Shown in pieces: positions 1 through 64,000 of a stretch of 64,000 bases of DNA (positions are counted from its first letter, which is position 1; each line of letters opens with the position of its first letter). Under the pieces are notes generated by a model. The model had not been told where the DNA came from and searched no databases. It worked only from the letters and a program-made list of their open reading frames with translations. Both the position numbers and the translations under genes were made by a program. The stretch comes from Bolinopsis microptera (taxonomy: Eukaryota > Ctenophora > Tentaculata > Lobata > Bolinopsidae): contig NC_087084.1 of the NCBI RefSeq assembly GCF_026151205.1, positions 13,842,235-13,906,234 on the forward strand. Direction: 5' to 3'.

Positions 1-2354
<2,354 letters not shown>

Positions 2355-3341
2355 AGGTGATTTGGTTATGAATCTGTACGTCAAATCTATTGCGGTGTCA
2401 TAACTTCCATTATTGTTATCGCCGATGTTTCAATTTTTCAATACCGATGACAATTGACAAACTGGCTAAATTTAAAATATTTAATCGTACTAGATACAAC
2501 TTTTTATTTGTGCACAGTTTGTAGGAGTTGAACCTAAAGATAATAAAATACAGTAAAACCCCGATTTACTGCGCCCCGATTTACCGCAAACCCCCATTTA
2601 TCGAGGCTGTTTCCTTTCCCCAAAGTCCGCGGTAAACTGTATTCGGTTTCATGGATAACAGCAGAAAGTCCCCGTTCTAACCCAGGCCCTCAGGTTAAAC
2701 TATGTCTTCATGCCATGCGCCATGCCTTAGGGTATCATAACCGGTGACCGACAACTAGGAACCTCTCGTATCCAAGGATGTGAGCCGAGCATGCAATGGG
2801 AGTGATACGAGACATACAATCACAAGTACGAGAGTTGATCAGCTGTTAATATACAACCGCACTTCTGGTATAGGTATATACTGAAACGTGAACATAAAAG
2901 AGTATCGGTTTCAATTCAACATGCCTGCTTTCTCCAAATTCATCGCAAGAGTACTTCCGTGCTTTTCGCGGGAGCAGCAGGTAATCACTGATTACCATAT
3001 CGATTATCGATCAACTGGGTGTTGGAGAAACTCCTTCTAAGAAAAGGATTAAAAGGAAAACTTCCAATGACCAGTTGTTCCATATCTGTTCCAAATACTC
3101 GGATCTTTGTCTTAATTAGTGCAGAAATATATACAGCACAGCTGTGAAATCAGTGGACACCTGAATGTTTAAAGTATCTCCAGAGGTTCCTAGTTGTCGG
3201 GGATATGTAATGATTAGTTCCTAGTTGTCGGAGCTGATTGGATTTCCCAAGCTTGCAGTTAATTAGTTAACTAGGTAAAATTGACAGGTTCCTAGTTGTC
3301 CGTCCGCCGCCCCGCCGCCTACACCAGAGGTAGTGACAAAA
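2355..3341. other. intergenic, with a solo transposon-like end
   Basis: No convincing coding exon is seen. At 2549-2577 the sequence TACAGTAAAACCCCGATTTA resembles the terminal repeat of pogo/jerky-type elements, with a TA in front, but no matching opposite end is visible. A 19-bp sequence at 2748-2766 is repeated in exact inverted orientation at 3182-3200, and its core TTCCTAGTTGTC recurs at about 3214 and 3290. These may be remnants of one old element. Confidence 0.45.
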
Positions 3342-3433
3342 GTAACTAGTATCTGGCTGATGGGTTATTGTGCTTTCTATTTCGGTGGACCTTTCATTGC
3401 TGGATTTCTCACAGACTATCTGTCATTCTCGGG
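3342..3433 (+). pseudogene. possible transporter (MFS-like) exon fragment
   Basis: The frame starting AGT ATC TGG reads SIWLMGYCAFYFGGPFIAGF followed by LTDYLSFSG. This is hydrophobic and resembles a G-P-x-x-A-G-x-L-x-D loop of major facilitator (monocarboxylate transporter-like) proteins. An AG precedes it (ACTAG) and a GT (GGTATGA) follows it. I see no other exons, so it could be a relic or a chance frame. Confidence 0.22.
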
Positions 3434-3726
3434 TATGACCATTCAACATTAAAACGGAGAAGGTCGATTTTAACGAAGATCTTTTAATACTTAAGTTTTT
3501 TGTAAATTTGTAAATTTGGTCAGTATTATAAACAGTATGTAAACCGTTAAAAATAATTATAATTGTTACTAATTTGCATGAAAACATGCCAGCACCCTCC
3601 GTACACTAGTGAATTACACTACCCCCTAAACTGTACTCTACAATCTACAATATACATTCTACATGACTACGATCTTATCTACCACCTACCCTCTTGCTAC
3701 TATACATGTATTGTATATCATAACTT

Positions 3727-3882
3727 GACTGCTACTTACACATCAGTATACTGCAGCAGTACTGTTACTTACACGTCAATATTGCTACTAACACATCAAT
3801 ACTGCTACTTACACATCAATACTGCTACTAACACATCAATACTGCTACTTACACATCAATACTGCTACTTACACATCAATAC
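3727..3882. repeat. 20-bp minisatellite at the GPCR exon 5 donor
   Basis: About eight copies of ACTGCTACTTACACATCAAT. Read on the minus strand, each unit carries the last exon bases and donor of the adjacent GPCR exon (ATTGATGT|GTAAGTAG). The array therefore looks like a tandem duplication of an exon-intron boundary. Confidence 0.9.
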
Positions 3883-5710
3883 TGCGTCTGATCTGAACAT
3901 ACACCGCTAGACTAGTCGTAACCATGACAACAAAAGGAATGTAGGTTGGCAGCATCTGAACGGTAATAAACACGGACAACTTCTCTGTCATTGTGTGGTG
4001 GAGTCTGTTGATAGCGTAGGAACATCTCAGTTGCCTCTGAAAAATAAAATACGTGAAATTATTAAAATCTTAAAATCTTAACTATAATAATTAATGCACC
4101 ATGTTGTGAGTAATTTTATTTTAATAATAATCTGTTTTTATCTTATTTCAATTGAAAACTTAGAATATGCATTTTTAATTTTAAAACTCTACATTATTTA
4201 ATAGGTATTTACTGATATCTGGATATTATCCGGTTGGAAGAGACAAGGACAAGTGAAACAAGGAGGTTAGGAGTGATGGCGTTGACGCCGAAAATTTGCC
4301 CTCACTCCTAACCTCCTTGTTTCACTTGTCCTTGTCTCTTCCAACCGGATAATATCCATATATCAGTATTTCAATCATGAGACTAATAAACAGCGAACTA
4401 CTCCGTTATTTGATATTTAATATTTACGCCAACACAGAACTTTTATTTCTTTTAAATTCCGTGATATGGGGCATCTCAACTCTCAAGTTTAAAAGTAATA
4501 GACCAGCACTACCAGATTACTATAAGAGGAGACCGGTGCCACAATAATTGCCACAATATTCAATAAGTGCAGGCCAAATTCCATGTACTAATGTGTACTT
4601 TTCTTAATGTGTATACTATTCAACGAAACGAATGTTCCTACCTTTATGTAGATGTACATTTGACCGTAGAGTAAAGGAAGGACAGATAGCAAAACACTCG
4701 TTATCCAGCTGGTCACTACGTATACTCGTATCTGACAAGAAAACTGTGACTCCAGAGGCACCATCTGGTTTCGGATGTTTTACGTATTTGTGTAGTACAT
4801 ATTATTATGGCAATGAAGTTGAGGGATCGTATAATTTTAGAATTTGTGGCACTTTACATTAAAAGCAGGCCCATTGTACATCGAAAGATTAAAATTGAAA
4901 AATATGTATCCTCATCTCAAGCATCAACGCTGATCACAATCTCATGATCCCGTACCAGAACAACAGCCCGCTTTAAGTTTCTCTTGTAGAATGCTGGGTA
5001 AAACAGCCCCACAAATCTGTCCAGACTCATCGCCGTTACAAGGAGTATAGACGTTCTGGAGACTACGTTGAAAAGGATTCCGACCACTGTGCAGCAGATT
5101 TCATTTAAGGTGGTTCCCTCTTTTTCCATCGAAAACTGACGGCCCTGCGGATGTTATGATAATTGAGTTTAATAAACTTAAACGGACTCGCTAGTTTTTT
5201 ATTAATTTAAAGACTCGCATCATCAAGACAGAATAGTACTACAAGATCTCCTATACTAAATACATTAGATTCGTAATGAAACGTTAAAGGTATTTATAAT
5301 TATTGATGAAAGTATGATACTGGTATTACCCTTGAGATGAGATAGATGGTGAAAGGAATGCAAACAAATCCGTTGATAAGATCTGTCACGGCTAGATTCA
5401 GAAACACCAACCTGAAATAAAATGTAACTATTTTATCGGCCCTATTTCAAACTGTAGGAAATAGCCCTAATAGCAAATTGTTTGAATTAGGGCCGTCCGA
5501 AGTTAAAAATATGAAAAGTTGAAAAGTTAGAATTATTATAAACAAAGGATTAAACAAACCTAGTAATGTAACCACCATTGCGGCGGTTACCCATACTCCC
5601 AAATATGTATAACGAGATTAGGTTCCCAAAAGATGCGCTTATCCCAAGGAAAATGAGCAATATTGCCAAGAAAATCTCAAGTCCTTCCACTCTGATGTCC
5701 TCAAAAGATG
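3873..5710 (-). CDS. class A (rhodopsin-type) GPCR, TM1-TM5 exons
   Basis: This is a seven-transmembrane receptor acting at the cell surface; the ligand is unknown. Five minus-strand exons join in phase. Exon 5560-5710 holds TM1, with the GN motif in GNLISLYIF. Exon 5330-5411 holds TM2 (NLAVTDLINGF, the usual LAxxD). Exon 4956-5144 holds the TM3 region with ICC and a DRY variant, SLDRFVGLFYP. Exon 4642-4731 holds TM4, with its conserved Trp in VVTSWITSVLL. Exon 3873-4036 holds TM5, with its conserved Pro in QMLPTYIPFVV. All junctions are AG...GT. I found neither the start codon nor TM6-TM7; downstream of TM5 there is only the 20-bp array and intergenic sequence. It is either a truncated gene or one with distant last exons. 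A fold-back MITE sits in the TM4-TM5 intron. Confidence 0.72.
4205..4412. mobile_element. fold-back MITE, copy 1
   Basis: Two inverted arms of about 66 bp (4211-4276 and 4302-4367) surround a short centre containing GGCGTTGACGCC. The right side continues with a conserved tail (TTTCAATCATGAGACTAATA, then CTCCGTTATTT). Copies 2 and 3 of the same family lie at 7541-7689 and 20585-20851. It is inserted in a GPCR intron. Confidence 0.8.
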
Positions 5711-7097
5711 CTGAAGAACAAACTACGATTATTTTTATAACTATTTTATAGCCTTATACTTTCCTGTTAACTGATCTTTTTAAAACTAAAAATTGTTAAG
5801 TTCAACTTCAGCATTAAACTGTTTCACTAAATGATTGATATATTTTTAAACATGGCTTATAAGTTACAAATAATTAGGCTTCAATACCCATTCTTAAGTT
5901 CTGAATTGCGGAGTTCTGCAACTGCAGTCAGCTGATCGCGGACCATATATTTTTAAATACACAAAACAGCAACTTTGCAACTTTGCAAATCAAAATGTGT
6001 TACTTGTGTTACTTTAAAATTAGCAATTCCATTAATTAAAGACGAAAAGAAAGACCGTGCCCGCCTCTAAGTCTATCCCTTGAGTTTCCTCCGAATGCAG
6101 CATCCTTCAACTCTGACAGAAAAGCAAATTGTTCAACAATAGCGGCACACACAGTTGCACTGACAGCTAGCACGTGACATATCTACTGCTCTGTCATTGG
6201 GTGTCATTTTAGTGCGTAACTATAGTTACGCATTATAATGGAGCAATTTAAATTTACTCTCTGGAATGTGTACGTGAGGAAATTAATTCAATTTTCGTTT
6301 TGATTTTAATTTGTTAGGTAAGTTGTTGCATATCATTTGCTAATTAACACTTCCGTCTGGTAAATTTCCTACGCCATTTAATTTATGTAATGATAATGAA
6401 TTATCTGAATTAAATTGTTAATGATAGAATTCTTAGGGGGGAACTTTCATGTGTAAATCAAATTATATTAAGAAACGTTATTACACAATTACAATTCAAA
6501 TACAAATTTGGCTACATCTACTTTTACACTTACTAAGTTCTGACAATGCCTGCAAATTATGTCATTATTCGGTTTCATCACTATAAATATAATGTTCGCT
6601 TAAAAAGAAAATGTTTCCACTTTTAATTCGGGACCCCATTGCTTATAAATTAACTTATATTAGAGTATTAGTGAACATGATCGGATTGTAATTTATAAAG
6701 CTTTTTGATCAAATATTATGGTCATATTTTGAAAATGAACAAATCAGATTTAATTATAAATATAGCCTTATGTTCTGTGTAACAATTATAAACACTATTA
6801 AATTTCATACACATTACACCTACTCAAATAGCAACAAATCATATAATATGTATATTTTCTTTGATATGTTTATCAACGTAGAAATCTCATGACCGAGTTT
6901 TCAAATGATATTAGAACTAGAAGATATAAAAAACCATCACGTGACTGTCCCATCAGTCACACAAATATATCGACCCTCTCATACCAAATATATCACACCC
7001 GTGCGGAAAAACACAATACATCCACATAATTCTTTGTGAACTTTTCAACATACAAATATTTCAAAAACTATCTCACTTAATACAAAACAAGCGGCGC
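5711..7097. other. intergenic, AT-rich
   Basis: No gene is supported. The stretch contains a perfect 20-bp palindrome at 6213-6232 (TGCGTAACTATAGTTACGCA). A weak exon-like frame near 6060-6125 on the minus strand (a CAG acceptor followed by ELKDAAFGGN) could be an upstream GPCR exon but cannot be confirmed. Confidence 0.5.
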
Positions 7098-10000
7098 TCA
7101 AGTACTGTAAACAGGATTCTTCATGTTCAACGTTACAGGACTGACTCCCCCAAAATACTTCATGTACCGTCCCTCCAGGTACCGTAAACGATCAGTCTGC
7201 TTGGACTTCACCACACCCCCCGCCAGCCCGAAATCAAGCGGAAGCACGATTACCGAGGGAGCCCTGTCCAGTACACCGTCGGAACCAGCTGTACTGTTGT
7301 AGAAGTTGTGTCTCCACAGACGGGGGAGAGAGAGGCAGGTCTCAAAGAGGGATCCGTCGTTGCAGATGTGCGACATCAGCCGCTCTTTGAACTTTTCTCC
7401 TGAGATACAAATCAGTTCAAACTACACAGTCGCAATAATTTTAAATTGCTCCAAAATTGAGGTGTAACACGGAGATAAAATGTGCGCGTCAACTTAATTT
7501 CCAATCAAATCTTATCAACTCAGGTACCCTCTTGAATATCAAATGATGGAGTAGCTCGCTGTTTATAAATCTCATGATTGAAATACTGATAGTTGGATAA
7601 TATCCGGTTGGAAGAGGCAAGGACAAATGAAACAGGAAGTTAGGAATGTAGGCAAATTTTCGGCGTCAACGCCATCTTCAGGCTCAAATTATTTGTTATA
7701 TAGTAGTGCTGGAATTATTATACCCTCTTGAACAGCTAGTAATCTGGGAGAGGTTTCCAGGACACCGACATAACCCTGAGAAGGACAATCGTACTCTTGG
7801 GTAGGGTCGTACACGTCCACATAATACATCATAGACCTGTCGTAAAAGAGAGGATCATACACTTGTTGTTGTAAAAGAGCAGATTATCTACTTGTTGTTG
7901 TTCTAGATTAGTCACCCTGGTAACTATAACTAAGCGGTTATATCTTAAAGAGATGATAAGATATTGTTTCTGGGCCGGACTATTTGAATGAGAAACAGTA
8001 AAATTTCTAGGTCCCAATTTCTCAATTTAATGTTAAGATTGGGAGTGAATTGTAAATTATTACCTGCAAGAAAGGGGGTTGGAGATGAACTGTTCACATT
8101 CTCTTTTGTATACTTCTTCGTTTTCTGTGTCCTCTAACACTGCCGTAGGTTTTGATTTTCCCTGAAAGTTATATTGTGATGTCGCTGACTTTTTTGGCTT
8201 GCCCTTAAAGTTAAATTGTGATGTCGCTGACTTTTTTGGCTTGCCCTTAAATATATAAAGTTAAATTGTGTTGTCGCTGACTTTTTTGGCTTGGCCGTAA
8301 AGTTAAATTGTGATGTCGCTGAATTTTTTGGCTTGCCCTTAAAGTTAAATTGTGATGTGGCTAGTATGAAGCCAATCAGCACTACATTAAAAAAAAGGTA
8401 TCTAAAATCCAATAAATAAAATTCGAATTCGTCGACAGATTTAGATTTACTCAATTTCTCAGATTTAACCGATTGCTAATTTTGACGTTTTGCGACTAAG
8501 TTAATGCGAAGTAGCCGAGTAGGTGACAGGTAGGAGTAGACTTTCAACATCTCAACACAACCAATGACAATTAAAACAGGTTTTACAACATTTTAAATCA
8601 AGTGTAAACAATATATCTCAATGCAATGAAGATAATTCATTTCCATCTGGAACTGGTATTCGTTTACCAGCCTCGTTTTTCCAAGAAAACAGTCCCCCCC
8701 TGCAGATCCTTCCTCGTGCTCAATCGCTCCAAACATCACTTCAGATCGTTGGGCCCCGATTCCAGGGAGAGTGTAGCCTCCTGCCACTGCTAAATAGGGC
8801 CAGAACTTCTTGCCAGCGTTGTCCAAAGCTGTGGCAAGCTTTTCAAATTCTACTTTCCAGAGATCCGTGTTTTTTGCTTCTTTTCCCAGGACTCTGAAGT
8901 AAAGGATCTTATCATCAGGGCAGTCCTGGATGAAAACTAGCTTATCCTTTGGTTCTGGAGGCTCCTCCTGGAAAGCAGCTGGTAGGCGCAATAGCATTGT
9001 TGCTCCCTCCTCAGTGAAATTTTCACTCAGATAAGTGTTAGTGATCACAGGAACCGTCATGGGGATTTTAGTTTGCCCGCTGTTAGAACCTCCAATGTAC
9101 TTGTAAAGACGCCAAAAGGCAGCTTCGTACATCTTATTAGGTCCATCACTGCGGCGTACCTTTGTCCGGATCCACTTACCAGCAGCGTACCTTCTCACTC
9201 CAAACCCACACGATTCCTCCTCTATAGCCTCCATGTGTGCGCATTTAGCACTGTTATCACAGATTGAGTCCAGAGATTTTAGATTGAGGTTCTTGGTGTT
9301 CCTGAATTCTTCACACTCTTTGTAACCTCGTGCTTCATCCAGTGTTTCTTTGTTTCTTCGTCCAAAGGTACGGGCAATGGGCAGAAAGCCCGCCAATAGT
9401 AAGAAGAATTGTATTAATTTCATTGGGGTCGTCTGTAAACTGTCAGGGTCAAAATAAGTTATGATGGTTAGCAGAAGAACAAATGTTAACTATAATGAAA
9501 AAGTAAATTTCCAGTGGAGCACATGATATCAGTAATGCACATATAAAATTTCGAACGTGTCTTCAGTCTTAGAATAAAACAAAAGAGCGGAGCTGACCAG
9601 AGTCGGGACTCCCGAGTCGCATTTCTATTGTTTATCTTAGAACATGCCCCACCAGTATACTCTAGACTGAAGACTTGTGTTCCTGTACAATTATAGGTAT
9701 GAGAAGCACGTGTTAATGAGAAGCACGTGTCAATCGCTCTTGAGCATTTTAATTGAAGCTCCATCTGGTAATACGCCCCTGTCTTTGTCCTTTAAACTTT
9801 TAAAATGCTGTTGATGCAGTGGTTAACTGATATGAAGCAGAGATAACCAATGCTTTTTTCTCGATGGAATTTTAAATTGATACGTAATGCTATATAATAG
9901 AGTATATATAGATTACATAACAAACCAAGGATCAGGACTGAACTCTATTGTTATGTCTTCCTTGACTAGGTTTCTAAGTTGAGTTATCCTCAAATTGTGA

Positions 10001-13000
10001 GCATTCTTTTGGATAGTGTTTCTGTGAAGTTAACACTTAAAGGTCTTAAAAGACAAAAAATAAAATTCTTACCTTTAATACATCTTTCCAGTACAATCTA
10101 TTATTGAACGCAATCCTGATAGCAGCAAGTAATCTTTTACTCCTAGCCTTGATTTCTTCTGAAATCTGAAAACAAAATCCATCTTAATCGGTGACAAGGA
10201 AACCTTTATTCTTCATGTATGAAGAAGGAAGAACAACATTAAGTAAAGGAAACAACATTAAGTAAAGGAAACAACATTAAATATAAAAAGCAACATAAAG
10301 TAAAGGAAACCTTGAAAGAAGATGGAATAACAAAAGTGAAAATGGTACCTCTTTAGAGAAAAGATATTTGTCACCAGGATGAGCTGCGGAGAACACTGGC
10401 ACTCTGTCGTTTGTCAGGTCTACCTGGTGTGTAGATATTTACATCAGATTCTGTTGAATGTAACCCAGCGTGACGTCATCACAACAACAGTGACGTCATC
10501 ACAACAGCGTGCTGACAATTTCATACTGATCAGGTTAGAAAGTAAAAGTAAAGCTATCAATCAGCTGACCTTGTTTTTCTCCATATAGGCCATGTCGACA
10601 ACAAACACGTGGCGAAATCTGAACTCTGGGTTAGGAAGTGAGCCAGGGATCAGGGGAATTATCGTATTCCTGAGGAGTGAGGGTGTTACTTTAATTAAGC
10701 AACAAAAACAGAATAAATAAATAAAAATAAAATTAATAAATTATTATTCAGAAACGCCGCCTAATATTTAATTTTAGAGGTAAACTTTAATAATTGACAA
10801 CTTTGTCATGTTATATTCAATACCTCAAAATCAATGAATACTTAATACATTGAAGCAACTATATTACATTGCTTGTGAATAGTAAATGATATGCATTCTA
10901 AATTAAATGAATGATGTCAAAAAATAACCCAGCATGACGCGACGTCATCACAAAAACAGTGACTTCATCACAACAACAGTGACGTCATCACAACAAAAGT
11001 GACGTCATCACAACAACAGTGACGTCATGAATCGTCACAAGTGTACTAACTTTAAATCGTGTCTCCGGCGAGCTGGATCGTACTTCGCAACGTTTCCCAA
11101 CATGGTACAGCATTCTTTAGGGACCTGCACTTCCGTCTTTGTAGCTTTCCTCCCTGATAACATCATCAATTATACACAAAACAGCTGCTTGACAATGAAC
11201 ATGACCTGACTGGCGGGACTCGGGAGTGATGTCATACCCCCACAAGTAGTCTGTTGTCAATAGTTTTCAAGACTGGTCAAAAAATCATAATGAGTTTTCC
11301 AGACCGATTAAAAAATCATATTTATTTTTCCAGACTGAATAAAACAGGAGGAAGTTGTACACAAACCAAGTTTCTTCATGTAATGTCTCTTCATCTTAGT
11401 TCTATCAGGAAGATGTATGTAGCCTCCCTGCGCAATCTCACTCGGCTGCGCCTCTTCCATGTGGGTCTGCACTCTGACTAAATGGGTTTCTGCCAGCTTT
11501 CGGTGGGCCTGGAGTTACAGTGTTACAGTGTTACAGTGTTACAGTGTTACAGTGTTACAGTGTAACAGTGTTACAGTGTTACAGTGTTACAGTGTTACAG
11601 TGTTACAGTGTTACAGTGTTACAGTGTTACAGTGTTACAGTGTTACAGTGTTACAGTGTTACAGTGTTACAGTGTTACAGTGTTACAGTGTTACAGTGTT
11701 ACAGTGTTACAGTGTTACAGTGTTACAGTGTTACAGTGTTACAGTGTTACAGTGTTACAGTGTTACAGTGTTACAGTGTTACAGTGTTACAGTGTTACAG
11801 TGTTACAGTGTTACAGTGTTACAGTGTTACAGTGTTACAGTGTTACAGTGTTACAGTGTTACAGTGTTACAGTGTTACAGTGTTACAGTGTTACAGTGTT
11901 ACAGTGTTACAGTGTTACAGTGTTACAGTGTTACAGTGTTACAGTGTTACAGTGTTACAGTGTTACAGTGTTACAGTGTTACAGTGTTACAGTGTTACAG
12001 TGTTACAGTGTTACAGTGTTACAGTGTTACAGTGTTACAGTGTTACAGTGTTACAGTGTTACAGTGTTACAGTGTTATAGTGTTACAGTGTTACAGTGTT
12101 ACAGTGGGTTTCTGCCAGCTTTCGGTGGGCCTGGAGTGAGGGAGGGTGGTCACGTGACATATTCAGAACCGGGAAGATTTGTAACTTATAATTAAGTCTA
12201 AAGAAACCAGTTTTAAAGAAACCAGTTTTAAAAAATAAGTCTACCATCAGAGATAATTAGGTAATCCTCAATGACTAAATTAAGATGTCACACCTGAAGA
12301 CCCGCCCTATCATGGGTCATGTTCATGATTTGTTTCAGGATGTATTTCTCCGTTTCAGTCAGGTGGAACACCGATTGTTCTCTTGGTTCTTCAGACCCGC
12401 TCAAAACTGTTGGGGCTCCTTCCTCTTCTCCTGCTGTAACTGAGAATATGGTTATAAGTTTGTGTATTGTGTAATGACTTTGAGATGTGTAAATTCTAAA
12501 ACACAAGGAAATGTTCAGTACTCCGTGATAATGCCGTACAATTCTACCTTCCACCCGAATCAAGGATATCAAAGTGCGTTATTATATAATACACTGTATA
12601 TAATGTATATACAGTGCGTTATTATATAATACAGTGTATATAATGTATATACAGTGCGTAATTATATAATACAGTGTATATAATGTATGTATATACAGTG
12701 CGTAATTATATAATACAGTGTATATAATGTATGTATATACAGTGCGTTATTATATAATACAGTGTATATAATGTATATACAGTGCGTAATTATATAATAC
12801 AGTGTATATAATGTATGTATATACAGTGCGTTATTATATAATACAGTGTATATAATGTATGTATATACAGTGCGTTATTATATAATACAGTGTATATTTA
12901 TAGATTGACTCCGAGCACTAATACTATCTGCTCTATCGAGATTATGTTAAATTTATTCATATCTCTCAAAATGACCGCAGTGATAGTTAAACTGTCAGCA

Positions 13001-13414
13001 GAATCTTATAACTATGAGGGCATCACGGTATCGATGCCATCTGTGTGAGTCAATTCCATTTAATATGGTTTCCATGGCTGTTTTATCCAACAGAAACTCT
13101 ATTACTTCCCCAAAAATTAGGGACCTTCAGGAGGGTATGTAAATGCGAAGATTCGTTTCAGATAATTCAAGGACATGGAAATATCTCGTTATAATTGAGC
13201 GATGGATACACGTGAGCACGTGAAGATTAGTCACACTTGCAGTGCCAGCCTGCCACCTTCACAAGTATCATTCACTGAAAATTCCGGCCAACTCTAACAT
13301 TTTTATCGGGCAGTTGAAATTTAATCCTACATTTACTGAAACCAGTAACTTGGACTGATCTGATAAATACTAAAAATAGGTCTCACCATTTATTCCCAGC
13401 AGTACACTTGCCAT
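7098..13414 (-). CDS. unrecognised ten-exon gene, ~401 aa
   Basis: The exons, 5' to 3', are 13387-13414 (start MASVLLGIN), 12294-12433, 11367-11508, 11039-11153, 10570-10669, 10349-10423, 10073-10165, 8064-8161, 7724-7836 and 7098-7399 (stop). Every junction has AG/GT, the phases agree throughout, and the sum is 1206 nt. The product has no obvious signal peptide or membrane segment. It is charged in the middle (KARSKRLLAAIRIAFNNRLY) and ends with a conserved-looking part containing SLPRLWRHNF, APSVIVLPLDFG and RLRYLEGRYMKYFGG. I do not recognise the family. The 28-bp first coding exon follows from the ATG and phase. Introns carry several minisatellites, a MITE copy and an intronless SOUL gene. 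Codon choice and continuous phase argue for a real gene. Confidence 0.68.
7541..7689. mobile_element. fold-back MITE, copy 2 (one arm)
   Basis: This matches the tail and one arm of copies 1 and 3 (CTCATGATTGAAATACTGAT, then TATCCGGTTGGAAGAG) and then the internal CGGCGTCAACGCCATCTTCA. The second arm is missing. It lies in the last intron of the unrecognised gene. Confidence 0.75.
8162..8360. repeat. 42-bp minisatellite at a splice acceptor
   Basis: About 4.5 copies of a 42-bp unit directly abut exon 8064-8161 of the unrecognised gene on its acceptor side. On the minus strand the unit reads AATTTAACTTTAAGGGCAAG, a close relative of the real acceptor and exon start (AACTTTCAG|GGAAAATC). Its frame is open (SATSQFNF, then KGKPKK), so retention in mRNA would not break the frame except in the one unit with an 8-bp insertion. 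Confidence 0.75.
8593..9423 (-). CDS. SOUL/heme-binding family protein, secreted, intronless
   Basis: A 276-aa product in one uninterrupted frame. Residues 1-19 form a signal peptide (MKLIQFFLLLAGFLPIARTF). The rest matches the SOUL/HEBP fold: GFGVRRYAAGKW near residue 73, the MYEAAFWRLYKYIGGSN stretch, the hallmark IPMTVPV, and a C-terminal VAGGYTLPG segment. Family members bind heme or porphyrins; secreted members are common in invertebrates. It lies on the same strand inside an intron (8162-10072) of the unrecognised gene. The lack of introns suggests a retrocopy or a naturally single-exon gene; there are no disablements. The ATG used is the one that begins the signal peptide. Confidence 0.88.
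   Translation of the reverse strand: MKLIQFFLLLAGFLPIARTFGRRNKETLDEARGYKECEEFRNTKNLNLKSLDSICDNSAKCAHMEAIEEESCGFGVRRYAAGKWIRTKVRRSDGPNKMYEAAFWRLYKYIGGSNSGQTKIPMTVPVITNTYLSENFTEEGATMLLRLPAAFQEEPPEPKDKLVFIQDCPDDKILYFRVLGKEAKNTDLWKVEFEKLATALDNAGKKFWPYLAVAGGYTLPGIGAQRSEVMFGAIEHEEGSAGGDCFLGKTRLVNEYQFQMEMNYLHCIEIYCLHLI
10470..10508. repeat. short TGACGTCATCACAACA repeat
   Basis: Two copies of TGACGTCATCACAACA-type units preceded by AACCCAGC. A larger set with the same lead-in lies in the neighbouring intron at 10928-11027. Each unit contains the CRE palindrome TGACGTCA. Confidence 0.6.
10928..11027. repeat. ~20-bp CRE-containing minisatellite
   Basis: About five copies of a CAGTGACGTCATCACAACAA unit, next to the donor end of exon 11039-11153. 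Most copies hold TGACGTCA. Confidence 0.75.
11484..12137. repeat. 8-bp array framed by a duplicated splice acceptor
   Basis: About 74 copies of ACAGTGTT (11516-12105) lie between two identical 32-bp direct repeats, 11484-11515 and 12106-12137. The repeat is the acceptor and first codons of exon 11367-11508 of the unrecognised gene (minus strand CTCCAG|GCCCACC). The gene therefore has two identical acceptors separated by the array. Using the distal one would read into the array, which has TAA codons on the minus strand. Confidence 0.92.
12572..12896. repeat. 40-48 bp AT-rich minisatellite
   Basis: About eight copies of a unit built on GTGCGTTATTATATAATACA followed by GTGTATATAATGTATATACA. Some copies have an extra ATGT. 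It lies in the first intron of the unrecognised gene and can form hairpins. Confidence 0.9.
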
Positions 13415-13803
13415 GAAAATTCTCAGCGGGATCAAATCCCAACAACAGTAAACTGGAAGTACAACTTATGAACAAAGGATACAATTGTAATAAATCTTTT
13501 GAAACTTAGCCCTCGCCGCTGCAACAATCTCAGGACAAAAATACGATTACAGCGAAAAATCGGTCCATGGTAACAACGTTAACCATTATGAGATCAAATT
13601 TTGGCATGGTATTGTAGTTACTCGAGTTTCAAGGCATGACAGAGCAGTAGAGGGAGGTCAAATTCAAGAGGAGAAGGTCACTGCTCTGAATCAGCTAGCC
13701 TGTGGTAATTATACTAATCCACTTTATAGCTACAAATGTATTTAGTAAAGTGGCTGTATGTGGTTATCTGATATGTGGTGTTTGGTTGTCCGTTGTTTCC
13801 CTA

Positions 13804-14287
13804 GAAGTAGGGGTACCACGTGTCAAGTAGGGGTACCACGTGTCAAGTAGGGGTACCACGTGTCAAGTAGGGGTACCACGTGTCAAGTAAGGGTACCACG
13901 TGTCAAGTAGGGGTACCACGTGTCAAGTAGGGGTACCACGTGTCAAGTAGGGGTACCACGTGTCAAGTAGGGGTACCACGTGTCAAGTAGGGGTACCACG
14001 TGTCAAGTAGGGGTACCACGTGTCAAGTAGGGGTACCACGTGTCAAGTATGGGTACCACGTGTCAAGTAGGGGTACCACGTGTCAAGTAGGGGTACCACG
14101 TGTCAAGTAGGGGTACCACGTGTCAAGTAGGGGTACCACGTGTCAAGTAGGGGTACCACGTGTCAAGTAGGGGTACCACGTGTCAAGTAGGGGTACCACG
14201 TGTTAAGTAGGGGTACCACGTGTTAAGTAGGGGTACCACGTGTTAAGTAGGGGTACCACGTGTCAAGTAGGGGTACCACGTGTTAAG
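13804..14287. repeat. 20-bp E-box minisatellite
   Basis: About 24 near-identical copies of AAGTAGGGGTACCACGTGTC. Each holds the palindromes GGTACC and CACGTG. The array lies about 390 bp upstream of the start codon of the minus-strand unrecognised gene and downstream of the next gene's stop, so it may overlap a promoter region. Any regulatory role is inference. Confidence 0.95.
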
Positions 14288-14535
14288 TCAACGCGACATA
14301 GAGAGGGGACATATAATGTGATCAAACTACTACACTACATGAACACTGCACTGGAGTTATAAAGATTTTAGTCTTTAATGAACCGGGATTGGGAAAGCAG
14401 GGATTGGGTAAATGGGTTAAACATATAATAGTTCTGATATCATATTGAGCGTATTCCCTGCCTAACATTTAAAACGATATCCTAACAACGTATCAATTCG
14501 TACATAGCACAATCTAAGTTAAGTCCTGAAATTGA

Positions 14536-16471
14536 TCAATAAGGCTGGTACCAACCGTTTGATGATTTTGCGTCCAGTTTCACGAACTCCTTCTCAAGGT
14601 TCTGAGTCCAGGTGCTGCCCCCAAGTATACTGTTAGCTTTCATGGAGAGCTGCAGACCCGTGTCAGTGTCCAGTACCTTGCTGGGTGCCAGGGAGACAGA
14701 TGTCTTTACATCGCTTTCTTGCAACTGCTGTAAGTATGTTAATTAATTTAATTAAATTACTATTGTTACGTTTACAACCGGTAAATAGTTAGAGGTTTAT
14801 TTGGGGGGGGGGGGGGGGGCATACCATGCTATCTACAGGGTGAGTTGAAAATAGTGTGTGGAATGTAAATGGCTCTAATTTTTTTGACAAATGACTTTTC
14901 CACTTAATTTTTGGATATTTAGGTAATGAAAATATATACATTTTATAATAATACAATAAAAATGCTGAATAATTAATAATTTGCTCAACCCATCGCCCTT
15001 TATTAGCTAGGACATGTTGATAACGTGTAAGACAATTGTCTATAGCCGACTTGACTATATCAAGGGGGCAGAGGGGGGTCTTCATGGAAATGTTATCAAA
15101 ATCGACTTTTTAGTTGTTTCTGATAGAGGGGAGTAATATCTGTCAGATGCTTTTGATCCCGTGGAAAAATATCGTTCTAGCCGAAATTATTGCCGGTCAA
15201 AGGTCAGCGCGTGTGTGGTAATTGTATTGCGCGAGCGATTTTTGATCGCGTGCCCTGAAAATCGAGTCTAAAAATCTATCTTCTCCTACATTTTTTGAGC
15301 AATCACCCTGAAACTTTTAGAATATGTTTTAGGGATCATTTAGAAGAGATGAGCCTGACAGAATTTTGAGATAGGCCTTTAAACATTTTTTATTCGATTT
15401 TTAAAATCTTGGACCTCGTTTTTTGATGGTTTTTCGAGGTCCACGATTTTCAAAATCAAATAAAAAATCATTAAAGGCTTATCTCAAAATTCTGTCTGGC
15501 TCATCTCTTCTAAATGATCCCTAAAACATATCCTGAAAGTTTCAGGGTGATTGCTCAAAAAATGTAGGAGAAGATATATTTTTAGACTCGATTTTCAGGG
15601 CACGCGATTTGAGAACCCCATTAGGACGAATTTACGAATTTTTGGAAAACTGCCAAAAATAATCCAAATTATGAGTTAGAATCGAATGAGATGTAACAAT
15701 GAAATGTGTAACGTTTATGATCTGATAGCAATACACCTTTCAAAATTTGCTCCTTCATAAAAAATATTATCGATCTTTACATTCCACACACTATTTTCAA
15801 CTCACCCTGTAGTTCTACAACAATACTAATATGAATTATAATCTCACATAACTAACTAGTTACTATTATAAATATGAATTATATTATTCTCACGTTGGCA
15901 AGTGCGAACCGCTTGAAAGTCGAGCTCTGTCGTCGCACTGTGACAGGTATAGGTTTGGGATCCCTCTCTTTCCAGTCAACCTCTTCGTTTGACTTCAGTC
16001 CTGTACGGCGTGAAGACATGAGGATATCTTTATGGAGGGTTAGAGATGTGGACGACGGATACTTCTTCTTAACGGAATGATGATGTTTGGATTTTATTCA
16101 TTTATTTAATTTATTTATGAAACTCTAGTTTACCCACTGGACAAGATTGTTAAGTTGTAAGTTTTGGATTCTCATTTCATGATTTTGGTAAAGCTTGGAT
16201 GATAATATGATGTATATGGATTTATTTTGAGAATGAACAGTGAACGTAAAGATTGGAAATCAGCTTATACTAAGATGAACGATCTCAAACCTAGTATCAA
16301 AAAAGATTTCTGTTCATTGAAAATAAAACTGTACATCCATTGCTTCATTAAATGACCATGCAATTATACTGATTAAATACACAAGGTAATTACTCAAACT
16401 ATAAACATACCTCTGTGCAACCGACCAAAAGTTCCATCTTGATCCACCATCGGACTCTTCACAGCTGCCAT
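14536..16471 (-). CDS. small hypothetical protein, three putative exons
   Basis: The putative start exon is 16411-16471 (MAAVKSPMVDQDGTFGRL..., donor GTATGT). The middle exon, 15894 to about 16080, reads KKKYPSSTSLTLHKDIL through VRRQSSTFKRFALAN. The last exon is 14536-14727 (QLQESDVKTSVSLAP to NGWYQPY, stop). The last two join cleanly in phase 0 (AAC|CAG). The join of the first exon to the second does not fit in phase with the acceptors I can see, so an exon may be missing or the first exon may belong elsewhere. No known domain is recognised. The intron 14728-15893 contains a complete MITE. Confidence 0.5.
14836..15809. mobile_element. 974-bp TIR element (Tc1/mariner-like MITE)
   Basis: The ends are inverted repeats of about 35 bp: CAGGGTGAGTTGAAAATAGT at the left, its reverse complement at the right, and the match continues through GTGTGGAATGTAAA. 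It is flanked by TA on both sides (14834-14835 and 15810-15811). Inside, about 15240-15420 and 15430-15610 form a second large inverted repeat. There is no transposase frame. A diverged relative lies at 61930-62340. Confidence 0.85.
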
Positions 16472-18039
16472 GTTAGTAAACTGAACAAATATTAAAGTAT
16501 TTTTAAATACTATGAGTATTACTAGCATAAAGAAGTCAGACCACGGGAAGTTAAGTAGCGCTTTTATATGTAAAGGAAGCATAAATTATAAACGTTATCC
16601 ACTTAAAGCTCCCACAACAACACAATTACTAATTGAGACTAATCGTCAATTAGTCACCAGTCTCCAGGTTATCAGTTTTAGTTAAACTGCGAAACAAAGA
16701 CTGGAAATGGGAATGTTAACGGGCAACCTTGCTTGAAGTTGGAGGTCTTGGGTACGATTAGTACTTCAAACAAACGGTCCGTGGTAAAGAAATAGAATAA
16801 ACTAAAACATGTCTTCTCGAGCTAGAGGCCACTTATCTGAAATAGCATAGCAACTTACATAATAGTAGCGGGAATCAAAACAACTTAGTCACCATGGCAA
16901 CAGGATAGCAGGTGCATGACATAAAATAGCTGCCAGATGGTGGGGGTAGGGTGGCAGATAAATTAAAAGCACGTTCTCATATTGCCCTTCTTGTGGTTGA
17001 AATATGGTGTGATATCCTGATAGCTTTTCTTCAGAACAAAAAATTCTCGGAGAAATATAAATAATTCAAAAATTGAAATCCAAATTGAAAGTAAATATTG
17101 TTTACTGAGCGTTATCGGATCTGATCACCTGATGACGATAATGGTGTGGCCCCGATAAACTCAATTACAAGAATTACCGTGTCAAATTAACAAAAACAGT
17201 GATCCGTTCTGGGGGGTCATGTTCAACACGTACTGTTCAGTTGGGCGCTTGCCAGCCACCAGCTGTCATTCTACAAAACGATCAGTCAGAAATTACAGCA
17301 GATGTCTGGTAAATCCTTTGTTATTTGGCTGTCTCTTCTGGGACCCACTAAATAGTTAGGTTCTATTAAAGGATCATGTATATTTAGTGGCCCACGAGGA
17401 ATAACAACAAAGCGAACTTGTAGAATCTTTAACACTTAGGACACGTCCTTTTGAAGGTTTAAAACGATAATTGTCTATCTCGTCTATCATGAGTAAATCA
17501 ACAGCCAGCCCTCTGATGTCTGAGAGGTATTTCCTTCTCATCTACATCAGAAGCCTAATTTTTTAGTTTCAATAATTATATAGTACTGTAAACATTACAA
17601 ATCTTTTTCACTTTCTTCACTCCATCCTCAATCATTAAAAACACTCTATCATATATAATCACCTCGTCACCCCATCATCCCCCGTCTGAAAGGGCTCAAC
17701 CAAACGAAAACAGGGACATTCTGAAATCCGTGAAACATAACAAACCGTAACTATAAGGAAGCTAAATATACCAAACTAGAGTGAACAGAGCTGCACGATG
17801 ACGCACTTACTGTAAAACAATACTCATAATTCTCAAAGTACTGCTGTGGAGCATGTTCAGCTAACTCACTTAACGAGCTTTAAGTGCGGTGGGTGAAATA
17901 GCACTAAGCACATCTAGTTTTATACGTCAAACTACAGACTTGTAGATCAAGAGTTGTGTTTTATGATTCAGCTGTATAAAATATTACCCTGAAATTGTAG
18001 GCGACAGTTTCAGGTTTTAGTTTAGTTATATTAATATTG
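16472..18039. other. intergenic
   Basis: No exon I can defend is present and no strong repeat is seen, apart from AT-rich sequence. Confidence 0.5.
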
Positions 18040-18802
18040 ATGGCTAGTACCGATATTCAAGCAAATTTTAACGAAAATGATCCCAATCGGCTCGGTTATG
18101 ATATCAAAAATAAACGATAAAAAAGTACTAACAACAATAAATCGACAAATTTTAAATATCACGAAGAAAAACAATAGAACTAAACTTACAAGTACACGTT
18201 CCCATGCTCCGCTTCTTAAAAAGAGATCGTGCCCTTTGTTTACTCCGATAACAACAACAAATGTTAGTAAGCAGGAACATTGAATAAGCTCCAGCACTTT
18301 TTAAATGGAGAATACGGTGGCTTTTTACTGTCAAAGAATTTGCAGGTCCGAGGTAAGAGTATAAATGACACGTGACACTGACAGCTGGGAACTGGGAAGC
18401 AAGTTGAAATTGTTTCTCACTTCTAACCGATTTATCTTAAGCAGAATGCTCGTAATAGCGCAGAAAAATAAAAATATTGTTTTGAAATATGACGCAGTTT
18501 TTAACTCAAACGCTATCAGCATCTGCACAGGTAGCTATGAACTAATCAAGTTATAGTGAAGTATTAAACTGGGATTGAAGAAATTGTTAAAAACTCTGCT
18601 TACCAGAAATCCTTTCGAGCATCTGGAAGCAGTCTTAAAGCGAATGTCAGAAATGTATCCGGTGGCACATGTGTCAGATTTGCGTGAGTTTTTGAGGAAA
18701 ACACGACACAGGTATGAAGTGTACTGTGAAACTCATGACATCATAATGTTAACGCGGTCTTTGAGTGGGAGATATAACCCGACAATTTCAAATAATCTCT
18801 GA
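18040..18802 (+). CDS. possible small gene; last exon best supported
   Basis: The frame ending at 18802 reads NPFEHLEAVLKRMSEMYPVA, then LREFLRKTRHRYEVYCETHD, and stops after SNNL. It is amphipathic, looks coding, and has an acceptor CTTACCAG at about 18600. Weaker candidate pieces upstream are an ATG at 18040 (MASTDIQANFNENDPNRLG) and frames near 18190-18260 and 18400-18530. Their phases do not all join, so the structure is tentative. A tandem repeat begins just after the stop. No family is recognised. Confidence 0.28.
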
Positions 18803-18807
18803 CGTTT

Positions 18808-18962
18808 TTAGCTATTAGCATTCAGCTATAGGCATTTAGCTATATTAGCATTCAGCTATAGGCATTTAGCTATTAGCATTCAGCAATAGGCATTTAGCTA
18901 TTAGCATTCAGCTATAGGCGTTTAGCTATATTAGCATCCAGCAATAGGCATTTAGCTATTTA
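18808..18962. repeat. ~28-32 bp minisatellite
   Basis: About five copies of TTAGCTATTAGCATTCAGCA followed by ATAGGCAT, starting within 10 bp of the stop of the preceding open frame. Confidence 0.8.
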
Positions 18963-19245
18963 TATATTTTGTTAAGTCTTTATTGGATCACACCCAATTA
19001 GAGTTAGACAAGATCTCTCTAATTAGACGATTTATCTTTGTAACTCCCACTAAAATCGCTCGCCCAAATTTTAAGAACATTTTTGTGAAAAGGCCCTGAG
19101 GGTATGAAACTCATCTGAATCGGTGTATTCTTGGAAGCTGATTCCGAATCACCCCCCATGACGTAGGGTAAAATACTTCCCTGGAGAGTTACGGGCAAAA
19201 AAACCGTTTTGGTAACGTGACAAGCTAGTAAAACAAGAATTTAAT

Positions 19246-19487
19246 TGATTAGGGCTAGGGCTAGGGCTCGGGTTAGGGTTAGGGTTAGGGTTAGGGTTAG
19301 GGTTAGGGTTAGGGTTAGGGTTAGGGTTAGGGTTAGGGTTAGGGTTAGGGTTAGGGTTAGGGTTAGGGTTAGGGTTAGGGTTAGGGTTAGGGTTAGGGTT
19401 AGGGTTAGGGTTAGGGTTAGGGTTAGGGTTAGGGTTAGGGTTAGGGTTAGGGTTAGGGTTAGGGTTAGGGTTAGGGTTACGGTTACG
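19246..19487. repeat. interstitial telomeric repeat (TTAGGG)n
   Basis: About 37 almost perfect TTAGGG units with a few degenerate ones at each edge (CTAGGG, TTACGG). The TTAGGG strand runs left to right and unique sequence lies on both sides, so this is internal, not a chromosome end. The Arg-Val frame across it is meaningless. Confidence 0.95.
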
Positions 19488-19837
19488 GTTTACGTAAATT
19501 TAAAACTAAAACTGTTTTGTTCGGCTGCAAAATCATAAAAACCAACGTCACGTGATAATTTTTGGTCGAGCGAATTAGTAATTCCTGATTGTATAGTAGA
19601 TTGTGTAGACATGTTTACTTTTCATGTTTGATAACATGTGGTAGTACTAGTATAATGCTTCTATATTTATGCGATACTAATTACTACCTATTATGCGATA
19701 CTAATTACTACATATTATAAAGTAAGGACAGAGCAAATAACGAATTCAATAAAACCGTAAAATGTACTCAACTTTGAGGTATGGTCCCAAAAGTTGACTT
19801 ACAACATTAATTCAAGCGAGAAAGTACAGATCACAGC

Positions 19838-19947
19838 ATACTTGAAATACTTCAATCACAACCTCCGCAAGCAAACCCAGAAGCAAACTCCGCCGTACGA
19901 GCCGGCCGACACGCTCACAGCCACAAAGATGATGAGAACTCATTAGG
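19838..19947 (+). CDS. possible terminal exon
   Basis: After an acceptor-like ATCACAG, the frame reads YLKYFNHNLRKQTQKQTPPY followed by EPADTLTATKMMRTH and a stop. The composition is protein-like and GC is higher than in its flanks. I found no partner exons. Confidence 0.3.
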
Positions 19948-20576
19948 CCAATTTCTAGGATGCAACAATTTTATCTCGTGATCTTGAGCCTGAGGTGCCG
20001 TAATGTTAATCTTACTTTTAGAGCTTTAGTGATGACTGATCCAGTACGTGGGGAATTGATCGGAATTCATTTCAAAGCGTTGTCTGCATTTCAGGAACTG
20101 AATTTAATTTGGCGTACTGTGCTATCACCTAAACACACCTAACAAATTTTATATATTTGGGACGATATTTTATTACGCCTTGTTTATTAAACAAAAATAC
20201 AGTTAGTGTTTTATATCTGTCCAACATTATATTATACTAAATACAAACAGGGCGATTTGTTAAACATGTAAATGATGTTTATGATCTCAATTAACAAGAT
20301 GTACCAGTAAACTAGCACGTAAACTAAAACAACCGTGCCATAATTACACAGCTGGTCTGCATCCTGTTTTACATTTTACCAGATATGTGACCATAGAAAG
20401 ACATTTAAACTCAGAAATCCAAAATAAAACAAAATAAACACTACAGTCAGGAACTGTAGATTTCCATTTAGTGCATTATCCTTATATATACCGGTGGTTG
20501 CTAAGGAACGACAATTATATCTAGCACTGTAAAGTGTAGCCCAATTTTACCCCTAATTGTAGCAATTTCCGTCAAA

Positions 20577-20870
20577 GAGATACGAAATACTGATATCTGG
20601 ATATTATCCGGTTGGAAGAGACAAGGACAAGTGAAACAAGGAAGTTAGGAGTAAGGGCAAATTTTCGGCGTCAACGCCATCTTCAGGCTCAATAAATGTA
20701 TTTAATTGTAGTTGTGAAAAATAGTTTTAAACTATTTGCCCTTACTCCTAACTTCCTTGTTTCACTTGTCCTTGTCTCTTCCAACCGGATAATATCCAGA
20801 TATCAGTATTTCAATCATGAGACTAATAAACAGCGAACTACTCCGTTATTTGAGATACGAAATACTGATA
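20577..20870. mobile_element. fold-back MITE, copy 3, with flanking duplication
   Basis: This is the most complete copy: arms of about 75 bp starting TCTGGATATTATCCGGTTGG, an internal CGGCGTCAACGCCATCTTCA and the right tail CTCCGTTATTT. A 19-bp direct repeat, GAGATACGAAATACTGATA, lies at 20577-20595 and again at 20852-20870. It is either a long target-site duplication or part of the element. It shares its sequence with copies at 4205 and 7541. Confidence 0.85.
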
Positions 20871-20947
20871 GAATAGTAGACAGAGGTCTATAAATTCGAC
20901 AACAGAACTTTTACTTCCACAACTAACCTTGAAAACCAGATGAAGCA

Positions 20948-21166
20948 TCAAAAAGCCACTAGAAATCCATTTACAGAACACAAATACTCTGGCAACATAC
21001 CAAAACCCCCCTTATCAATATCAGCTACTTTCTGTCCCTGCTTATAGTACAGGTAAACAGGGGTTAACCTGTTCAAACACACAAGTCTCCACACATTCTG
21101 TGTGAATCCTGTAAATAAATTACAGCTCCCGATCACGACCTCCCGCCAGCTAGAAAACGTTTCCAC
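20948..21166 (-). CDS. doubtful short frame/exon
   Basis: The frame METFSSWREVVIG... to VADIDKGGFG has an internal acceptor (ATTTACAG|GATTC) and a donor (TTTTG|GTATGT). It could hold an exon reading GFTQNVWRLVCLNRL. No neighbouring exon joins in phase and no family is recognised. Confidence 0.2.
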   Translation of the reverse strand: METFSSWREVVIGSCNLFTGFTQNVWRLVCLNRLTPVYLYYKQGQKVADIDKGGFGMLPEYLCSVNGFLVAF

Positions 21167-21318
21167 CTTCTAACTAGACAACTCATTGGATGAAACGTGT
21201 TTTCTCGAGCTCTGATTGGCTGAAAACACAATAATAAACTCGTGTGGGGTGACCAGGTTTACGAAGACAATCACCTGATCACAGCTTCTGTATTCCTTCT
21301 CTACTCATCAACAAGTTT

Positions 21319-21525
21319 ACATGACAATATTGGGGGTCTGTAAAACATGCAGGTCACGTGATAACCTAGTTACCTGGTAACCTGGTAACCTGGTAACCTG
21401 GTAACCTGGTAACCTGGTTACCTGGTCACCTGGTAACCTGGTCACCTGGTAACCTGGTAACCTGGTATCCTGGTAACCTGGTAACCTGCTTACATGGCCA
21501 TATTGGGGGTCTGTAAAACATGCAG
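21319..21525. repeat. 8-bp ACCTGGTA array between direct repeats
   Basis: About 14 copies of AACCTGGT (21362-21487) lie between two copies of ATATTGGGGGTCTGTAAAAC with surrounding bases (about 21325 and 21500). The outer repeats are followed by GGTCACGTG. The layout resembles the duplicated-flank arrangement at 11484-12137. Confidence 0.85.
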
Positions 21526-21894
21526 AGACAGGTCACGTGGTTATGGTCACGTGGTTAAAGGTGTCGTCATGTTTTTATGATCGAATACCAGCTGTGGTAA
21601 TGGTCCGTCTGCCGCTATCAATCTCACTTTACAAGCACACGTTTAATATGTCTCCTGCTGTGAATACCGTACTACTACTATCGTTTTCGTAGAATCTTCG
21701 GGTATAACATATAAAGATATAAGGGGTGCCGAAGAGCTCCAGGAAACGAATGAACGTGGAGTTGGCCCTATTGGTACATATTTGTGGAGTTGTACACCCC
21801 TATAAGCGAGCATCGTACAGTGTACCGCGTCACATGATAACGTGAATCATTGTATTGTTTTGGACGTGGACATCAATTTTCGAACTTTATAGGT

Positions 21895-22085
21895 ACTTCC
21901 TTTGGGGTCGTTCACATATTACGTAATCAATATTTTAGCAATTTTTACCCCCCTCCCCCCTTCCGTAATCAACCGTAATCAAGACCCAACCCCCCCCCCC
22001 CCCCCTCCTGACAGCAATATTACGTAATCAGTAATCATGGCCTGACCCCCCCCCGGCCTTGACTTTTTTCCTAGAAAAAAAGTTT
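21895..22085. repeat. poly-C rich inverted-type element
   Basis: GGGGTCGTTCACATATTACG leads into a CT/C-rich tract, then TTACGTAATC motifs, a 16-17 base C run and ACCCCCCCCCGG. The TTACGTAA-type palindromes suggest a small dispersed repeat, but no second copy is present to define its ends. Confidence 0.45.
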
Positions 22086-22195
22086 CGTGAAATTTACTCC
22101 TGGTGCTGGTGTAATCCAAGTTCAATGACTCTTATCTTTGTAACTACAGTTATAACTTGAAGTCAGGACGCCAGGTAAAGTGAATTGAAAGAGTG

Positions 22196-23894
22196 TGGTA
22201 GATTATAGATTGTAGATTATAGATTATAGATTGTAGATTGTAGATTATAGATTATAGATTGTAGATTGTAGATTGTAGATTGTAGATTGTAGATTGTAGA
22301 TTGTAGATTGTAGATTATAGATTGTAGATTGTAGATTGTAGATTGTAGATTGTAGATTGTAGATAGTAGATTGTAGATTATAGATTATAGATTGTAGATT
22401 GTAGATTGTAGATTGTAGATTGTAGATTGTAGATTGTAGATTATAGATTATAGATTGTAGATTATAGATTATAGATTGTAGATTGTAGATTGTAGATTGT
22501 AGATTGTAGATTGTAGATTGTAGATTGTAGATTATAGATTATAGATTGTAGATTATAGATTATAGATTGTAGATTGTAGATTGTAGATTATAGATTGTAG
22601 ATTGTAGATTGTAGATTATAGATTATAGATTGTAGATTGTAGATTGTAGATTGTAGATTGTAGATTGTAGATTGTAGATTGTAGATTATAGATTGTAGAT
22701 TGTAGATTGTAGATTGTAGATTGTAGATTGTAGATAGTAGATTGTAGATTATAGATTATAGATTGTAGATTGTAGATTGTAGATTGTAGATTGTAGATTG
22801 TAGATTGTAGATTATAGATTATAGATTGTAGATTATAGATTATAGATTGTAGATTGTAGATTGTAGATTGTAGATTGTAGATTGTAGATTGTAGATTGTA
22901 GATTATAGATTATAGATTGTAGATTATAGATTATAGATTGTAGATTGTAGATTGTAGATTATAGATTGTAGATTGTAGATTGTAGATTGTATATTATAGA
23001 TTGTAGATTATAGATTATAGATTGTAGATTATAGATTGTAGATTGTAGATTGTAGATTGTATATTATAGATTGTAGATTATAGATTATAGATTGTAGATT
23101 GTAGATTGTAGATTGTAGATTGTAGATTGTAGATTGTAGATTGTAGATTGTAGATTGTATATTATAGATTGTAGATTATAGATTATAGATTGTAGATTAT
23201 AGATTGTAGATTGTAGATTGTAGATTATAGATTGTAGATTGTAGATTATAGATTGTAGATTGTAGATTGTAGATTGTAGATTGTAGATTGTAGATAGTAG
23301 ATTGTAGATTATAGATTGTAGATTATAGATTGTATATTATAGATTGTAGATTATAGATTATAGATTGTAGATTATAGATTGTAGATTGTAGATTGTAGAT
23401 TATAGATTATATATTGTAGATTATAGATTGTAGATAGTAGATAGTAGATAGTAGATTATAGATTGTAGATTGTAGATAGTAGATAGTAGATAGTTGATAG
23501 TAGATAGTAGATTATAGATTATATATTGTAGATTATAGATTGTAGATTGTAGATAGTAGATTATAGATTGTAGATTGTAGATTGTAGATTGTAGATTGTA
23601 GATTATAGATTATATATTGTAGATTATAGATTGTAGATAGTAGATAGTAGATAGTAGATTATAGATTGTAGATTGTAGATTGTAGATTATAGATTATATA
23701 TTGTAGATTATAGATTGTAGATAGTAGATAGTAGATAGTAGATTATAGATTGTAGATTGTAGATAGTAGATAGTAGATAGTTGATAGTAGATAGTAGATT
23801 ATAGATTATATATTGTAGATTATAGATTGCAGATTGTAGATAGTAGATTATAGATTGTAGATTATAGATTATAGATTGTAGATAGTAGATAGTA
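22196..23894. repeat. 7-bp TAGATTG array
   Basis: About 240 copies of TAGATTG with variants TAGATTA, TAGATAG and TATATTG. Blocks of variants repeat at larger scale. After the inserted transposon the array resumes for about 40 bp at 25044-25085. Confidence 0.96.
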
Positions 23895-25041
23895 GGGTAA
23901 AGCACATAATTTTGTCATTTTTTGGCAATTTTCAGACTGCCTGATATAAACCATGGGTTTTAACCTCGTCTGAAATTCCGATTTAGATGAAACCTCCACC
24001 ATGTTATAGTAGACAGTCTAGGCAAGTTCTATCACAAAAATGATCGAAATTGCTGGGGTTGAAGATGTTCAAAAAAATTATTTTGAAAAAATGACAAAAT
24101 TAGGTGACTTTACTTAATTTTGTCACCCCGAACCTAATTTTGTCACTTGAAGATTGTGCAAAAAGTAACCGTTTCTCGGTATTTTAGACTACCTGGATGC
24201 ATCATTCGAGCGCTTTTTTACCAACATTGACCTCAAAAATCCCAAAGATATGATGTTTTCATAGTTTTGTAGCTTGATGAAAAGATGACACTTTTTGGGT
24301 ATATAATCTTAGAAAATAGCCCCCAAATGCCCCTGAAACCACTGGTATCTTGAAAAACAATTGGTTCTAGGTCTAGGTTGAAATTTTCATGTCTGTAGAT
24401 AGATCACTTGCTTAGTAATTTCATCAATTATTTTTTTAGTCATTTTAGATTGAAAAAATCAGATTATCCACCTCGGCGAAAATATGCTATTATAAGTGTT
24501 ATGCTATTATAAGTGCCTTATACATATCCTATGGGCAAAAAAACTTCAGAATAGTTGTATAAGGCCATTTTCAACACAATCTGTGATTTACAAGAAATTT
24601 GAGAAAGGTCGATTTTTTTGACAAAATTAGGTACTTTTGGCAAAATCGAACCTAATTTTGTCACCCTCTGTAACTTAAACAATAATTGCGCTAGAGACTT
24701 GAAAATTTGTACGTATACTTCTGCTGTAGAAGATATTTGAAATATGCAATGGCATGAAGCTAGCTCAATTACTTTTGAAATAGCAATAAATCAAAATTTT
24801 GAAAATTCCTTAAGAAAACCTTAAGGATCTTATTTATTTTTCGGGTTAACAGTTTCGCCTTCATTTTTGACACAGATGCAAAAGAGCTAAAAACTTAAAC
24901 TTTGTAGGAGCAGTTTCAGCAAAGTCTAAGCTTTCTTTTTATACACAAACCTTTTCTTTCAAGCTGAAATTCCGAGCCGAGGCAGTTTTTCAGAGCAAAA
25001 TGACAAAATTAGGTACCCTGACAAAATTACGTGCCTTACCC
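23895..25041. mobile_element. 1147-bp DNA transposon with TA target duplication
   Basis: The left end GGGTAAAGCACATAATTTTG and the right end, read inverted as GGGTAAGGCACGTAATTTTG, form 23-bp terminal inverted repeats with two mismatches. Both are flanked by TA. The element sits inside the 7-bp array. The motif TAATTTTGTCA or its complement recurs about eight times, clustered near both ends and around 24095-24145 and 24620-24665. No transposase frame is present, so it is non-autonomous. The TA duplication suggests the Tc1/mariner superfamily. Confidence 0.85.
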
Positions 25042-25085
25042 TATATAGTAGATAGTGGATAGTAGATAGTAGATTATATATAATA

Positions 25086-26545
25086 TACATTATATACTAC
25101 ATAAACATTAGAAAGAAAGTGTACTTAAATTACTAATTTTTAAAATGAGGTATAAATGTCGATATACAGTGCACAAATCAAATAAGCAGATGTAGCGTCC
25201 CACAAGTAACAATACTACTTCAGTATTAATATTTACACAGAAAAAGAGACATACGCCGACTAGAAACCTTTGTGTTCACTGTTCAGCTGTTCATAACAAC
25301 TGACAACTGAATTTCAAGTATGGAAGTGTGTAGTGACATCAACACGTTTGAAGTCGCGAACTAAGGTGAGTCAGCCGTCAGTACCAAAATACAAACCGTA
25401 GACTTAATTACCTCTTTTTGGAGTGTGATCACATGAAATAATTTCGATCATGTTTCTTGCAGAGCACAGAGGCAATAACAAGTGATGTGATCGATCGAAT
25501 TGCGCGAATCACATGTTAATGTGGTCGCGCGCGGTGACACTGACTGCTGAAAAAGTACTTTATATATTTTTTAAGTAATCGGTGTCGCGTGTTCCTGTAA
25601 GTGGTCCTGGTTTGGACTAATTTGCCAGTATCTAGGTTAGTTGCCATGTGAAGTAAACGGAGTGGCACGTACTTAATGACCTAAAGTATACATCAACAGG
25701 TCCTCTAATCTAATGAGCGCCACCCATTCAATAGCCTCAAATATCTATATATAGAGATATAGCCACATACATTTACGATAAATACGATTCTAAAACTGTA
25801 ATAAGACCTTGTTACTTTGATAACCTTGGTTTTTGGAGTCAGAAATAACCATTTATTACGAAATTCAAATTAAAGAATTGGAATTTAGGTGGAAAAATAT
25901 TAAAATATTTCCAAACAAACACCGATATAATCAATATCACAACTATTATGATAGTCAATCATTCTGAAATTTTGATTTAAAGTCACCGTCCAAGAACATG
26001 AAATTAATTTTAATTCGGAATAAATTATAATTCGACACAATTATTACATAAATCAATTACAAATCACTAAAGACTTTGGGCCAGATTGTTGATAATAATA
26101 CACAAATTACTTAAATCAATCCTTGTGATCAACACAGATAGTCCCAATATTCACATTTTCCACGATTCAATCAAATTGGGACCACTAATTCAATATGTCA
26201 GATTAGTAATCAATTTCATTAAAGATGATATTCATACAGCCAATCTTGCGAGATAATACCGAGATCAAACAACGGTTTAATATGTGCCTTTAACTTAACG
26301 CTAGTCAAATTAAAAACTATAAATGCATAATAATGCCGTCACATTATCTTCAACCCAAATTCTTTGCTTTTACATCTTCAAGACAAACAGAAAAACTACT
26401 AACGAAAGGAGGTTAATCAAATTGGAACTAAGATAAAAAGCATTAAAGTGGCCATCTGTCATTCACTTCATACCTACGTTACTACCTAGTGTACAGTGTA
26501 CAATCCTACTCTAGCAGTCATATTAAATAACTTAAAAGATAATCA
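25086..26545. other. intergenic, AT-rich
   Basis: I see no gene. A CpG-bearing patch near 25500-25540 (GGTCGCGCGCGGTGAC) stands out in composition only. Confidence 0.5.
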
Positions 26546-27083
26546 GAAGTACCGTTCAGTTCTCACTCTAAAGATAATCAGAACTACCGTTCAGTTCTCA
26601 CTCTAAAGATAATCAGAAGTACCGTTCAGTTCTCACTCTAAAGATAATCAGAAGTACCGTTCAGTTCTCACTCTAAAGATAATCAGGAGTACCGTTCAGT
26701 TCTCACTTTAAAGATAATCAGAAGTACCGTTCAGTTCTCACTCTAAAGATAATCAGAACTACCGTTCAGTTCTCACTCTAAAGATAATCAGAAGTACCGT
26801 TCAGTTCTCACTCTAAAGATAATCAGAAGTACCGTTCAGTTCTCACTCTAAAGATAATCAGAAGTACCGTTCAGATCTCACTCTAAATATAATCAGAAGT
26901 ACCGTTCTGTTCTCACTCTAAAGATAATCAGAAGTACCGTTCAGTTCTCACTTTAAAGATAATCAGAAGTACCGTTCAGTTCTCAATCTAAAGATAATCA
27001 GAAGTACCGTTCAGTTCTCACTTTAAAGATAATCAGAAGTACCGTTCAGTTCTCACTCTAAAGATAATCAGAAGTACCGTTCT
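26546..27083. repeat. 35-bp minisatellite built from the GST stop-codon region
   Basis: About 15 copies of AAAGATAATCAGAAGTACCG followed by TTCAGTTCTCACTCT. On the minus strand each unit repeats the last coding bases and stop of the GST gene (GGTACTTCTGATTATCTTTAG). The array therefore starts in the last exon and fills its 3' untranslated side. Confidence 0.92.
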
Positions 27084-30000
27084 GTTCTCTGATTTGTCTC
27101 ACTACATCGTCGTGAAACTTGTGAACTTCCTCCCAGTGGGGCAGGCTACGCACTCTCTCCAACCAGCCTACAAGAGAAGGTTATTAATTTAATTAATTAA
27201 TTAATTAATTAGATTTTTTTGATATGACTCCATTTAAAAGTTTCCCTCCTCCACTTTAAATTTATTTCTCGACGAAAAAATTAATAGAAAAAAAGGAAAG
27301 AAACATTGTGACAGCCAGCAGTTTAAAATCATCCACAAAAATGTTAAAACTTACTGATAACATTGGGCCACATTTTAAAATCAAAGTTGACCAGTTCGAG
27401 CACGACGACGATACTTGCTATTGTGAAATCAGCTGTTGTTCTTACTCCTAGCAGCCAACTCTGAGGAAATCAGTAATTAATTAGTAATTAATTAGTAAAT
27501 AGTAATTAATTAGTAATTAATTAGTAAATCAAGGAATAGATCGTCAGAGATTAGTATTTATCACTAACTTGTACATTAAAAAGTGACTATACATCTTTAA
27601 TGAGATATTAGAAATTACAATCTCTGAAAATTCATAATCGCTTTTTTTAATACATTAATCAAACAACAACAACTTAATAAACAAATTTACTACACCAATA
27701 CTAAATTCCAGTTAAATTATCATTAAAGTTAAACTCTCTTCAGATTTCAGAAGAACTTACCTTATTACTGTGTAGATAAGAAGAAGTTACCTTATTACTG
27801 TGTAGATAAGAAGACGTTGCCTTATTACTGTGTAGATAAGAAGAAGTTACCTTATTACTGTGTAGATAAGAAGAAGTTACCTTATTACTGTGTAGATAAG
27901 AAGAACTTACCTTATTACTGTGTAGATAAGAAGAAGTTACCTTATTACTGTGTAGATAAGAAGAAGTTACCTTATTACTGTGTAGATAAGAAGAAGTTAC
28001 CTTATTACTGTGTAAATAAGAAGAACTTACCTTATTACTGTGTAGATAAGAAGAAGTTACCGTATTACTGTGTAGATAAGAAGAACTTACCTTATTACTG
28101 TGTAGATAAGAAGAAGTTACCTTATTACTGTGTAGATAAGAAGAAGTTACCTTATTACTGTGTAGATAAGAAGAAGTTACCTTATTACTGTGTAGATAAG
28201 AAGAAGTTACCTTATTACTGTGTAGATAAGAAGAAGTTACCTTATTACTGTGTAGATAAGAAGAACTTACCTTATTACTGTGTAGATAAGAAGAACTTAC
28301 CTTATTACTGTGTAGATAAGAAGAAGTTACCTTATTACTGTGTAGATAAGAAGAAGTTACCTTATTACTGTGTAGATAAGAAGAACTTACCTTATTACTG
28401 TGTAGATAAGAAGAACTTACCTTATTACTGTGTAGATAAGAAGAACTTACCTTATTACTGTGTAGATAAGAAGAAGTTACCTTATTACTGTGTAGATAAG
28501 AAGAAGTTACCTTATTACTGTGTAGATAATAAGAAGTTACCTTATTACTGTGTAGATAAGAAGAACTTACCTTATTACTGTGTAGATAAGAAGAAGTTAC
28601 CTTATTACTGTGTAGATAAGAAGAACTTACCTTATTACTGTGTAGATAAGAAGAAGTTACCTTATTACTGTGTAGATAAGAAGAACTTACCTTATTACTG
28701 TGTAGATAAGAAGAAGTTACCTTATTACTGTATAGATAAGAAGAAGTTACCTTATTACTGTGTATATAAGAAGAAGTTACCTTATTACTGTGTAGATAAG
28801 AAGAAGTTACCTTATTACTGTGTAGATAAGAAGAACTTACCTTATTACTGTGTAGATAAGAAGAACTTACCTTATTACTGTGTAGATAAGAAGAAGTTAC
28901 CTTATTACTGTGTATATAAGAAGAAGTTACCTTATTACTGTGTAGATAAGAAGAACTTACCTTATTACTGTGTAGATAAGAAGAACTTACCTTATTACTG
29001 TGTAGATAAGAAGAAGTTACCTTATTACTGTGTAGATAAGAAGAAGTTACCTTATTACTGTGTAGATAATAAGAAGTTACCTTATTACTGTGTAGATAAG
29101 AAGAAGTTACCTTATTACTGTGTAGATAAGAAGAACTTACCTTATTACTGTGTAGATAAGAAGAAGTTACCTTATTACTGTGTAGATAAGAAGAAGTTAC
29201 CTTATTACTGTGTAGATAATAAGAAGTTACCTTATTACTGTGTAGATAAGAAGAACTTACCTTATTACTGTGTAGATAAGAAGAAGTTACCTTATTACTG
29301 TGTAGATAAGAAGAAGTTACCTTATTACTGTGTAGATAAGAAGAAGTTACCTTATTACTGTGTAGATAAGAAGAACTTACCTTATTACTGTGTAGATAAG
29401 AAGAACTTACCTTATTACTGTGTAGATAAGAAGAAGTTACCTTATTACTGTGTAGATAATAAGAAGTTACCTTATTACTGTGTAGATAAGAAGAAGTTAC
29501 CTTATTACTGTGTAGATAAGAAGAAGTTACCTTATTACTGTGTAGATAAGAAGAACTTACCTTATTACTGTGTAGATAAGAAGAAGTTACCTTATTACTG
29601 TGTAGATAATAAGAAGTTACCTTATTACTGTGTAGATAAGAAGAAGTTACCTTATTACTGTGTAGATAAGAAGAACTTACCTTATTACTGTGTAGATAAG
29701 AAGAAGTTACCTTATTACTGTGTAGATAAGAAGAAGTTACCTTATTACTGTGTAGATAATAAGAAGTTACCTTATTACTGTGTAGATAAGAAGAACTTAC
29801 CTTATTACTGTGTAGATAAGAAGAAGTTACCTTATTACTGTGTAGATAATAAGAAGTTACCTTATTACTGTGTAGATAAGAAGAAGTTACCTTATTACTG
29901 TGTAGATAAGAAGAAGTTACCTTATTACTGTGTAGATAAGAAGAAGTTACCTTATTACTGTGTAGATAATAAGAAGTTACCTTATTACTGTGTAGATAAG

Positions 30001-33000
30001 AAGAAGTTACCTTATTACTGTGTAGATAAGAAGAAGTTACCTTATTACTGTGTAGATAAGACTTTTCTATCGTGTCCAGATCTTCACATACCTGCAACAA
30101 ATACAATTTTCATCACACAGTTTAACACTGTTTAAAATTTACAGTAGATAATAATATGAATTATGACTTATTATAACGTGTTTTGTCACACAGTTTAACA
30201 CTGTTTAAAATTTACAGTAGATAATAATATGACTTATAACGTGTTTTGTTCCAATGTATATAATTGTATATTGTAAACCTGTGGGCTGTGCTAATCAAGG
30301 TGTCCTAGTACGTGTTTTGGTTACAAATAAATTAATAACTGCAAAAAATTAATAACTGCAAAAACAATACATAAGGTGTACATAATACATATTATAGTGT
30401 ACTGTTAACAGTAATTATGTATACATTATACAATGTTATGTTTTGTATAAACTCACAAACTAGTTAACTTGTACAATGTACAATAATAACCAAATTTACC
30501 GCGGAGCTTGCGAGAAAGGGAAAAGCTGCGGTTTGCGTTAAATTATTTGATTGTTTACATTTTAAAATGTGTTTTAAAGTCTTATTTGTGGAACGGAAAG
30601 GTCGCGTTAAATCTGAGTATATCATTTATAATCTCACACATCTTACACTAGTATTAAAATAATGCTGTGATATAACTTTGTTCAATTACTTCAAGGACTG
30701 TACAATCGTAGGTGTTTAATCCTAATCTATTTGACAGTATCAGGTCAGAGCAGCCCCCCCTCCTCTTCTTACACCCCTGGGTCAGGGCAGGGGCGCCCCC
30801 CCCCCCCTTTCCTACACCCCTGGGTCAGGGCAGGGGCGCTCCCCCCCCCCCTCTTCCTAAACCCCTGGGTCAGGATCTTAGAACACATTTGTTTAAGATA
30901 TCTCATTAGCAACTAGCACAGTGAACATTTAAATGGTGTAAATACCTTATAATTTGTAAAGAATGCTAGCCATCTTAGCACGTACTTTAAGAACATAAGA
31001 AGTAAAAAGTGGGTGGAAATGTTCAGTAAGAAGAAGGGGGCTAAACCAGGGGTTATATTACACCACAGTCTGAACCTAATAATTCTGTGTGTTGGTTCTT
31101 TACTGTAAAGGTTCGGTAAAAAGGAGAGGTGCTCTTACTGGGGAGGAAATAAGTTGTGTTACAATTCGTCCCCCCCTTCCCCCTACCCCTACCCCCGCAC
31201 CGCAACCCCTGCCCCCGCAACCCCCGCCCACCACCCCCGCCCCCGCAACCCACGCCCCCGCAACCGCCCCCTACCCTCGTCTCCCCCCGTCCACGGCACC
31301 CCGCCCCCTTCCCCCCTCATATTATAGTTTAACTTCTCCTCTCATTCTCCTCTCATTGGTTATGATTAATATTTAGTATTTAGCAGTGTGAGATGACTGA
31401 TGATAGTGAGATTAGTATTTATATAAACTTCATTATTTATTCACAAATCATAAAATATGATAATTCAATAAGCGGACACCTCTACAGTAATGTGAGAAGG
31501 GGAATAACTAAACAGCTGACCTCAACAATGTCCTCTATCCAGCTACTCAGAGAGAGAGGCAGTCCCACGTGACCTGCACGTGACCTGCACGTGACCTGCA
31601 CGTGACTACTATTCACGCACATTATCCTATTCTGTTATTACGGTCCTACAATCTACATTCTTAGTCCTTACATTAGCTTCGCAAACTCCGTTCTCTCTTA
31701 CGTAATTCTTATTGTGCTGATCTTCCAGTAGTTTGTTTCTCAGCAGACTCTGTTCGAACTGGATGTCTATTTTAGTTACTCACTTAACTGTTACAGCCAG
31801 GCATTATAATATTTCTTATTTTCTGTGATATTCGCCTGATTTTACCCTCCTCCTCCTCCTCCTCACTTTGTCTACATCTGAGACGAAAGTCAGGTAGGAA
31901 CGATACAGATTAAGGATCGATTGTGTGAGTTATAATATAAGAGGATTCAATATCTTATATCAGAGGTTTAATCTATTATAATAGCCAATTAGCTGTAAAT
32001 ATCAATTATCAATATAGTCTCTCGTAAAAAGCTCCCGTGAACATTGTATAAGTTGTGATAACATCAAATTCAGCTAATCTGATAAAAATCTTTTCAGAAT
32101 CATTTCAAACTCGTCACAAACTAATAAGATATTGGGATGGGGAAAAGAAAAAATAACAAGGGAAAGCAGAGAAAGAAAGGCAGAAAAAGGAAACAATTGG
32201 TTGCAAATGATAAACAAACAAATTGCGGTCGGTACATATAATACTTATATTCATATTATATACTATGTTATGCATGACATTTTGTAAGTCTATTATGATT
32301 TATGCTATAAAATCAAGCAGTTCTTATAGAATCAATACAATTGATAAATTTAGCTCAGGCCGTTCAGCCACTTTGTTACATTCTCCATTATCATTCTGGG
32401 GTCTTATAACTTACAATTTTGTTGTAAGTAAGATATTTTTTCAACTTTTACAGAGATAACTACGCTGCAAGACCAATCTCCGATTGCCCCCAAAGAGACT
32501 AATATTGATGCTCACAACGACAAAGAGGAAGCATCCAGCAGTACTTTTGATGAAAAAACAAATTTCGGTTGGTACATACTTATATCTATATTCATTATTC
32601 ATGACTTTTTGTAGTAAAACATTAACGAAGTCTATTATGATTTATGCTATAAAATCAAGCAGTTCTTATAGAATCAATACAATTGATAAATTTAGCTCAG
32701 GCCGTTCAGCCACTTTGTTACATTCTCCATTATCATTCTGGGGTCTTATAACTTACAATTTTGTTGTAAGTAAGATATTTTTTCAACTTTTACAGAGATA
32801 ACTACGCTGCAAGACCAATCTCCGATTGCCCCCAAAGAGACTAATATTGATGCTCACAACGACAAAGAGGAAGCATCCAGCAGTACTTTTGATGAAAAAA
32901 CAAATTTCGGTTGGTACATACTTATATCTATATTCATTATTCATGACTTTTTGTAGTAAAACATTAACGAAGTCTATTATGATTTATGCTATAAAATCAA

Positions 33001-36000
33001 GCAGTTCTTATAATAAAACAAATATTTATAAAACAAATATTTATTTTTACGGCACAATCAAACAATATCAATAATAAATAAATCAGGGGAGGTTTGAAGA
33101 GGTTTCAAGTGCCGAAGGCCACTGCTTATCTTTAGGATTTGAGAGTGACCTGTGCTTGAAACCCCCTCAACCATCCACTACGTCAATATACTTGTTATAT
33201 AAATTATATAGAAAAATATAACAATCTAAAATTACTTATTGGTTTAGTTAGGTGACATAGGAGAGCCCAGTTGAGTTTTAGTTTAGGTTTAAGTTTTAAG
33301 TCAAAGTTTAAAAGGTTAGCCATGTTTCATGGCAGAGAGAGATATCATGTGTGCAGAGCCGTACCGGATTTAGAATTTGAGATATAATATAAATTAGTTA
33401 CCATGTATTAGGGTCATCTCGATTTTGGAGGGAAAGCAAGTGCTTTTTAAGGTTAGATTTAATAATACCTGACGAGGCTGACAAGTCTGAATTCTTGGAA
33501 GAACCCGGGATTATTATCCCATCTACATTAGCATCACATATTTCGAATACATGGGGGCTGAGGTCATTCCAAATTTTCGTAGAGGTGTACAAAAAGTTCT
33601 GTTGGGAGATATCCAACCTCAGTAATGGGACAATCAGACGAAGTTTTTCATTTCTAGGACAGAACTTGAAAAGATCTTTAATCGACTGGGGGACATCAAA
33701 TTTAAGAATTTTGAATAGTTCCATAAATGTGTGGTACATGTGCAAATTCTCCAGGTTCATAATTTTCTGCTCAGTGAATAGCGGTTTAGTGTGTTCAAGA
33801 CAGTAGTTCTTGCTAGCCATATGTTCGTTATAAGTTCTTGAACGTGCACAGGTTAAATAGTATTCCTTATGATCAAAATTGGGAATGTTACCAAATAGCA
33901 GTCTTATACATCGTTTTTGAATTGCAAAAATTTTATTCAGCTTATGTTTAGGGATCCCACCCCAGCAACTTATACAATAGCTAAGATGTGACATAAAAAG
34001 AGCATTGTATAGTTTCAAATATTCAGATTTGGGAATGAATTTGCAAATTCTCTTAATCGATACAATACTGGAGTTCAGCTTTAAAGATAAATGATTAAGA
34101 TGTGGTTCCCAGCTTAGCTGTTCGTCTATTATCACCCCAAGAAACTTTGTACATTGAACCTTTTCTAGCTTTTTGCCATCTATTAAAATCGTTAGATTCC
34201 TGTTAAAGGGCCGTGTTCTGGCACAGGTCTGTGTTGCTCTTGACAAACCTGGCTGAAAATGCATGTAACAACTTTTCCCTGCATTTATATGTAACTTGTT
34301 AGACTCCATATAGTTACTGACCTGTTTCATTACATGATTAGCTTTTTCAAAAGCTTCCTGTGCTGAACTACCTATCACAAAAATATTTGTATCATCAGCA
34401 AACAGGACGAATTCAGCCAAGCTTGAGGAGCTCACAATATCATTTATATAAATCAGAAATAGTAGAGGTCCTAACACTGACCCCTGGGGTACACCATACT
34501 CAACTGAACACTTGTCCGATTTTTCAGTTTGAAAAGAAGTTACTTGGCTACGGTTTGTTAGATAGCTAGCAAGAGTTTTTAGTGCAATACCTCTTACTCC
34601 ATAGTGTTCAAGTTTATGCAGGAGTTTATCGTGCTCAATTGTGTCAAATGCTTTACTTAGATCAATAAATATTCCAATTACATGATTTTTCTGTTCAATC
34701 TCATTAAGTATTTTATTGACAGAATAGTTTACGGCATGATTTGTTGAGTGTTGTTTTCTAAAACCAAATTGTCGGTCATAAATCACGTTCATAGCACTGA
34801 GGTAATTATATAACCTATTATAAATTATTTTTTCAAGTATTTTTCCAAATATCGGTAATGTAGAAACAGGTCGATAGTTATCAAGGCATCGTGAGTCTCC
34901 TTTTTTATAAATTGGTGTAATAGAGCCCGTTTTAAGCTTGTTTGGAAAGACCCCATTGTCCAAGAACCAATTAAAGAATCTAGAGATATGACCAGACAGA
35001 TAATTTACACTCTTTTTTAAGACTTTAACAGAGATATCACTTGCCTTCCCATTTTCAAGGCTACCAATAATTTTACTTATCTCTTCCTCGTCACAGGGGC
35101 TGAGAAAAAAAGAGTTCACTATTCTTTCTCTGCCCTTGAGGTATTGCTTAAACTTCGTTTTATTGAAATTGCCATCAGTTACCGTACGAGATGGTACAGA
35201 AGATTGAACTTTTGAATTAAGAGTACGAGCAATAGACGAGAAGTAGATGTTAAATCCGTTAGCAATCTCACGGCGTTCAGTTACAATTCTACCATCAATT
35301 AAGAATGATGCTTTTATATCTTTTTTAGATTTACCCCTGAGTTCGTTAATCAATTCCCAGGTTTTTTTAATATTTCCTTTAGCAAGTTCAAATTTTTTCC
35401 CATCTAGTGGGCTTTTTTCGCAGATTTTATAGCTTTGTTTAGGATAGAACGATACTCCTTATACTTAAGATATAAAGTTTCCTCACCTAATGGGTTGATT
35501 TTGGTACACGAAGCCTTCCATCGCTTGTAGTGAAAGCCTTTAGTAAACACAGATTTAATTAACGCAGAAGTGATCCATGGATTCATCAATCTATTGCGTT
35601 TTGATTGAAAACCAGCAGTAGAGTCCACTTTGAAATTCAGTTCGATTTTTTCATGGACAGTTTCGACAAATTTTTCAAAACCTTCCTCATCATACGAAAA
35701 GTTCGATTGGTAGATATCCCTTCCGATATCATTAAGGAAGCTTTCTATATTAGACTCACAGTAATCATACTTAGGTTTAAGTTTGGCATCATTTGGACTC
35801 TCTTTAGTATTACACGATATGAAACAGAAGATGGGGTTATGATGGGAAATCTTGGATTCAAGAATTCCAGATCCTAAGACACGCTCAGTAGAGTTCACTA
35901 AAATATTATCAATTAAGCTTTCGTTGCAACCCGGCTTGGCATGGGTGGCAATCGATATCAAAGGGATTAAATTGTTACTGTAGATAGTTTGTTCAAATTC

Positions 36001-39000
36001 GGCTATGTTTCGTCCCTGGGCCAAAAGATCAACATTGAAGTCACCTGTCAAGGCTACATTATTAGACGGTAGGAATTTCATCAACACATCAAGCTCAGCA
36101 AGTGCATCTAGAATATCACCACTAGGGGGCCTGTAAACAACACCAGCAATCTGTGGAACCTCTGTGTTAGTGATCTCAACAAAAAGTGTTTCAAGATTGT
36201 CAGAGCATTTACATAACTTTTCGATTCGGCTGTATTGGTACTTATTGTCAATATATACACCAAGGCCACTACCTTTCTTTTTCCCATCAGTTTTGGAGTT
36301 GTACTCACTGCTGTAACCATCAATTTTGTATAGATCTTTATTTTCCTCATCAATGTTTGTTTCAGCTAGCGCAATAACTGCAAATTTCTCATCATATTGA
36401 CTCATATCAGTAATAAAGCTGTCAAAGTTAGATGCGTTCCCATCAATGTTGTTAAACACAATAGATATAAACGGCTTGTTATGGTTAAGTATGTTTTTTG
36501 ACAGCCGGTTGAAATTTGTCATGTTATAAGACCTACAGTCTTTTAGAATGTTTGAAATAGTCTCCATATCTTCGTCTCTTTCTACAGTGTTGGGATCATA
36601 TTTGTCATAAATAATTGAGTTGAAAGGATTGTACCTTTGGGATTTGAAGGCGAAACATTGACTGCAGTGCCACATTTGTTTAACATGGTCAAATTTAAAG
36701 CTCTGTTCAGAACATTTGGCATGATATATTGTATCGCAACACTCACATATTATGACTTTATGATGGCTTAGTACATTGCTATCACAACCTGGACATCTCT
36801 CTCTTGTAATATTAAAGTTTATTGAGGTCATATCGGTAAGATATCACCCCTACTACCCCTACTTAGGGCACTCCTATAGTCACCATTTCCACCTTTAAAT
36901 CTTTCCGTGGACTGACTTCCACCACGTTGTACAATACATCGTTTTATATTCATGCAAAATATTTTCAGGCCTTCTCTTCCGAGATGTACAACATCATTGA
37001 CCAATGGTGTTCCATCACGTGAGAATCTACCATACTTAGAAGGCATGCATCCGTTAACAGAACCTAGTACAGAGTTATCTATAATAAACATGTTTTTCCT
37101 ATTATAAACCATGTCAACAATTAAACTGTTTAACTCCCCTATACGTGAGTTAACAAACTGTGATTTAGTGGGCAAGAGTAGACTAATATGAACTTTACTA
37201 TTTGGATAAAATTGCTGAATTTCACTACATTTCTTCTTAAGCTTAGCAATAAGTGTTCTAGTAGATGGTCTGTTGTTATTGTCCCGAATATCATTGATTC
37301 CCGTGTGTATAACAATGTTCCGATAAGGGCCTATGTCTTTCGGAGAAGGAATATCGTCAATTTTAGCAGCCCACATTCGCTTACCAGGAACCCATTTTCC
37401 GAGAGTTCCAACATCTTTACCAAATTGAATATATTTAGTGTTTGAGTCCCCAATTAAAACTGTGCTATTTTTGTAGTAAGGCGCAATATGCCTAAAGGTA
37501 GAATCAATACAATTGATAAATTTAGCTCAGGCCGTTCAGCCACTTTGTTACATTCTCCATTATCATTCTGGGGTCTTATAACTTACAATTTTTTTGTAAG
37601 TAAGATATTTTTTCAACTTTTACAGAGATAACTACGCTGCAAGACCAATCTCCGATTGCCCCCAAAGAGACTAATATTCACATCGACGAAGAGGAAGCAT
37701 CCAGCAGTACTTTTGATGAAAAAACAAATTTCGGTTGGTACATACTTATATCTATATTCATTATTCATGACTTTTTGTAGTAAAACATTAACGAAGTCTA
37801 TTATGATTTATGCTATAAAATCAAGCAGTTCTTATAGAATCAATACAATTGATAAATTTAGCTCAGGCCGTTCAGCCACTTTGTTACATTCTCCATTATC
37901 ATTCTGGGGTCTTATAACTTACAATTTTGTTGTAAGTAAGATATTTTTTCAACTTTTACAGAGATAACTACGCTGCAATACCAATCTCCGATTGCCCCCA
38001 AAGAGACTAATATTGATGCTCACAACGACAAAGAGGAAGCATCCAGCAGTACTTTTGATGAAAAAACAAATTTCGGTTGGTACATACTTATATCTATATT
38101 CATTATTCATGACTTTTTGTAGTAAAATATTAACGAAGTCTATTATGATTTATGTTATAAAATCTAGCAATTCTTATAGAATTGATACTATTGATACATT
38201 TAGCCAATGTACTAGACTCTCCATCATAATTGTAGGGTCCTACAACTTACAATGTTTGATTTTATTCAACTTTTACAGAGATGAATACGCTGGAAGAGTA
38301 TAGAAACAAAGGCAAAGAAATCTGTAAAAAGTATTGCGAGTTTAAAAACCAATCTCCGATTATGTTACCGCCTGCCCCCAAACAGACCTACATTGATGCT
38401 TACATCGACGAAGAGGGAGCACCTAGCATGATCAGTAAGATTAAATCTGACGATGAGAAATCAAGACGAGACTATGAGGCTGAGGTGGTGACATATCGGG
38501 CTTTGGAGAGATTGCCAGAGGAAAGGTGTGTGGTTCTTCATAGCTTCAAGTACACCGATCGTCAGTACCGAATGTGTGATAAAAATACAGAACCTGAATT
38601 TGATGAAGCAGAATGTGACTTTGTTGTTATCGGAAGTAACTATGTCGCTATAATAGAAGTGAAGAATGTCGAGGATCAGGAAGATGGCAAAGTTACAAAG
38701 TCGAAGAAAAAGCGATTAAAAAAGGGGTTGAAAAAGCTTTTAAAAATATCATGCGATCAACTTGAAAGGACAAAATCATTGATAAATGGTCTTTTACAGC
38801 AAGTTTTCGCTGGAATGGAGGCAGATCAATGCTCAATAATATGCCTGTCCGCGTTTCCTAGCACAAGTCGTGTTCGATTTAAGAACATGGATGAACAGAC
38901 CAAAAAGCAGATATTGTGCAAAGAGGACTTTATAGATTTCTCAAGCTGGTGGAAACAATATGTGCTAGGTTCGATATCTAGCTTTGTTCAAACTGAAACT

Positions 39001-42000
39001 TTTCTCGCCAAACACCAGGAAATGAAGCAAGTATTGGTAGCTATCTACTGTACTGATAAAAACCTATGTGATGAACTGAAGTGTTGCTTGGGAAAAGCTA
39101 TAATGGACATTGACGACGAGTTGAAGAAAGGAAATATTACATTTCTCAGCAAAAACCGTCTACCAAATCCTAATGTGAGAAAAGCAACTGATATAAAGTC
39201 TGCAAATATTGACAGTGGCATTAACATTTTCAAAGACATGCTCGGTATAGAATACTTGACTGTGGAACAACATGATGCTTTCAACAAAGATCAGAATCTG
39301 CTGGCAATTAATGGACCAGCAGGTTCAGGGAAAACTATCATCTTGTTGGCTATGATCATAAAAGTGATCAAATCAAATGTGGATAGCAGAGCTGTGTTGT
39401 TCATTTTCTCAGAGGATAACATTTCATTTAAACGTTATCGAGATGCTTTAGATAAAGCTGAAATCAGTAACGAAGTGATAGCCACGGACAGTCCAAAGTT
39501 CATACTCACATTACAGAAGATATTAGAAAGTAATAGCAGGGTGGTAATAGTTAGGATCACATGTTTGTTATCTTTCACACATGTGTATAGAACAGTGACT
39601 AAACTGATGGAAAGGAACACACACCTATTTATTGATGACTGGCAGGGTATGGTGGGTCCGTTAAAACGAACAATGTTTACAGAGCTCGAGATACAGCAGA
39701 TTGTCAGAGCACCAACTAACTGTGTGATCGCTTGTGATTTAACTCAGTCATCCTACTATAACACAGGATCATCTAAAAAAAAACGATTTTTCCCATCCTT
39801 AATAAACTTGCCCCCTGAAAACATTGTAACTCTATCTCTGAACTTAAGAAATACTTCTGACATTATTGACATTCTATCTAAGATGAGAGAGCACATAATT
39901 CTACAAGTTCCTCAAGTAAAAAGAGACTTAGCTATTCCTATGATAAAACACGGACATTTTATTCACGGACCACAGATTGTAGTGCATGTTATTGAGAAGA
40001 CACTTGAGAAGGATTTAAGTGTGGTTATTGGTATCTTGAATGTAGAGCTAGATAAATTATGTAAAACAGACAATATTAAAATAGGTATATTATATAATAC
40101 AAGATACAAATATTACAAAATAATTCAAAAGGTAATAGAAGAACGATGTAGTGTATTTGATAATAATAAAATAGAGTGGTGTAATGTTAAAAGTTGTTAT
40201 TCAGTAGAGTACCCAGCAGTTATTGTGTTACTCGATTTTACTTATTATTTTAATGACCTACCTTCTCTTTACCTGCAGATTTCAAGAGCAAGAGTATATT
40301 GTGTTGTTATAGTATATAATTCAGATGATAGCATCTTCTTTTCAGGATTTCAACAATTAAAGATACGCCGCCGTTACTTGTCATTTAAACGATTAAATGA
40401 TATATTGGTTGAACTTGGAGATTTAATCAGAATCATACGGCATGCTTGATAACACAGAGTTTATCTGTGATAAGAATATTTGTGTTGTTCATGTGAATGA
40501 CACAAACACATTTTATTGAATGTTACATTGAAAATACTAATATGAGATAAGATTTGTAAAGTAACAATTTATACTGCCAATTTTATAATACACAGTGTTG
40601 AATTTAGTAGTATCAACAATATTAGTGAAACTACACAGCTGTTCTGAAAATAAATTTAAAATGAAGAAATTGAACTATTATACAAGTTCAACATGTAGCG
40701 TGATTATCAGAGTATGTACAGTATGATAGGATCCAAATACTTTACAAAGCTTATCAAATAGTTCATGATCACTGCACTCTGCACTCTGCACCTATCACCA
40801 CACTTAGATTAAATACGATATATTAATATAATATAAATATAAAACTGAAGACAGTCTAAAATAACTTACCTTCTTTATGCCAGTTTCAATAAGCTTGTTA
40901 TTACTTGTACTGTCTTCTAACCACCACGTGTCATGACGTCACACCACGTGTCATGACGTCACACCACGTGTCATGACGTCACACTTAAATAACTAACCTT
41001 CTTTATGCCAGTTTCAATAAGCTTGTTATTACTTGTACTGTCTTCTAACCACCACGTGTCATGACGTCACACCACGTGTCATGACGTCACACCACGTGTC
41101 ATGACGTCACACCACGTGTCATGACGTCACACTAAAATAACTAACCTTCTTTATGCCAGTTTCAATGAGCTTGTTATTACTTGTACTGTCTTCTAACCAC
41201 CACGTGTCATGACGTCACACCACGTGTCATGACGTCACACTAAAATAACTTACCTTCTTTATGCCAGTTTCAATAAGCTTGTTATTACTTGTACTGTCTT
41301 CTAACCACCACGTGTCATGACGTCACACCACGTGTCATGAAGTCACACTAAAATAACTAACCTTCTTTATGCCAGTTTCAATAAGCTTGTTATTACTTGT
41401 ACTGTCTTCTAACCACCACGTGTCATGACGTCACACCACGTGTCATGACGTCACAACACGTGTCATGACGTCACACTAAAATAACTTACCTTCTTTATGC
41501 CAGTTTCAATAAGCTTGTTATTACTTGTACTGTCTTCTAACCACCACGTGTCATGACGTCACACCACGTGTCATGACGTCACACTAAAATAACTTACCTT
41601 CTTTATGCCAGTTTCAATAAGCGTGTTATTACTTGTACTGTCTTCTAACGCGAACTCGCTGTATATTTGTGGATACACATAGCTAAAACCAATGTTCCTG
41701 AAATTATTTATTTCAATTTCAAACCATGGCTATTATTTATAACTTTATTAGAATAAAAGTTGATCAATAGTTTATTAATAAATTAAAATAAAAGTTAAAA
41801 ATCACTTTTAAGACTAGTGGCTACATATTATTTAAAACTTTACATGTCCCAAATATCGAGTGTTTTCGGAATTATGTCTATAACAGTGTTATAGTTATAT
41901 AATTCCCCCACTGAAACACGATGTTGAATATTATCTCAGTTTCAAGAGCAGAGCCTAAATAACGTTAGGAATTCCAGGAATCTCACCAATGTAACTGCTC

Positions 42001-42693
42001 GCAACTCCAGGATACCATCTGATCTACCTGACTCTGCATCTCTTTAGACAGTCTCTGTACCCTGTATGTGTCATGCAGGTAGTTTATAATCGCTGGTCTG
42101 AAAAAGTGTGAGCTTAATTAGATTGTGGAATTTACCCTGGCGGCACTATGGCGGCACTCTGGCCGCCATAGTGCCACGAGAGTGCCGCGATGGGGCCATC
42201 GGGATCCGGATGTATGATCAATAATACTAATAGTGCTGTAATTTTGTCCGGAATGTTGCATGATTTTATAAATATGTTTAATTTGCTGGACCGATATATC
42301 GATATTGTCACAACACACAATGTTTATCAGGTACACTCAACACAACCACTATAAACAAACCAACTGTTTATAAACAAATCCCTATCAAAACATTGAACCA
42401 TTCAAACTGAATATTAAAATGAAACAACTAAATTATGTAATATAATAATATAATAATTATGTAATATAATAATATAATTCCTCTCACCCCTCAGAAATAC
42501 AGACACCATTATGTTGTATTACAGGCAGTGTATGTTTAGGGTTCTTCTCCAGGAAATCCGGGGTGAGATGTTCGTTCTTCAGTACGTTAACTTCAGTGTA
42601 AGAGTAGTCTATACAGTGTTCTTTAAGGAAGAGTAGTACAGGTCTACAGGGTGCAACTACACATGATGCGTATATTTTCAAGTCATCTGGCAT
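27058..42693 (-). CDS. glutathione S-transferase, theta class, six exons
   Basis: A cytosolic enzyme family that conjugates glutathione to electrophiles. The exons are 42488-42693 (start MPDDLKIYASCVVAPCRPV), 41987-42097, 41598-41697, 30041-30091, 27355-27460 and 27058-27167 (stop). All are AG/GT bounded and phases agree; the product is about 227 aa, normal for theta GSTs. The N-terminal thioredoxin fold shows ..LTPDFLEKNPKHTLPVI and SEGPAIINYL (GSH-site ES/G region). The helical domain shows VDQMVSWSCEQLHW, VYPQIYSEF, the G-x-x-x-T-x-ADF motif (GVRTTADFTIAS), MWPNVISWLERV and a C-terminal EVHKFH. The usual theta catalytic Ser position aligns with Val13. Intron 3 (30092-41597) contains an opposite-strand gene and a LINE. 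Four tandem arrays touch its exons: upstream of exon 1, at exons 3 and 4, and at the stop. Confidence 0.85.
27752..30060. repeat. 30-bp minisatellite at GST exon 4, ~77 copies
   Basis: The unit is CTTATTACTGTGTAGATAAG followed by AAGAAGTTAC or AAGAACTTAC. On the minus strand it equals the end of GST exon 4 plus its donor: TCTTATCTACACAGTAATAAG|GTAAC or GTAAG. The unit also contains a pyrimidine run followed by CACAG, so each copy carries a donor and an acceptor-like site. Because 30 is divisible by 3, the frame stays open through the whole array on both strands. The G/C variant at donor position 5 is interspersed irregularly. Confidence 0.97.
30092..32136. other. GST intron 3, left part: low-complexity DNA
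   Basis: A direct repeat of about 45 bp (ACACAGTTTAACACTGTTTA...) lies at about 30115 and 30190. Three copies of a C-rich unit (CACCCCTGGGTCAGGGCAGG) lie at 30766-30873. A C-rich tract lies at 31167-31315. Four copies of CACGTGACCTG-type 11-mers are at 31566-31605. No coding exon is seen before 32137. Confidence 0.7.
31566..31605. promoter_or_regulatory. tandem CACGTG sites upstream of the NERD-helicase
   Basis: Four closely spaced CACGTGAC units about 540 bp before the start codon of the plus-strand gene. CACGTG is the E-box core bound by bHLH factors in animals; a regulatory role here is inferred only from position. Confidence 0.35.
32137..40449 (+). CDS. NERD nuclease-SF1 helicase fusion, six exons, ~903 aa
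   Basis: The exons are 32137-32227, 32454-32567, 32796-32909, 37626-37733, 37962-38075 and 38279-40449. Exon 1 gives MGKRKNNKGKQRKKGRKRKQ, a likely nuclear signal. Exons 2-5 are phase 1-1 repeats of 36-38 codons (ITTLQDQSPIAPKETNIDA...). Positions in the last exon, counted from its first ATG at 38281, are as follows. A NERD domain covers about 60-250, with E68, D113 and E126-x-K128 (CDFVV...IIEVKN), a PD-(D/E)XK-type site. The helicase has a Q-like TVEQ at 327-330, Walker A GPAGSGKT at 345-352, Walker B FIDDWQ at 450-455, CDLTQS (motif III-like), LNLRNTSDI (motif IV-like) and LQISRAR (motif VI-like). These match UvrD/DUF2075-type helicases. NERD-helicase fusions are known mainly from bacteria. 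The first ATG could also be 38281 if the small exons are not used. It lies inside GST intron 3, opposite strand. Confidence 0.72.
32228..33011 (+). repeat. 342-bp exon-plus-intron tandem repeat, left block
   Basis: Exact 342-bp period: exon starts at 32454 and 32796. Each unit holds a 114-nt exon preceded by TTTTTCAACTTTTACAG and followed by G|GTTGGTAC. The block continues at 37499 beyond the LINE, so the LINE was inserted into an existing tandem array. Confidence 0.93.
33398..36831 (-). pseudogene. LINE ORF2: PHD-endonuclease-reverse transcriptase, one frameshift
   Basis: Part one (35404-36831, 475 aa) starts with a Cys-rich PHD-like finger (CPGCDSNVL...CECCDTIYHAKC...WHCSQC). An exonuclease-endonuclease-phosphatase domain follows (IALAETNID, LTGDFNVDLL, SHHNPIF). 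Part two (33398-35353, 651 aa) is the reverse transcriptase: IDLSKAFDTI, PQGSVLGPLLFLIYINDI, and the catalytic FADDTNIFV. The two parts are separated by a single frameshift near the A-run at about 35415-35420; in the next frame the sequence continues as PLDGKKFELAKGNIKKTWEL. Its start codon overlaps the ORF1 stop as ATGA (36828-36831). Confidence 0.9.
36828..37497 (-). pseudogene. LINE ORF1, SGNH-hydrolase-like, N-terminus lost
   Basis: The frame runs in from the truncated 5' edge with STVLIGDSNTKYIQFGKDVG (GDS block), then NIVIHTGINDIRD (G-x-N block) and HISLLLPTKS, and ends with VVHLGREGLKIFCMNI (catalytic D/H-like VxHL). These match the esterase-like ORF1 of some CR1-type LINEs. No initiator remains because the 5' end is cut at 37498. 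Confidence 0.8.
37499..38278 (+). repeat. 342-bp exon-plus-intron tandem repeat, right block
   Basis: This continues the left block: copies begin at exon starts 37626 and 37962 (period 336, because the first copy lacks 6 nt in the exon). A more diverged copy of the intron then leads to the acceptor of the big exon at 38278. Confidence 0.92.
40450..40861. other. 3' flank of the NERD-helicase
   Basis: AT-rich, no coding signal. An AATAAA at about 40650 could serve as a polyadenylation signal for the plus-strand gene. Confidence 0.45.
40862..41640. repeat. ~105-145 bp composite array built from GST exon 3
   Basis: Seven copies, counting the real exon, of a block that on the minus strand reads GAAGACAGTACAAGTAATAA, then AAGCTTATTGAAACTGGC, then ATAAAGAAG|GTAAGTTATTTT. 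This is the end of GST exon 3 with its donor. Each block is followed by two to four copies of a 20-bp subunit, ACCACGTGTCATGACGTCAC. Donors vary between GTAAG and GTTAG. It is a nested, two-level tandem repeat. Confidence 0.93.
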
Positions 42694-42706
42694 GCCTGGT
42701 GAGTGG

Positions 42707-43017
42707 TGAGGGGGTCACGTGGTTTAGTGGTCACGTGGTTTAGTGATCACGTGGTTTAGTGATCACGTGGTTTAGTGATCACGTGGTTTAGTGGTCACGT
42801 GGTTTAGTGATCACGTGGTTTAGTGATCACGTGGTTTAGTGGTCACGTGGTTTAGTGATCACGTGGTTTAGTGATCACGTGGTTTAGTGATCACGTGGTT
42901 TAGTGATCACGTGGTTTAGTGATCACGTGGTTTAGTGATCACGTGGTTTAGTGATCACGTGGTTTAGTGATCACGTGGTTTAGTGATCACGTGGTTTAGT
43001 GATCACGTGGTTTAGTG
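42707..43017. repeat. 16-bp CACGTG minisatellite upstream of GST exon 1
   Basis: About 19 copies of TCACGTGGTTTAGTGA or TCACGTGGTTTAGTGG, starting about 15 bp upstream of the GST start codon. Each copy has the E-box CACGTG, so the array overlaps the likely 5' untranslated or promoter region. Confidence 0.93.
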
Positions 43018-43431
43018 ATACTATACTAACACTATAGTGATACTATACTAACAATTATTTTATTACGATATACATGAAATAGAGTAAGGTAGTAAGAAGA
43101 AATGTGTCATTGAGACTAGCATATGCAGTGAAACAAATCTTAGAAATTTAGATTAAGTACACCCAACAAACGAAAAATAAAATACCTCAACTTACAAGTT
43201 AAATAAAGTATGATTTTATGGTTTTTATTTTAATTTTATAGTTTATACAAATAACATAATAAAATCCTGCTCAAATAAAATCGTCAGTCAATGGTGTAAA
43301 CCCCTGCAATGCACATAATATTGTAATGTCGAACAGTTTTTTACTGTTCAATCATATTTCCTCTTAAATTAAGAACATGTATTATTTTTTAAATGGCTTA
43401 TAAGAATTGTGAAGCACAAAGCTGAGAAATA
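43018..43431. other. AT-rich spacer
   Basis: No coding or repeat structure beyond short A/T runs. This is the 5' side of the GST gene. Confidence 0.5.
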
Positions 43432-45700
43432 ATAACTCAAGACCCCTTGTCAATACCAGATGTTCTACATAACTCAAGATCCCTTGTCAATACCAGATGT
43501 TCTACATAACTCAAGACCCCTTGTCAATACCAGATGTTCTACATAACTCAAGACCCCTTGTCAATACCAGATGTTCTACATAACTCAAGACCCCTTGTCT
43601 ATACCAGATGTTCTACATAACTCAAGACCCCTTGTCTATACCAGATGTTCTACATAACTCAAGATCCCTTGTCTATACCAGATGTTCTACATAACTCAAG
43701 ATCCCTTGTCTATACCAGATGTTCTACATAACTCAAGACCCCTTGTCTATACCAGATGTTCTACATAACTCAAGATCCCTTGTCTATACCAGATGTTCTA
43801 CATAACTCAAGACCCCTTGTCAATACCAGATGTTCTACATAACTCAAGACCCCTTGTCAATACCAGATGTTCTACATAACTCAAGACCCCTTGTCTATAC
43901 CAGATGTTCTACATAACTCAAGACCCCTTGTCAATACCAGATGTTCTACATAACTCAAGACCCCTTGTCAATACCAGATGTTCTACATAACTCAAGACCC
44001 CTTGTCTATACCAGATGTTCTACATAACTCAAGACCCCTTGTCAATACCAGATGTTCTACATAACTCAAGACCCCTTGTCAATACCAGATGTTCTACATA
44101 ACTCAAGACCCCTTGTCAATACCAGATGTTCTACATAACTCAAGACCCCTTGTCAATACCAGATGTTCTACATAACTCAAGACCCCTTGTCAATACCAGA
44201 TGTTCTACATAACTCAAGACCCCTTGTCAATACCAGATGTTCTACATAACTCAAGACCCCTTGTCAATACCAGATGTTCTACATAACTCAAGACCCCTTG
44301 TCTATACCAGATGTTCTACATAACTCAAGACCCCTTGTCAATACCAGATGTTCTACATAACTCAAGACCCCTTGTCAATACCAGATGTTCTACATAACTC
44401 AAGAGTCAAGACCCCTTGTCTATACCAGATGTTCTACATTACTCAAGACCCCTTGTCTATACCAGATGTTCTACATAACTCAAGACCCCTTGTCAATACC
44501 AGATGTTCTACATAACTCAAGACCCCTTGTCTATACCAGATGTTCTACATAACTCAAGACCCCTTGTCAATACCAGATGTTCTACATAACTCAAGACCCC
44601 TTGTCTATACCAGATGTTCTACATAACTCAAGACCCCTTGTCTATACCAGATGTTCTACATAACTCAAGACCCCTTGTCTATACCAGATGTTCTACATTA
44701 CTCAAGACCCCTTGTCTATACCAGATGTTCTACATAACTCAAGACCCCTTGTCAATACCAGATGTTCTACATAACTCAAGACCCCTTGTCTATACCAGAT
44801 GTTCTACATAACTCAAGACCCCTTGTCAATACCAGATGTTCTACATTTCTCAAGACCCCTTGTCAATACCAGATGTTCTACATAACTCAAGACCCCTTGT
44901 CAATACCAGATGTTCTATATAACTCAAGACCCCTTGTCTATACCAGATGTTCTACATTTCTCAAGACCCCTTGTCAATACCAGATGTTCTACATAACTCA
45001 AGACCCCTTGTCAATACCAGATGTTCTACATAACTCAAGACCCCTTGTCAATACCAGATGTTCTACATAACTCAAGACCCCTTGTCAATACCAGATGTTC
45101 TACATAACTCAAGACCCCTTGTCAATACCAGATGTTCTACATAACTCAAGACCCCTTGTCAATACCAGATGTTCTACATAACTCAAGACCCCTTGTCAAT
45201 ACCAGATGTTCTACATAACTCAAAACACCTTGTCTATACCAGATGTTCTACATAACTCAAAACCCCTTGTCAATACCAGATGTTCTACATAACTCAAGAC
45301 CCCTTGTCTATACCAGATGTTCTACATAACTCAAGACCCCTTGTCAATACCAGATGTTCTACATAACTCAAGACCCCTTGTCAATACCAGATGTTCTACA
45401 TAACTCAAGACCCCTTGTCAATACCAGATGTTCTACATAACTCAAGACCCTTTGTCTATACCAATGTTCTACATAACTCAAGACACCTTGTCAATACCAG
45501 ATGTTCTACATAACTCAAGACCCCTTGTCTATACCAGATGTTCTACATAACTCAAGACCCCTTGTTAATACCAGATGTTCTACATAACTCAAGACCCTTT
45601 GTCAATACCAGATGTTCTACATAACTCAAGACCCCTTGTCAATACCAGATGTTCTACATAACTCAAGACCCCTTGTCAATACCAGATGTTCTACATTTCG
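43432..45700. repeat. 37-bp minisatellite built from the CEP290-like stop region
   Basis: About 61 copies of ATAACTCAAGACCCCTTGTC followed by A/TATACCAGATGTTCTAC. On the minus strand each unit repeats the last codons and stop of the adjoining coding exon (TGT AGA ACA TCT GGT ATT, then the GS-stop). The array thus begins inside the terminal exon and fills the 3' side. One unit near 44401 carries an extra AGAGTCA, and a few have TTTCTC or TTACTC. Confidence 0.96.
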
Positions 45701-47540
45701 AGACCACATTTAACAATGCCTCCTGATAATCAACCTTTGTTTTCTTACACACACTCTGTAATGTCTTCTCATAAATCTTGTTCAACTTTGCGGATTCCTG
45801 CAGAGCATACTTTAAATCTTCTATCTCGTCAAAAAAATTCTTGTCTATCCCTCTCATTTCTGATTTTAACTTCTCGTATTCGTAACGGATTGAGTCTCTT
45901 TCTGCCGTTAATTTAAAGATTTCTTCTTTCTCGTTTTGAAGCTTTTTCTCGGTTTGTTGCTTGTATTTTTCTAAGGCAACGGAAGTTTTGTGGAGCTTTT
46001 CTCGGGCGGTACGGAGCTCAGTTTCTAGTTTTGAGTTGGAAATCTTGAGGTTGGAGATCTTCTCAGAGTTTTCTGTGTTGGTCGCTAGTTCTTTCTCGTA
46101 TTTCCTGAAATCAGCTTATAATCATGCATATAATATACGAATGGCTGGAATAATACGGTCTATGGTGGCCCATGAAGGTCAACCGAATTTCAAATCGTTA
46201 TCAGTGTGAACATTTTTTATTTTTGTATAAGTCGACACCTTTTTTAAATGGACCTCCTGATTCCTTACTTACCTGACTGGAAGAGAGTGAGTGTGGAGTA
46301 GTTTTGTGGAGTGTTTCTTCTGAGTACTAACCTTATTAGAAGAGAGTGGGTGTGGAGTAGTTTTGTGGAGTGTTTCTCCTGAGTACTAACCTGACTAGAA
46401 GAGAGTGAGTGTGGAGTAGTTTTGTGGAGTGTTTCTCCTGAGTACTAACCTTACTAGAAGAGAGTGAGTGTGGAGTAGTTTTGTGGAGTGTTTCTCCTGA
46501 GTACTAACCTTACTAGAAGAGAGTGAGTGTGGAGTAGTTTTGTGGAGTGTTTCTCCTGAGTACTAACCTGACTAGAAGAGAGTGAGTGTGGAGTAGTTTT
46601 GTGGAGTGCTTCTCCTGAGTGCTCTCCTGCAGGTCACGTGATAAGATTGTTTGCGTGGACTTTTCCTCAAGGTATCCACTGGCACTAGTTATCCTCACAG
46701 CTCTGAAACACGTGACGTAAAGTAAAGTGATTTAATTTATCAAATGCTATTCTATTAAATATTATCAAATACATTATCTTAAATTTGATCCTTCGAACAG
46801 CTGTTGAGCAATGAAACGCAAACATAATCTTAGCAAAATCAAATACATTACTCTAGAAAAGGACTGGGAAGGATGAGTAACAAAAATGAGACTACAATAA
46901 GAAATAATAGAGACTAAAGATAAAACAACAGATGGCCAGGATGAAACATAAAACTCAACTGGTCTCTGTAATAACTGGCAATATTGAAATTATAAAAGTT
47001 TTTGGCAATTAAATAAAATATTTGAACAGTCTACTAACATGTCCTTGTTATTTGTAGTCTGAACTAACAGCTCATTATATCTTCCTTTCAGTCGTTTATA
47101 CTTTGCTGTTATTCTTTCGTTCTCAGCTTGCATCTAAGATATGTTTGATAAATAATCAGGGTAATGGTAGTACTAGTATAAGTAGGTGTACTTAAAAGCT
47201 GAAATCAAAAAAATTAAATATTTTGGTACTTTACTTACATGATAATATTAATATAATAAGAAGCATAACTTACTAAACAGCAAGGTCAGCAAGGTATTTT
47301 ACTTATTGAAAGGTATTTTACTTACAGCAAGGTATTTTACTTACTGCAGGTATTTTACTTACAGCAGGTATTTTACTTACAGCAGGTCTTTTACTTACAG
47401 CAGGTCTTTTACTTACAGCAGGTATTTTACTTACAGCAGGTAACTTACATATAATATTTAAAACCTACAGCAGGTATTTAACTTACATATAAGCAGGAAT
47501 GTAGACTTGGCAGCTCAGTCATCTCGTTATTTACACCTTG
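45663..47540 (-). CDS. CEP290: CEP290-like coiled-coil protein, last four exons
   Basis: The exons are 47487-47540, 47039-47133, 46568-46702 and 45663-46104 (stop), in consistent phase. The product is heptad-rich: KYEKELATNTENSEKISNLK, then LEKYKQQTEKKLQNEKEE, then EYEKLKSEM. Near its end is NFFDEIEDLKYALQES, which closely resembles the FFEEIEDLKYNYKE segment at the C-terminus of CEP290, a large scaffold of the ciliary transition zone. Only the 3' end is visible; CEP290 has more than 2000 residues, and further exons would have to lie beyond the tetraspanin and phosphatase genes, or this is a shorter relative. Three of the four exons are bordered by tandem arrays made from their own ends. Confidence 0.55.
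46268..46622. repeat. 59-bp minisatellite at a CEP290-like exon donor
   Basis: Five to six copies of a unit which, on the minus strand, contains exon bases (CACTCCACAAAACTACTCCA, then CACTCACTCTCTTCTAGT) and a donor AG|GTTAGTAC. The copy farthest from the exon start has the best donor (CAG|GTAAGTAAG). Only the first copy keeps the frame with the last exon, since 59 is not a multiple of 3. Confidence 0.9.
47288..47445. repeat. 18-bp minisatellite of donor sequences
   Basis: About eight copies of TATTTTACTTACAGCAGG (with a few TCTTTT variants). On the minus strand every copy reads GCTGTAAGTAAAAT, a strong GTAAGT donor. It lies just downstream of exon 47487-47540, whose own donor is TAT|GTAAGTTAAAT. 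Confidence 0.88.
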
Positions 47541-47611
47541 CTAAATGAATAATACTTAGTGTACTAGTAGTTCACCAATAAATCGTGTTTTAACTAGAAA
47601 CACGCAACGCG

Positions 47612-47692
47612 AAATGACGTCACACCACGTGACATGAGGTCACACCACGTGACATGACGTCACTCCACGTGACATGACATCACACACCATGT
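47612..47692. repeat. ~20-bp CACGTGACATGACGTCAC repeat
   Basis: Four imperfect copies combining CACGTG with TGACGTCA. This is close in sequence to the 20-bp subunit at 40920-41580, 6 kb away. Confidence 0.75.
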
Positions 47693-48148
47693 AACATTTC
47701 TATAATATTTAGTAGTTCACCAATAAATCGTTTACGATATAAACTTAAAAGAAAATATCTGCGTTTCAACCAGTGCGTTTCTAGTTATGAATAAATCGAT
47801 CTGTAAGACAGGTTCACAAGCTATGATATAATAAATTTGTAGGAACCCCTCAATATTCACAAGGAAGTTGCAAGTTTTAGTGTTTAGTGTAGGTTGCCTT
47901 CTGTTTTGCGGGGTTGGTTGTCGTCATTAAAATCGTCTTTTTGTCTCTCTGATTTCGCTTCTGAGCAGATTATTTCCACATACATTTGTATCAAATTCAG
48001 TTTTATATCATCATAACTTATAATACTCAAATCCTTAAATATCACTATATTGAAGAAGAAAAAATTTCCCGGCATACTCTCTTTTGAAAGGTAGTCTATC
48101 TGTCGTACCCATGTAGTATATTAATACCTCAATACATATTCCAAAAAC

Positions 48149-48952
48149 ATGATTAACCTCCCAACTAGCAGCAGGATGGGTTACAGCATTCCTCGCATTC
48201 CTGGAGCACAAATAAAAGAAAGAAAGCTCGAGCAGTACTGGCGACGTGTCTTCACTGTAAGTTCCATATTCTCGACAGTCGCGGGATGTCTCCTTATCGG
48301 TGCCTCGATAACCCTCTACACGGATGGTAAATATGAGCAGTATTTTAACTCCACCCAACACCCCCTGGTGTACCTCCTATTCTTCGTGTCCTGCTTCGGA
48401 GCTCTGGCTGGTTTCCTTGCTGTTTGCATTATCACAATCCACAGCTACAAGCTACTCTACGCAATGAACATCATGTTGGCTCTAGTGACAACAGCCAAGA
48501 TAGCAGGAGTGTGTTTCGCGCTGGTATACAGAGTTAAAACACTGCACGGAGTCACCACCCAACTAGAGGAACACATGGCAAACTACTCTAACAACATGCA
48601 GGTGCAGTGGGACCTGGACACTCTCCAGTCACGTGACCAATGCTGTGGGGTGACCACGCCCCTCGACTGGGCTAACAACACCCTGGTTCAAGGCTCCTGG
48701 AACACCTCTCATCTGCCGGACTCCTGCTGCAGGGTGGTTGTACCAGAGTGTGGGGTTAACAAGGCTAATGTAGCAGTGCTGGAGGGTTTAACCCTGGCGG
48801 TACACAAGCAGGGTTGTTATCAGGTGCTGAGACAGTGGTTTGATTTCAGGATGAAGGTGATTGGGGTGATAGCGGGGGTCACTTCGTTAGGGGAGGCAGT
48901 GATGGTTGCTATATCTACTAGGTGGATACGGTTCATAGAACTTTACTGGTGA
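48149..48952 (+). CDS. tetraspanin, intronless
   Basis: A 267-aa membrane organiser. TM1 is at about 36-57, TM2 at 73-95, TM3 at 102-127 and TM4 at 236-256. The large loop has the family signature CCG at 165-167, plus CC at 193-194, C201 and C223, giving six cysteines, and several N-glycosylation sites (NYS, NNT, NTS). The length is typical. The initiator could be residue 1 or Met10 (MGYSIPRIPG); no RBS-like or splice evidence decides. It is single-exon and runs opposite to its neighbours on both sides. AATAAA lies at about 49240. Confidence 0.9.
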   Translation: MINLPTSSRMGYSIPRIPGAQIKERKLEQYWRRVFTVSSIFSTVAGCLLIGASITLYTDGKYEQYFNSTQHPLVYLLFFVSCFGALAGFLAVCIITIHSYKLLYAMNIMLALVTTAKIAGVCFALVYRVKTLHGVTTQLEEHMANYSNNMQVQWDLDTLQSRDQCCGVTTPLDWANNTLVQGSWNTSHLPDSCCRVVVPECGVNKANVAVLEGLTLAVHKQGCYQVLRQWFDFRMKVIGVIAGVTSLGEAVMVAISTRWIRFIELYW

Positions 48953-49739
48953 AACTTTTAACTTGCCATGTTTACTCGTACACTCTATGGTCTTGATGAT
49001 ACGATATGAAGGATAATTTCTCTTACTAAATGTTGTACCATCTGAAGCTAGAAAGACAACAATAGATTTTCAAACAAATTCCCATAACTAAAATAGTTTC
49101 TATTCATTACAATCACTGTACATCATTGAAAATTCGAGGCAAAATGAAAGTTTATTAAAACCCAAAAACAATTTACAGTTAGCGTCGGATATTTTAATCT
49201 ACTAGAAGTCAAGGTCTAAAAAATAAGAGAATAATCAAATAAATCTTAAGTAATGCAAACATTTAGGCCATCCAAATATCACGACAGCCGAATTTATAGC
49301 CCCTTCTCCAATATCCATCGTCCGTTATTCTTCAAGAGCTCATATTACCATAATATGATTACATAAAGTGTTCAAATTATCGATAACTAGGAAGCCCGTG
49401 GTAACAGGGATGAATCTAGTAGTTTTCTATTTCTTTGGCAGTCAGTTTTTATCGCGTCAAAAAATATCCGTCACAACCAAAGATACAGCCGAGTTAAATG
49501 TTGCTTGTACTAAACACAGCGTAATACCAACAAAACCGATCAAAATGACGTTAAAACAATCATTGCACGTGCACGTGCGTGTAACAATCCTCGTTACCAT
49601 GGTCACTATGCAACTTCCTATTTCTCGTCTGATTTGCACGTGGGCGGTCGTACAACATAAATAATTCTCTGAATTATAGTAGAGATATGGCTAAAATCTG
49701 CTTCAGAACATGGATGCCGATTTAATTTTTTTTTTATTT
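48953..49739. other. intergenic
   Basis: No further gene is supported. Short open frames on both strands at 49368-49664 overlap each other and show no family resemblance. Confidence 0.5.
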
Positions 49740-49791
49740 AAATGAGCTAAAACATTGATTTATTAGTTTCATTGATTTATTAGTTTCATTG
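49740..49791 (+). mobile_element. LINE 3'-end fragment
   Basis: AAATGAGCTAAAACATTGAT followed by two repeats of TTATTAGTTTCATTGAT. It is identical to the 3' end of the minus-strand LINE at 54711-54765, so it is a drastically 5'-truncated copy of the same family. Confidence 0.8.
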
Positions 49792-50444
49792 AATTTTACA
49801 ATCATCTGCTGGGTCAGAAAATTACGGAATTAAACAGCAGACCTCTTGAGCCCCCCCCCCCCCCCCCCCTCCCCCCTCTATCAAGTAGCCGTATTCTATG
49901 GATAGCAAAATTCGCCAAAAACAAGAACAACAATAATACAAAAATACAACAATTTAACAAACAGTGCCTGAATTCACTATACTATACAAACTCTCTATCA
50001 GTGTCTCACACAACCCAAAACATATAGTTTTCTAGGGTATGGCCAACAGCCATATTCATTTTCTGCCCTTCAATATCTTTGTTATTGTAGAAAATTGGGT
50101 TGTGTTTGCCTGGTCCTGAGATGAAAACACTATTACTTATTAAACTTAACAATACTGACTACAATGATCATCCTCCATTGAACATTTTTATCAAATAATA
50201 AATTAAAATTTTTAGTTATCCACAAAAAAAAGTATTTCCAGGATACAAACCACAAGTTGAGCTTTTTGCAGAATTAAGTTACTAAGTGATTAGGGGTTCC
50301 CGTAACATCCTTTGTGGTACACACTACACATGGATCAGTCAAACAGAAAGTTTGCTCCTATTTTTGGACAACAAAAAGAACTTATTTCACTTAGATTCTT
50401 TGAACTTTCAATATATCTTGTATCAATAAGCAAGGTCAGCTTAC
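49792..50444. other. 3' side of the phosphatase gene
   Basis: Contains a C-run at 49852-49869. The phosphatase's final exon should lie here, but I could not identify it. Confidence 0.4.
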
Positions 50445-51903
50445 CAAAATCTTATCTCTGTGATAGATATATGCTGGTGTGGCTGTCCATGATGGTTTTG
50501 TATGTTGCTCCCAACTACCCAACTGTTTTCCAAATCCTGGATTCGGAAAACTCATGGGATGATTTTCTCTTATCTGAAATCACATCATTGTCACTGCACT
50601 CTACATGTTACCAAAACTCTATATACTATGTCGGTCAAACTATACAATTAAGAGACACAATTTGTGATGATTATATTATTACAATGCATCACATTAACAT
50701 GTATCAATCAGGATAATTAATGTGTTCTCAATAATTGACTGCCTAAAGAAAAGGAAGTCAGTAGAATGTGAAAAGATCCACTTACCACTTTTAGGGCAGT
50801 TTGATAGTCTAATTTGAAAACAGATATCATATAAGATATGATCCCGGATACGCTTCTGGACATTCCCGCTTGACAATGGACTAGGACTTTTCCTGGAGTA
50901 TTAGTTATTGGTTTGTATTTTGTAAGAAAACAATGAACAATAATTCAGTCTGAGAACTGTCCTGGGCACGAGGTTCAAGGGCAGGATATGATGAACATTG
51001 ATGATTACACAATGGGGGTTAGCTTTGATTTCTCTAGAAGCATTGGTAAAAGAACTATCGACTGATTCACATAAAACAATGAGGAATGCAGCAAATAAAT
51101 GATCATATTATTCATACGTATTGTTTAGATTAAAGTACTATACCTCGCTGAAGACCATTGGATATGATATCGACAATGTTGGCAAAATGTTTGAAGAGAT
51201 CCTGATCAGCTGTGTCAGTTATGTTGACCTGATGATAACTGAAGGTTGATTTATTACTTTTTCGTCTTTTCTCAAAAATTGTCTTTTCTCAAACATATAA
51301 AGATTATTGATCTTCATTAAATAATTGAGAAATTATTGATTGATTAAAATATGTTTAATCAGTTTAATTTTCACCATTTACAGTGCCTCGATTCACCTTC
51401 AACCACAATTTACCATGGAAGCAAACATAAAATATAATTTAACTACCAAATGTGTTTTACGACTTATACTCACACAATGTCACAATTGGGTTCAAAAGGA
51501 AGTGCAAACTCTCTAATCGTCAGGACGGTTTTAATTCCTCTCTGAAAAAGTTATCAAATAATTTATCAACATAGTTTCTTGAAAGCTTTAAACTTGGGGC
51601 GAGGAGTAGAAGGACTAGAAGTACAGTTAAACCTCTATTATATACCATGCTTCTCAAGGGAAACCAAAGTTTACGGTATAGAGAAAGTTCACATGTACCC
51701 AATCTCCAGTTAAGTAAGTATCTGTAGCTCTGTAGCCTCTCAAACTTTACCTTAAAGGATCAAGCATTTTTGACTCTCAAAAAACGGGAAAATACCACAA
51801 CTGATTAACCATGACGTGGCAATATTACCTCGTCTAGGAAGTGGCGCTTTGTAAAATGAAGTCCACTTATGAACAGATCCGGTAAAATTTCGTCCAATGG
51901 CAT
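50445..51903 (-). CDS. dual-specificity protein phosphatase, five exons seen
   Basis: The exons are 51829-51903 (start MPLDEILPDLFISGLHF), 51476-51541, 51144-51228, 50786-50892 and 50445-50573; all phases agree. The signature HCQAGMSRS has catalytic Cys82 and Arg88; a candidate general acid is Asp52 in NITDTADQDL. The segment HPMSFPNPGFGKQL is the usual DUSP helix after the P-loop. The family removes phosphate from Tyr and Ser/Thr in signalling proteins. At least 154 residues are covered; the sequence after DKIL continues past a GTAAGC donor into an exon I did not find. The compact catalytic domain without an obvious rhodanese domain resembles the small atypical DUSPs. Confidence 0.85.
51623..51700. 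mobile_element. possible pogo/jerky-type transposon end
   Basis: GTACAGTTAAACCTCTATTA followed by TATACCATGCTTCTCAAGGG resembles the terminal repeats of pogo-superfamily elements, as does 2549-2577. It lies in phosphatase intron 1. No partner end is found. Confidence 0.3.
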
Positions 51904-52981
51904 GGAAATTGCCTGTTTCGTTCATATCGTCAATTTAGAATAATATTTATAATTTGATTAATATATGCTATACTGGAAACGGACTCGTTAAAAAATTTAT
52001 TCGAGGAAATTAACAATTCTTGATCATCTATCTCCGTACTGTAGGAAGTATAAATTTCATTTCACAATGACGGCAAAGTTTTAAGTATTCCCTTAACAAT
52101 ACTTTTTACCACATCAAAAAATGTCAATTGCAGCTAAATTTATGAATAGCTCAAGTGTAAATGTGAGCTAGTCATCTATTAAGCAAAGTTAACAGTCATA
52201 ACTAAATGTTTTGGGTGTTAACAATTTTAAGTTAGAACATTAAATGGTGAATAATTTATCATTTATTTTATCAACGATGCCAATGTTTATTAAAATCTTT
52301 ATTTAAATTTTTCAGCATAATATGAATCAATCTTAAACCGAACTTGTAAAAACATAAATATATGATTTGACAGGTAGCAACTGCATGGCATCCAGCACGT
52401 TTACTGGGCCGCGCTCAGCCTGTCATTCCGCCTAACATAATAGCACGAGGTCCCCAGGTACGTAACCAGCAAGTACACTGTCAAAACATAATTTATAGCT
52501 GTGTTGAAAATCAAAACATTGAAGAGATATGCACAATATATGTTTGATGTTATAAGTGAAACAAATTTAAAATTTTATCCTTTATTTTACAATCATAATA
52601 TAATAATATTTATAAGCCTCCATTTTGAAAGTTTTAAATTTCAATATATTCAAATTTCTATTTAAAATTCAATTTAATGTATAACTCAATATTAACTGGC
52701 TACCAAAGCCGCGCATTTTTGAAAACAGGATTAGCTTGTTTATAGTTATACGACAACCTAAAATTTAAAACTGGTTTTTTAACATTTAAATTAAATTATA
52801 TAGTCGTAGAAACTTTAACGTGAAATTAAACGACCGTGGGGGTCACAACGTGATACAAATAAAATTTACTATTAGATCATAATATATCGTTAACTTTAAA
52901 CATTTACACTGCAACATGATTTCATCAATTTATTTTAAAAAAGCGTACTCCAGCCGCGCCCCTATACGCGTCAATTGTTAT
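51904..52981. other. intergenic, repeat-derived
   Basis: AT-rich with isolated GCCGCGC motifs (about 52410, 52710, 52950). These also occur in the LINE-rich region at 60420-60460, suggesting old repeat remnants. No coding sequence. Confidence 0.4.
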
Positions 52982-52984
52982 GCG

Positions 52985-53031
52985 GCGCGGCTCAAGCCGC
53001 GCACGCACGTATTATTTTATAATACGTGCGT
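52985..53031. other. two adjacent perfect hairpins
   Basis: 52985-53002 is GCGCGGCT-CA-AGCCGCGC. 53003-53031 is ACGCACGTATTAT-TTT-ATAATACGTGCGT. They abut with no spacer. Confidence 0.85.
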
Positions 53032-53324
53032 GTATGCAATTGTGTTCAAATTTTGCAATTGGCTGAGCACTATAAATAGGTAACGGAAATGGTCCATTGC
53101 TATCAATATTTCTGAACTTGCTCTAACCAGAGTCCTTTAGCATCATGTATGTTATTTTTAGCGTTCTCAACCAGCAAATGTGGGAACTCCCACGAAGGAC
53201 CGAAACAGATCTAAAGAGACAATTATCAAAATCGGAAAAATAGACTTGAATTTGTTTAAATAATTTATATAGCGTATATTATTGCCCACGTTAAGGGGCC
53301 TATTAATAATTGATAAATTGTTAG

Positions 53325-53746
53325 CTATTTTAGATTTTATTTTGAATTGTAGTTGACGAAGTGAGAGTCTCCACTCAGTGTGTTAAAACATTGTAGCGCG
53401 ATGCACTACTGGGTCGCGCGCGCATCAAATAATGCTTCTCGCATCAAATAATGCTTCTTCGGTAGATCGGCGAAATGCACCACTGTGCCTCACCGAGCTG
53501 CGAAGGATTGACATCGTGAATCAAGTTAAAACATAATTCTTTGTCGACGTTTCGGCTACATGCCTTTGTAATTAAATAGACAGGACGTATTGATAACTTA
53601 CATAGCTCAATAAATGTAATAGATTTGTAGTGTTGTAATTGGTTTAAAACTGAGTGGAAACTCTCACTTCGTCAACTACAATTCAAAATACATGATTGAC
53701 CCACTCATAAGAGCAAAAAAAGATTACCACTATTTTAGATTTAATA
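53325..53746. mobile_element. MITE-like element with 41-bp inverted repeats
   Basis: ATTTTGAATTGTAGTTGACG at 53339 begins a 41-bp arm that returns inverted at 53649-53689 with one mismatch. Outside it the direct repeat CTATTTTAGATTT occurs at about 53325 and 53733, which may be a target-site duplication of a slightly longer insertion. Confidence 0.7.
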
Positions 53747-53960
53747 ATAATAATAATCTTATCTAGAAGAAGTTCTGATCCCAACAAAAAACATTTATTA
53801 GGAAAGTTTAATTTCTTTGGGGACAAAATGAATCTCACCAGGATTTAGCCAACTAGATAGATTAGAAACTAATGAAGTGGCAAAGAAGCGTTTTATAAAT
53901 CTTTACTCCATTGGGAAGTTTTTAAAATAGGATAATGTTTTTGATAAATTTTATAAAAAT

Positions 53961-54030
53961 ATTGTTGTGGAACACAACAAGAAAATTGAGAATAATCTTG
54001 TGCGAGGGTAGGGACCCAGATGTCGTTTCA
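53961..54030. repeat. dispersed ~70-bp repeat, copy 1
   Basis: GTTGTGGAACACAACAAGAA through AGGGACCCAGATGTCGTTT. Nearly the same sequence stands at 61619-61690. It precedes the LINE at 54360 and may be part of a LINE 5' region or a SINE. Confidence 0.75.
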
Positions 54031-54376
54031 AACCCAAATAAACTTTAAGGATGCTTCTCATCAGTAGCCGCACCTTCTTACTCGGTTTCTGAACTGGAAT
54101 TTTATGGGCTTCCAGACGGCCAGACCGAGTGTTGCCATCCCATCCTTCTAGAGTTCATCACAAGTAACACCCACCTTGAAGATCTTTGACATCCAGACAC
54201 ACCCCATTGGCGAACAAACTTTGGTTATAATCTTACATGCTCCAGAAGGAATCTCTGGTTTATGGTCTTTCTCATTGTCACCAGCACTTTCACTAGGTCA
54301 CCAGCTCTTTCACTGAATTCATCAGCCCTTTCACTGAAGTCATTAGTAGGTTTACAACCTACCAGGACGCGCCGAG

Positions 54377-54712
54377 TTGGACAGCCTAACTTTTCGTTCA
54401 GTTAGCTTCAGGAACAAGAACTCTACGTGCATCATAGGAGACAGTCATACAGGGGGGCTTAAGTTTGGGTCAGATGCCAGGAAATCGTTTGGACAATGGT
54501 TCCCTGGGAGGCAATATTTTGCACCAGTGGTTGACCAGATTGACCCATATGTCACATGTGGTTATCGTAATGTTGTTTTGATGTGTGCGATTAATGATCT
54601 TAAAAAACCCGAGATCAAGAATACAGCTGATATTAAACGAAATGTATTTATTCCCTTTATTAAAAAGATTGAGAAAATTCATGCTATTAACCCTAAGGCA
54701 CATGTATATCAA
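54377..54712 (+). pseudogene. LINE ORF1, N-terminal part, interrupted
   Basis: SGNH-like start: STCIIGDSHTGGLKFGSDAR (GDS block) and GYRNVVLMCAINDLKKPE (N-D block), then PKAHVY where the reading is cut by the inserted LINE. No ATG opens the frame at 54377 (the codon is TTG). Confidence 0.75.
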
Positions 54713-56590
54713 TGAAACTAATAAATCAATGAAACTAATAAATCAATGTTTTAGCTCATTTTACAAAGTCAAATATTTAAAACAATTAAAATTGTATAGT
54801 GCTCAATTTGTAAATGACTAGTTGATCTTTGCTATTGGAAGTTTGTCAAGGACTGGCAGCTAGCGGGGCAAGGAATGCACGGGCTTAGGGGCTTTTGTGC
54901 ACACCAGAACACTAGCTCGGTAGATTTTTTGGAAACTAGAAGGACTGAAAACTAAAATTGTTTTTGATGGAGGCTGAGGCATGTTTTTGAGAGGGACGGT
55001 ATAATAGCTTGTGGTAACAACTGGCCTTTACTTTAATAGGATGAAGTTTTAGTTTTAGGACATGAAGAATGCATTAAGAAGATTTGCTCTTTGTTTACAA
55101 GGCAGAATATAAGCAATGTTGGTTATAATATGTATCAATATCTAGATCTTCGTTTATCAATTTTCACTAAATGGGTTTAAAATTTTAATAGGGAGGGAAA
55201 TTCATCAACTTATTAAGTACCTATCAAAAATAAATCTTATATCAATGTAATATATTAAAAATCATAATCCTAAGTCTAATAATAAATCTGTTAAAAACAC
55301 TTTCTCACTACACTGCGCTCACACACGTTAGTAAGACAAAGGAAAATGCACACCCAGCTAATTTTCAATTTCAAGATAATCATTTTGGATGTGTGGACCC
55401 TAGGGTAGACTTAATGTCAAAATTTAGATTAGAGCATTCGAAATCTTTGTTTGTCCAATCAAGATCAGCATGGTTATGCTGGTTGACGAGCAGTGATTGC
55501 TTCATCCTAGACTTCAGGCAGGCCACACTAAGACAGTAGTCACGTATACCAAGCTTAGGCACAATTACGTTCCAAATACGAGTCGTTCTGCTATTGAAGT
55601 TGTCAGGGGGGTCTGCTTGGCTTAGTATAAGGGTGGGTTTCCTACTTGAGCAGGTGAAATTTTCATGGAGGGAAATCGGAGCACGGAATTTCATGATTTT
55701 ATAGAGCTCAAGGAAACAATGGTAAGTGTACAGGTTTTGGACGGCAAGTATTCTGTGTTCCTTGAACAAAGGTTTCGTGTGCTCTTTCAAGAAAAATTTT
55801 TTGTTCAGATTTTGGTTGCCAAACGGTCGAGCACGAGCACAGGTCTTAAATTTATCTAGGTATGCCTCCCTGTCGCCAAACAGTACCCTGAGACAATATT
55901 TTTGTGCTTTGAATACAGAACTTATACGAGTTTTGGCTGCCCCACCCCAAACCGTGATACAATAGGAGAGGTGTGATTCAAATAGAGTGTAATACAACTG
56001 GCGGTGTAAGAAATCTGGGAGGGAGCAGCGTAGGCGGCAGAGAGTTGATGTTGCATGGCTGAGAGAACGCCTAAGTGATTTTATATGTTCTTCCCAGGTT
56101 AGCTTTTCATCGATGACGACTCCCAGAAACTTAGCAGATGCAACTTGTTTTATTGGAAAGTTATCAATGGTTAGAGTATATTCAGAATTATTGTCAGTCT
56201 GGGAGGACGATGCTGGTTTAAAGTGAATGAAACAGCATTTAGACAAGTTGACATGGAGTTTGTTTGCTCGCATGTAGGAATATAAACTAGCTAAAAGAGA
56301 ATTACCACGCATATATGCCTCCTTTTTAGATTTCCCAGTCACAAATATATTGGTGTCATCAGCGAAGGTGACAAATGATCCCAAACTGGAGCTGTTGGCG
56401 ATATCATTAATATATAGGAGAAATAAGAGAGGTCCAAGAATCGAACCCTGAGAGACTCCAAACTGTATTTTCAAGGCGTCAGATTTCTCACCAACAACTT
56501 CAGTATATTGTGATCTATTTGTTAAGTAACTTTTTATAAGATCATTTGCCACCCCACGTATCCCATAGCCCTGTAATTTGACAAGTAATG
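54713..56590 (-). mobile_element. 5'-truncated LINE inserted in LINE ORF1
   Basis: On the minus strand the element begins inside the reverse transcriptase (LLVKLQGYGIRGVANDLIKS) and ends with a tandem tail of TTGATTTATTAGTTTCA units at 54711-54745. The host ORF1 resumes exactly after 56590 with ALPTKLAELNRKVVCFN. Confidence 0.85.
55380..56588 (-). pseudogene. LINE reverse transcriptase, C-terminal two-thirds
   Basis: Open for about 400 codons. It shows GVSQGSILGPLLFLLYINDI (motif B; the usual GVPQ is GVSQ), SFVTFADDTNIFV (motif C with the catalytic DD) and KFLGVVIDEKLTWEEHI (motif E-like). The N-terminal fingers and motif A are absent because of 5' truncation. Confidence 0.88.
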
Positions 56591-56984
56591 TCCAGCCCTG
56601 CCTACAAAGCTTGCTGAACTGAATAGAAAAGTTGTTTGCTTTAACCGCCTTATTCTGACAGAGCTGATCCCTTCAAATTTTGGTGTGACTTACGTCGATG
56701 GGTTCGGTGGGTTCTGTGATGATGCTGGGCTTCTTAGCCAACAGTTCTCCAGAAACATCGGCCGAGACCAGCGACCAGATCATCTCCACCTTAACTGGAG
56801 GGGTACAGCTAAACTAGGCACTTTGATTCGTAACACAGTGCTTCTTAGAATGAATGGAGGAGTTGATAGAAGGAAAAGGAGAACAGACGAGGTTGATGGA
56901 CGCTCATATCGGAACGTGTTGAGTGGGACGGGTTCTACTACTGCTGCTGAGTCTCGACACCAGGATGGTTACCAGCCATTCTGA
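56591..56984 (+). pseudogene. LINE ORF1, C-terminal part
   Basis: Continues the interrupted frame: ALPTKLAELNRKVVCFN, then FGVTYVDGFGGFCDDAG and DHLHLNWRGTAKLGTLI, whose D-x-x-H-L matches the SGNH catalytic end block. The stop is at 56982-56984. Confidence 0.75.
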
Positions 56985-56989
56985 CTCCC

Positions 56990-59900
56990 CTGATTAAAGA
57001 GGTATGCCTAGTCTGTGCGAAGTTCATTAACGTAGGACAATTCATTGTTGAATGCTGTGAATGCGACTGCCCAATGCACCATAAGTGCTATACCAAATCC
57101 ATTAACAATGACACATTATCTGACGATTTTTACTGTCCCAAGTGCGTACATTTAGCAGTTATTCGTTACAATCCATTTCGACTTGCATGCACTAATTTAA
57201 GTGATATTGAAAGTAGTGAATTGGATGACACTATCATAAAAGTAGATCAAATACTAAATAACTGCGTATCGTACAATGTCAAGGAATTCAACAAAGCACT
57301 AGATAATCAAATGAATGAATTTTCATCGCTTCTCTTCCAAAACATCGACGGCAATAAGTCAAATTTCGACACTTTCGCTATTGAATCCCATAGGCTCACC
57401 AAGAAATTCTCGATCATAGCCTTAGCGGAAACAAATGAAGGTCCTGAATCCAGCAGTTTGTATCAATTAACTGGATACAACAGTTTCTACCAAAACACAA
57501 TACCAGATAAAAAAAAGGGCACTGGAGTAGCTCTCTATGTTTGTGACACTCTTAGTGCCAGAGTAAACGGCAATGTATCCCATATCACTGAACATTTAGA
57601 AACTCTTTTTGTGGCCGTAAGTAGTACAACTTCCCCAGTAACAGTTGGTGTAATGTACCGTCCTCCAAGTGGTAATGTCAATGTTGCACTATCTGAACTC
57701 TCTGACATCCTTGACAGTCTCCCCAAGTGTAGTTACCTAGCGGGTGATTTTAACATTGATCTACACGATAAGAATAGCACAATCGTACAACGCTATGAAG
57801 AAATACTATTAAGTAAAGGATTTTTCCCCCTAATTTCGTTAGCAACACATGAGAAACCAGGCTGCAAAGCATCCTGTATTGATAACATAATAACTAACGA
57901 CATAGAGAGTATAGTAGCTTCTGGAATACTGACTGACCGTATATCACACCACTCACCCATCTTCCAAATCTTTGATAGAAACTTGGACTCTAGCAGAATT
58001 GACCTGAAATACAAACAGTATTATGATTACAACAAACCGAATGTAAAAGCTTTTTTACAGACTCTGGAACATGATCTCAATAATAATGTTATCGACAATT
58101 TTACAACATTTCACGACATATTTAAGGACTGTATAGATAGAACTTGTAAGTTAGAAACCCCTAAATGCTCTAAAAGAACAGCACTGAACAACCCATGGAT
58201 TACACCAGACCTTGTGGGCAAAATTTCATATCAGCACGAACTTTACGATAAATGGGTAAAGGTCAGAAAAGTTAAATGTAAATTTGGGGAAATTGAAAAT
58301 AAAGGGGGGACATGCCAATGCCCAATATGTTGCTCAAAACGTGACAAGTATAAAAAATACAGTGACTGCAGGCGGAAGGTCAAAAAAGATCGCCGCAATG
58401 CTCAATCTAAGTTCTATGGTGGAAAATTTGCAGAGTTGCACGGAAACAGTAAAAAGACGTGGGAATTAATTAACCAAATACGAGGTAAACGAAAACGACA
58501 AACCAAACCTCTATTTACTATCAATAATGAAAAAATTACTAATCGTAGGGTAATAGCTAATGAGTTTAATAAGTACTTTGTCTCCCTAGCTTCTAATCTT
58601 AACGAGGCATACAATGAAATCGGCGAACTAGTAATTAATGGCATCCCCAGTATCTATGACTACCTACCAAAATCCAACACGACCAGTATTTACATGCATG
58701 ATTGTACAATCGATGAAGTATGTAAAATAATATCAGAATTGAAAAATGGCAAATCGTCTGATATCCCAATACATGTTGTAAAAGCGTCATCCAGAATTAT
58801 CGCCCCCCTATTATCTGTACTATACAATGAATGTTTGAAGGAGGGAATATTCCCGGACGATTTAAAGATTGGCAGGATCAGTTCCATATACAAGAAAGAA
58901 AATGAAGAATTACTTGAAAACTATAGACCAGTCTCTACCTTAGCCGTATTTGGTAAGTTATTCGAGAAAATTATATATAGTAGGCTATACAGCTTTTTCC
59001 AGTCACAAAATATGATCTATGAAAATCAGTATGGATTCCGTAAAAATTACTCTACAAGTCATGCCCTGAATTTCTCAGTGAATTATATAGAATCATGTCT
59101 TAATAAAAAGCAGCACGTGCTCGGAATATTCATTGATCTAAGCAAAGCATTCGATACCATCTCAGCTGACAAATTACTGAGTAAGCTAGATAATTACGGA
59201 ATTCGAGGCAATGCCAACAAACTCATTGCTAGTTATCTCTCTAATAGATATCAATACGTTTCGGTCCTAGGAGAAGAGTCTGACAAGCTTCCAGTTCTCT
59301 TTGGAGTACCCCAGGGATCTTGTCTTGGTCCGTTACTATTTATTATTTATATCAACGACCTATATAGGGCAACTGAACTAGGCAAGTTCATTCTATTTGC
59401 TGACGATACAAATATATTTGTCGCGGATGAATGTAAGATAAAGTTATATGAACGAGCAAACCAAATTCTCAAACTGGTACAACTGTATATGAAATGTAAT
59501 CTCCTGCATATTAACATTAAGAAATGCTGTTACATTCACTTTAAACCAACGAATAGAAAAAGCAAGGTAGAACATAATGAAGAAGAACACGTACTTACTC
59601 TAAACAATGTAGTAATAAAGCAAGTCAAAAAGGTGAAGTTTCTTGGTGTTATTATTGATGATCAGCTTAAATGGGATGCTCATATACGGTCGCTCAACAC
59701 AAAGCTGAAATGTGAAAGTGGGAAAATTTGTAGAATACGGCACATTATTCCAGAAAAACTCTACAAAGAACTGTCCTACACACTATTTGAATCACACTTG
59801 CGATTTGGGATATCAGTATGGGGTGGCCTTAGTAACAACAGGCTTGAACCAATATTTATCACTCAGAAGAAATGTGTTAGAATACTATTTGGTAATCGAG

Positions 59901-60349
59901 AGGCGTACTTAGAAAAGTTTAGAACTTGTGCTAGAACACGAAGTAAAGACAAGCAAAAATTGGGAAGCGACTTCTATGAAAAACAGCACACAAAACCGCT
60001 ATTTAAGAAAAATGGTTTACTAACCATACACAGTTTGTTCAAACACACATGTTTATTGGAAATGTTCAAAATCAATAAATTAGAATCCCCAGTCCCACTC
60101 CTAAATCTATTTCACAGATCATCAAGACGTGCTGATCGATTCATCACTCCAACCCCATCCACCTCCTTCATATATCAATCGACAAAAATGTGGAACGATT
60201 GTAGAAACACTGCTAGCAATATCAACTTCTCTACATCAACGAACCTTGTAAAATCCACAATAAAAAAGGAGTTACTCGGCATGCAGTCCAGGTACGACGA
60301 TATAGATTGGTGTGAACTGAACTTCGATTCCAACGAACTGAAATTCTAA
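56990..60349 (+). CDS. LINE ORF2, intact: PHD, endonuclease, reverse transcriptase
   Basis: The frame is uninterrupted. The first ATG is at 57074, but the PHD-like finger begins earlier (CLVCAKF...CCECDCPMHHKC...FYCPKC), so the real start is upstream, near the ORF1 stop, without an ATG; reinitiation or frameshift is likely. Endonuclease: FQNIDGNKSNFD, IALAETNEGP, YLAGDFNIDL, SHHSPIF. A Cys cluster (CQCPICCSKR) sits between the domains. Reverse transcriptase: FIDLSKAFDTI, PQGSCLGPLLFIIYINDL, FADDTNIFV, KFLGVIIDDQLKW. From the ATG the product is 1091 aa. Confidence 0.92.
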   Translation: MIKEVCLVCAKFINVGQFIVECCECDCPMHHKCYTKSINNDTLSDDFYCPKCVHLAVIRYNPFRLACTNLSDIESSELDDTIIKVDQILNNCVSYNVKEFNKALDNQMNEFSSLLFQNIDGNKSNFDTFAIESHRLTKKFSIIALAETNEGPESSSLYQLTGYNSFYQNTIPDKKKGTGVALYVCDTLSARVNGNVSHITEHLETLFVAVSSTTSPVTVGVMYRPPSGNVNVALSELSDILDSLPKCSYLAGDFNIDLHDKNSTIVQRYEEILLSKGFFPLISLATHEKPGCKASCIDNIITNDIESIVASGILTDRISHHSPIFQIFDRNLDSSRIDLKYKQYYDYNKPNVKAFLQTLEHDLNNNVIDNFTTFHDIFKDCIDRTCKLETPKCSKRTALNNPWITPDLVGKISYQHELYDKWVKVRKVKCKFGEIENKGGTCQCPICCSKRDKYKKYSDCRRKVKKDRRNAQSKFYGGKFAELHGNSKKTWELINQIRGKRKRQTKPLFTINNEKITNRRVIANEFNKYFVSLASNLNEAYNEIGELVINGIPSIYDYLPKSNTTSIYMHDCTIDEVCKIISELKNGKSSDIPIHVVKASSRIIAPLLSVLYNECLKEGIFPDDLKIGRISSIYKKENEELLENYRPVSTLAVFGKLFEKIIYSRLYSFFQSQNMIYENQYGFRKNYSTSHALNFSVNYIESCLNKKQHVLGIFIDLSKAFDTISADKLLSKLDNYGIRGNANKLIASYLSNRYQYVSVLGEESDKLPVLFGVPQGSCLGPLLFIIYINDLYRATELGKFILFADDTNIFVADECKIKLYERANQILKLVQLYMKCNLLHINIKKCCYIHFKPTNRKSKVEHNEEEHVLTLNNVVIKQVKKVKFLGVIIDDQLKWDAHIRSLNTKLKCESGKICRIRHIIPEKLYKELSYTLFESHLRFGISVWGGLSNNRLEPIFITQKKCVRILFGNREAYLEKFRTCARTRSKDKQKLGSDFYEKQHTKPLFKKNGLLTIHSLFKHTCLLEMFKINKLESPVPLLNLFHRSSRRADRFITPTPSTSFIYQSTKMWNDCRNTASNINFSTSTNLVKSTIKKELLGMQSRYDDIDWCELNFDSNELKF

Positions 60350-60985
60350 TGTCTACTCAATGAAGATATGCTGAGCGCTAAAGCCGATTGAAATGTTAAT
60401 GTCTAAAGTATAAAATTTCGGCGGTCACGCCGCGCATTTTGCGCGCTGTGCCGCTATTTTTGGCCCATCTTATCAGATATTATTTACAATGTACTCGCAC
60501 AGTACATGCAGGGCATGCCTCAAGATCATATTAGTGTAGGAATCATTATGTTTTCAACAATTCATTATATGTCGAATTCAGCAGTGGGTCCTCTCTTCGT
60601 CCGGTTTGTGTGTTTGTCGCCTGTCTGGACTCTCGTAGTCATGTAATTTTTAATTTTTAATTTCTAATTTGTTATTTTAATTTTAATTTTAATTTTTCAA
60701 TTTTCTAAATGTGTGTTCTGCTCCGGGACTCGATTACCGTTTCGGCTTTCTTGAGACTGTAAATTTGGAAAGCCAACTATGCGGGGCGCCTGCCCACCAG
60801 CACTGAAGAGTGATCAAAGAATTAACTAAAATTTCCTAATATAACGATTGAATATAGAGTTGTTTAACCGGCGCGGCCATGGGTGTGTGGCCTAGCTTTG
60901 GCTGCACACCTATGACTGCGCTGTTGCTGGTGGACAGGCGCAGTTTTTGTTGTGCAGTAGTGTTGCAAGAGAATAAAACCAACTT

Positions 60986-61618
60986 ATTATGTACTAAATG
61001 GAATCAAGAATATTATTGACTATATTTGATAACGATGAATTGTAAATTTCGATCAATTTATATTTTCGGTCTCCAATTATTGAACTGCGGAAGCTGGTTG
61101 CCTCAACAATGTTGACTATGCATGGTATGACTGAATTGTAAACACGTGATAACTGAACGAAAAATAAATGATGAACATGATTCAAAAACTGTAAACCACC
61201 AAATGAATTATCGCTTAAATTTAAATAAGTATTTAAACAAAAACCATCATGTGCCGTTAAGCAGCAGGGCGCGGCTCATCTGGGCCACAGCAAATCGGCG
61301 AAAATGGGTTCGAAAAAGCCACTATTGGCACTCGAGTCCTTGATCTTTCCGATGGTTCACTGGGGCTTTTGAGCTGCCGTCCTTCAGCTTCTGTAAACTG
61401 AAATTACTACCAATCCAAGTTGAGGCAATCAGCCGACGCGCGGCTTTCATGGTTATATATGATATGTTTAATCTGTAATAATATGTTTAATCTGTAATGA
61501 TATGTTTAATCTGTAATAAAGATCAAAATTCAAATTTGTTTCTCAATATATGGAACAAATATTTTACGAGTATCACCTGTTAATGAAGTCATCAGATCTG
61601 TTACTCTGATCAACGGTA
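60986..61618. other. repeat-derived spacer
   Basis: No gene. Three copies of a 19-bp unit (ATATGTTTAATCTGTAATA) lie at about 61458-61520. Confidence 0.5.
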
Positions 61619-61690
61619 TAGTTGTGGAACACAACAAGGAAATTGAGGATAATCTTGTGCGAGGGTAGGGACCCAGATGTCGTTTGATAA
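61619..61690. repeat. dispersed ~70-bp repeat, copy 2
   Basis: GTTGTGGAACACAACAAGGA through AGGGACCCAGATGTCGTTT, the partner of 53961-54030. Confidence 0.75.
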
Positions 61691-61929
61691 ATAATTAATG
61701 TTGGTTGGGGAAATATTTATTATATATTTTGTCACATAGTGCGATGATATTTTGTAGACATGTGTGATGATGTGATGTCATAATTTTTACTTCTACTTAA
61801 TTGTTTTCGTGGCACACCTGTGCATTTTAAGTCTCATATGATATCATTTAGCTATCAACCTTGGATCACAACTTTAGCACATACAAGACTCTGCACACAT
61901 CTTAGGGAAATGATACCACCTTGGGGGCC

Positions 61930-62340
61930 GGGGGTACGGGTCTTCATCAAAATTCTCTCGAAATTGATTTTATAGTTGTTTCTGATATCTATCAGAAGGG
62001 AAGGGAAAGATATCTATCAGCTGCTTTTGGTCCCATGAAAAAATATTGTTCCTATCTGAAATTATCGCTGGTCAAAGGTCAGCGCTTATGTGTGATTGTA
62101 TTGCGCGAGCGATTTTCAATCGCGTGTCCTGAAAATCGAGTCAAAAAGTCTATCTTCTCCTACATTTTTTGAGCAATCACCCTGAAACTTTCAGGATACG
62201 TTCTAGGGATCATTTAAAAGAGATGTATCGAGCCGAATTTTAAGATAGTCCTCAGAAAATTTTTTAATTGATTTGAAAATCCTGGACCTAAAAATGAGGT
62301 CCAAGATTTTCAAAATCAACAGCTTTATTTGATGTTGATC
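61930..62340. mobile_element. diverged relative of the 974-bp MITE
   Basis: Shares long blocks with 15090-15420, for example AAAGGTCAGCGC, GATTGTATTGCGCGAGCGAT and TCTATCTTCTCCTACATTTT, then AGCAATCACCCTGAAACTTT. The outer terminal repeats of the 974-bp copy are not present here. Confidence 0.75.
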
Positions 62341-62344
62341 AGAT

Positions 62345-62383
62345 AAACATCAAATTTTGATGTATTATCAAAATTTGATGTTT
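62345..62383. other. perfect inverted repeat
   Basis: Arms AAACATCAAATTTTGAT and ATCAAAATTTGATGTTT with a 5-nt loop. It adjoins the MITE relative and may be part of it. Confidence 0.8.
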
Positions 62384-63115
62384 TTATATTTTTAGCTTTG
62401 GATGAAAACTTTTAAAGGGATTCTATTTTTATTTTTTCAGATCTGACATGATATGGTAGCCTATGATAATTAGATTTTTATCATCATCATGTCCTCTGAA
62501 GGAATATCAGTTATTTTTGGAAGTAAGCATTTTTTATGGACAACATTCCAAAGCTTGTCAAAGTTTACAAAAAGGTATTTGATTTATTTTGAAGAATGAC
62601 TGTCAGACTTGTTTCACGATTTTGAAATGTCGATCGCTTCAAAAAGGGAGTATGGGCAGATAATCTTTGAGGATACTGAAATGCAGTAGTATTTGAAAGA
62701 AAGGGGGGACCCCTACCCATGTAGCTGAGACACTTCACAGCAAGAAGACCAAAGTGGCTCTTGCTTGTTAAGGGTGCACCTGCCTAAGCAGTGGGTTGGG
62801 AGTCCCCCGCGGCCCTCCCCTGGGATCATTTCGTCCATAAAACCTACAATAAATAATCTATAAAATTTACATTACAAAATTAGGACACCTCATAGCTCAT
62901 CTTCTGAGGGATGAGATTGAAGGATTCGTCATCCAGTCCAAAGTGCTGGGCTTTTTGTCTTTCTCTCCCTATTTGAACAGTTAAAATGTTAAGTCTGTTA
63001 AAAATAAGTTTTTCATTACTTTTCTTGGAGTTTGGACACATTTAATTTACTCATACCATTGTATATAAATGTATCATAATTTCCCTTAAATCAAGCATAT
63101 TAGTTCTAGCTAGAG
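62384..63115. other. upstream region of the CHCH gene
   Basis: No coding sequence is seen. It has a GC-richer patch at 62760-62825. Confidence 0.5.
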
Positions 63116-63814
63116 ATGCCAATCAATGGAAGGTACTACCAAAGACCGCTCTTTGCACGTGATCATATCAACAAGCAGCATGCTATGGATAAAGTAGAAG
63201 GAAAGGGAGAAAAGTTTTGTGCTCAGGAGATGTTTGAATACTTCAGTTGCTCACAGTAAGCAGTTTGTTTTACATTTCCAATTTAAATTGATTTTGTAAT
63301 CTGAAATACGTTTATACCCCCACCATTTCTTTTCCATTTCATTTTACCCTAATTTAATGCTGATAATTATGCATCGTTCAGGCGAAATAGAAATAACATC
63401 GATTCTTGTCGAGGAGAAGCTGATGCTATCAGACGTTGCATGAATAAAACATTTAAAGATATAACAGCTAAACAAGTAAGCACACAATTTAAACATTATT
63501 TGTGATATATAATTATATATAACATACAATGTGAAATACTTATAATTATATGAAATAAAGCTTTAAAAAAGATAGGAAATAATTCAAACATTGAAACAAA
63601 TTGGCATTTCATACTGTACTGGGGAAACTTAAATGATTGAAGCTCATAGTACAATTTGAAACCATGTCAGGTTATAATAAATTATCACATTGTAAGAAAA
63701 CAATAAATTGATACTATACTCTGTAACACACGGCATCTTTTTCAGATACCGTTAAGGACGCAGCAGTTTCTGAAATTACCTAGAATGGTGAATAAGATGA
63801 AACATCTGAAATGA
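63116..63814 (+). CDS. CHCHD1: twin CX9C (CHCH) protein, CHCHD1/mS37-like
   Basis: Three exons, 63116-63255, 63382-63475 and 63746-63814, join in phase to give 100 codons. Two CX9C motifs are visible: CAQEMFEYFSC and CRGEADAIRRC, the pattern oxidised in the mitochondrial intermembrane space. The basic N-terminus, the spacing (QRNRNNIDS between motifs) and the short LPRMVNKMKHL-type tail resemble CHCHD1, a component of the small mitochondrial ribosomal subunit. Other small CHCH proteins are possible. The donors are GTAAGC in both introns. Confidence 0.75.
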
Positions 63815-64000
63815 ACAATTGTAACTGAAGTGTCACATCACTTCAAACATCTAACACAACTCTAAACGCCCTTGCCTTGATACCTGAAGATGTACGATTG
63901 TTGTTACTTTTTGTTGGTTATTCAATTTCCATCAAAACCAGAGAAGTTTTTCAGAGTTCTATGATCAAGAGACATACTTTAGGGAAATTCGAATATTGAA

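What the first reader, a model, noticed from the sequence alone, without database searches (positions are those of the whole stretch)
32137..40449. NERD nuclease-SF1 helicase gene with reiterated N-terminal exons
The large exon encodes a NERD nuclease domain with an intact D...ExK site and a full set of UvrD-like helicase motifs, an architecture best known in bacterial genome-defence and repair genes. Upstream, a lysine/arginine-rich first exon and four phase 1-1 exons lead into it in frame; those exons are shortened copies of the start of the large exon, within an exact 342-bp tandem repeat. A nuclear nuclease-helicase with an expandable N-terminal repeat region in an animal would be new to me. 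It may be horizontally acquired, a defence gene, or part of a mobile element.
Basis: partly seen in the sequence, partly recalled or inferred. Interest (0 to 1): 0.85.

Follow-up and report, generated by a model that had tools for sequence, protein, structure and literature searches.

The report
Comb-jelly nuclease-helicase gene with copied exons
In a comb jelly, a gene for a protein that looks like a nucleic-acid-cutting and unwinding enzyme of a bacterial-defence type belongs to a family of about a hundred copies, and in this copy a small new exon seems to have been born from the fusion of two neighbouring genes and then repeated four times.

Summary
A K/R-rich exon 1 (32137-32227), four phase 1-1 mini-exons and a large exon (38279-40449) read through in frame. 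The large exon carries a NERD nuclease domain above Pfam's cut-off with D...ExK intact and an SF1 helicase fold. The genome fits the ctenophore Bolinopsis microptera. RefSeq models of paralogs use the same exon 1-exon 2 splice without mini-exons, so the repeats were added in this gene. Intron types point to fusion of two tandem paralogs, then unequal crossing-over; a young LINE split the array. The family has at least 105 loci here, is homologous over its length to bacterial NERD-SF1 proteins, and includes ankyrin and TPR fusions, and TIR fusions in unnamed relatives. Helicase domain 1 may evolve under diversifying selection (uncorrected). Best reading: an expanded intracellular nucleic-acid-defence family; function is inferred. 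The mini-exons show no sign of constraint, their splicing is unseen, and they may be neutral.

The parts
32137..32227 (+). exon 1, MGKRKNNKGKQRKKGRKRKQLVANDKQTNC, ends in phase 1, donor G|GTCGGT
   Evidence: same donor in paralogs L041-L043; RefSeq protein P0002 begins with the product of that splice
32286..33012 (+). 342-bp tandem array upstream of the LINE, 2.1 copies
32454..32567 (+). mini-exon 1 (114 nt, phase 1-1)
32796..32909 (+). mini-exon 2 (114 nt, phase 1-1)
33013..37499 (-). LINE inserted inside a repeat unit (reverse transcriptase frame 33398-35458; endonuclease-like frame 35404-36843 and GDSL-like frame 36828-37526, both below Pfam cut-offs, the last running into the flank); the first two frames are out of register with each other
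   Evidence: genome copies; borders read
37626..37733 (+). mini-exon 3 (108 nt, one in-frame 6-nt gap against the others, phase 1-1)
37962..38075 (+). mini-exon 4 (114 nt, phase 1-1)
38279..40449 (+). large exon (exon 2); the ATG at 38281 follows the junction codon
38470..38796 (+). NERD nuclease domain (residues 64-172); D113, E126, K128
39202..40446 (+). SF1 helicase core (residues 308-722); Walker A at 39313-39336, DD of motif II at 39634-39639, SRAR at 40282-40293

Best explanation
The locus is one member of a ctenophore-expanded family of NERD-SF1 nuclease-helicases. SHOWN by sequence: gene anatomy, intact nuclease and ATPase motifs, at least 105 related loci in the genome (not all intact), whole-length homology to bacterial-type NERD-SF1 proteins, and paralogs with the same two-exon structure but no mini-exons. 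INFERRED: (1) the protein works inside the cell on foreign or aberrant nucleic acid. The SF1 motor moves along DNA or RNA using ATP, and the NERD domain, a PD-(D/E)XK-type nuclease, cuts it; accessory ankyrin, TPR or TIR modules in other members supply sensing or signalling. The basic exon 1 would aid nuclear entry or nucleic-acid binding. (2) The mini-exons arose when two tandem paralogs fused: the head of the upstream paralog's exon 2 joined the tail of the downstream paralog's exon 1 at a short GA-rich stretch, making a symmetric in-frame exon between two homologous introns. Unequal crossing-over between those introns then amplified it to four copies, and a LINE inserted. My separate estimates: two-exon gene with in-frame mini-exons 0.9; fusion plus unequal crossing-over 0.7; nucleic-acid defence role 0.5; mini-exons matter to function 0.2.
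Against: No expression, splicing or biochemical data. No entry equal to the window protein was listed in the protein search (best hit 71%), so I saw no public gene model for it. It departs from its relatives: nine residues of a His/Cys-rich stretch in NERD are missing (alignment), overall dN/dS against the close paralogs is about 1 (1.12 and 0.98), and NERD dN/dS is 0.71 and 0.65 in window comparisons against 0.37 between the two paralogs, which could mean relaxed constraint. The dN/dS excess is uncorrected over 20 region-by-pair tests (one search had run the same regions): Fisher p 0.016 and 0.008 fail a Bonferroni limit of 0.0025, L041 against L042 gives 1.46 (p 0.248), and against C13:13.70 Mb the same region gives 0.56. 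TIR fusion was seen only in unnamed proteins; in this genome the TIR part of P0048 matches a different frame on C1. Motif II is DD.
Confidence: 0.55

Rival explanations
1. The mini-exons are neutral tandem duplication products of a repeat-prone genome. They are skipped or only sporadically spliced in, and the window copy is under relaxed constraint or on its way to decay.
For: About 24% of the window is tandem repeat, 21% in arrays of 200 bp or more. Another family member on C8 has a 78-bp tandem repeat (61.3 copies in the 10-kb locus, cut by its end) that runs through its coding frame and leaves it open. Mini-exon versus exon-2 head pN/pS 0.70-0.88. Overall dN/dS about 1 against close paralogs. 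Unusual donor GTTGGT, though exon 1 has the similar GTCGGT.
Against: All four copies keep an open phase 1-1 frame with the same acceptor as the large exon, and the one gap among them is 6 nt; but the copies are too young and too alike for this to weigh much.
Confidence: 0.5
2. The family does DNA repair, genome maintenance or silencing of the animal's own transposons rather than defence against infection.
For: SF1 helicases such as UvrD serve repair (recalled); the basic exon 1 suggests the nucleus; the genome carries young LINEs.
Against: At least 105 loci, clustering, Ank/TPR/TIR fusions and a fast-changing helicase domain are unlike conserved repair genes.
Confidence: 0.25
3. The gene is part of a mobile element that carries it.
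For: High copy number; a LINE lies inside the gene.
Against: The LINE is antisense and in an intron, and 39 other places match it at 97-99%; close paralogs share exon 1, intron and exon 2, so these spread by DNA duplication with introns, not by retroposition. No search for terminal repeats was made.
Confidence: 0.03
4. The exact repeat is an assembly artefact.
For: Two units are identical over 342 bp.
Against: The units after the LINE differ (98% and 86%), the hybrid introns form an ordered series, and a LINE copy sits within.
Confidence: 0.05

Closest known systems
Bacterial NERD-SF1 (NERD+UvrD) proteins: six rows of A5 (P0102-P0107, two of them named, both Enterobacter); PADLOC model C3a187 'NERD+UvrD'
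   Same: Same domain order; profile alignment over 534 columns, 99.8%; NERD D...ExK and SF1 motifs
   Different: DE in motif II and shorter, 550-615 aa; the C3a187 model itself hits only at 14.8 bits over 25 residues
Schlafen proteins (SLFN5, SLFN11, SLFN14)
   Different: No Schlafen RNase-core hit in Pfam; SLFN-g3 helicase model below its cut-off; the middle domain is described as a mixed alpha/beta linker (PMC12215978, passages)
GajB of Gabija
   Same: Best PADLOC hit, UvrD-like helicase of a defence system (23.7 bits)
   Different: GajB has no NERD domain (recalled); best stretch covers about 40 residues around Walker A
PD-(D/E)XK nucleases (Can2, Cdn1, McrC)
   Different: Different partner domains (recalled); Foldseek E-values not significant (best 0.013)

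Membership tests
NERD domain (PF08378) | score above Pfam gathering cut-off | tested here: met
   32.1 against 22.1 bits
NERD domain (PF08378) | PD-(D/E)XK-type catalytic residues D...ExK | tested here: met
   D113, E126, K128 present; D and E invariant, K at 90% or more in 30 rows
NERD domain (PF08378) | nuclease activity | not testable with these tools
   no biochemistry
UvrD/REP helicases (PF00580) | score above Pfam gathering cut-off | tested here: not met
   window protein 18.7 against 23 bits; relatives do better: 23 of 30 rows match at E up to 0.01, best 9.6e-8. Filed as SF1 fold, not as UvrD family
UvrD/REP helicases (PF00580) | DE in motif II (recalled) | tested here: not met
   DD in all 30 rows of A1
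SF1 helicase fold | two RecA-like domains superposing on SF1 structures | tested here: met
   [not shown]
bacterial-type NERD-SF1 proteins | whole-length homology with both domains in this order | tested here: met
   hhalign 99.8%, E 7e-29, 534 columns
Schlafen | N-terminal Schlafen RNase core | tested here: not met
   no such Pfam family among the 19 hits at E up to 1
Schlafen | SLFN group 3 helicase model (PF09848) above cut-off | tested here: not met
   14.6 against 24 bits
Schlafen | middle domain fold before the helicase | tested here: inconclusive
   [not shown]
Gabija GajB | partner GajA next door (recalled) | not tested
   no search for it was made

The most novel reading that the evidence does not exclude
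Ctenophores run an unreported arm of cell-autonomous immunity built on a bacterial-type NERD-SF1 nuclease-helicase that was taken in once, expanded to about a hundred genes, fused to ankyrin, TPR and TIR modules, and diversified in helicase domain 1. Its domain pair is the ancestral form of the middle-domain-plus-helicase part of Schlafens, whose middle domain is then a dead NERD nuclease. Within it, exon birth by paralog fusion and unequal crossing-over makes length variants of the N-terminus.
Probability: 0.15. Interest if true: 0.88.

Novelty: new variant of a known kind. Interest (0 to 1): 0.62.

Why it matters
Ctenophores are early-branching animals whose innate immunity is poorly known; a published survey of ctenophore immune domains followed TIR2, NACHT, SRCR and CTLD genes, and its main text has no occurrence of NERD (PMC11797021, passages seen). 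A family of at least 105 loci of a bacterial-defence architecture in one such genome would be a large candidate repertoire that I found in no paper searched. The locus also appears to preserve, in order, the steps by which a symmetric exon may be born and multiplied: paralog fusion, hybrid introns from crossing-over, LINE insertion.
Full report
WHERE. The window is C13:13842235-13906234 of a 264,652,675-base genome in 232 contigs. C13 is 16,350,194 bases long, the contig length that the protein database gives for RefSeq Bolinopsis microptera proteins P0002 and P0006; C5 and C6 lengths likewise match those of P0017 and P0016. A published table gives 265 Mb and 13 chromosomes for that species (PMC11797021, passage seen; it lists 346 scaffolds, here 232 contigs). 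I take the genome to be B. microptera, a ctenophore; the handle itself is unnamed.

THE GENE. Exon 1 (32137-32227) encodes MGKRKNNKGKQRKKGRKRKQLVANDKQTNC and ends in phase 1. Four mini-exons of 114, 114, 108 and 114 nt follow, all phase 1-1, and then the large exon 38279-40449. Introns are 226, 228, 4716, 228 and 203 nt. Joining 0 to 4 mini-exons (in order) keeps the frame; the full product is open to the stop that ends at 40449. A mini-exon encodes (E)ITTLQDQSPIAPKETNIDAHNDKEEASSSTFDEKTNF, a shortened version of the start of the large exon, EMNTLEEYRNKGKEICKKYCEFKNQSPIMLPPAPKQTYIDAYIDEEGAPS. In the structure models, residues 34-55 of the NERD-only model and 43-54 of the full model have pLDDT under 50, so much of the repeated peptide corresponds to a disordered stretch ahead of the nuclease domain.

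PARALOGS SETTLE EXON 1. Three close paralogs (L041 on C13 at 13.98 Mb; L042 and L043, an inverted pair on C5 at 8.5 Mb) have an exon 1 of 73 nt ending in the same donor, one intron of 211-217 nt and a like acceptor. RefSeq protein P0002 starts MGKGKHKKKQKGDQSGTDREKTTCEMNTLEEY, the product of exactly that splice, and P0006 reads QEIGTLEQY with Ile in place of the Met. So these members start translation in exon 1, and the two-exon form without mini-exons is the older state of this close group. A DNA search with one 342-bp unit found the array only in the window; at the three close paralogs it found one intron copy (unit 99-309), and the exon-2 head separately.

HOW THE MINI-EXONS AROSE (inferred). 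Each mini-exon is the head of an exon 2 joined to the tail of an exon 1 (...TTTGATGAAAAAACAAATTTCG|GTTGGTACATACTTATATC, compare paralog ...GATAGAGAAAAAACAACTTGCG|GTCGGTACATACTTATATC). The intron after exon 1 is one type throughout. The intron after mini-exon 4 is the paralog-like type throughout. The introns after mini-exons 1 and 3 are paralog-like in the 5' half and exon-1-intron-like in the 3' half; the LINE-split intron after mini-exon 2 was not in that alignment but reads the same way. The simplest history is fusion of two tandem paralogs inside exon 2 of the first and exon 1 of the second, then unequal crossing-over within the shared middle of the two introns. The two upstream units are identical at 342 of 342 positions, so amplification is recent. 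A LINE on the minus strand sits inside one unit; 40 places (of 656 candidates, 40 scored), this one included, match a 1-kb piece of it at 97-100%, so it too is young.

FAMILY. With the window protein as query, 75 matches were listed from 62 scored of 289 candidates. PF08378 gave 91 matches, all over the cut-off, from 135 candidates; 2 of 14 control genomes rang, both bacterial, the others not named. Merged with the places to 111 loci result, depending on the gap allowed, one gene in two pieces counting twice; so at least 105. Some contain stops. It is a lower bound because only best candidates were scored and three further searches did not complete. 24 of 91 NERD loci lie within 50 kb of another, against a mean of 3.1 and a maximum of 12 in 1000 random placements (three chromosome lengths there were not from outputs). 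Profile comparison with six bacterial-type NERD-SF1 proteins, two of them named, gives 99.8% probability over 534 columns. In a 34-row tree the 22 ctenophore-labelled rows are one side of a branch (93/99; one group in 94% of bootstrap trees; not starred), apart from nine bacterial-labelled rows and P0116-P0118; most rows were labelled by me. Every eukaryotic hit that carried a source name was Bolinopsis or Mnemiopsis.

FUSIONS. P0048 and P0049 end in a TIR_2 domain (44.9 and 39.9 bits, cut-off 28) and P0038 and P0039 in ankyrin repeats. This genome itself has a NERD-SF1-ankyrin frame of 1042 aa on C7, and RefSeq P0114 is a family member by profile with N-terminal TPR repeats; only the TPR models reach E 0.001 in it. 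The TIR part of P0048 has its match here in another frame on C1, so the TIR fusion is seen only in unnamed proteins.

SELECTION. Window against L041 and L042: whole frame dN/dS 1.12 and 0.98; NERD region 0.71 and 0.65; helicase domain 1 (301-520) 2.00 and 2.37, with 84.6 and 79.2 nonsynonymous to 12.4 and 9.8 synonymous changes, Fisher p 0.016 and 0.008, bootstrap P(dN<=dS) 0.003 and 0.000; L041 against L042 1.46 (p 0.248); window against the more distant L044 0.56. Twenty tests were made there and none corrected. In sliding windows the excess lies at about residues 361-520. It fits diversifying selection in the close group, or relaxed constraint in part. The mini-exon compared with exon-2 heads over 24 codons gives pN/pS 0.83, 0.88 and 0.70: no sign of constraint on the repeated peptide.

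VERDICT. The gene is one of a large ctenophore family of bacterial-type nuclease-helicases, undescribed as far as my searches reach, whose most likely role is nucleic-acid defence, by analogy: a NERD-type nuclease is proposed as a backup effector in bacterial BREX PglW (PMC12839542, passages seen), and Schlafens, whose C-terminal domain resembles SF1 helicases (PMC12215978, passages seen), are described as antiviral (PMC8875196, search listing). The reiterated exons are a neat case of exon birth, but nothing shows that they are used.

Noticed in passing
L055:3901-9252 (C8, about 1.39 Mb): A family member has a 78-bp tandem repeat (61.3 copies listed, 99% matches, cut by the end of the locus) running through its coding frame; the open frame is 1783 aa and still ends in a helicase with its motifs. 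An independent coding repeat in the same family.
   Followed up: partly
[not shown]
   Followed up: partly
L056:295-3819: A family member with, by eye, two NERD-like regions in a row; the first lacks the E-x-K residues.
   Followed up: no
L060:42-3170 and 3636-4700: NERD-SF1 followed by ankyrin repeats in one frame, with more ankyrin repeats in a second frame downstream.
   Followed up: partly
window 38570-38620: The window protein lacks nine residues of a His/Cys-rich stretch (such as SHDRRKCDQCKG) that its close paralogs have inside NERD (alignment); possibly a lost metal knuckle.
   Followed up: no
window 55380-56672 (-) and 56951-60349 (+): Two further LINE-like open frames; the second is a single 1132-aa frame with a reverse transcriptase and a sub-cut-off endonuclease match; the first was recognised by eye.
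   Followed up: no
window 8593-9489 (-) and 48125-48952 (+): A SOUL heme-binding protein frame and a tetraspanin frame, ordinary neighbours.
   Followed up: no
window 1-2352, 22198-23895, 27749-30061, 43432-45696: Large minisatellite and microsatellite arrays; about 24% of the window is tandem repeat.
   Followed up: partly
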